IMG/VR virus record: IMGVR_UViG_3300010885_064552
Coordinates: 1 to 30,654 of that record
Source: a virus
Length of the DNA: 30,654 nucleotides
Strand: one strand, 5' to 3'
Part shown: piece after piece, positions 1-30,654 of the stretch
How the letters are laid out: each line of letters opens with the position of its first letter
Position numbering within the stretch: position 1 is the first letter of the stretch
Translations under genes and position numbers: made by a program
Notes under the pieces: generated by a model
Told to the model about the DNA's origin: nothing
Database searches by the model: none
The model's input: only the letters and a program-made list of their open reading frames with translations

Positions 1-9
1 GATCCAGTA

Positions 10-17
10 GAGATCAC
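10..17. repeat. GAGATCAC element, unit 1
   Basis: One copy of GAGATCAC, continuing as GAGATCACGTATA, which is shared with the copy at 1867. It ends 56 bp before the -35 box at 74. The same motif sits 56 and 58 bp before the next two early promoters, so it is likely a regulatory element rather than chance. What binds it is unknown. Confidence 0.55.
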
Positions 18-45
18 GTATAATTTAAAAAACCGATGACATTCT

Positions 46-69
46 GCGGGGTTACGTGCCCCGCTCTTT
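46..69 (+). terminator. Rho-independent terminator
   Basis: Stem GCGGGG/CCCCGC (46-51 with 59-64), 7-nt loop, followed by TCTTT. It probably ends transcription of a gene left of the window. The T-tract is short, so strength is uncertain. Confidence 0.6.
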
Positions 70-73
70 GCCC

Positions 74-102
74 TTGACGTTCCCGCAGATCGGTGCTACA
101 AT
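74..102 (+). promoter_or_regulatory. sigma-70 type early promoter with GATC in the spacer
   Basis: -35 TTGACG (74-79), 17-bp spacer, extended -10 TGCTACAAT (box 97-102). A GATC lies five bases upstream of the -10. Transcription should start near 109. Confidence 0.8.
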
Positions 103-150
103 AGGCGCATGCAAACCCGATCCGCTTCCGCTCGTGCCTTTTCGATCATT

Positions 151-330
151 ATGATGCGCGGTGTTAAAAAGGATAATGTTATTCGTTTTGCCCTTTCGTT
201 GAATGATAAAGAAACCGAAGAAGCAACGGACACTTTTCACCGTCAAGGGCCGCGTTTGTGGGGTTTCTGGTGTAAAGCAATGGATGAACGAAAGAAGAAC
301 AATATGATTGTTCCTGCCGTTTTCCGCTGA
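151..330 (+). CDS. small early protein, unknown function
   Basis: Encodes about 59 residues (MMRGVKKDNVIRFALSL...). Not recognised. It is basic, ends IVPAVFR, and has no signal peptide or membrane helix. An in-frame ATG at 109 coincides with the expected transcription start, so I chose 151 (or 154); this gives a leader of about 42 nt, similar to the next early unit. No clear Shine-Dalgarno site is visible. It is first in a short operon with the genes at 363 and 695. Codon choice and GC content are higher than in the region after 2.8 kb, and size and position suggest an early host-interaction protein; that role is inference. Confidence 0.5.
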   Translation: MMRGVKKDNVIRFALSLNDKETEEATDTFHRQGPRLWGFWCKAMDERKKNNMIVPAVFR

Positions 331-362
331 ACTGCTATCATATAACAGAAAGGATTGTGAAT

Positions 363-674
363 ATGGCTAAGGTTATCATTTCTCCCGGTTTTGGTGGTGG
401 TTTCCGTGGTAACGTAAAGCACCGTTTTGATCCCGAGCTCATTCGTTTCATTGAAGAAAAGGAAAACCTCGTTCCAGGAGAACGTGGAAACCCTGAAAAG
501 CGCAAGGCACTCGATGCACAGTTAAAGCTGCGCCTGCACGTGCTGGATATTCAATGTGATCCGTCAAAGCTTGCGGTTATTGAATTGGCTTCTGGTAAGC
601 GTTTCAAGATCGAAGAATATGATGGCTCAGAATATATCATCACGGAAGATGATCTGAATATGGTTGCACCCTGA
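363..674 (+). CDS. small early protein, unknown function
   Basis: Encodes 103 residues (MAKVIISPGFGGGFRG...). ATG at 363 was chosen because AAGGA lies eight bases upstream; a GTG at 357 is too close to that site. The first 15 residues are rich in glycine and hydrophobic residues. The centre is charged, and the C-terminus is acidic (EEYDGSEYIITEDD), which fits a compact soluble alpha/beta protein. No family recognised. It lies 32 bp downstream of the previous gene and 20 bp before the next, so one early transcript is likely. Confidence 0.7.
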   Translation: MAKVIISPGFGGGFRGNVKHRFDPELIRFIEEKENLVPGERGNPEKRKALDAQLKLRLHVLDIQCDPSKLAVIELASGKRFKIEEYDGSEYIITEDDLNMVAP

Positions 675-694
675 ACTCTGCGAGGATTAAACAT

Positions 695-859
695 ATGGAA
701 TATCTCTATCTGCAAGATGGTTTCTATGATGGTAAAGATCCAAAGGAGATTCAGCGTTTCCTGGATACAGTTGAAAACGGTGGATACAAGCCAACAAAGG
801 GTGATAGTGTGACAGTGGTTGCCTTGTCACCTTTGAATGACGACGAGCTCCCTTGTTAG
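695..859 (+). CDS. small early protein ending inside a terminator
   Basis: Encodes 54 residues (MEYLYLQDGFYDGKDPKEIQ...). GAGGA lies about 11 bases upstream of ATG 695. No family recognised; it is acidic and soluble by composition. The TAG stop at 857-859 falls at the loop/3-prime-stem junction of the terminator at 846-873, so the last codons form half of the hairpin stem. This makes it the last gene of the first early unit. It could be missed by gene finders because it is short, but frame, SD and terminator fit well. Confidence 0.65.
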   Translation: MEYLYLQDGFYDGKDPKEIQRFLDTVENGGYKPTKGDSVTVVALSPLNDDELPC

Positions 860-873
860 GGAGCTTTCTTTTT
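846..873 (+). terminator. Rho-independent terminator overlapping a stop codon
   Basis: Seven-bp stem AGCTCCC/GGGAGCT (46-52 with 59-65 of the 800s), 6-nt loop TTGTTA and tail TTCTTTTT. It ends the first early unit; the upstream gene's stop codon is within it. Confidence 0.85.
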
Positions 874-890
874 ATCTGTGATCTGTCCTA

Positions 891-908
891 GAGATCACGA
901 GAGATCAC
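891..908. repeat. two tandem GAGATCAC elements, unit 2
   Basis: GAGATCAC at 891-898 and 901-908, with a further GATC at 880. The last copy ends exactly 56 bp before the -35 box at 965, matching unit 1. Confidence 0.6.
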
Positions 909-964
909 ATACACCGAAAGAAAGCACCGTGTTTTCAAGGGGTTAGCGGCGCACGTTTCTCCTC

Positions 965-992
965 TTGACATTCCCGCCCGATCCGGTATAAT
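965..992 (+). promoter_or_regulatory. strong sigma-70 type promoter with GATC in the spacer
   Basis: Perfect TTGACA (965-970), 16-bp spacer and perfect TATAAT (987-992). GATC ends three bases upstream of the -10. It drives the genes at 1037 and 1500. Confidence 0.9.
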
Positions 993-1036
993 GGGCGGGG
1001 ATTCGCTTCCTGCTAACCCGTTCCACGGATCACTGT

Positions 1037-1444
1037 ATGATGAATGTCAATGATGCGATGACTGTCCTTGCTACCCTCACGCACGGTGAGATCGGCGCTC
1101 TTTCTGATAACGATCTGCGCGCTTTGCAGGATGCTGCCAAGTATATCACGCAATCGACCGTGACGCACCTTGCCAAGCGTAAAGCGGAAGCGGAAGATCG
1201 CGAGCGTCATAACCGTAACCTTGCAAAGCGTGCGGAACAAACCGCAAACAATACAAAGTGTGCGAGTGTGCAAGACATTCCAGAGTATAAACAGCTCGTC
1301 ATGCTTGCCAACCTTCTTGCATACAGCCGCAAGAAGAATGACGGCAATAGTGTCAAGCTGGAAAGCAAGATCGAAGCGATCTTGGAAGTGTACGGTATGA
1401 ACGACAAGCGTGTTATGGCTCACCTTGTCAACCTTGCTAGCTGA
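1037..1444 (+). CDS. early protein, unknown function
   Basis: Encodes 135 residues (MMNVNDAMTVLATLTHGEIG...). Largely alpha-helical by composition, with a basic/acidic helix around residues 45-72 (LAKRKAEAEDRERHNRNLAK) and a C-terminal helical part. No family recognised. It starts about 37 nt after the predicted transcription start of the promoter at 965; ATG 1040 is an equally possible start. It shares the transcript with the gene at 1500. The minus-strand frame through it is open as well, but lacks a promoter or SD, so the plus strand is preferred. Confidence 0.65.
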   Translation: MMNVNDAMTVLATLTHGEIGALSDNDLRALQDAAKYITQSTVTHLAKRKAEAEDRERHNRNLAKRAEQTANNTKCASVQDIPEYKQLVMLANLLAYSRKKNDGNSVKLESKIEAILEVYGMNDKRVMAHLVNLAS

Positions 1445-1499
1445 TAACCTTTTCACCCTATACTGTAAACCTTCCCGAGAACAAGAGAGAAAAGATATA

Positions 1500-1742
1500 A
1501 TGAATACCGTGAACAAGCCCAAGCTTCCTAACTATTTCCTCAAGTCGCGCCCCCATCACCTTGACAATAAAGTTGTCACTTGGTTCAACCTTGATCGTGT
1601 AAAGGTTGGTCGTTCGGTTGACTTCAACCGTACACAACACCATGGCACCGTTGCCCTTGTTTCACCGTGTGGTGAGATTGCCTTGGTTCGTCAAGCTGAT
1701 CGTATGGTTGAAGTGGAAGTGTGCGAGCTTACCACGCTTTGA
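1500..1742 (+). CDS. small early protein, unknown function
   Basis: Encodes 80 residues (MNTVNKPKLPNYFLKSRPHH...). The second half alternates hydrophobic and charged residues (GTVALVSPCGEIALVRQADR), suggesting a small beta-barrel or SH3-like fold. That fold call is inference and no family was recognised. Preceded by AGAGAAAAG about 8 nt before the ATG as a plausible ribosome site. It lies 55 bp after the gene at 1037 and is followed by a clear terminator at 1776. Confidence 0.7.
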   Translation: MNTVNKPKLPNYFLKSRPHHLDNKVVTWFNLDRVKVGRSVDFNRTQHHGTVALVSPCGEIALVRQADRMVEVEVCELTTL

Positions 1743-1775
1743 AACGTTTCAGTTAGAACGTTCGAATCCTACACT

Positions 1776-1801
1776 AACCCACCTTCATGGTGGGTTTTTT
1801 G
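1776..1801 (+). terminator. Rho-independent terminator
   Basis: Eight-bp stem AACCCACC/GGTGGGTT with a 5-nt loop, followed by a T run. It ends the second early unit. Confidence 0.85.
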
Positions 1802-1866
1802 TTTTCTTTTTAAACCGTTCACCACGAGTTCATTTGGTGTATGGTAGAACATCGAAGAGTTCCAGG

Positions 1867-1908
1867 GAGATCACGTATATGATCTGGTAGAGATCAGGGG
1901 GAGATCAC
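1867..1908. repeat. GAGATCAC/GAGATCAG elements, unit 3
   Basis: GAGATCAC at 1867, GATCTG at 1881, GAGATCAG at 1890 and GAGATCAC at 1901. The last ends 58 bp before the -35 box at 1967. The 330-bp gap 1743-2072 otherwise holds only the terminator at 1776, the promoter at 1967 and a long leader. Confidence 0.6.
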
Positions 1909-1966
1909 AGATAAGAATAAAAAACCCTCACAGTTTCGCGGACTTGGCACGACACGCACAAAGGGC

Positions 1967-1995
1967 TTGCGCTTTTCTTAGGACCGTGCTACAAT
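1967..1995 (+). promoter_or_regulatory. early promoter, extended -10
   Basis: -35 TTGCGC (1967-1972), 17-bp spacer, extended -10 TGCTACAAT (box 1990-1995). The spacer has no GATC, unlike the first two early promoters. The leader to the next ATG is about 70 nt. Confidence 0.75.
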
Positions 1996-2072
1996 GTGCA
2001 GGCGCCGGACGGGTTGCGGTTCCCACGGTGCGATTCACTAGCTAACCGCTTGTCTGCTGAGGGGTCAACAAT

Positions 2073-2471
2073 ATGTCGAACGTCAACAACACCGCCCGCA
2101 AGTCGATTGTCCGCGCTCAGGACGTTGCGCTTTCTTTCCTTATGGGTGGCATCGGTGCCGTGCAAAAGCTGCACACTGATAAGGGCTTCACGGCATCGAC
2201 GCTTGATAGCGCAATCGACACGATGAACGAGGGTGGGCAGGACACTGCGTCGCTTGTTACGCTGCGCGATCAGCTGTTTGTTAAGTCGACGGGTTCGCGT
2301 GGTCGTAAGGCTGCGTCGATTGGCGATGCCCGTCATTACAGTGTGCAGGAAGTCGGCGAAACGGGTGCGTTTGTTCGTCTGCCCGTTGGCCTGCTCGGGC
2401 TTGTTAAGGGTGACGAAGTTCGCGTCACGTTCCTCGACGGTCGTATTGTTGTTGAGTCTGCTGCTAGCTGA
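2073..2471 (+). CDS. early protein with a C-terminal AbrB-like beta segment
   Basis: Encodes 132 residues (MSNVNNTARKSIVRAQDVAL...). Residues 1-75 are helical. A basic linker follows (STGSRGRKAAS, near residues 72-82). The C-terminal 45 residues (FVRLPVGLLGLVKGDEVRVT, then FLDGRIVVES) resemble the swapped-hairpin pattern of AbrB/SpoVT DNA-binding domains, but the match is by eye and weak. A role as a small DNA-binding regulator is inference. GC content is clearly higher than in the genes after 2.8 kb. It has its own promoter (1967) and terminator (2521). TGAGGGG lies about 10 nt before the ATG. Confidence 0.65.
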   Translation: MSNVNNTARKSIVRAQDVALSFLMGGIGAVQKLHTDKGFTASTLDSAIDTMNEGGQDTASLVTLRDQLFVKSTGSRGRKAASIGDARHYSVQEVGETGAFVRLPVGLLGLVKGDEVRVTFLDGRIVVESAAS

Positions 2472-2518
2472 ACCAGCAGACAACCAACATAGCCGGTACC
2501 GGCCAGCAATAGCAAACC

Positions 2519-2544
2519 AGCCCCGCGACAAGCGGGGTTTTTTT
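2519..2544 (+). terminator. Rho-independent terminator
   Basis: Six-bp GC stem CCCCGC/GCGGGG, loop GACAA and seven T. It ends the third early unit. Confidence 0.9.
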
Positions 2545-2547
2545 ATA

Positions 2548-2809
2548 TGCGAGAACATAAGAAGACATAAAGAATAAACATATAAAAAACACATACCCCT
2601 CCCCCCTCCCCCTGTATACCGGAATCTAACTACCATAGCCATATAGTGTATAGTTGGCGCCATAATACACGCTTGAAATACCGGCCAAATTTTTGGAATT
2701 TTTTTTAACAAGGTGCGTTAAGGGGGGTGGCAGAAAAATTCCCGGCCAAAATTTTCCCCAATTGGCTTTTAAACAGGCAAAAGGCTAATTATAACATTAA
2801 AACATTAAT
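2548..2809. other. non-coding segment with C-rich tract and CCGGCCAAA repeats
   Basis: No convincing gene. It holds a C-rich tract near 2595-2613 (runs of 4, 6 and 5 C split by single T), so the minus strand carries closely spaced G runs. It also has two copies of CCGGCCAAA followed by T-rich sequence (near 2682 and 2742), and a G run near 2721. It separates the GC-richer early block from the AT-richer remainder. A long minus-strand open frame crosses it but looks spurious. Confidence 0.5.
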
Positions 2810-4198
2810 ATGAAAATAAAATTAAAAAAGAACCGCATAAAAGAAACACTAAACCGTTTGGCTGAAATAAGCGCAAAATCAGTTGGCTTAGATCCCAAAC
2901 GTGACACAACGTTAAGTGATGATGACCTATTGTCCATGATAAGCGATAAGGATATCAATGCCAATCCAGGTTACGGTTTTATGTTGCGTAATGGTTATAT
3001 CCCGGTTGGTAGAGATACAGTAGATGAAGAAGGTGATAGAGTATTTTCAGCTAAATTAGGTGAAGGCGCATTTGGTGTTGTATACGAAGCAACAAAAGTT
3101 GGAACAGATAAGCGTTATGCGGTTAAAATCACCGGAGATACGAATGAGGTGCGAATCCGCAAGATGTTAGAGGATGCTCGCGAAAAGCTGCCAGAATCGA
3201 TTATGGCTCATTTCGTGAGGGTTGATGATATCATTGAGGTTGAGAGCACACCGGTAAGCACCTATGGAACAAAAAAGAAGTTCCTTATTGCCATGCAATT
3301 GGTAAGACCAATGAATAAATTTGAAAGCACAGCACTATTCAAGGGTGTTAGCGAACTTACAAGAATGACAGCAGATTTTAATTCAAAATATATTATTAAA
3401 GATCCAAAGATATTCAAAGAATTGTTTAATAATCGTATTATGAAGTTTTCATTTGCTGATGATTTAATTTTTAATTTTTCTTCCATAAGAGCATCGAAAG
3501 GTTCAAAACCAACAGATAGAGAAAAAGAATCATTTGCTGAAAAGGCACATCAACTTGATCAAAAATTAAGTGATGACCTTATGAAAGGCTTGGATGATTC
3601 CCTGTTGGGTTTCTGGAAAGAAACAATGACAAGATTATTGGCTAGCCAAAATACGGATGATCTTTCAAGTTATGGTTCGCTTTATGGCTATGCTGCCGTT
3701 GAAGTTGTTGTGGAACTTTGTAAAGAAATTGCCAAGAAGGATGGCAAGCGTTACGAACTCTTGTTAAAAGAAATGGGTCTTGGTGAGGCTTTGGAACGTG
3801 ATGGTCCGTTAGAAGATTATTTATTTGATAGAATAGTAAATCTTTCTTCACAATTTGAACACGGTATGAGAAACGAATGGAAAGATTTTATTAAAAACCG
3901 TTACGGTAAAGAACAAGGCGAATTCAAAATGAAATATGCCTATGGTGATTTTGTAAATACACTTAAAGCCGGCGAAGACAAAGGGAAAATTAGGGAAAAA
4001 TTTAACGAAATTGCCGAAAAAATGCCCGAAAAAGTGAAAAATTTTATGGGTGCTTTGATGACGCTTGCCCTCGACGAAGGGATTTTGTGGCGCGATTTGC
4101 ACGAAGGTAATGTTATGATTGACCCGCAAACGCGTGAATATGTTGCGGTTGATGTTGGATTGTTTTCAACAGATAGTGTATTAAAACAGCGTTTTTGA
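2810..4198 (+). CDS. Hanks-type Ser/Thr protein kinase-like protein
   Basis: 462 residues. The glycine-rich loop GEGAFGVVYEA (84-94) and VAIK-type lysine in YAVKI (K106) are plain. The catalytic loop is at the far C-terminus, RDLHEGNVMI (D429, N434), followed by VDVGLF (D448) in place of DFG. Between N-lobe and catalytic loop lies an unusually long region of about 300 residues, and only about 14 residues follow the metal-binding Asp, so a normal C-lobe after the activation loop is missing. It would phosphorylate protein substrates by family analogy (phages such as T7 encode host-targeting kinases); no target is evident. The N-terminus (KIKLKKNRIKETLNRLAEIS) is a basic amphipathic helix that might be a packaging signal. 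Start ATG 2810 has only weak SD context. Confidence 0.75.
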   Translation: MKIKLKKNRIKETLNRLAEISAKSVGLDPKRDTTLSDDDLLSMISDKDINANPGYGFMLRNGYIPVGRDTVDEEGDRVFSAKLGEGAFGVVYEATKVGTDKRYAVKITGDTNEVRIRKMLEDAREKLPESIMAHFVRVDDIIEVESTPVSTYGTKKKFLIAMQLVRPMNKFESTALFKGVSELTRMTADFNSKYIIKDPKIFKELFNNRIMKFSFADDLIFNFSSIRASKGSKPTDREKESFAEKAHQLDQKLSDDLMKGLDDSLLGFWKETMTRLLASQNTDDLSSYGSLYGYAAVEVVVELCKEIAKKDGKRYELLLKEMGLGEALERDGPLEDYLFDRIVNLSSQFEHGMRNEWKDFIKNRYGKEQGEFKMKYAYGDFVNTLKAGEDKGKIREKFNEIAEKMPEKVKNFMGALMTLALDEGILWRDLHEGNVMIDPQTREYVAVDVGLFSTDSVLKQRF

Positions 4199-4283
4199 TA
4201 ACGAAATACTATTTATTTTTTATTATGGCCTAAATTTGCAAATTTATGTTGGGCCTGTTAACGTTAACAATGGAGATTAAGAA
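4199..4283. other. spacer with palindromes and a TATTTAT motif
   Basis: Contains CTATTTATTTTTT (from 4209), the inverted repeat AAATTTGCAAATTT (about 4234-4247) and the perfect palindrome GTTAACGTTAAC (4257-4268) just before the GGAG ribosome site of the next gene. It may be a regulatory or late-promoter region; nothing is proven. Confidence 0.4.
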
Positions 4284-5021
4284 ATGAAAGTTAGTAAAGA
4301 ACAATTAAAGGCACTAATCAAGGAAGAACTTGATGCCGTTATGAAAGAAGAAGAAAGTGATTTGGAAGAAGCTAAAAAAATAAAAGATACATATGGCAGA
4401 GAAGTAACTAAAGCCTTTAAAGACGATCTTGCCGCCCAAGATAAAAAGAATGCTCTTGCTTCAATTAAGAAGCAAACATTAAAAGGTAGAATAGAAGAAA
4501 CTGAAGAATTGGAAGAAGCTGGTAAAAAGGGTCCAAGTATACCACAACTTGCCAATGTATCAAATCCAAGGAATAGACTCAAAGATATTCACTGGTCAAG
4601 TGAGGATGAAAATGTTCCCGGAGAAAAAGATGATTTCTTCGATGAATATTCAACATTAGCTCCAACAACTACAGCTACAGAAGAAATTCATGGTATGTTA
4701 AAAGTACTCAAGATTGATCCAGAAAGTCCAGAAGGTCAAGAGCTTACTGATAAAATAAAAGCAGCTGCTGCAGTAAGTGGTGAAAGATCTGATTCAAGAT
4801 TGAAGAGCTGGAAACACGGTAATAATCGTGGAGATCCTTTGGCTTCAAGACAACCAATTGGTATGACAAAATCTGGTACACTTAAGAAAGCAGATATAAG
4901 ATCTAGAAAAAATGATATTAAACGCAATTTGGGTTTGGATGAAAGCGAATTAGAAGAAGACAAGCAAATGGAACAAATTGCTGAATCATTCCGCAGATTT
5001 ACAAAAATTTTGAAGGACTGA
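4284..5021 (+). CDS. charged, helical phage protein of unknown function
   Basis: 245 residues. The N-terminus MKVSKEQLKALIKEELDAVM matches a recurring pattern (LK.xIKEEL) seen again in this window inside the 918-residue protein (LRKIIREA) and the protein at 17830 (LQEMIAEELAEEL). The rest is Lys/Glu-rich and probably partly disordered, with a C-terminal helix (QIAESFRRFTKILKD). This composition fits a head-core, internal head or scaffold-associated protein, but that is inference. GGAG lies upstream of ATG 4284, and the gene is closed by the terminator at 5047. Confidence 0.7.
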   Translation: MKVSKEQLKALIKEELDAVMKEEESDLEEAKKIKDTYGREVTKAFKDDLAAQDKKNALASIKKQTLKGRIEETEELEEAGKKGPSIPQLANVSNPRNRLKDIHWSSEDENVPGEKDDFFDEYSTLAPTTTATEEIHGMLKVLKIDPESPEGQELTDKIKAAAAVSGERSDSRLKSWKHGNNRGDPLASRQPIGMTKSGTLKKADIRSRKNDIKRNLGLDESELEEDKQMEQIAESFRRFTKILKD

Positions 5022-5046
5022 TTACAATTTAATTCGTTGATTTAAG

Positions 5047-5070
5047 GCACCCGAAAGGGTGCTTTACTTC
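5047..5070 (+). terminator. Rho-independent terminator
   Basis: Stem GCACCC/GGGTGC with a GAAA tetraloop, tail TTTACTTC. The tail overlaps the -35 box of the next promoter. Confidence 0.8.
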
Positions 5071-5091
5071 TTTTGTGGGTCGTGGTAAGCT
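5063..5091 (+). promoter_or_regulatory. probable promoter
   Basis: -35 TTTACT (5063-5068), 17-bp spacer, extended -10 TGGTAAGCT (box 5086-5091). It is weaker than others but has the same geometry and lies directly before the gene at 5116. Confidence 0.5.
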
Positions 5092-5115
5092 AACGAACCT
5101 TTCGCGGAGCCTTCT

Positions 5116-5349
5116 GTGACAAAAATTTATGATGAGATTGATATTGACTTCCCTGCTATGGGAAGTGGTGAAGAAATTTACAAATTTTTAATTGAGAAAA
5201 GTTCAACTGGTAAACAACTTATCGAAGCAATTAAAAATAAAAATATGAAAGAAATGTGCTTTCTTTCTGCTCGCCTTGGAAAAATTGGCTATTCAGATTC
5301 GGAATTAGAAAAATTTTTTCAACACGTATTCCACACAAAAGGAATCTAG
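5116..5349 (+). CDS. small acidic protein, unknown function
   Basis: 77 residues with a GTG start at 5116, chosen because GCGGAG lies six bases upstream and there is no in-frame ATG nearby. Sequence MTKIYDEIDIDFPAMGSGEE, then helical (FLIEKSSTGKQLIEAIKNKN and SDSELEKFFQHVFHTKG). No family recognised. It stands alone between its own promoter and the next promoter at 5366. Confidence 0.65.
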   Translation: MTKIYDEIDIDFPAMGSGEEIYKFLIEKSSTGKQLIEAIKNKNMKEMCFLSARLGKIGYSDSELEKFFQHVFHTKGI

Positions 5350-5365
5350 GGTAAGAGATCAGCCC

Positions 5366-5394
5366 TTGACAAACTTAACGCCTCGTGTTAAGAT
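5366..5394 (+). promoter_or_regulatory. sigma-70 type promoter for the lipoprotein gene
   Basis: TTGACA (5366-5371), 17 bp, extended -10 TGTTAAGAT (box 5389-5394). The transcript would begin almost directly with the hairpin AGCCGC/GCGGCT (5404-5418) followed by CTTTTC, which could stabilise the 5-prime end or attenuate. Confidence 0.85.
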
Positions 5395-5441
5395 GACTCA
5401 CCAAGCCGCTGCGCGGCTCTTTTCAGAAAAGGATTTAAATT

Positions 5442-5672
5442 ATGCGTTCACTACTAGTACTAACCGTTCTACTTGCTCTTTCAGCTTGCTCAAAGAAGGA
5501 AGAAGCTGCTGCTACTTCAACTGTTGAAACAGCTCCAGCTGTTGCTTCACAGTCAGCCGAAGTTACAGCCGGAACTCCAACTGTAACAGAAACTTCAGCT
5601 GTTACCGTTGCTCCAACTGCTGCCACACCAGCAACAGCTACCGAAACACCTGCTCCAGCCGTTTCAAAATGA
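5442..5672 (+). CDS. small phage-encoded lipoprotein
   Basis: 76 residues. A signal peptide MRSLLVLTVLLALSAC has a textbook lipobox LSAC, with Cys16 the predicted lipidated residue after signal peptidase II cleavage. The mature part starts with SKKEE and is then low-complexity Ala/Thr/Val/Pro, resembling a flexible spacer rather than a folded domain. Serine after the Cys suggests outer-membrane sorting by the E. coli rule. Phage lipoproteins such as T5 Llp and phage Cor-type proteins block receptors against superinfection; this one may act likewise, but no specific homology is seen. AAGGA precedes the ATG. Its own promoter (5366) suggests expression at a defined stage. Confidence 0.8.
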   Translation: MRSLLVLTVLLALSACSKKEEAAATSTVETAPAVASQSAEVTAGTPTVTETSAVTVAPTAATPATATETPAPAVSK

Positions 5673-5680
5673 TTGATACT

Positions 5681-5728
5681 ATTTAAACTATGCGAGGCAT
5701 TCGAGCCTTGTAACAAAGTAGTTTAAAT
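5681..5728 (+). repeat. long imperfect hairpin after the lipoprotein gene
   Basis: Outer arms ATTTAAACTA (5681-5690) and TAGTTTAAAT (5719-5728) are perfect complements. Between them is an inner hairpin AGGC/GCCT (5695-5708). There is no T tract, so it is not a standard terminator. It may be a 3-prime RNA structure or a protein-binding site. Confidence 0.5.
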
Positions 5729-5770
5729 ATATTAAAACATAAACGTATTTGAGCAAAACTAAATATAGGA

Positions 5771-5799
5771 AGCCACCGAGAGGTGGCTTTCTTCTTTTC
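5771..5799 (+). terminator. Rho-independent terminator
   Basis: Seven-bp stem AGCCACC/GGTGGCT, loop GAGA, tail TTTCTTCTTTT. Confidence 0.85.
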
Positions 5800-5807
5800 T
5801 GCCGTCG

Positions 5808-5836
5808 TTGACAAACTTTTTTGCTTGTGCTAGACT
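5808..5836 (+). promoter_or_regulatory. sigma-70 type promoter for uvsE
   Basis: TTGACA (5808-5813), 17 bp, extended -10 TGCTAGACT (box 5831-5836), followed within 10 nt by CAGGAG and the start codon. Confidence 0.85.
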
Positions 5837-5854
5837 AACCACAGGAGCGTGCAT

Positions 5855-6793
5855 ATGCTAGGCTTATGTTGCCAATTCCTTCAACCTTTTAAGAAAAGGA
5901 ATGGCCTTGTAGAAAATAAAAATATTATTACGGAAAAGAGTCTGCAACTTGGTGCTTACAAGAGCAACAAGTATACAGTCAATCGTATTTCTGCAACATA
6001 CCACAACAATGTTGATGAACACTTAAAAATTGTTCCAAAGCTTGTTGAAAATAAAATTAAGTCATTCCGACTTTCAAGCAGTTTGTTTCCACTTTACGAA
6101 TTCACCAAGGAAACAATTTGGAATGACGATATTCTACGTCGTAAACTAAAAAAACTTGGCGACGAATTTAAGAAGGCCGGTATTCGTGTAACAACACATC
6201 CGGGTCAATTCACTATTATCAATAGTGATGCAAGTCACGTAATCACCAATTCAATTGCTGAATTGGAATATCATGCTTGGATTTTTGATCAGATGGGTCT
6301 TGATCAAACGCCATTCAATGCCATCAACATTCACGGTGGCAAGCGTGGTAATTCTAAACAGTTGGTTGAGTCAATTGGTAAATTGCCAGATAATGTTCGC
6401 AACCGTCTTACACTCGAAAACGATGAACGTTGTTTTTCTGTTAAGCAGTTGATGCATATCAATAAAGAAACTGGTATTCCAATTGTTTTTGATTCTCATC
6501 ATCACCAGTTCAATCAGGATGGCTTCAATACAGAAGATGCCTCCACTCACTCGATTCTAACTTGGAAACGCAATGGCGAGTATTTTAAGCCGTTACAGCA
6601 CCTATCCAATACAGAGCCGGGAATGGAGAATGGTTCATTTCCAGACCGAAGGAAACATAGCCAATATATTCACTATGTTCCAGACTGTCAATTAGAACTA
6701 GCAAAACAAAATCTAATTGATCTAGATGTTGAAGCCAAGATGAAAAACTTGGCTATTATGAAAATGCGTAAAGACTTCAATATTGAACTATGA
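5855..6793 (+). CDS. uvsE: UV damage endonuclease (UvsE/UVDE family)
   Basis: 312 residues, the usual length for bacterial UvsE. It nicks DNA 5-prime of UV photoproducts and other lesions to start alternative excision repair. Family landmarks are present in order: the N-terminal LGLCCQF, RLSSSLFPLY, THPGQF, NAINIHGG, TLENDE and IVFDSHHHQF, which supply metal ligands of the TIM barrel. ATG 5855 is preferred over GTG 5849 because AGGAG lies seven bases upstream. It has its own promoter at 5808 and overlaps the next start by ATGA. Phage-borne DNA repair suits a virus exposed to light or one degrading damaged host DNA. Confidence 0.93.
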   Translation: MLGLCCQFLQPFKKRNGLVENKNIITEKSLQLGAYKSNKYTVNRISATYHNNVDEHLKIVPKLVENKIKSFRLSSSLFPLYEFTKETIWNDDILRRKLKKLGDEFKKAGIRVTTHPGQFTIINSDASHVITNSIAELEYHAWIFDQMGLDQTPFNAINIHGGKRGNSKQLVESIGKLPDNVRNRLTLENDERCFSVKQLMHINKETGIPIVFDSHHHQFNQDGFNTEDASTHSILTWKRNGEYFKPLQHLSNTEPGMENGSFPDRRKHSQYIHYVPDCQLELAKQNLIDLDVEAKMKNLAIMKMRKDFNIEL

Positions 6794-7068
6794 TTAGACA
6801 ATTCAAAGAATTAATTATTAGATATAAAAATGCTTATATCAAAAATAAAATTGATTCTCTGAATTATTCTACCTCGTTAGTTACCAGTTGTGCCATTCCG
6901 GTCCTTCGAATGAAAAGGAAGATTTGGATGGTTGAATCAATTTGTTTTGATACGTTCCATATTGAACATAATTGGTTTGAAGATGAGACACATTTGGCAG
7001 AATATTTAATAATTTTAAAAAGTTTAAATTGTTTGTATGATATTAAAGAATATGATATTGAACTGTGA
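6790..7068 (+). CDS. small protein downstream of uvsE, unknown
   Basis: 92 residues (MIRQFKELIIRYKNAYIKNK...), overlapping the uvsE stop by ATGA and so translationally coupled. Basic N-terminal helix; the C-terminal half is hydrophobic/acidic (HLAEYLIILKSLNCLYDIKE). No family recognised and no signal peptide. The next 119 bp (7069-7187) hold no gene; they carry an imperfect inverted repeat GTGACAA/TTGTTAC near 7081-7105. Confidence 0.65.
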   Translation: MIRQFKELIIRYKNAYIKNKIDSLNYSTSLVTSCAIPVLRMKRKIWMVESICFDTFHIEHNWFEDETHLAEYLIILKSLNCLYDIKEYDIEL

Positions 7069-7187
7069 TAATTAAATTATGTGACAACTGTTCAGATTGT
7101 TACATTATATCTTCTTTTTATATTCTTTGGAATATATAATTTAACTCTTATTGTATTTTTATTTTTTATAATCTCGGATTTTGAAAT

Positions 7188-7769
7188 ATGGCAAACTTTA
7201 AAGAAGGCGATTGGGTTCAAATAACAGGAACTCCTGATCTCAAATGGAGCAGATGGTCAAACAATCCAGCTTATTATAACAATTTTTTAAATAAAATTGG
7301 ACAAATCAAAGAAATTGAAGAGGATTATGACGATCCATTACAATTTCAATACAGAGTTGGTGTCGAATTTGAATATGAAATTAACGATGGATATTCAAAA
7401 CTATCTCCTGGCAAATATTATGAGTGGTTCAAAGGCGATCACTTAATAAAATCTTCAAAATATGAAGCAGATCGCAAAATGGCACAAGCAAAAGCTGCCA
7501 ACGATTTACAAGAATGGGAAAAGTTTAAGAAAAAATCCACAGACGATGCCCTAAGAAAGGTTTTTTGTCCTGAACCTAAGACCGAAGAGGGCAAAGAAGG
7601 TACAACAAAAGAAGAGCCATACGATCCTTGTGAACCATATGACCCTTGGCACGTAAAAACTAATCCAGGAGATATACCAGATTACAATTCGATGCAAAAA
7701 GACGATGAGTATGATGTGAATATGTTAGATTTTTTAAATCCAAATGATCCATATTTTAATCCGGATTGA
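7188..7769 (+). CDS. SH3-like fold protein with disordered acidic tail
   Basis: 193 residues. The opening FKEGDWVQITG, then IGQIKEIEEDYDDPLQFQYR and VGVEFEYE, has the alternating pattern of KOW/SH3-like barrels (residues 3-70). The tail from about 115 is rich in Asp, Pro, Tyr and Asn (EEPYDPCEPYDPWH, NPNDPYFNPD) and probably disordered. No enzyme motif. The gene after it starts with a similar barrel-like segment (VGDLVYYKGPP), so the two may be related. Function unknown. Confidence 0.65.
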   Translation: MANFKEGDWVQITGTPDLKWSRWSNNPAYYNNFLNKIGQIKEIEEDYDDPLQFQYRVGVEFEYEINDGYSKLSPGKYYEWFKGDHLIKSSKYEADRKMAQAKAANDLQEWEKFKKKSTDDALRKVFCPEPKTEEGKEGTTKEEPYDPCEPYDPWHVKTNPGDIPDYNSMQKDDEYDVNMLDFLNPNDPYFNPD

Positions 7770-7792
7770 TTTTTTACCACATATTTATTTAT

Positions 7793-8032
7793 GTGGAGAT
7801 TATTGAGCATTTATTAGTCGGTGATTTAGTATATTATAAAGGACCACCAATCTTAAATCCACAAGATTGGTTAAGAATTGCTAGTCATAACAACGGATTA
7901 ATAAATCTCGATGATTTGGCAATTGTTTTAGAATGTGATAATTTCTTAAAAATCGCAAATGTCTATTTTCAAGAGAGTGATATAGAAATTCCACGAATTT
8001 CTTATAAATATCTAATTAAAGTCTCTTATTAA
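7793..8032 (+). CDS. small SH3-like protein, unknown
   Basis: About 79 residues from GTG 7793 (VEIIEHLLVGDLVYYKGPP...); a TTG at 7766, overlapping the previous stop, would add nine residues. The start is uncertain because there is no clear SD and the hairpin CCACAT/ATGTGG around ATTTATTT (7777-7796) covers the GTG. VGDLVYYKGPP and the following beta-rich pattern resemble the barrel opening of the preceding protein. It is followed by the terminator at 8035. Confidence 0.5.
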   Translation: MEIIEHLLVGDLVYYKGPPILNPQDWLRIASHNNGLINLDDLAIVLECDNFLKIANVYFQESDIEIPRISYKYLIKVSY

Positions 8033-8034
8033 AG

Positions 8035-8067
8035 AACCCCGCCTATTTATAAGGTGGGGTTTTTTAT
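8035..8067 (+). terminator. Rho-independent terminator with TATTTATA loop
   Basis: Ten-bp stem AACCCCGCCT with AGGTGGGGTT (one G-U), loop of about 7 nt reading through TATTTATA, tail TTTTTTATTT. The next start codon follows within 3-9 nt, so the same sequence may also supply promoter or leader signals. Confidence 0.75.
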
Positions 8068-8069
8068 TT

Positions 8070-8780
8070 ATGACTATGAAACTTTTGCTTGAAAATTGGA
8101 AAAAATTTATGAAAGAGAACGATGAACCAAATCCTGCCAATTTGGATCAACAGTATGATTCTGCTCACGTCGTGATCAAGAACAAAATAGGACAAGTTTT
8201 GCTCCTGAAACGTTCCGAGGTGGATGAATGGATGCCGGGTAAATGGAGTCTTCCCGGTGGTGGCAAAAGAGAAGAAGAAGATCTCATTCAAGCTGCTGTT
8301 CGCGAGGTCAAAGAAGAAACTGGCCTAGAAGTTATGCCAGAAGATCTTCATTTTCTAGAAGATATCAGTAAAAAACAAAACCACGCATTCTTTATTGCTA
8401 CAAAAGCAATCGGCTCTGTTAGATTAGACAGTGAAAACAGTGAATATATCTGGGCAGATACAAGTAAATTGATTCCAAAAGACTGTGTTCCAGATTTAAT
8501 ACAAGTTTTAGGCTCAGTTTCATCTTTGGAAGAGAAAAGGGTTCCAAAAGGCTTTGAAAAAACACCTTTTACAAATAAATTGAAGGGTGGACAAGCAGAT
8601 AAAGCAAAACCAAGTCAATTTGAACCAAAAGAATTAAGAAAAGGCATAAAACATGAATTAGAACATTCATCTGATATGGATCAGGCAAAAGAAACCGCTG
8701 CTGACCATTTAGTTCAATATAAACACTACTATGATGAACTAGAAAAAAATGGAAAAGAAGCTAGAAAAAGACGAAGATGA
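8070..8780 (+). CDS. Nudix hydrolase fused to a C-terminal HELEH-type helical domain
   Basis: 236 residues (234 from ATG 8076). A complete Nudix box lies at 64-86: G64, E70, then REVKEETG at 78-85, so diphosphate hydrolysis of a nucleoside-diphosphate-X substrate is expected. The substrate cannot be read from sequence. A linker (KPSQFEP) leads to about residue 188-226, GIKHELEHSSDMDQAKETAA then DHLVQYKHYYDELEK, resembling a small family I recall as DUF5661. The N-terminus MKLLLENWKKFMKE resembles the T4 capsid-targeting peptide and ends in a possible prohead-protease site. No SD; the start directly follows a terminator T tract. Fusion and leader suggest an internal-head enzyme; this is inference. 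Confidence 0.85.
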   Translation: MTMKLLLENWKKFMKENDEPNPANLDQQYDSAHVVIKNKIGQVLLLKRSEVDEWMPGKWSLPGGGKREEEDLIQAAVREVKEETGLEVMPEDLHFLEDISKKQNHAFFIATKAIGSVRLDSENSEYIWADTSKLIPKDCVPDLIQVLGSVSSLEEKRVPKGFEKTPFTNKLKGGQADKAKPSQFEPKELRKGIKHELEHSSDMDQAKETAADHLVQYKHYYDELEKNGKEARKRRR

Positions 8781-8782
8781 AT

Positions 8783-8816
8783 AAAAAACGGCACCAATTA
8801 AGGTGCCGTTCTTATT
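8783..8816. terminator. bidirectional terminator between convergent genes
   Basis: Nine-bp stem AACGGCACC/GGTGCCGTT with an A run before and TTCTTATTT after. It serves the plus-strand Nudix gene and the minus-strand gene at 8834. Confidence 0.85.
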
Positions 8817-8833
8817 TAGACTAGTTAAACAGT

Positions 8834-9811
8834 TCAGGATTGAAGTAATACTTCGTTCCAGCTACCAGTTCCATTTACAGCATGGAAACCAACAGCTTCT
8901 GTGACTATTATTTGCTTATTCAAATTTGCGCCGGCAGCTCCCGGAGAAGTTGCAACTGATATTGAATAAATTTTTTCATTAGGTGTAGCTGAAGATGTTA
9001 TTGTTACTAATGGATTTGTCATTAATCCCATCTTCATTCTTGGTAATGTTGGATAAACGCCTGGATCGTTACCGAAATACATTAGGTATTTTGTATTTGC
9101 AGAAACTGAACCCGTATAAATTGAGTAACTTATACGACTATCAAACCAGAATGTGCCTGCTGCCATTTCAGCTGGTGTGGTGGCTCTTGTGCGCATTGTA
9201 TAAACTGTCAAGAATGGACGCCAACTTGATGAAACAGCGGTATTGGCATTCATAGTTACAACAGCATATGCACCATCTAATTGTGAAACGGAAGCACTGT
9301 TTGTTTGAGAAGCATCATAGAAGTAATAACCCATCGATGAACTGACACCAGTTGCCGATGCGTTTTTATACATCCAGCCACTACTTCCGGTTGGGAAGGC
9401 GCCAACACCGGTTGGTGGTTTTAAGCCCGGTTCGGCGTTTGAGTATACAGCAGGAGCGAGGGCTGAATTATAGGCCATGGGAATATAATTTGTTGCTGAA
9501 CCACTTACTACTACTGTTTTTATACTGCCGCCAGCAGCACTAATTGTTACTGTGCCAGTTTTTAAAGCTGAAGCTGTTGGTCTAAAATTTGCTGTAACAA
9601 CTTGGCTACCGCCACCTGTCAAACTAAATGTTGCTGGTGAGAAATCAAATTGATCTGAATTATCAGTTAATGTGATTGTTTCTGTTGCTTCACCAGTTGA
9701 ATTGACTGTAAAAGTCAATGAACTGCTTGAATTAACAGCGATATTGCTGAATGATAATGATGACACACTTGTTGATAATACAACTGGTGTCTTTTCTACG
9801 TAGAAAAACAT
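8834..9811 (-). CDS. virion surface/structural protein with Ig-like (ASH/Hydin-type) N-terminal domain
   Basis: 325 residues, no Cys, very rich in Ser, Thr, Ala and Gly. Residues about 12-105 look like an immunoglobulin-like beta sandwich of the kind found in choice-of-anchor/ASPM-SPD-2-Hydin repeats (LSFSNIAVNSSSSLTFTV, then VVTANFRPTASALKTGTVTI). The remainder (about 110-325) is a beta-rich domain with no recognised family. Such proteins are common as phage head-decoration or tail-fibre components, so a virion surface role is likely but inferred. A good SD (AGGAG, reverse strand near 9821) precedes the ATG. It is one of three minus-strand genes and ends at a bidirectional terminator. Confidence 0.75.
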   Translation of the reverse strand: MFFYVEKTPVVLSTSVSSLSFSNIAVNSSSSLTFTVNSTGEATETITLTDNSDQFDFSPATFSLTGGGSQVVTANFRPTASALKTGTVTISAAGGSIKTVVVSGSATNYIPMAYNSALAPAVYSNAEPGLKPPTGVGAFPTGSSGWMYKNASATGVSSSMGYYFYDASQTNSASVSQLDGAYAVVTMNANTAVSSSWRPFLTVYTMRTRATTPAEMAAGTFWFDSRISYSIYTGSVSANTKYLMYFGNDPGVYPTLPRMKMGLMTNPLVTITSSATPNEKIYSISVATSPGAAGANLNKQIIVTEAVGFHAVNGTGSWNEVLLQS

Positions 9812-9946
9812 TTTTTAAATCTCCTAAATAAGTTAATTGGTAATTGCCACGACGACAACCACCAAATACTATAATTAGTTTGTAAACTTTTTAAGTTTTT
9901 AATTAGCTTGCAGTATATTTATTTGTTATACAGTGCAGGTAAAAAT

Positions 9947-10375
9947 ATGAAAATCATTATTAAAAAAAGTAAAAATGAAGCAATTCTTCCAAAAGGTTCC
10001 GAAGGTGTTCAAACAATTCACTTTGAAGAAAGTGATTGTGGCATGTATGAAGGCATGTGTGATGAAGGTGAATCGCACCAAATCGAATTATATTATGAAG
10101 ATTATGATTGTGGATGCCAACAACCACTAGAAGAAGCTGAATATCAAGGACGTTCAGTTCCATTAAATAAGCCAATGAAGGGCGATGTTAAAAAATTTAA
10201 AGTTTATGTTCGCGATCCAAGTACCGGAAACGTAAAAAAGGTTAACTTTGGTGATCCGAATATGAGAATTAAGAAGAGTAATCCAGCAAGAAGAAAATCT
10301 TTTAGAGCTCGTCATCACTGTTCAAGTCCCGGTCCAAAAACAAAAGCCAGGTACTGGAGTTGCCGTAAGTGGTGA
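9947..10375 (+). CDS. Cys-rich phage protein with conserved RARHHC...YWSCRKW tail
   Basis: 142 residues from ATG 9947 (GCAGG upstream); longer in-frame starts lack an SD. The N-half is acidic with Cys pairs (DCGMYEGMC, DCGCQ). The C-half KKFKVYVRDPSTGNVKKVNF, then MRIKKSNPARRKSFRARHHC and PGPKTKARYWSCRKW, is a module I recall from many marine T4-like phage proteins. Its two conserved Cys/His positions suggest a zinc site. Function unknown; virion or maturation role is only a guess. It sits 13 bp before the other Cys-rich gene and probably shares its transcript. A hairpin-like TATATTTATTTGTTATA lies upstream. Confidence 0.75.
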   Translation: MKIIIKKSKNEAILPKGSEGVQTIHFEESDCGMYEGMCDEGESHQIELYYEDYDCGCQQPLEEAEYQGRSVPLNKPMKGDVKKFKVYVRDPSTGNVKKVNFGDPNMRIKKSNPARRKSFRARHHCSSPGPKTKARYWSCRKW

Positions 10376-10388
10376 AAGGGACGATACA

Positions 10389-10679
10389 ATGATTAAAATT
10401 AAAATACTTGATAATATAGATGCGAAACAAAGCAGCAAAGAAAACAAAAGCGCCGCTGATAAAAACGACAAAGAAACATTAGAACGAATCGCAGATGAGC
10501 ACGTAGGCTATATGGAAATTAGCGAAAAAGCAAATGGTTTTTGTTGTAGAGACTGTAAAGGTCTAAACTCAAAAGGTTTTTGTGAAAATCCAGATGTTCA
10601 AGCTTATGTTTCAGCTGATTACGGATGTTGTAATTATTTTAATCCAAAAGAAGCTTTGATTGTTTTTCCAAAAAAATAA
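10389..10679 (+). CDS. small Cys-rich (metal or Fe-S binding) protein
   Basis: 96 residues with SD AAAGGGA. The C-half holds seven Cys: NGFCCRDCKGLNSKGFC and SADYGCCNYF. This spacing looks like a metal or Fe-S binding knuckle, slightly like high-potential iron-sulfur proteins, but I cannot assign a family. The N-half is a charged helix. It is paired with the Cys-rich gene just upstream and followed by the exonuclease gene 26 bp later. Confidence 0.7.
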   Translation: MIKIKILDNIDAKQSSKENKSAADKNDKETLERIADEHVGYMEISEKANGFCCRDCKGLNSKGFCENPDVQAYVSADYGCCNYFNPKEALIVFPKK

Positions 10680-10705
10680 TTTTTTAATTTAAATTGGTAA
10701 ATAAA

Positions 10706-11602
10706 ATGAACGATATTAAATGGCAACAATTCTTAACAGAGGCTGTTAAAGTTAAAGGCAAAAGTTATATTGGCAAAAAACCAGAAGAGGTTCTGGATAT
10801 GCTCGATAATCTTGGTGACAAGATTTGGATTTTCTTTGATACCGAAACAACTGGTCTTAAAGCAAAAGATGAACAATTGTTAGAAATTGCTGCCATTGCT
10901 GTTGATCCTGCCAAATGGTTGGAAGACGCAGAAGTGATGGATACATTTCACGTCAAAATCAAATTAACCGACGATTTAAAAGCCCGTTTAAGCGACTTGG
11001 ATTCGGATCAGCGTAAGGAATGGGAGAAGCGTAATACGAAGTCCAGCAAGCCTTTAAAGCAGCCACAGGATGTATTGGCTATGACCAAGTACGGTGAGAA
11101 AGGAATGAAGACAATTGACCAAAATGAAGCATTGGAACAATTCCACGAATTCGTATCTGGTTTCAAGGATGCTGTTCTTGTAGCACAAAATGCTACCTTC
11201 GATATGGGTTTTATTAACACACTAAGTCCAAAGCCGCTACCAAAATTCAAAGTTGTCGATACATTACAGCTTTTAGATCATCAAGTTGTGCCTGTTTTAC
11301 GGACCTTGGCTACCGGCGATTTCGAGCCAGCAGATCCCAAAGTACAAAAGCGTGCAAATGAGATACTCAATGTTTTGAAGGGTTCTTCTTCTCTCGGTAA
11401 GGTAACCGTGGCTTACGGAATCAGTGCGGATAATTGGCATAGTGCTTTAGCTGATACAAAGATGCTTATGAAAGTGTATAAAAAAATAGTAGATACACTT
11501 AAATATGTTGAAAACTTACAAAACATCAATGTTAGACCTGCGCAACAAAAGGCAGTTAAAAAAGCCATTGATAGAGAAAAGTGGTTCGCAAGAAATAGAT
11601 AA
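10706..11602 (+). CDS. DnaQ-like 3-5 exonuclease (DEDDh) with capsid-targeting-like leader
   Basis: 298 residues. DEDDh motifs are complete: FFDTETTGL (D45, E47), NATFDMGFI (D166) and NWHSALADTK (H245, D250), so a metal-dependent 3-prime exonuclease on DNA or RNA is expected. An insertion of about 50 residues (90-140) lies between Exo I and Exo II. The N-terminus MNDIKWQQFLTEAVKVKG resembles the T4 internal-protein leader MKTYQEFIAEA, with FLTE a plausible prohead-protease cleavage point. If so, the mature enzyme begins near residue 13 and would be packaged in the head. ATG 10706 is chosen over an upstream TTG. It stands before a 141-bp gap (11603-11743) that holds no gene. Confidence 0.88.
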   Translation: MNDIKWQQFLTEAVKVKGKSYIGKKPEEVLDMLDNLGDKIWIFFDTETTGLKAKDEQLLEIAAIAVDPAKWLEDAEVMDTFHVKIKLTDDLKARLSDLDSDQRKEWEKRNTKSSKPLKQPQDVLAMTKYGEKGMKTIDQNEALEQFHEFVSGFKDAVLVAQNATFDMGFINTLSPKPLPKFKVVDTLQLLDHQVVPVLRTLATGDFEPADPKVQKRANEILNVLKGSSSLGKVTVAYGISADNWHSALADTKMLMKVYKKIVDTLKYVENLQNINVRPAQQKAVKKAIDREKWFARNR

Positions 11603-11740
11603 ACTTTTACTATTTTGACACTAATTATCTTAAAATGGTTCTAATTTTCTTCCTAGTGAAGTGGTTAAAACAGATAAGAGGACTTTATTATATAATTTGT
11701 TCTCACGGATTAAAAAACTGAATATGTTGAGGATTTTAAA

Positions 11741-12343
11741 TTGATGGAAGACAGAGTGGCTCTTGTTAAGGAATTGATAAGAGCCTTTTATCCTTTTGCC
11801 AAGAAGCACTTGGGCTTTAATAAGCCTGTTCGTTTATTTTTGCGCCATGATTCGCAAAATGCTGCCCAACCATTAGGTAAAACCGCATATTATGATCCAG
11901 AGCATATGTCTATAACCCTATACGTATCGGATAGGCATCCAAAAGATGTTGTTCGCTCTATGGCGCATGAATTAGTTCACCATAAACAAAATTGTGATGG
12001 AAGATTAACTAATATCAATACAGATAATATAACAGAAGATACAAATCTAGAAGAATTAGAAAAAGAAGCCTACGAAAAAGGCAATATTTGTTTTCGTTCT
12101 TGGGAAGATATGTATAAAGTACATAAAGCAGATACAGAAAAAGTATTGGAGAATAAAATAATGAATGAAAAGAAAGAAGGCGAATATTCAGGCGATATCA
12201 CCGAAAATGATACCGTAAAAGAATATTATGTTAAAAGAGCCGAAAAGGTTGCTGAACAAGTGGCCAATCGTATGGGAAACAAATTTGGTTTCAAGTTTGA
12301 TTTAACTGAAAAAACAGAACAGAAAGGTGGTGATTCAAAATGA
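11741..12343 (+). CDS. zinc metallopeptidase-like protein (HExxH)
   Basis: 200 residues from TTG 11741 (GAGGA seven bases upstream) or 199 from ATG 11744. The motif SMAHELVHHKQ (H75, E76, H79 from the ATG) and a downstream acidic helix LEELEKEAYEKGN (E105/E108) fit a gluzincin-type zinc peptidase. The tail from about 140 is charged. Substrate unknown; candidates are host proteins or virion maturation. It overlaps the next gene by ATGA and leads a four-gene run to 15646. A second HExxH protein lies at 27460. Confidence 0.75.
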   Translation: MMEDRVALVKELIRAFYPFAKKHLGFNKPVRLFLRHDSQNAAQPLGKTAYYDPEHMSITLYVSDRHPKDVVRSMAHELVHHKQNCDGRLTNINTDNITEDTNLEELEKEAYEKGNICFRSWEDMYKVHKADTEKVLENKIMNEKKEGEYSGDITENDTVKEYYVKRAEKVAEQVANRMGNKFGFKFDLTEKTEQKGGDSK

Positions 12344-12600
12344 GAAAATCAAAGAAGCTAGCTCTATTAAGACTACGTAAACAAAAACAAGAAGCTGCAG
12401 CGGCCGAAGACGCCGCCAAATTGGCTGCTGAACAAGCTGCCAAAGAAGCAGAAGAACGTGCCGCAAAGGAAGCCGCAGAAAAGGTAGCAAAAGAAGCTGC
12501 TGCTAAAGCCGCGAAAGCCAAAGCAGAAAAAGAAGCCGCAGAAAAGGCTGCCAAAGAAGCTGCTGAAGCCGCAAAATCTGCTGCCGCAAAAGAGGAATGA
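12340..12600 (+). CDS. Ala/Lys/Glu-rich low-complexity helical protein
   Basis: 86 residues. After MRKSKKLALLRLRKQKQ the protein is almost entirely Ala, Lys and Glu in repeats such as AAKEAAEKVAKEAAAKA, predicting one long alpha helix like the TolA stalk or histone H1-like tails. No domain. It could bind DNA or act as a spacer or core protein; no evidence decides. The start overlaps the upstream stop (ATGA) and the next gene starts 3 bp after its stop, so it is clearly coexpressed. The minus-strand open frame is a composition artefact. Confidence 0.75.
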   Translation: MRKSKKLALLRLRKQKQEAAAAEDAAKLAAEQAAKEAEERAAKEAAEKVAKEAAAKAAKAKAEKEAAEKAAKEAAEAAKSAAAKEE

Positions 12601-12603
12601 TAA

Positions 12604-12897
12604 ATGTCAAAAACTTTAAATGATTTAACAAGAGACTTCCTTTTAAATGAAGGAACAATGAAAGAAGCTTCATTAAAAGCCTATATTCAGGCTCTTGAAG
12701 AAAATATTTTAAAGTTTGAGGCTCGTTCAAATACAGAAGCAAGAAGACTTGAAGTTATGAAAGAACAGCTACGTGGTATCAAAAGAAACACACGTAGATT
12801 AGAGGAACAACTTCATCTTCTTGAAAGCAAGAATCTAGAATTACAAGAACAGTTAAGTTTGCTACAAGAGAAAAAGGATACAGCAGAAAATGTTTGA
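12604..12897 (+). CDS. coiled-coil protein
   Basis: 97 residues. The N-terminus MSKTLNDLTRDFLLNEGTMK has a hydrophobic/charged pattern with FLLNE, similar in style to other leader-like N-termini in this window. From about 25 to 92 it is a continuous coiled coil with Leu heptads (RRLEEQLHLLESKNLELQEQ). It overlaps the next gene by 8 bp. Its place before the 918-residue protein suggests a partner or head-core component, by context only. Confidence 0.75.
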   Translation: MSKTLNDLTRDFLLNEGTMKEASLKAYIQALEENILKFEARSNTEARRLEVMKEQLRGIKRNTRRLEEQLHLLESKNLELQEQLSLLQEKKDTAENV

Positions 12898-15646
12898 TCT
12901 ACTGTTAGAAGGTCGCCTTGGTGGTCACATGAGCCATATATATGAAAATGGCGATTTAACTTTTGGTGAATTAAAAGATGTTTTTAAGCAAGCATCAAAA
13001 GGCAAATTACAAGGCACCGAAAAAACAGACGGTCAAAATATTAAATTATCGTTCTCTGTCAAGAGACAGGTAGCTCTTGGAGCAAGAAATGCGACACAGA
13101 TTAAGCAAGGCGGTCTTTCAACAGACGAAATGGTTGCTTTCTTCGCAGATCATCCAAATCCAAATTTGAAGTTGGCATTTGGTGACGCAGTTAAGATTTT
13201 CGAAAAAGCTGTCAAACTATTGGATGTTGAAACCCAAATTGAACTGTTTGGTTCAAATGCTGACATTTGGTATAATGCCGAAGTAATGGATGATAGAACT
13301 CGTAACGTAGTTAATTACGATACAAGAAATCTTCTTATTCATCGCACAGGTCACGCATTATATGATAAATCAACTGGTAAAATAGTAGAAGATACAACTG
13401 GCGAAACAGATAAAAAATCAACCAAATTTATGAACTTTCTAGAAAAAGTTCAAAATAAGGTTTCCAACAAAAGACACGCCATTCTTATAAATCCAATCCA
13501 GAATCTACAAGCTTTAAGTAACAAGGAAGCATTACGTATAGCTATTTCCGGAGTCGAAAAAGTAATGTCAAAATATGGTTTGAGTGATAACAATACCATA
13601 AATGATTTACTTCGTAAGGATTTGAACGAAAGAATTAAAACAAGACTTCCAGAAGAAATTAAAGCAAAAATTATTTCTAACTTTTTGGATGTTGGACCAA
13701 AAGTTGGCAAGAAAGAATTGAAAAAAGACTTAACATCAGAATTGCGTGCCGAAGTTGATCAAATGATCGATAGTGGCACCACTTTGATGAAAGAAGCAAT
13801 AAGACCAATTGAAATAATTGTTACAGACTTTGCGGCTGAAATGTTAAAAACACTTGAAAGTATTTTTATTTTAGATAACAAAACTGAAACAGAAAGATTA
13901 TCAAAAGAAGTTCAAGCAGCAATTCAACAAATCCAGTCTTCTGGCAAAAAAGGTGATTTGGATTTCTTGAATCGCCAATTAGAAAAACTAAAAGGCGCTG
14001 ATTCTATCTCTTCTGCTGTTGAAGGCTTTGCTTTCAGCTATAAAGGCCATCTTTACAAGTTTACAGGTAAATTTGCTCCTGTAAATCAGATCCTGGGTCT
14101 ATCAAAGTATGGTAGAGGCAGTAAGTCAAGTCCAGAAGAACTTACAGAAGTTTCTAGTGGCTCAAAACGTTATGATATTGCTTTGTTGGGCGGTGGTTTC
14201 AAGCCACCACATAAAGGTCATATTGAACTATTAAAACAACTAGCGGCAAAAGCAGATCATGTCATTGTTTTAACAAGCGATAAGTCATCAAAGGAAAGAG
14301 CATTTAGTAGCGGACAACTAAAAGGCCAAATAATTGATGGTGCCAAATCAAATCAAGTTTTAAAACAGATGATTTCTCAGGTTCCTGAATTGTCAAATGT
14401 TGAATTAAAGATTACCTCAGCTCCACTTCGTTTTATATTTGAATATGTTGAAAAAGAAGCAGCATATGGCGAAACAATACTTCTTGGTGTTGGCGATAAA
14501 GAAGATGATGCCAAAAGATTTGCTAATATTGGTAAATACATTCCAAAAGATAGCAATATTAAAGTAGATATCGAAGTGCTCAAACCAACCACTTTTAACG
14601 GTGAAGCTTTAAGTGCCAGCAGAATGCGTGAAGTTATTTCAAATGGCAATTTGAGACAATTAATTAACTTTATTCCAGATGAAATTACTGATAAAACAAG
14701 ATTTGCTCAATTTATATTAGATACTTTTTTAGGAAAAACTGAAAAATCTCTTGAACAAGAAATAGAAGAAGAAGTATTAAATCTATTTAATAAAGATAAT
14801 ATAAATGAGATGAGTGCGGTCGGTGCTGGTGCCATGGCATTTAGTCCGGCAGCAATTGGAGCGGAACCAGTAAAGAGGAACAAGAAAATGAAAGAAATCA
14901 AAAGAGAACAATTTATGGAAGAACTACAATTAAGAAAGATGATCCGTAAGGCTCTTGTTCTTCGTGAAGAAAAAAAGAAAGCTGCTTTACAGCAAGAAGA
15001 GCTTTTAAGAAAAGAACTTCGTAAAATTATACGAGAAGCAAAACAAGATTTTAACTACGGTAACACCGGTTTAAATAAGCTTGGTGCTTTCTTACAGGTT
15101 AAGAAACCACTTATTTCCTCTGAATACAAACAGCTTCAAACTGATAAGAGTCAACGTGACGCTTTCAAGGCTCGCTTGCTTGACCGTTCCAAGGAATTGT
15201 TTGATGGATTAGAAGCAAAATTACAAGCTGGCAAGGGAGGTTCCGAAGATGAATCTGAACTTGAAGAAGAAATTAATGTTTCTATTGATGAGCCAGTCGA
15301 TAACAAACTTTTGCCAGGTATTCTTGATCCAAAGAAAGAACCCAAAGCTAAAAAAGATAAAGAAAAAGAATTTAAAGTTGAACCAACTGGCGAAAGAGAA
15401 GCTTCTAACTTTTTTGAAAGTTATGAAGGTGAACTTACAGAAATTTATACTGGACTTGACAATCCAACCGATCGACAGATGTTCCGGGATTACTACATGA
15501 GTAATGTAGCCGCTATCATGGATCAGGCTGAAGCTGAAGCTGGTAATGTTGCTAAACCAGTTGACACAACACCACCAGAAGGTGCTCAAGCTCAACAAAC
15601 AACTAGCGAACCAGCACCAGATCAGCAAAATCAACCAACTGTTTGA
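12890..15646 (+). CDS. ligase-like domain fused to a HIGH-motif nucleotidyltransferase
   Basis: 918 residues. The N-terminus GGHMSHIYENGDLTFGELKD opens a phage family I recall as DUF6267. EKTDGQN (K45) fits motif I KxDG of DNA/RNA ligases; NAEVMDD (E131), VEGFAF (E378) and YKFTGKF (K390) fit motifs III, IV and V, with a helical insertion at about 175-370. Residues about 428-600 form a cytidylyltransferase/NMN-adenylyltransferase fold: GGGFKPPHKGH (H441, H444) and LSASRMR (574-580). The tail 640-918 is charged, with helices (LRKMIRKAL, LRKELRKIIREA) and a disordered Pro/Gln end. Covalent nucleotidyl transfer plus nucleotide-monophosphate adenylylation is the expected chemistry; substrates are unknown. 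An internal ATG at 14888 may make the tail separately. Confidence 0.75.
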   Translation: MFDLLLEGRLGGHMSHIYENGDLTFGELKDVFKQASKGKLQGTEKTDGQNIKLSFSVKRQVALGARNATQIKQGGLSTDEMVAFFADHPNPNLKLAFGDAVKIFEKAVKLLDVETQIELFGSNADIWYNAEVMDDRTRNVVNYDTRNLLIHRTGHALYDKSTGKIVEDTTGETDKKSTKFMNFLEKVQNKVSNKRHAILINPIQNLQALSNKEALRIAISGVEKVMSKYGLSDNNTINDLLRKDLNERIKTRLPEEIKAKIISNFLDVGPKVGKKELKKDLTSELRAEVDQMIDSGTTLMKEAIRPIEIIVTDFAAEMLKTLESIFILDNKTETERLSKEVQAAIQQIQSSGKKGDLDFLNRQLEKLKGADSISSAVEGFAFSYKGHLYKFTGKFAPVNQILGLSKYGRGSKSSPEELTEVSSGSKRYDIALLGGGFKPPHKGHIELLKQLAAKADHVIVLTSDKSSKERAFSSGQLKGQIIDGAKSNQVLKQMISQVPELSNVELKITSAPLRFIFEYVEKEAAYGETILLGVGDKEDDAKRFANIGKYIPKDSNIKVDIEVLKPTTFNGEALSASRMREVISNGNLRQLINFIPDEITDKTRFAQFILDTFLGKTEKSLEQEIEEEVLNLFNKDNINEMSAVGAGAMAFSPAAIGAEPVKRNKKMKEIKREQFMEELQLRKMIRKALVLREEKKKAALQQEELLRKELRKIIREAKQDFNYGNTGLNKLGAFLQVKKPLISSEYKQLQTDKSQRDAFKARLLDRSKELFDGLEAKLQAGKGGSEDESELEEEINVSIDEPVDNKLLPGILDPKKEPKAKKDKEKEFKVEPTGEREASNFFESYEGELTEIYTGLDNPTDRQMFRDYYMSNVAAIMDQAEAEAGNVAKPVDTTPPEGAQAQQTTSEPAPDQQNQPTV
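14888..15646 (+). CDS. possible nested in-frame product of the 918-residue gene
   Basis: ATG 14888 (Met667) is preceded eight bases upstream by AGAGGA, one of the better ribosome sites in the region. Translation here would yield a separate protein of 252 residues starting MKEIKREQFMEELQLRK, which resembles the leader-like N-termini of other proteins here. It begins just after the nucleotidyltransferase domain and an Ala/Gly-rich linker (GAGAMAFSPAAIGA). Nested in-frame genes are known for phage scaffolds (lambda C/Nu3). Protein data would be needed to confirm it. Confidence 0.4.
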   Translation: MKEIKREQFMEELQLRKMIRKALVLREEKKKAALQQEELLRKELRKIIREAKQDFNYGNTGLNKLGAFLQVKKPLISSEYKQLQTDKSQRDAFKARLLDRSKELFDGLEAKLQAGKGGSEDESELEEEINVSIDEPVDNKLLPGILDPKKEPKAKKDKEKEFKVEPTGEREASNFFESYEGELTEIYTGLDNPTDRQMFRDYYMSNVAAIMDQAEAEAGNVAKPVDTTPPEGAQAQQTTSEPAPDQQNQPTV

Positions 15647-15673
15647 ACTGAGCACGTTTTGTATGTAGCATAA

Positions 15674-15702
15674 GATCGGATCTTTGTTCAGAAGATCCGA
15701 TC
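15674..15702. repeat. perfect 11-bp inverted repeat
   Basis: GATCGGATCTT (15674-15684), 7-nt loop TGTTCAG, then AAGATCCGATC (15692-15702). No T tract follows, so it is more likely a protein-binding or origin element than a terminator, though it could also protect the 3-prime end of the upstream mRNA. Confidence 0.7.
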
Positions 15703-16013
15703 AGATCACACACTTGTCGTCACAGCCTCTTAACAGATCAAACTGGATCTGATTATAATCGATCTACCAGATCAGATCTTAATAAAAATAAATAAAATCA
15801 AATACAAATAAATAAAGATCCTATAAAATACTAATATAAGATCTTATAAGAAAGAACTGAATACTATGAGTAGATCTTTTAAAGATATCGGAACAGATAT
15901 TGGATCTTTGGTAGAACAGAAAAACAAAGCTTATGGATCTTCTTTTGAAAAAAGTGCTGAGATCATAAAAATTCTTTATCCAGATGGTGTAAAACCAGAA
16001 CAATATACAGATC
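15674..16013. other. GATC cluster with AT-rich DNA: candidate replication origin
   Basis: Seventeen GATC sites start at 15674, 15679, 15694, 15699, 15704, 15736, 15746, 15761, 15770, 15775, 15817, 15840, 15873, 15903, 15936, 15961 and 16010. About one would be expected per 256 bp. The first four sit in an 11-bp perfect inverted repeat (GATCGGATCTT and its complement). The middle, 15776-15860, is AT-rich with GATC-headed 13-mers such as GATCTTAATAAAA, GATCCTATAAAAT and GATCTTATAAGAA, recalling the unwinding element of E. coli oriC. No DnaA box was seen. The gap 15647-15865 has no gene. Confidence 0.5.
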
Positions 16014-16141
16014 TTTTAGCTATTACTAGAGTTCTTGATAAATTATTCAGAATTGCTACCAAAAAAGATGCCTTTGGAGAAAGTCCTTGGCAAGACATAG
16101 CAGGTTATGCTATTTTGGGTATCAGTAAGGATGAAAAATGA
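15866..16141 (+). CDS. small conserved phage protein (nucleotide-modification-associated/DUF1599-like)
   Basis: 91 residues. The core NKAYGSSFEKSAEIIKILYP, then KPEQYTDLLAITRVLDKLFR and FGESPWQDIAGYAIL, matches a small phage family that I associate with DUF1599/nucleotide modification associated domains. The assignment is from memory and moderate. Helical, no signal. The 5-prime part of the gene keeps the high GATC density of the upstream region, here created by Asp-Leu, Gly-Ser and Arg-Ser codon choices. It overlaps the next start by ATGA. Confidence 0.75.
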   Translation: MSRSFKDIGTDIGSLVEQKNKAYGSSFEKSAEIIKILYPDGVKPEQYTDLLAITRVLDKLFRIATKKDAFGESPWQDIAGYAILGISKDEK

Positions 16142-16515
16142 TTTCAGTTCCATATGAAAAGAAAAAGAAAATCTACGGAACAAGGAAACATTATTCAGTC
16201 ATCTCTAAATTAGAGAATGACGGAAAAATAAATGAACAGTTCCAGCTTATGATGAATAAGTTATCATTTGAAGAAGTAATTGCTGCCAAGTTAGAATTAG
16301 CAGCAAAAGCTTCTGGTGGTTTTATTTATGGCATACCTATTTGGAACTCGTTATTACATATAGTTCGTGATGCTACATTAAAATTTGCTTTATCAGCGAC
16401 ACGCACAAAAGCAGAAGCAGCCAGATTTCTTGGTGTAAATATTGATAATTTTAACACCTATTTAGATCAATACGAAACAGAAAATTATTTTGAAGATTCA
16501 GAAAATAAAAACTAG
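16138..16515 (+). CDS. protein with Fis-type helix-turn-helix
   Basis: 125 residues. Residues about 83-112 (DATLKFALSATRTKAEAARF then LGVNIDNFNTYL) match the C-terminal helix-turn-helix of Fis/NtrC-type proteins, in which a helix is followed by a KxxAAxxLGV turn and recognition helix. The N-half is basic then helical. It is likely a DNA-binding regulator or nucleoid-type protein. It is translationally coupled to the gene at 15866 and lies next to the candidate origin, so a role there is possible but inferred. Confidence 0.7.
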   Translation: MISVPYEKKKKIYGTRKHYSVISKLENDGKINEQFQLMMNKLSFEEVIAAKLELAAKASGGFIYGIPIWNSLLHIVRDATLKFALSATRTKAEAARFLGVNIDNFNTYLDQYETENYFEDSENKN

Positions 16516-16525
16516 TTAAGATTAC

Positions 16526-16598
16526 GGGCTTGTAGCTCAATTGGGAGAGCGCCAGATTTGCATTCTGGAGGTTGTGGGATCGTCCCCCATCAGGTCCA
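16526..16598 (+). tRNA. tRNA-Ala (TGC)
   Basis: Acceptor GGGCTTG/CAGGTCC (two wobbles), D arm GCTC/GAGC, anticodon stem CCAGA/TCTGG around TTTGCAT, T stem GTGGG/CCCAT with atypical loop ATCGTCC. CCA is not encoded. Confidence 0.9.
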
Positions 16599-16612
16599 TA
16601 AATTTCTTTGTG

Positions 16613-16650
16613 GTGTGTGGAGAATTTGAACTTCACACACTATTTATTTT
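16613..16650 (+). terminator. hairpin with TATTTATTTT tail
   Basis: Nine-bp stem GTGTGTGGA/TTCACACAC (one G-U), loop of 10, followed by TATTTATTTT. The HNH gene starts directly after it, so it may double as a processing or late-promoter signal. Confidence 0.55.
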
Positions 16651-17169
16651 ATGACTAAAAAAATACAAAAACAATGTTTGGCATGTAATAAAATATTTTT
16701 GGCACCTTCTTCAGAAGTCAATAGAGGTAATGGTAGATATTGTTCTATAGATTGTGGAAGAAAATCAAGAAGTCTGTTTAAAAAACAGAAACAGCATAAT
16801 TGTCATTGTGCTTTTTGTAATAAAACATTTTATAGAAATAATACAAAACAAAAAGCATCAAGAAGTGGATTACAATTCTGCAATCGATTATGTAAAGAAA
16901 AAGCTCAAAAATTAGGTGGTATAAAAGAAATACAACCAGAACACTATGGAAAGGGCGTTTTCGATTATCGTAAATTTGCTTTAGAACAAAAACCACACGT
17001 TTGTGAAAAATGTGGTTATAATAAAATTCCACAAATTTTAGAAGTTCATCACAAAGATAGAAATAGAAAAAATAACGATATTTTAAATTTACAAATTTTA
17101 TGTTCTAGATGCCACGATGAAGAACACTATTTAACAAATACTGGAAAATGGCTTAAAAAGTTTGAATAA
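16651..17169 (+). CDS. free-standing HNH endonuclease (homing type)
   Basis: 172 residues. Two N-terminal zinc-knuckle segments (CLACNKIF..YCSIDC and CHCAFCNKTF..QFCNRLC) precede an HNH nuclease module: CEKCGYNK, LEVHHKDRNRKNND, NLQILCSRCHDEEH (His133/134, Asn, His155) with two CxxC zinc ligands. Such genes spread by cutting related genomes lacking them. It lies 52 bp after tRNA-Ala in a stretch with other nucleases next to tRNAs. No SD is visible; the ATG directly follows a hairpin and T tract. It is AT-rich relative to its neighbours, as is usual for homing genes. Confidence 0.9.
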   Translation: MTKKIQKQCLACNKIFLAPSSEVNRGNGRYCSIDCGRKSRSLFKKQKQHNCHCAFCNKTFYRNNTKQKASRSGLQFCNRLCKEKAQKLGGIKEIQPEHYGKGVFDYRKFALEQKPHVCEKCGYNKIPQILEVHHKDRNRKNNDILNLQILCSRCHDEEHYLTNTGKWLKKFE

Positions 17170-17186
17170 ACTAATTAATAAAAGTT

Positions 17187-17570
17187 ATGATCAAAAAATT
17201 AATTTCAGCAATCAGAAAAAAGAAAGAAGACCCATCGGTTCGTCCGTGGGGCAATTATCAGATTCTTCACGAAGAAGATTCTCATAAAGTAAAAGTAATA
17301 ACTGTTCTTCCTGGAAAAAGATTAAGTCTCCAGTCACACGAGAAGCGTGAAGAATTTTGGGTTGTTGTTGAAGGTGAAGGTTTAATGACATTAGGAATAA
17401 TGAAGTTTACTATGAAAGTAGGAGACAAAGTTAAAATACCACTCAGAACAAAGCACAGAATAGAAAATATAGGTTCAGTTCCACTTAAATTTATTGAAGT
17501 TCAGACTGGTACCTATTTTGGTGAAGATGATATAATCAGATATGAAGATGATTTTGGGAGAGCACAATGA
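17187..17570 (+). CDS. cupin protein related to type II mannose-6-phosphate isomerase
   Basis: 127 residues. The sequence RPWGNYQIL, VITVLPGKRLSLQSHEKREE, FWVVVEGEGL, GDKVKIPLRTKHRIEN and EVQTGTYFGEDDIIRYEDDF follows the C-terminal cupin of bifunctional PMI/GDP-mannose pyrophosphorylases closely. His (QSH), Glu (EE) and His (KHR) supply the metal site. It may isomerise phosphosugars for glycan or surface-polysaccharide metabolism, which fits the glycosyltransferase at the window's end. It overlaps the next gene by ATGA. Confidence 0.88.
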   Translation: MIKKLISAIRKKKEDPSVRPWGNYQILHEEDSHKVKVITVLPGKRLSLQSHEKREEFWVVVEGEGLMTLGIMKFTMKVGDKVKIPLRTKHRIENIGSVPLKFIEVQTGTYFGEDDIIRYEDDFGRAQ

Positions 17571-17773
17571 AACTAAGAGTTGATAATGTAAAAGAAAACG
17601 GTGATGGTTCAGTTACTGTTGACTTTGAAATAGACGATGAAATGGAAGAGTTTATAGCTAAACGATACGGTGTCACTGTTGAAGAACTAACTCCGGAACA
17701 AACCCAAGAATTCGTCTTAGAGGCAATAAACGGTTTAGTAAAAGAAAAAGAAAAAGAATTACAACAACCTTGA
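17567..17773 (+). CDS. small acidic protein, unknown
   Basis: 68 residues (MKLRVDNVKENGDGSVTVDF...), coupled to the cupin gene by ATGA. A beta strand pair (SVTVDFEIDDEM) is followed by helices (EELTPEQTQEFVLEAINGLV). No family recognised. The terminator at 17782 follows directly. Confidence 0.75.
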   Translation: MKLRVDNVKENGDGSVTVDFEIDDEMEEFIAKRYGVTVEELTPEQTQEFVLEAINGLVKEKEKELQQP

Positions 17774-17781
17774 TTTCTTGA

Positions 17782-17829
17782 TAGTGCGTAATGTGTGGTT
17801 AATACCCGTATTACGCACTATTTATTTTT
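17782..17829 (+). terminator. long hairpin terminator
   Basis: Eleven-bp perfect stem TAGTGCGTAAT/ATTACGCACTA, 17-nt loop, tail TTTATTTTTA. The next ATG lies at its end. Confidence 0.8.
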
Positions 17830-18714
17830 ATGAAAATTATATTTGAAAAAGAAAAGAAAGGTGATCGTTGTACACGTATTGCGAAGCGCAAATATGATGT
17901 ATGGCCATCAGCATATGCTTCTGGAGCTGTTGTTAAATGCCGCCAAGGAAAGATTTGGAAAGGTATTAGTGAAGAAATAACAGAAGAAGAATTACAAGAA
18001 ATGATAGCCGAAGAGCTAGCCGAAGAATTAAATAATTTAGAAGAAGAAAAAAAGAAGCCCGATTTCAAAAAAGAGAAAGAACAAGGACTACATGGTTGGT
18101 TTTCCAGAAAAGGCGGAAAAGATGGAAAAGGTTGGGTAGACTGTAATACTTGCCGCACAGACAAAGAAACTGGAAAAAAGACTTGTAAATCTTGTGGTAG
18201 ACAAGAAGGCGAAAAAAGAGCTAAATATCCGGCTTGTAGACCAAAGCCAGGTGATTGTGGATCTACCGGTAAAGGAAGCGAGTGGGGCAAGAAATCAGAA
18301 TCTGTTGAAATAGAAAATTCTAATCTATTAGAACAGGAAGAAGATCCCAAGAAGCAAGCAGATGCTGCTATAAAGGATGCCGCCGCCGTTGCCAAAGCTG
18401 CCGAACAAGAGAAAAGAGCGCAGGTGATGGTCAACAAAGCAAGACCATCAGAGCAACAAGCATCAAAACAGGCTGATTTAAAAAGTAAGTTAGAACAAGA
18501 AAAGATAGCCAAAGATAATTTAAAGAAAGCCAAAGAAAGTGCTGAACAGATTTCGGAAGAAAAAAGCAATTTTCAAAAAGAAATGGAAAGAAAAGGTAAA
18601 GGCTGGAAAATTCGTTTGTTAACAAAGGGCAAGCAATCAGCCGGTTCAGCTTATCCAAATAAGGCACCAGTAGAGAGAGCAAAAAGCGCACCTCCCGGTG
18701 CAGGTGGAGTTTGA
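17830..18714 (+). CDS. multi-module Cys-rich phage protein (DUF5872/DUF6321-like motif)
   Basis: 294 residues. Residues about 12-44 (DRCTRIAKRKYDVWPSAYAS then GAVVKCRQGKIW) are a small conserved module. Residues about 90-140 (GLHGWFSRKGGKDGKGWVDC, KYPACRPKPGDC) match a Cys-rich motif I recall as DUF5872/6321, found in phages and giant viruses; six Cys suggest zinc binding. Between them lies the recurring helix ELQEMIAEELAEEL. The C-half is a long charged helix. Function unknown; nucleic-acid binding or packaging in the head is a guess from composition. No SD is visible. Confidence 0.7.
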   Translation: MKIIFEKEKKGDRCTRIAKRKYDVWPSAYASGAVVKCRQGKIWKGISEEITEEELQEMIAEELAEELNNLEEEKKKPDFKKEKEQGLHGWFSRKGGKDGKGWVDCNTCRTDKETGKKTCKSCGRQEGEKRAKYPACRPKPGDCGSTGKGSEWGKKSESVEIENSNLLEQEEDPKKQADAAIKDAAAVAKAAEQEKRAQVMVNKARPSEQQASKQADLKSKLEQEKIAKDNLKKAKESAEQISEEKSNFQKEMERKGKGWKIRLLTKGKQSAGSAYPNKAPVERAKSAPPGAGGV

Positions 18715-18715
18715 T

Positions 18716-19312
18716 ATGACACAAGAAATGAAAAAATTATTAAGAGAGTTTAAGACTTATCTTACAGAAGAATCAAAGATTACTGATGCTTATTCAGTTT
18801 TAAAATTATTTGTTAGTTTGGGTGCTGAGCCGGGAACACCAGAAGCACAAGTCATTTCAAATATCCAAAATATTGTTAATTTTTCTGATCGTTATAAAGA
18901 AGCACCAGAATTATTAACCTCTTCACCAAGAGACGTTGTGGTAGCACAAGAAAAAATATCAGACAAATATGTTCAGAAATTTATTATTGACTTGCTGAAT
19001 AAAAATGGTTTGCCACAAGAAAAAATTTCTCAATTCATGAATTATGTCTCTCAAACAACAAAGAGTCCAGAAGAAATTCAGCAAGCAGCAGCTGAATACA
19101 GCAAAGAAAAAGAAGAAAAAGAGAAAGATGCTTATGAATTGGGTGATGAAGATGTTACTCCACCCCCACCACAACAAAATAAAACTGTATCTCCTCCAAC
19201 TCGCAGAAAGGCTGCTCCAAAGCCCGTTAGTGGAGTAAAGCCTGTCACACCAGAAGATAGCGCCTTGGCAGCTTACCGTAAAAAAGCAACAGGCAATACA
19301 ACAAAGCCATAA
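18716..19312 (+). CDS. helical phage protein with capsid-targeting-like leader
   Basis: 198 residues from ATG 18716, with GGTGGAG seven bases upstream. The N-terminus MTQEMKKLLREFKTYLTEES resembles the T4 capsid-targeting peptide, with YLTE a possible prohead-protease site. Residues 25-130 are helical, ending in a charged helix (YSKEKEEKEKDAYEL); the tail is Pro/Lys-rich and disordered (TPPPPQQNKTVSPPTRRK). No family recognised. It starts 1 bp after the stop of the previous gene, so the two are coexpressed. Likely an internal or structural component; inference only. Confidence 0.7.
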   Translation: MTQEMKKLLREFKTYLTEESKITDAYSVLKLFVSLGAEPGTPEAQVISNIQNIVNFSDRYKEAPELLTSSPRDVVVAQEKISDKYVQKFIIDLLNKNGLPQEKISQFMNYVSQTTKSPEEIQQAAAEYSKEKEEKEKDAYELGDEDVTPPPPQQNKTVSPPTRRKAAPKPVSGVKPVTPEDSALAAYRKKATGNTTKP

Positions 19313-19317
19313 TACCC

Positions 19318-19346
19318 TTTACAAACTTTAAGAGTTCGTTTAGACT
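19318..19346 (+). promoter_or_regulatory. tRNA promoter
   Basis: TTTACA (19318-19323), 17 bp, TAGACT (19341-19346). The predicted start is at or next to the tRNA-Ser 5-prime end at 19355. Confidence 0.7.
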
Positions 19347-19354
19347 GTTCGTAT

Positions 19355-19444
19355 GGATCGATAGCCAAGTGGCTTACGGCACCGGATTACTAACCCGGCA
19401 TAGCAGAAATGCTATCGAAAGTTCGAATCTTTCTCGATCCGCCA
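19355..19444 (+). tRNA. tRNA-Ser with unusual ACT anticodon
   Basis: Acceptor GGATCGA/TCGATCC, long variable arm (ATAGCA/TGCTAT) as in class II tRNAs, T arm GAAAG TTCGAAT CTTTC, discriminator G and encoded CCA. The anticodon loop TTACTAA gives ACT (Ser, AGT codon). GCT is the usual anticodon. The anticodon stem has one A-C mismatch at its base. Confidence 0.85.
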
Positions 19445-19460
19445 TTCTCAAGGAGAGAAT

Positions 19461-19712
19461 ATGAACGATATTAAAGAAGTGGTTGAGCAAAAACAGGGTC
19501 AACCATGGAAAATCGAAAAAACCTGTGAAGATTTTGAAACAGCCGATACGGCAAGAAAGAATTTACTTGCTAATAGCAGTGATGGGCTACAAGCAAAAGT
19601 AAAATTTTTACCATCAATTGGTAAGTTTGTGGTAAAAAGCCGAAGCCCACTAGAAGCCGTAGTTGAACAAAAAACTAATAAGAAAAACAAGAAGCAAACT
19701 CCCGCCGCTTGA
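19461..19712 (+). CDS. small basic protein between tRNA genes, unknown
   Basis: 83 residues with SD AAGGAGAG. Sequence MNDIKEVVEQKQGQPWKIEK, a helix, then a beta-like segment (KVKFLPSIGKFVVKSRSP) and a Lys-rich tail. No family recognised; a small nucleic-acid-binding fold is possible. It is cotranscribed with tRNA-Ser, and its TGA stop lies within the -35 box of the promoter at 19709. Confidence 0.7.
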   Translation: MNDIKEVVEQKQGQPWKIEKTCEDFETADTARKNLLANSSDGLQAKVKFLPSIGKFVVKSRSPLEAVVEQKTNKKNKKQTPAA

Positions 19713-19737
19713 CACCAGCCCCAGATCGTGTTAAGAT
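19709..19737 (+). promoter_or_regulatory. promoter with GATC in the spacer
   Basis: TTGACA (19709-19714), 17 bp, extended -10 TGTTAAGAT (box 19732-19737). GATC is four bases upstream of the -10. It drives tRNA-Ile(TAT) and the genes after it. Confidence 0.85.
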
Positions 19738-19775
19738 GGTTTCACCAGATCGGCCCCAGACGGTTTGGTGGTTCT

Positions 19776-19852
19776 GCTCCCGTAGCTCAGGTAGTTAGAG
19801 CGTTCGTCTTATAAGCGAAATGTCGTTGGTGCAACTCCAACCGGGAGTACCA
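19776..19852 (+). tRNA. tRNA-Ile (TAT)
   Basis: Acceptor GCTCCCG/CGGGAGT, anticodon stem TTCGT/GCGAA with loop CTTATAA, T arm GTTGG/CCAAC, discriminator A and encoded CCA. It reads ATA, a codon common in AT-rich phage genes. Confidence 0.9.
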
Positions 19853-19858
19853 AATATT

Positions 19859-20182
19859 ATGAATTACGATTCTGATACACACCATTTTGATTGCGATTGT
19901 TCAAGTGCTCAACACATTTTTAGATTAACTTCCGAAAATGGATGGGATTCTGATTATCCACCAGAACTTCATATATCAATTCAACTAAATAAATATAAAA
20001 ATTTATATAGACGTTTTGTAATAGCAGTTAGATACTTTTTTGGATATGAGTGTAAATTTGGACATTGGGATATAGTAACTCTTAAAGAAGACGATTTAAA
20101 TCGTTTGATTGTTTTGCTACACCAGCACAGAATTAAGATCGAGAAACATAAGTTAGAGAAGGAAAAGAAAAATGCAACCTGA
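19859..20182 (+). CDS. small conserved-looking phage protein, unknown
   Basis: 107 residues from ATG 19859, 7 nt after tRNA-Ile. Starts inside the tRNA are rejected. Sequence MNYDSDTHHFDCDCSSAQHI, then a beta-rich middle (PPELHISIQLNKYKNLYRRF) and a charged C-terminal helix. The DCDCSS segment recalls a phage protein pattern I have seen but cannot name. No SD, and it is likely cotranscribed with the tRNA. It overlaps the next small gene by 11 bp. Confidence 0.7.
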   Translation: MNYDSDTHHFDCDCSSAQHIFRLTSENGWDSDYPPELHISIQLNKYKNLYRRFVIAVRYFFGYECKFGHWDIVTLKEDDLNRLIVLLHQHRIKIEKHKLEKEKKNAT

Positions 20183-20309
20183 TACTTGGGCTGGTGCCTT
20201 TAAAGAGTTTTTTAAACAAGCAGGTGCTGTTGGTGCTTTGTTGATTATGTGTTTGACTGTTGGTCAGTGTAGTGGATTTGTAGATATTTATCGATTATTG
20301 GGCAAATGA
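20172..20309 (+). CDS. 45-residue membrane peptide
   Basis: MQPDTWAGAFKEFFKQAGAV, then a hydrophobic stretch (GALLIMCLTVGQCSGFVDIY). One likely transmembrane helix at about 18-40. GGAAAAG precedes the ATG at 20172. Its TGA directly abuts the 3-prime end of the convergent endonuclease gene. Function unknown; small membrane proteins are common phage host-modifying factors. Short but well supported by SD and position. Confidence 0.55.
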   Translation: MQPDTWAGAFKEFFKQAGAVGALLIMCLTVGQCSGFVDIYRLLGK

Positions 20310-21014
20310 TTACATACGTTTTAAAATATTTTTTAAGTGTTCTTCAATTAAATTAAGATAAAAATTAGCTTTTGAAATTTTAAAATATTTATCTTTTGAT
20401 ACATCAATAATAAGAAGTTCTATTCCGGCCTCGTAACAACGAATAATTTTCTGCTTATCATTATTTTGAATTTTTTCTAGTTTATTGTTTCCATAAATTG
20501 GTTCATAATGAAAAATTCCATTAAGTTCGATAGCAAATTTTAATGTTGGAAAATAAAAATCTAATTCTGAACCTATTACCTGTTTGTTATTACACAATAT
20601 TTCTAAATCAGAAAAATTGGTTTTAATTTTATTTTCTAAATATATTTCAAGTTTTGAGCGTCTTATACCTTTTGCTTTATTTTTATTATTATATATAGCA
20701 GCGCAACTTGAAGAACAAAAAACGTGTTTCGAGTCCGATAACTGACTTATTCTTCTTTTTACTTGTTTTCCACACTGATTGTCGCATAACTTAGTTATAT
20801 TGTGTTGTTGTCCTATATTCTCTTTAGAACATTTGTCGCTACAGTAGAAACCACTCCAGCCTCTTTTCAAAGATTGAAATATTAATCTTTTAACTCTTAA
20901 GAAAGGTTCTTTACAAAACGAGCATACAATGCTAACTTTCTCACGCGACTTATAGGAATTCAGAATATTGTTATTTTGTATTATTTCTTCTATTGTATAA
21001 GTTATTTTATTCAT
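20310..21014 (-). CDS. Vsr-like/PD-(D/E)XK free-standing homing endonuclease
   Basis: 234 residues, minus strand. Three zinc-knuckle pairs (VCSFCKEPF, FYCSDKCSKE, KLCDNQCGKQ, FCSSSCAAIY) precede a nuclease domain at about 118-210: RSKLEIYLENKI, GSELDFYFPTLKFAIELNG, FHYEP, then ELLIIDVS. This is the E..D..E.N.H arrangement of Vsr-like EDxHD homing nucleases. Its start lies 10 bp from tRNA-Arg, which has an abnormal D arm, and it opposes its neighbours. It resembles the nuclease at 29076 in layout. Likely a selfish intergenic gene. Confidence 0.8.
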   Translation of the reverse strand: MNKITYTIEEIIQNNNILNSYKSREKVSIVCSFCKEPFLRVKRLIFQSLKRGWSGFYCSDKCSKENIGQQHNITKLCDNQCGKQVKRRISQLSDSKHVFCSSSCAAIYNNKNKAKGIRRSKLEIYLENKIKTNFSDLEILCNNKQVIGSELDFYFPTLKFAIELNGIFHYEPIYGNNKLEKIQNNDKQKIIRCYEAGIELLIIDVSKDKYFKISKANFYLNLIEEHLKNILKRM

Positions 21015-21024
21015 AAATTTATTT

Positions 21025-21096
21025 GCCCTGTCTGCCGGATGCAGCCACCGGTCTTCTAAACCAGTACGGAACGTTCGACTCGTTCACGGGGTGCCA
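21025..21096 (+). tRNA. tRNA-Arg (TCT) with reduced D arm
   Basis: Acceptor GCCCTGT/ACGGGGT, anticodon stem CCGGT/ACCAG (one mismatch) with loop CTTCTAA, T arm GAACG TTCGACT CGTTC, discriminator G and CCA. The D region is short: CTGC/GCAG with a 5-nt loop, and the usual two linker bases are absent. It may be functional but atypical, or degrading. Confidence 0.65.
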
Positions 21097-21161
21097 TATA
21101 ATAAATAGTAGTTACAATTCGAATTTATAATTTTAAAACACGAATAAAGCGCCAAATTAAT

Positions 21162-21314
21162 ATGCCACATTTTATTTCTAAATTACTACGTAAACTGATT
21201 AAACTACCACACCATATGTGTGATACCTGTTTAAACACTTTTGAACACACAACACTGAAAGGTGAATGTTTGTGTCATTTGTGTTATAAAAATAAGTATT
21301 TAAAAAACAAATAG
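21162..21314 (+). CDS. 50-residue zinc-ribbon-like protein
   Basis: MPHFISKLLRKLIKLPHHMC starts with a basic amphipathic helix, followed by CDTCLNTFEH and GECLCHLCYK, a treble-clef or zinc-ribbon arrangement of CxxC pairs. Function unknown; nucleic-acid or protein binding is possible. No strong SD (AATTAAT). It lies 24 bp before the TTG start of the next gene. Confidence 0.5.
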   Translation: MPHFISKLLRKLIKLPHHMCDTCLNTFEHTTLKGECLCHLCYKNKYLKNK

Positions 21315-21338
21315 ATACTTAGTATTAGAGGGTTATTC

Positions 21339-21635
21339 TTGAAAGACGATGAAATTGATTATGACAAAGCTGTAAGACTCGCTGAAATGATTCAACGAGC
21401 TATTAGCGATATTACAGATGCGGTTTCATACAACATCGACGAAGAAGACAACTATTCTAAACTAGCTACATACTCAGCATTGTTAACTGTCGCAGGTTAT
21501 TTTGAATTTAAATTAACACAAGACGGGTTTAAAACATCAGAATTAGATGTAACAAAAACAGGTGCTGAGAAATATGTGTTATCGATGATAACAGAAGAAT
21601 TAGAAACAATACCACAGAAAAAAGGCGATGCGTAA
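21339..21635 (+). CDS. small helical protein, unknown
   Basis: 98 residues. TTG 21339 is chosen because GAGGG lies six to seven bases upstream and no ATG is near. Sequence MKDDEIDYDKAVRLAEMIQR, all helical and acidic. No family recognised. It overlaps the dCMP deaminase gene by 8 bp, so the two are coexpressed. Confidence 0.65.
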   Translation: MKDDEIDYDKAVRLAEMIQRAISDITDAVSYNIDEEDNYSKLATYSALLTVAGYFEFKLTQDGFKTSELDVTKTGAEKYVLSMITEELETIPQKKGDA

Positions 21636-22053
21636 TTACAAGTTATATTGGGATGATATCTGGATGGGCTTGGCAAATGATATCTCCACTAAATCAAGTG
21701 ATCCACGATTAAAAGTTGGCGCTGTTATTGTCACCGAAGATAATGAAAGCGTTCTGGCTATTGGTTATAATGGTGATGAAAAAGGTGGAGATAACAAGCC
21801 AGATAGTTTAGAGCCAGGTTGTTCTAATTTCATTCACGCAGAAGTTAATGCTATTGCGAAAATGAATTATAATGATCCAAGACCAAGAAAAATGTATGTT
21901 ACACATGCACCGTGTGCTGTTTGTGCTAGATTAATCATTAATTCAAATATCAAGAAAGTAATTTACTGCTATCCATATAGAAGTGAACAAGGCATCGATA
22001 TTTTAAAGAAAAGAAACATCGAAGTCTTATCTTGCCATTCAGATTTTGAATGA
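21628..22053 (+). CDS. dCMP deaminase (cytidine/deoxycytidylate deaminase family)
   Basis: 141 residues. The zinc-binding and catalytic motif is complete: HAEVNAIAK (H70, E72) and APCAVCARLII (C96, C99). It begins with the family opening (DDIWMGLANDISTKSSDPR), followed by VGAVIV. The expected reaction is dCMP to dUMP, feeding dTMP synthesis during phage DNA replication. It overlaps both neighbours (8 bp and ATGA), so it is translationally coupled. A broader C-to-U family member cannot be excluded, but length and motif spacing favour dCMP deaminase. Confidence 0.92.
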   Translation: MRNYKLYWDDIWMGLANDISTKSSDPRLKVGAVIVTEDNESVLAIGYNGDEKGGDNKPDSLEPGCSNFIHAEVNAIAKMNYNDPRPRKMYVTHAPCAVCARLIINSNIKKVIYCYPYRSEQGIDILKKRNIEVLSCHSDFE

Positions 22054-22319
22054 TTACATTTTCTCTAACTTCCAACCAAGAACAAAAATTAAATCTTTGG
22101 TTGGAAGAACAAGAAAAAATTCTGATTCAAAAACAAAAGATTTCTATGTCAGAATCTGATTGGAAAGACTTAACATCTGATGGTGAATACCCTTATTATG
22201 GTGCCATCGGTGGCGGTATTCAATATATTTTTAATCCAACATCAATCGGAGTTGGCGTAAGGGTAAAATATTTACCAACCGGAGAAGAAATCGATTTAAC
22301 GGATTACGATGAATGGTGA
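22050..22319 (+). CDS. small protein after dCMP deaminase, unknown
   Basis: 89 residues (MITFSLTSNQEQKLNLWLEE...), ATGA overlap with the deaminase gene. N-terminal helix (LNLWLEEQEKILIQKQK), then a Gly-rich beta segment (YYGAIGGGIQYIFNPTSIGV) and an acidic end. No family recognised and no clear link to nucleotide metabolism beyond the operon. Confidence 0.7.
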   Translation: MITFSLTSNQEQKLNLWLEEQEKILIQKQKISMSESDWKDLTSDGEYPYYGAIGGGIQYIFNPTSIGVGVRVKYLPTGEEIDLTDYDEW

Positions 22320-22324
22320 TAGAA

Positions 22325-22639
22325 ATGTCAAACAAAACTCAACTAGAACTCAATTTAGAAATTCGTGTTGATGGACACGACAATAAAACAACAGTTAAAA
22401 TGCGTAAATACGTGGAAACTGGATTCATTCCACAACACGGTATGGAAATTATTGACAGTGGGATTGTTTTCCGAGTAAAATCCATAGCAATGGCTGGTCT
22501 TTTAGAATTAAAACACGTTGCAAATCCAGATTTTCGAAATCCGCAAGGTTTAGCACGTATGTCCAGAACAGCCGATGAAAAATGGTTGAATGACAAAGTG
22601 AATAGTTTTAAAAATCAAGGATGGTCAGTAGTTAAATGA
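22325..22639 (+). CDS. small basic protein, unknown
   Basis: 104 residues from ATG 22325 (GGTGAT upstream); ATG 22313, overlapping the previous stop, would add four residues. Begins MSNKTQLELNLEIRVDGHDN, beta-rich, with a basic C-terminal helix (WLNDKVNSFKNQGWSVVK). No family recognised. Overlaps the next gene by ATGA. Confidence 0.65.
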   Translation: MSNKTQLELNLEIRVDGHDNKTTVKMRKYVETGFIPQHGMEIIDSGIVFRVKSIAMAGLLELKHVANPDFRNPQGLARMSRTADEKWLNDKVNSFKNQGWSVVK

Positions 22640-22839
22640 AAAAAATTGATGTAGAAACATTTATCGAAACGTTACAGGAAGACTTGGTAGAATTTGAAGA
22701 AAACGTACACTCAGGAACCTTTCAGAATCGTAATGCCCATGAATGGTTTAAGCTTTTAAATGATTGGGTTGAATATGGTTTTTCCCGAAGGGCAACAGAA
22801 GAGTGGGAAGAATTTGGTGTAGACGAAGACGACAACTGA
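22636..22839 (+). CDS. small acidic protein, unknown
   Basis: 67 residues (MKKIDVETFIETLQEDLVEF...). Helical and strongly acidic with conserved-looking Trp residues (HEWFKLLNDWVEYGF). It may mimic nucleic acid by charge but no family is recognised. It is the last gene before the promoter of tRNA-Leu(CAA). Confidence 0.7.
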   Translation: MKKIDVETFIETLQEDLVEFEENVHSGTFQNRNAHEWFKLLNDWVEYGFSRRATEEWEEFGVDEDDN

Positions 22840-22846
22840 TCTCCCC

Positions 22847-22875
22847 TTGACAGATCAACCGCTCCATGCTAAGAT
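22847..22875 (+). promoter_or_regulatory. tRNA promoter with GATC
   Basis: TTGACA (22847-22852), 17 bp beginning GATC, extended -10 TGCTAAGAT (box 22870-22875). The start is predicted near tRNA-Leu at 22885. Confidence 0.85.
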
Positions 22876-22884
22876 GGAGCACAC

Positions 22885-22971
22885 GCCGGGATGGTGGAAC
22901 TGGCAGACACGGCAGACTCAAAATCTGCTGCTGGCAACAGCGTGAGGGTTCGACCCCCTCTTCCGGCACCA
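22885..22971 (+). tRNA. tRNA-Leu (CAA)
   Basis: Acceptor GCCGGGA/TTCCGGC, anticodon stem GCAGA/TCTGC with loop CTCAAAA, long variable arm (GCTGCTGGCAACAGC), T arm GAGGG/CCCTC, discriminator A and encoded CCA. It reads TTG. Confidence 0.92.
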
Positions 22972-22977
22972 TAAATT

Positions 22978-23220
22978 ATGATTACAAAAGAGAAAATTCA
23001 TCAAATTGGTAGTTTCATCGGTTCACTACCTGATATTGAAGTTACGTTAAAGTATCTTGTGGTTAATTACTTAAAGCTGTTTACTGAAAACGATAAGTTA
23101 AAAAACGAAGTTCTGAACCTTAAGAAAGAAAACAGCGACCTCTTGACAGAAGCTGCGGATCATGCTAGAATGGTGCAGGAGCTTGAAGCGGAACTAGAAG
23201 CATTCAAGACGATTCATTAA
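22978..23220 (+). CDS. small coiled-coil protein between two tRNA-Leu genes
   Basis: 80 residues from ATG 22978, 6 nt after the tRNA. The N-half is helical (MITKEKIHQIGSFIGSLPDI); residues 35-78 form a coiled coil (ENDKLKNEVLNLKKENSDLL). No SD; cotranscribed with tRNA-Leu(CAA). Its last 80 bp contain a full promoter (23143) for the next tRNA, so coding and promoter functions overlap. Confidence 0.65.
   Translation: MITKEKIHQIGSFIGSLPDIEVTLKYLVVNYLKLFTENDKLKNEVLNLKKENSDLLTEAADHARMVQELEAELEAFKTIH
23143..23171 (+). promoter_or_regulatory. promoter inside a coding region, with GATC in the spacer
   Basis: TTGACA (23143-23148), 17 bp, extended -10 TGCTAGAAT (box 23166-23171). GATC is four bases upstream of the -10. 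It points to tRNA-Leu(TAA) at 23227. Confidence 0.75.
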
Positions 23221-23226
23221 ACCTGT

Positions 23227-23313
23227 GCTCTGATGGTGGAATAGGTAGACACAGCAGACTTAAAATCTGCCGACCGAAAGGTCATGCCGGTTCGATTCCG
23301 GCTCGGAGCACCA
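23227..23313 (+). tRNA. tRNA-Leu (TAA)
   Basis: Acceptor GCTCTGA/TCGGAGC, anticodon stem GCAGA/TCTGC with loop CTTAAAA, variable arm GACCGAAAGGTC, T arm GCCGG/CCGGC, discriminator A and encoded CCA. It reads TTA. Confidence 0.92.
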
Positions 23314-23316
23314 AAA

Positions 23317-23700
23317 ATGAAAAGTAAAGAAAAAGGCGATATCGCAGTAGCAAAAGCAATTAGCTATTATATGCAAACCGGTTACGAAGTTTTGCTTCCT
23401 ATTGGGGATAAACGACCATATGATTTAGTCCTTGAAGATACTCAAGGAATCTTAATAAAAGTTCAATGCAAATATACTTCTCATGAGAGTGACTATGGTA
23501 TTTATCAAGTTCCATTAAGAGTGATGGGTGGTAATCGAAGCTATAATACTGCCAAATCATATGACAAGAAAGATTTCGATATTCTTTTTGTCTATACTTC
23601 CGATAGAAGTATGTATGCAATACCATTTAAAGACATTACTGCAAAAAATTCTATAAGTCTTGGCGAATTATATTTAAAATATAAAATAATGGAGAATTAG
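23317..23700 (+). CDS. PD-(D/E)XK homing endonuclease wedged between tRNA genes
   Basis: 127 residues from ATG 23317, 3 nt after the tRNA-Leu CCA; starts inside the tRNA are rejected. The pattern KGDIAVAKAISYYMQTGYEV, IGDKRPYDLVLED and ILIKVQCKYT (D, then Q-x-K) is the PD-(D/E)XK core of the I-Ssp6803I/Holliday-resolvase-like family, whose founding homing member is tied to a tRNA intron. The last codons ATG GAG AAT TAG lie inside the 5-prime acceptor strand of tRNA-Tyr. It is therefore fused snugly into the tRNA array. Activity and target are unknown. Confidence 0.75.
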   Translation: MKSKEKGDIAVAKAISYYMQTGYEVLLPIGDKRPYDLVLEDTQGILIKVQCKYTSHESDYGIYQVPLRVMGGNRSYNTAKSYDKKDFDILFVYTSDRSMYAIPFKDITAKNSISLGELYLKYKIMEN

Positions 23701-23779
23701 CCCGTTAAAGTAGGCGGTTCGGTCTGTAAAACCGAAATCTCTTTGATCCAAGTGGGTGCGATTCCCTCATTCTCCACCA
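23691..23779 (+). tRNA. tRNA-Tyr (GTA)
   Basis: Acceptor GGAGAAT/ATTCTCC, anticodon stem TCGGT/ACCGA with loop CTGTAAA, long variable arm, T arm GTGGG region with loop TGCGATT, discriminator A and encoded CCA. Its first 10 nt overlap the end of the upstream nuclease gene. Confidence 0.88.
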
Positions 23780-23827
23780 GAGTTTAAACTTTCTCTAAAA
23801 AAGTCTTCGTTAATTAAGGAAATAAAT

Positions 23828-24073
23828 ATGTCATCAAATCGCGCACTAACCTACCTCAAGTCAGAAATTCGTTCACGTGTTCTCGAAAACGGAACAGTAT
23901 CTGCCGCTGATGTTGTTAATGTAATGCGCCTTCACCTTGAAGGATCAGAGCGTGGTGGTTTTGTAACCAAAGCCTTCCGTGACCTAGTAACAGAAGGACT
24001 CCTACGTCCAACACGTCGTACAGAACTTAACCGTAATACACGTCACCAAGTTACTGTCTATCGCGTTCGCTGA
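23828..24073 (+). CDS. small basic protein, possible winged-helix fold
   Basis: 81 residues from ATG 23828 with SD AAGGAA. Sequence MSSNRALTYLKSEIRSRVLE, then SAADVVNVMRLHLEGSERGG and a basic C-terminal beta hairpin (LLRPTRRTELNRNTRHQVTV). The helix-helix-hairpin order resembles a winged-helix DNA-binding fold, but no family is recognised. GC and codon choice (CGT, CTC) are more like the early genes at 1-2.5 kb than its neighbours, suggesting high expression. Followed by a strong terminator. Confidence 0.7.
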   Translation: MSSNRALTYLKSEIRSRVLENGTVSAADVVNVMRLHLEGSERGGFVTKAFRDLVTEGLLRPTRRTELNRNTRHQVTVYRVR

Positions 24074-24109
24074 TTTAGGCTGATTTGTTAGAAAAATTTA
24101 ATATCCTTC

Positions 24110-24138
24110 GAAACCCACTTAACCGTGGGTTTCTTTTT
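24110..24138 (+). terminator. Rho-independent terminator
   Basis: Nine-bp stem GAAACCCAC/GTGGGTTTC, loop TTAACC, tail TTTTT. It abuts tRNA-Ile(GAT) at 24139, so that tRNA needs readthrough or its own start. Confidence 0.85.
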
Positions 24139-24215
24139 GGACCGGTAGTTCAGTTGGTTAGAATGTCGCTCTGATAAGGCGAAGGTCGATAGTTCAAATC
24201 TATCCCGGTCCACCA
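24139..24215 (+). tRNA. tRNA-Ile (GAT)
   Basis: Acceptor GGACCGG/CCGGTCC, D arm with GTTGGTT loop, anticodon stem TCGCT/GGCGA with loop CTGATAA, T arm CGATAG TTCAAAT CTAT, discriminator A and encoded CCA. Confidence 0.92.
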
Positions 24216-24227
24216 TTTAAGGAACAT

Positions 24228-24773
24228 ATGAATTTTCGTAATGAAACTCGTCGTGAACGATACAATAAAAAGAAAATTATTTCTTCCAAACTACCTATTG
24301 AAGTATGTACCGTAAATTTCAAAGAGGAAGTGAATGTAGCGTTCGTACTTCGTAGTGCTGCTTGTTTTGGAGCAAGTGCTGTAAACGTAATTGGTTCAGT
24401 ACCAAAGCGTAAAACACTCGCAACACGTTCAGGAACACTACAAGATTACGTGCCGATTAATCAGTTCAGTAATCCACATGAGTTTCTCCAATACTGTAAA
24501 CAAAATTCTATTAAAATTGTTAGCGCAGAGTTGGACTCAGAAGCTGTATCAATTCATCGATATAATTTCTCGTCTGATCTAGAACAGTATAAAAAGATTT
24601 GTGTTGTTGTTGGTCACGAACAAGTTGGTATTCCCCCGGATATCTTGAAGAATAGTTCAAAGGTCTTTATTGATATGCCAGGAATTGGTTTTTGTTTGAA
24701 TACAAGTCAGGCAGCAAACATTTTTCTTTATGAAGTGACTAAACAAATTCTTAATTTAGGTCTAAATAAGTAG
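24228..24773 (+). CDS. SPOUT (TrmH/SpoU-type) RNA 2-prime-O-methyltransferase
   Basis: 181 residues, the minimal TrmH-type length without an extra RNA-binding domain. SPOUT motifs: NVAFVLRSAACFGASAVNVI (motif 1, with the catalytic Arg), VVGHEQVGIPPDIL (motif 2) and IDMPGIGFCLNTSQAANIFL (motif 3 of the trefoil knot). It should transfer methyl from AdoMet to a ribose 2-prime OH of tRNA or rRNA. Position between tRNA-Ile and tRNA-Thr suggests tRNA as substrate, perhaps Gm18 or wobble position 34, but the exact nucleotide cannot be told. AAGGA precedes the ATG. Confidence 0.88.
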   Translation: MNFRNETRRERYNKKKIISSKLPIEVCTVNFKEEVNVAFVLRSAACFGASAVNVIGSVPKRKTLATRSGTLQDYVPINQFSNPHEFLQYCKQNSIKIVSAELDSEAVSIHRYNFSSDLEQYKKICVVVGHEQVGIPPDILKNSSKVFIDMPGIGFCLNTSQAANIFLYEVTKQILNLGLNK

Positions 24774-24782
24774 AAGCTATTG

Positions 24783-24858
24783 GCCACCATAGTTAAAATG
24801 GATATAACTCCTGTTTTGTAATCAGGAATTACAGGATCATACCCTGTTGGTGGCTCCA
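24783..24858 (+). tRNA. tRNA-Thr (TGT)
   Basis: Acceptor GCCACCA/TGGTGGC, D stem AGTT/AACT, anticodon stem CCTGT/TCAGG (one T-T mismatch) with loop TTTGTAA, T stem ACAGG/CCTGT with unusual loop ATCATAC, discriminator T and encoded CCA. It reads ACA. Confidence 0.82.
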
Positions 24859-24874
24859 ATTCAAAAATAGCGAC

Positions 24875-25660
24875 TTATTCTACTTCATCTGGTATCTGTT
24901 CATTGACTGTCAACAGGAAGTCAACCAAAGCATAGTATGGAACAGCCATACAAACGTTTTGGAAGTCACTTATACCAGCAAACGTGATACCAACTAACTC
25001 ACCGTTTTCATTTAAAATACCAGAACCAGAACTACCATGCTGTGTTGGTATTGAATATAATGAAGCGTCCGAGTGTACAACACTGGAAAAAGTCTCACCA
25101 GCATAATATCCTTCAAACAATAATACTGCTTTACCATCGGAGATCCCGAATGGAGCAGCAATATTAAAAACTTTTTCCCCTCTTAATGGAGCAACCGGCG
25201 AGATCTGAACTGCCGGTTGCTTTATTTTTGTTACTAGCATCAAACAAATATCGTAAGTGGAGTCCATTGCTATTGTAGAAATTGCGTGTTGAGTATTTTC
25301 TACATCTATCGCTGCTCCGGTGATTGTGATTGGTTTTGCTTCGTCTGGGAACATAGAATCAACTCCACTATCATTACAAACATGCTTGGCAGTTAATACT
25401 TTTGTTTCATCTTTTGTCTGGCCGACTATTATTCCAGAAGCGACAGACTCAGCAACAATATTTCCATCTTTATCATATACTTGTTTTACGATCTTAACAA
25501 AAGAATCGTAAGGAAGTAGTGTCTGATTATGTTTGTGCGTGATATTTATGATCGAGTCTTTAATATCATCTAAACCAACGCAATTAGTGTATGAAACACA
25601 GTTTAGTGAGAAAACAGACAAAGAAAGGATTGCTAGTTTTAGTAAACGATTTATGCTCAT
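24875..25660 (-). CDS. secreted trypsin-like serine protease (S1/PA clan)
   Basis: 261 residues from the ATG at 25660. An N-terminal signal (MSINRLLKLAILSLSVFSLN) predicts export. The PA-clan triad is present: LTAKHVC (H93), STYDICLM (D137) and QHGSSGSGI (S211 within GSSG). Length and single domain suit an S1B/trypsin-like peptidase. A periplasmic or envelope target in the host, or a virion protein, is possible; no target is evident. It is antisense to all its neighbours and its start lies 36 bp from the divergent phoH gene, so a shared control region is likely. Confidence 0.85.
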   Translation of the reverse strand: MSINRLLKLAILSLSVFSLNCVSYTNCVGLDDIKDSIINITHKHNQTLLPYDSFVKIVKQVYDKDGNIVAESVASGIIVGQTKDETKVLTAKHVCNDSGVDSMFPDEAKPITITGAAIDVENTQHAISTIAMDSTYDICLMLVTKIKQPAVQISPVAPLRGEKVFNIAAPFGISDGKAVLLFEGYYAGETFSSVVHSDASLYSIPTQHGSSGSGILNENGELVGITFAGISDFQNVCMAVPYYALVDFLLTVNEQIPDEVE

Positions 25661-25696
25661 AAAAGTAACTAGTGATCTAAAATACAAAGGTATAAT

Positions 25697-27016
25697 ATGA
25701 AAAAAATTTATGTTCTCGATACAAGTGTTCTCTTAACAAGTGCTAACTCGCTTTTTGGATTTGGTAAGGATGATATTGTCATTCCATTAAAAGTTCTAGA
25801 AGAAGTCGACAAACACAAAAACAGACAAGATTCTGTTGGACAGAATGCCAGAAACGCAATTAAGATTCTCGATACTTTAAGAGAGTCTGGTTCACTACAA
25901 GAAGGCGTAAGAATTCAAAAGGGTAAGGGCATATTACGCTCGGCCGCTCTTGACTCTACACACTTTCCAAAAGATCTAGACCTCTCTGTCCCAGACCATG
26001 TTATTATGGCAACTGCTTATGCTGTCGCTAAAACGCATCTAGACAAGAAAGTTGTCGTTGTCTCACGCGACGTTAACATGCGTGTTATCTGCGATGCTAT
26101 TGGATTACAGAGCGAATCATACGAAGCTAGCCAAGTCATCGCCGATTCAAGCGAACTTTACAGCGGTGTTTGTGAACTAGTTGTTGATGATGAATTTATT
26201 GAAAGATTATACAGTGGCGAAGGCTTAACGCTGGACGATAAGCAAGCAGATAAGCTATTTCCAAATCAGTTTATCACACTTATATCAAATAAGAACGCAA
26301 ATAAGTCGGCTTTAGCCAGATTCCTGGGCAAAGAACTTCCATTAAAGAAAGTACCAGATTTCAAAGGCAGAAGCAAAGCGGTATTTGGTGTTGAATCAAG
26401 AAATCGTGAACAGAGTTTTGCTTTCGACTTATTGATGGATCCAAATGTGCCAATTGTTACCTTGGTTGGCAAAGCCGGTTCCGGTAAGACCCTCTCCGCA
26501 ATCGCAGCAGGAATGGCCCAGCTGCTCGAAAAGGGCACATACACCCGTTTGATCGTCTCCCGCCCCGTTCAGCCATTAGGACGCGATATAGGCTTCCTAC
26601 CGGGCACATTAGAAGAGAAGATGATGCCTTGGTTGATTCCAATTCAGGATAATCTTCAATTCCTACTTGGAAACGATAAAGCAACACTTCAAGACTACAT
26701 GACAAAGGGTATGATTGAAATCGAAGCATTAACTTATATTCGTGGTCGTTCAATCGCAAAAGCCTTTATGGTAATCGACGAAGCACAAAACTTGACAGCA
26801 CACGAACTAAAAACAATTGTAACTCGTGTTGGTGAAGGAACAAAGATTGTATTAACAGGTGATATTGAACAGATCGATAATATCTATGTTAATGACACCA
26901 GCAACGGTCTTGCTTATGCCGTAGAAAAATTCAAACACGCTACACTAGCTGGACACGTAAGTCTACAAAAGGGTGAACGCAGCTCGGTTGCTACGTTGGC
27001 ATCAAAGATATTGTGA
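25697..27016 (+). CDS. phoH: PIN domain-PhoH ATPase fusion (PhoH2-type)
   Basis: 439 residues. The N-terminal PIN RNase domain has its acidic ligands in YVLDTS (D8), VLEEVDKH (E35/E36), VPDH (D100) and SRDVNMR (D125). A linker leads to a PhoH ATPase/helicase domain with Walker A GKAGSGKT (258-265), Walker B MVIDEAQN (D361, E362) and TGDIEQID. PhoH2 proteins are RNA helicase-RNases; many phages carry PhoH alone, so the fused form is less usual. The expected activity is ATP-dependent RNA unwinding and cleavage, perhaps for host mRNA turnover. Confidence 0.93.
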   Translation: MKKIYVLDTSVLLTSANSLFGFGKDDIVIPLKVLEEVDKHKNRQDSVGQNARNAIKILDTLRESGSLQEGVRIQKGKGILRSAALDSTHFPKDLDLSVPDHVIMATAYAVAKTHLDKKVVVVSRDVNMRVICDAIGLQSESYEASQVIADSSELYSGVCELVVDDEFIERLYSGEGLTLDDKQADKLFPNQFITLISNKNANKSALARFLGKELPLKKVPDFKGRSKAVFGVESRNREQSFAFDLLMDPNVPIVTLVGKAGSGKTLSAIAAGMAQLLEKGTYTRLIVSRPVQPLGRDIGFLPGTLEEKMMPWLIPIQDNLQFLLGNDKATLQDYMTKGMIEIEALTYIRGRSIAKAFMVIDEAQNLTAHELKTIVTRVGEGTKIVLTGDIEQIDNIYVNDTSNGLAYAVEKFKHATLAGHVSLQKGERSSVATLASKIL

Positions 27017-27163
27017 ATGTTGATAAAATTTGATAATGGTGAATATAAAATGAGTGAAGAATTGAAAAATTTTGTGTTAAAAGAACAAATTATTTCGCTT
27101 AATTTTGATAATCTAGGAATACCAAATTGTTCCTGTCATGGAATTGCTAGACACAATAAATAA
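27017..27163 (+). CDS. 48-residue protein after phoH, unknown
   Basis: MLIKFDNGEYKMSEELKNFV, then LKEQIISLNFDNLGIPNCSC and HGIARHNK. It starts directly after the phoH TGA, and ATG 27050 could give a 37-residue form. The end carries a CxCHG motif that could bind metal. No SD at the first ATG, and the reading is uncertain. Confidence 0.4.
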   Translation: MLIKFDNGEYKMSEELKNFVLKEQIISLNFDNLGIPNCSCHGIARHNK

Positions 27164-27182
27164 AGTTCTTTGAGGAGTTAAA

Positions 27183-27455
27183 ATGTCAGAAGTGAATCAA
27201 GAAGAAAATCCGCTAGTAAATAAGGTAGTTTTTAAAGAAGGCCCACTTAAAGATATGTTGGTATCTTATGTTGGCGAAAAACTAAAACCAGAAAACGATG
27301 AAGTAACAGTTCATATGATTGTTTCTGTTATTGCCGAAGAGTTTCCTGAATTTGTTTATTTATTGGCAGAAGAGAATTTTCTACGTGGATATCAACAAGC
27401 TTTGGACGACGTAGATAAGTTTAACTCTTCACAAGAAGCTAAACCACAAGGCTAG
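27183..27455 (+). CDS. small helical protein, unknown
   Basis: 90 residues with SD TGAGGAG seven bases before ATG. MSEVNQEENPLVNKVVFKEG then GEKLKPENDEVTVHMIVSVI and FLRGYQQALDDVDKF. Acidic and helical; it resembles proteins I have seen in large phages without an assigned role. It precedes the metallopeptidase gene by 4 bp. Confidence 0.75.
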   Translation: MSEVNQEENPLVNKVVFKEGPLKDMLVSYVGEKLKPENDEVTVHMIVSVIAEEFPEFVYLLAEENFLRGYQQALDDVDKFNSSQEAKPQG

Positions 27456-27459
27456 TTCC

Positions 27460-28134
27460 GTGTTCGACAGAACAAAAAGATACATCCAGAAGAACCGTAA
27501 TCCAATTCAAGAATATCGAGTTGGAGATACGATTCTTTTGGTTAAAAACCAATTAACAGGCGATATTGATATTAAAAGAGTTCTAGAAATTCTAAAAGGA
27601 ATGCCTTATGTCATCATGCAGACAGTTGATGCCATATGTATTGGTGAATTTTTCTTTCTAAAAAAGCGTCAAGTAGATGCCCTGTTTGATGATAGAACAA
27701 TATACATCACTAACGTCCAAGAAAGTGAAAGTGAATTCTTAAAGAATCTTGTTCATGAATTGGCTCACGGTTGTGAAGAAACTTATTACGCAGATATCTA
27801 TGAAGACAGTGATATCAAGCAAGAGTTTCTAAACAAGCGTAACCGTATGTATGAAATATTAAATGCATACGGTTATAAAGAAATGCCAAAAGAATCTTAT
27901 TTAAATGCTGAATATGACGAAAATTTCGACCTTTTTCTTTACAAGACTATCGGGTATGCTAAACTTGACAGTCTCATTAGCGGCCTATTTATTTCACCAT
28001 ATGCCGCCACGTCGTTACGAGAATACTTCGCTAACGGTTTTGAAAAGTTCTTCCTACAAGACAGTGAAGAAGTAAAAAAAATAAGCCCCGCTCTTTACAG
28101 AAAGATCTCCCTTTTCTCGGAAAAACCTGTTTAA
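27460..28134 (+). CDS. zinc metallopeptidase (HExxH gluzincin-like)
   Basis: 224 residues, GTG start at 27460, 5 bp after the previous stop codon. LVHELAHGCEE (H99, E100, H103) and the downstream helix LREYFANGFEKFF (E188, probable third ligand) match zinc peptidases of the anthrax lethal factor/phage metalloprotease type. The N-third carries beta strands (VGDTILLVKNQLTGDIDIKR). Cytoplasmic by lack of signal. Target unknown. The gene ends just before the promoter at 28130. Confidence 0.8.
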   Translation: MFDRTKRYIQKNRNPIQEYRVGDTILLVKNQLTGDIDIKRVLEILKGMPYVIMQTVDAICIGEFFFLKKRQVDALFDDRTIYITNVQESESEFLKNLVHELAHGCEETYYADIYEDSDIKQEFLNKRNRMYEILNAYGYKEMPKESYLNAEYDENFDLFLYKTIGYAKLDSLISGLFISPYAATSLREYFANGFEKFFLQDSEEVKKISPALYRKISLFSEKPV

Positions 28135-28158
28135 GTTCGCGACACCCTGTGTTAAGAT
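28130..28158 (+). promoter_or_regulatory. probable promoter, extended -10
   Basis: -10 TAAGAT (28153-28158) within TGTGTTAAGAT; the -35 (TTTAAG at 28130) is weak. It fits the family by its extended -10 and leads to the gene at 28208 after a 50-nt leader. Confidence 0.5.
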
Positions 28159-28207
28159 GGTTGCGAAGGTTTCCGCAAGGATCAACCCTCGTTCACAAGA
28201 GGTTTAA

Positions 28208-29023
28208 ATGAGTTTAAATTATATTTCCTATTCTGCTTGGAAAGATTGGGTTTTTTGTCCAAATAAGTATAAAATTACCCGCGTCGATAAGGTTCGACTC
28301 TTCCAAGGTAATGAATTTAGCACGTTCGGCACCGCTGTCCATGATACAGTTGAGCATTCCCTTCTTCTTGAAAAGAAAAGGTCCGAATTTGGTTCACTGA
28401 AAGATGACAGCGAAGAATTAGATAAGAAGAAACATTTCCTTAAAAGGTTTGATGAAGAAATCGTCAAGCTAAAAGAATCAAATGTTAAAGTTGATCAAAA
28501 TCTCGTAGAAGAGATGAAGAAACAAGGCGAAGAACTTGTTGAATTGGTCATTCCAGAGATTAAGAATGTAATTGGAGAATATGAAATTGTTTCAGCTGAA
28601 GAAGAGATTAGACAAAATATTGATGGAAATCCAAATTTTGATTTTTACGGTTTTATTGATTCTATCTTTAAGACCCCCGATGGAAAATATCACATCGTTG
28701 ATTGGAAAACCTGTTCATGGGGATGGGACATTGAAAAAAAGACAGAAAAAGAAACAACCTATCAATTGACCTATTATAAGCACTTCTTTTGTCAAAAATA
28801 CAAAATTGATCCAAAGAATGTTGAAACATATTTTGGTCTGTTAAAGCGTACAGCCAAAAAAGATAAAGTAGAGATCTTCCGCGTTACAAGTGGACCAAAA
28901 AAAGTGGATAACGCACTTAAAATTCTTGACACTTGTGTTAAAAATGTTGAAAAAGGGAAATTCATTAAGAACAAACTCTCTTGTTCAAAGTGCGAATTTC
29001 ATAAAACAATTTATTGTCCATAA
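28208..29023 (+). CDS. Cas4/RecB-like PD-(D/E)XK exonuclease with Fe-S cysteines
   Basis: 271 residues. SYSAWKDWVFCPNKY (C17), FGTAVHDTVE (H45), FYGFIDSIF (D151), HIVDWKT (D165, K167) and QLTYYKHFF (Q186) give the Cas4/RecB-type nuclease core. The C-terminus CSKCEFHKTIYC (C259, C262, C270) completes four cysteines for a [4Fe-4S] cluster. It likely degrades or resects DNA ends in recombination or host-DNA breakdown. No cas genes or repeats are nearby, so this is a phage recombination nuclease rather than a CRISPR component. It has its own promoter. Confidence 0.88.
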   Translation: MSLNYISYSAWKDWVFCPNKYKITRVDKVRLFQGNEFSTFGTAVHDTVEHSLLLEKKRSEFGSLKDDSEELDKKKHFLKRFDEEIVKLKESNVKVDQNLVEEMKKQGEELVELVIPEIKNVIGEYEIVSAEEEIRQNIDGNPNFDFYGFIDSIFKTPDGKYHIVDWKTCSWGWDIEKKTEKETTYQLTYYKHFFCQKYKIDPKNVETYFGLLKRTAKKDKVEIFRVTSGPKKVDNALKILDTCVKNVEKGKFIKNKLSCSKCEFHKTIYCP

Positions 29024-29075
29024 TGTGTTTATGATCCCACCCTACTATTTATAGGTGTTGGAGATCAAACAAGCA

Positions 29076-29942
29076 ATGAAATGTATAATTTGTAGTAGCG
29101 AATTCGAAATATCAAGAGGACAGGGAAGAAAGATTACTTGTTCTGATAAGTGTAGAAAAATACACAATAATTCTAGAAGAAAAATAACAAACCAAGATCA
29201 TTTAGAAACATTTAATTGTGTCTATTGTGATAAGTTAGTAGTTCGTTACAGAAAGAGAAATGGGTTTTGCTCACGCTCTTGTGCTTCGAAGAAACATATT
29301 GAAGATGGAACATATGATAGATGGAAATTAAGAATCCAAGAAAAAATTGGTATCAATAAAAATTGTATAAAATGTGGAACACAGTTTTATTGTGAACCGG
29401 CAGATTCAGAAAGAAAAAAACTTTGTGGTTCAAGAGAATGTCGTAAATCATATATGTCAGAATATATGACATATAACAATCCTTCTTATGGCAAAAAAGA
29501 AAAAGAAGGCGTTAGAGAAAAAGTTAAAAAAACTTTATTAGAAAAATATGGTGTTAAAAATGCTTTTGCCCTTGCTAAACACACATCTCTTTCAAAGCCT
29601 CAAAAAGAACTAATAGAATATTTAAAAAACAATACAAAATACACAATATTTTATGATTTTCCAATTTATACCAAAGAAGATAAGTTATATAAAGCCGATA
29701 TATACATCAAAGAACTTAATCAAATAATTGAATTCAATGGAACATATTGGCACGCAGATCCAAGATTTTATAAAGAAGATTTTCTTGTAAAAAAGAAACA
29801 AAAATTTTCTAAACAAATATGGGAAGATGATGAAAAAAGACTTAAAGATCTTGTAGAAATGGGCTATAAAGTGAAAATTATATGGGAATATGATTATAAA
29901 ATAAATAAAGAGAATATTCTCACGGAGTTAATTAATGAGTAA
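29076..29942 (+). CDS. Vsr-like EDxHD free-standing homing endonuclease
   Basis: 288 residues from ATG 29076. Three N-terminal zinc-knuckle blocks (CIICSSEF..TCSDKC, CVYCDKLV..FCSRSC, CIKCGTQF..LCGSREC) are followed by a linker helix (VREKVKKTLLEKYGVKNAF) and a nuclease domain: SKPQKELIEYL (E178), YKADIYIKELNQIIEFNG (D208, E219), YWHADPRF (H226, D228). This is the I-Bth0305I-type arrangement. Its 3-prime end overlaps the glycosyltransferase start by 8 bp; that gene's first exon is followed by an endonuclease-less group I intron 36 nt later. It may serve that intron in trans (collaborative homing). Confidence 0.85.
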   Translation: MKCIICSSEFEISRGQGRKITCSDKCRKIHNNSRRKITNQDHLETFNCVYCDKLVVRYRKRNGFCSRSCASKKHIEDGTYDRWKLRIQEKIGINKNCIKCGTQFYCEPADSERKKLCGSRECRKSYMSEYMTYNNPSYGKKEKEGVREKVKKTLLEKYGVKNAFALAKHTSLSKPQKELIEYLKNNTKYTIFYDFPIYTKEDKLYKADIYIKELNQIIEFNGTYWHADPRFYKEDFLVKKKQKFSKQIWEDDEKRLKDLVEMGYKVKIIWEYDYKINKENILTELINE

Positions 29943-30654
29943 GAAAACCAAGCTATTAGTAATAAGTGATCATCCGTTGACCTGAAGGTTATTTAGCGGA
30001 TGTAAAATCGGGTGAATTGCTGGAAACTCTTGAAGATTTATATACTACAGCATAGTTGGAAACGACAAGTGCGAAAGTCAAAAAATACAAATCATAAGAC
30101 AATCAGCAGCCAAGCATCTGTCCGGAAACGGTGATGAAGGTTCAGAGACTACGGTTAGCCTAACATATCTTTTTGATATTATGGTGATGATCCGACAGCG
30201 CCCGACTCGTTTAAACGATGATGATATAGTCCAAAATACTACTATGTGGTATAATGTAAGTCCTTCTGGTGTCGGCACTCAGACGAAATATATGATTGAT
30301 CATCTCCATAAGACAGGTAAATACCAATTTGTTTGTTTGGGTGGTGCTGTAAAGCATCATGATTACCGTCCACAGAAATTTGATGTATACGGTGACGATT
30401 TGCTCGTTATTCCAGTCGATGGATACGGAACGCCCGATATAATTCGTGCTGTATTGCGAGATCATAAACCAGACGCACTTTGGTTTATGACAGATCCACG
30501 CTTCTATGATTGGCTTTGGGATATGGAAGACGAAATACGTAATAAGATTCCATTAATCTATTATCACGTATGGGACAACTATCCATATCCAAAATTTAAT
30601 AAACCATTCTATGATTCAAATGACGTAATTGCTACAATTTCTAAACTAACTGAC
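29935..30654 (+). CDS. glycosyltransferase gene split by a group I intron (3-prime end outside window)
   Basis: Coding parts are 29935-29977 and 30257 to the right edge. Joined, the protein reads MSKKTKLLVISDHPLSPSGV then GTQTKYMIDHL, with a continuous frame of at least 147 codons. The Rossmann opening with GVGTQ, and later YYHVWDNYP, PFYDSND and ISKLTD, match GT4/GT1-type phage glycosyltransferases, which modify DNA or sugars; the acceptor is unknown. The exon junction splits a Leu codon (T|TA). SD GGAG lies inside the upstream endonuclease gene. Without splicing, translation would stop at TGA 29983. Confidence 0.82.
29978..30256 (+). ncRNA. group I self-splicing intron (279 nt, no internal ORF)
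   Basis: P1: exon CATCCGT (29971-29977) pairs with GCGGATG (29996-30002), with the splice-site U-G wobble. P10: exon 2 TAAGT pairs with ATTTA (29991-29995). P4 strands GCTG (near 30018) and CAGC (30104), the segment AATCAGCAGCCAAGC (30101-30115), the P7 strand TTCAGAGACTAC (30141-30152) and GATATAGTCC (30223-30232) match the T4 td-type core. Last base G30256 is the required omega G. Confidence 0.88.

Follow-up and report, generated by a model that had tools for sequence, protein, structure and literature searches.

Genes and features at the locus

The window, i.e., the whole stretch of DNA analysed here, is the 30,654-base virus record IMGVR_UViG_3300010885_064552, which lies inside a 78,417-base contig (G001) at 99.97% identity. 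Most of it is also present in a more distant relative, G004 (187,750 bases), at 65-86% nucleotide identity. Since G004 carries at its end a repeat of its beginning (93-98% over ~600 bases), this contig is probably close to complete, and it is T4-like, as its large terminase (gene at 53391-54983) matches the T4-type Terminase_6N family. The terminases nearest to it are those of Flavobacterium phage immuto and Microcystis phage Mel-JY01, and a host assignment via these closest phages was rejected, 41-43% terminase identity being too far. The phage of the window is a freshwater, T4-like phage.

At the locus, an intergenic region carries a hairpin, a predicted promoter and an A+T-rich leader, followed by a pair of genes (Table 1). 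The region comes after the gene of a 918-aa protein (12890-15646), which has a cytidylyltransferase-like domain mid-protein and a long relative in Microcystis phage Mel-JY01. Further downstream (16526-24858), nine tRNA genes lie among protein genes, several of them with their own GATC-bearing predicted promoter, and an HNH-endonuclease gene (16651) comes after the first tRNA.

Table 1. Coordinates of the features discussed, in positions of the window
Feature	Position	Strand	Remarks
Intergenic region, 219 bp	15647..15865	+	Sibling phages: ~45 bp at this place
GATC cluster, 17 sites	15674..16013	.	Conserved in L002-L005; genome maximum in G004
Hairpin, 11-bp perfect arms made of GATC sites	15674..15702	+	RNA fold -17 kcal/mol, z -4.9; conserved
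Sigma70-type promoter (predicted), TTAACA-18-TATAAT	15730..15759	+	Consensus match; two GATC in spacer
A+T-rich leader, possible DNA unwinding element	15776..15860	+	84.7% A+T
91-aa protein, phrog_1485 (unknown function)	15866..16141	+	Weak likeness to nucleotide-modification-associated domain 1
125-aa protein, Fis-like predicted fold	16138..16515	+	AlphaFold model, Foldseek
Early promoter (predicted), TTGACG-17-TACAAT	74..102	+	GATC at -9; upstream array at 1 and 12
Early promoter (predicted), TTGACA-16-TATAAT	965..992	+	GATC in spacer; upstream array at 880, 893 and 903
tRNA-Ile promoter (predicted)	19709..19737	+	GATC at -8
tRNA-Leu promoter (predicted)	22847..22875	+	GATC adjoining -35 box

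The arms of the hairpin, GATCGGATCTT (15674-15684) and AAGATCCGATC (15692-15702), enclose a 7-nt loop and form the perfect inverted repeat that an initial sequence-only reading had described. A terminator was considered for this position and rejected: the hairpin is strong, and no U-tract comes after it, so that it is not a standard terminator. The promoter sits inside the GATC cluster and points across the leader. It is kept in the relatives with the -10 variants TATACT and TATAGT, and only GATC itself stays constant, with flanks that vary.

The sequence-only reading had also pointed to an AT-rich stretch of 85 bp, and the leader indeed contains the least stable 85 bp of the window, with its peak at 15779. 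In nearest-neighbour energy, no other stretch of G001 is less stable at a length of 60, 85 or 120 bp. In G004, the leader takes second place at 60 bp and also at 85 bp, being at the latter length the sole fully intergenic stretch among the eight least stable, and at 120 bp it comes fourth. Between G001 and G004 the leader is rearranged by substitutions and indels, with its low stability retained, and the GATC-headed 13-mers once seen in it appear weak in the light of this rearrangement. A leader that is A-rich and little structured would also fit efficient translation.

The gene at 16138, which had been credited with a Fis-type helix-turn-helix, encodes a protein that gave no significant match against Pfam. 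Its AlphaFold model (pLDDT 82) nevertheless retrieved Fis first, as the best 12 solved structures found by Foldseek were all Fis chains (probability up to 0.98, E-values of at least 0.3), two of them in Fis-Xis-DNA complexes. Judged by its predicted fold, a Fis-like protein is plausible. The gene is present also in phages without the cluster.

Density, selection and distribution of the GATC cluster

The 17 GATC sites start at 15674, 15679, 15694, 15699, 15704, 15736, 15746, 15761, 15770, 15775, 15817, 15840, 15873, 15903, 15936, 15961 and 16010, which bears out the counts first reported for this locus, namely 17 sites in 340 bp with the first ten within 105 bp. The next-best 340-bp bin in the window holds 8 sites. 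The homologous cluster of G004 marks the maximum of that genome, with 17 GATC in 340 bp compared with 11 in the next bin, whereas 20 genomes simulated with an order-2 Markov model peaked at just 6-8 per bin.

The number of sites is kept across three diverged lineages (18, 20 and 20 in the aligned cluster segment), while individual sites were gained or lost. The cluster continues into the 15866 gene, whose first 150 bp are enriched in GATC. Its first 51 codons carry five sites against 1.2 expected from codon shuffling (p=0.001), and the corresponding values for its homologue are six and 1.2 (p=0.0002). These results support the earlier proposal that the coding part of the cluster is under selection beyond coding. 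Elsewhere, the examined homologues of the 15866 gene have at most six GATC in the 260 bp upstream, compared with 13-14 here, and the cluster is thus ruled out as a property of this gene family. A search with the 26-nt hairpin pattern likewise gave matches in the same contigs only. On these two grounds, the cluster is an innovation of this subclade, placed in a gap that is short in the sibling phages.

Another dense site was noticed in G004, where the second-densest GATC cluster (L103:18798-19140, 11 in 340 bp, codon-shuffle p=0.0002) sits inside the gene of a family A DNA polymerase. It was rejected as a second conserved site, being absent from homologues at 41-49% identity.

A density above that of every other place in G004 could be thought to serve as a decoy array, titrating a host GATC-binding protein such as SeqA, MutH or Dam. 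This would be a most improbable role, as G004 has 683 GATC sites (other or equal), to which 17 add little, and as the conserved promoter and the melting element lie in the midst of the sites. The extension of the GATC group from the intergenic region into coding sequence also brings to mind the packaging start of phage P1, pac, whose GATC group likewise runs into coding sequence, and where terminase cutting would be controlled by GATC methylation. Such a function is very unlikely here, since the T4-type large terminase gene of G004 lies ~73 kb away from the cluster (about 127.7 kb). In addition, the cluster differs from pac in having a promoter and a melting element, and T4-type phages, which package by the headful mechanism, are not known to use a strong pac site.

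GATC at fixed places in predicted promoters of the clade

From G001, G004 and four sibling contigs, we collected 54 predicted intergenic promoters, each located immediately ahead of a CDS or tRNA gene. All of them are predictions by consensus; that most are real is argued by their orientation, as the 40 from G001 and G004 are all on the coding strand. Of the 54, 22 have a GATC that begins 7-10 bp before the -10 box, compared with 1.86 expected from the promoters' own flanks. This position was first noticed in all six contigs pooled, and the groups were then scored apart: G004 alone has such a GATC in 10 of 30 promoters (P 1e-7), and in the four sibling contigs 7 of 14 have it, each time at exactly -9 (P about 1e-12). 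The counts are not all independent, since the 54 promoters include orthologues, among them part of the siblings' tRNA promoters; in these tRNA promoters, GATC is unchanged within spacers that otherwise differ. No excess was seen among the promoter-like sites of distant relatives, at most one of 191 having GATC at -9.

The typical form in the clade, TTGACR-N8-GATC-N-GTGY-TAnnAT, is that of an extended -10 promoter in which GATC immediately precedes the TG element. Arrays of GATC with a spacing of one helical turn, at about -86, -97 and -108, also occur at early promoters of G004 and of the window's GC-rich left part; examples in the window, in addition to those of Table 1, include sites at 1869/1881/1892/1903. 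The GC-rich early module itself (window 1-1910 and L110, about 141-151 kb of G004; about 0.47-0.52 G+C) has repeated promoters, with arrays spaced 10-13 bp at these distances from the -10 box. GC-rich regions were observed in two sibling phages as well (L117:2300-5000 and L127:17700-19500), and predicted promoters there are surrounded by GATC at 11-19 per kb. In G012 (L117-L123), most 4-bp palindromes (CTAG, AGCT, ACGT, GTAC, TCGA, TTAA and AATT) are strongly depleted, while GATC is not depleted and is enriched between genes.

Outside the clade, the promoter pattern gave 71 matches in bacterial genomes, mostly in Clostridia, which name no host and are read as chance given many promoters, because other promoters at the same loci show no GATC excess. 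In viral contigs, at least 119 stretches matched, compared with 61 for a GACT control; we did not take this count as proof, as hits selected by pattern are biased and about half of the stretches come from contigs that show no kinship with the clade. The promoter-like sequence TTGACAAACCCCCAGATCCGTGCTATGAT, which has GATC at -9, recurs in near-identical form in L142, L146, L191, L203, L205, L206, L218 and L237, contigs that have no clear kinship with the clade. In the literature, we found no paper combining GATC with phage early promoters.

The recurrence of GATC at fixed places in many promoters of the clade points to transcription control first. Moreover, a 4-bp palindrome without fixed flanks that recurs at fixed promoter places, together with a Dam-type gene in a relative, is best accounted for by adenine methylation as the operative mark, and varying flanks around a constant GATC are as expected for a methylation site.

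Methylases and the proposed function of the cluster

This Dam-type gene was found in G004 (175745-176095), in a region that is not covered by G001. Its product belongs to the PF05869 Dam family and scores 95.6 bits against NCBIfam TIGR01712 (phage N-6-adenine-methyltransferase), just under the cut-off of 97.05. Phage T1 Dam is presumably a member of the same family with GATC as its target. About 1 kb away lies the gene of a PF01555 adenine methylase (174058-174771), the best solved relative of which was deposited as DpnA; two different adenine methylase genes thus occur within about 2 kb (L111:14058-16095, G004:174058-176095). GATC is the putative target of both enzymes. Among 20 further records searched, a PF05869 match was obtained in the distant relative G030 only, and the enzyme is hence not universal. 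The search for a Dam methylase suggested by the sequence-only reading thus turned up the PF05869 family member of G004, and no D12-type Dam (PF02086) was detected in four contigs, G004 included. SeqA (PF03925) was not found in six phage contigs.

Taken together, we consider the site to be a methylation-gated promoter region in which the GATC sites are the operative element, with a probability of about 0.5. This reading builds on features that the sequence shows: a conserved cluster, the match to a promoter, a GATC promoter element recurring across the clade, the melting minimum and, in G004, a Dam-type gene. The promoter would fire rightward over the easily melted leader into the 15866/16138 gene pair, and the seventeen GATC, at about -90 to +250 around a start predicted near 15766, would be kept as a dense array. 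From these features, we infer methylation of the cluster sites, a reader and a switch: the array might be written by adenine methylation, with host Dam or a Dam-type enzyme of the phage itself as the writer, and its reader might be RNA polymerase or a GATC-specific protein. The promoter could then differ in activity on methylated DNA entering the cell and on freshly copied DNA that is hemi- or unmethylated, which would provide an early/late timing switch. Dam-controlled promoters such as those of phage Mu mom, P1 cre, IS10 pIN and E. coli dnaA2p are alike in having GATC in or next to a sigma70 promoter, and a close relative has a gene for a Dam-type enzyme. In contrast to these systems, seventeen sites occur together here, and a fixed spacer GATC is present in many promoters of one clade. 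Against the methylation-gated promoter stands the density itself, as 17 sites in 340 bp exceed what promoter control usually needs, and so does the lack of SeqA in the contigs searched.

The layout of E. coli oriC had been proposed for this locus by the sequence-only reading. The likeness extends to a genome-maximal GATC cluster beside DNA of low stability and to a nearby gene with a Fis-like predicted fold, whereas the promoter inside the cluster and the lack of SeqA in the phage set the two apart; no skew switch was seen either. The DnaA box TTWTNCACA, moreover, occurs in the window only at 17010 and 20766, with none near the cluster, and the oriC layout is accordingly not upheld. Neither GC skew nor the skew at 4-fold sites switches anywhere in G004, and since one skew sign and one main gene direction prevail throughout this genome, the skew test cannot decide on an origin.

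The main rival is an origin of the T4 oriF/oriG type, composed of a promoter and a downstream unwinding element, the firing of which would be timed or limited by GATC methylation, much as oriC is controlled by Dam and SeqA. We regard it as possible, though rather unlikely, and it may coexist with a methylation-gated promoter; if the locus does hold an origin, its layout would be of this type and not that of oriC. As in oriF and oriG, the predicted promoter of this T4-like phage has directly behind it an A+T-rich stretch that melts easily, and the 85 bp in question, the weakest in G001 and the second weakest in G004, coincide with the GATC maximum. The neighbour with its Fis-like predicted fold and the Dam-type gene of G004 would suit such an origin as well. 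The GATC cluster, in contrast, is a difference from the T4 origins. The absence of a skew switch argues against an origin, though G004 has none anywhere, as do the missing DnaA box, the sibling phages that live without the whole arrangement, and the A-rich unstructured leader, which equally fits efficient translation.

Returning to the methylation-gated promoter region, a wider and more doubtful extension is that the clade uses GATC methylation as a promoter grammar, comprising the fixed spacer GATC, the phased early arrays, a master cluster with an unwinding element that couples replication start to methylation state, and its own Dam-type enzyme. Methylation-sensitive promoters and origins are already known, one at a time. 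A whole phage clade in which many promoters have GATC at a fixed position, together with a genome-maximal cluster on a melting element, would, if true, amount to a methylation clock for the entire genome, by which infecting DNA is told apart from newly made DNA.
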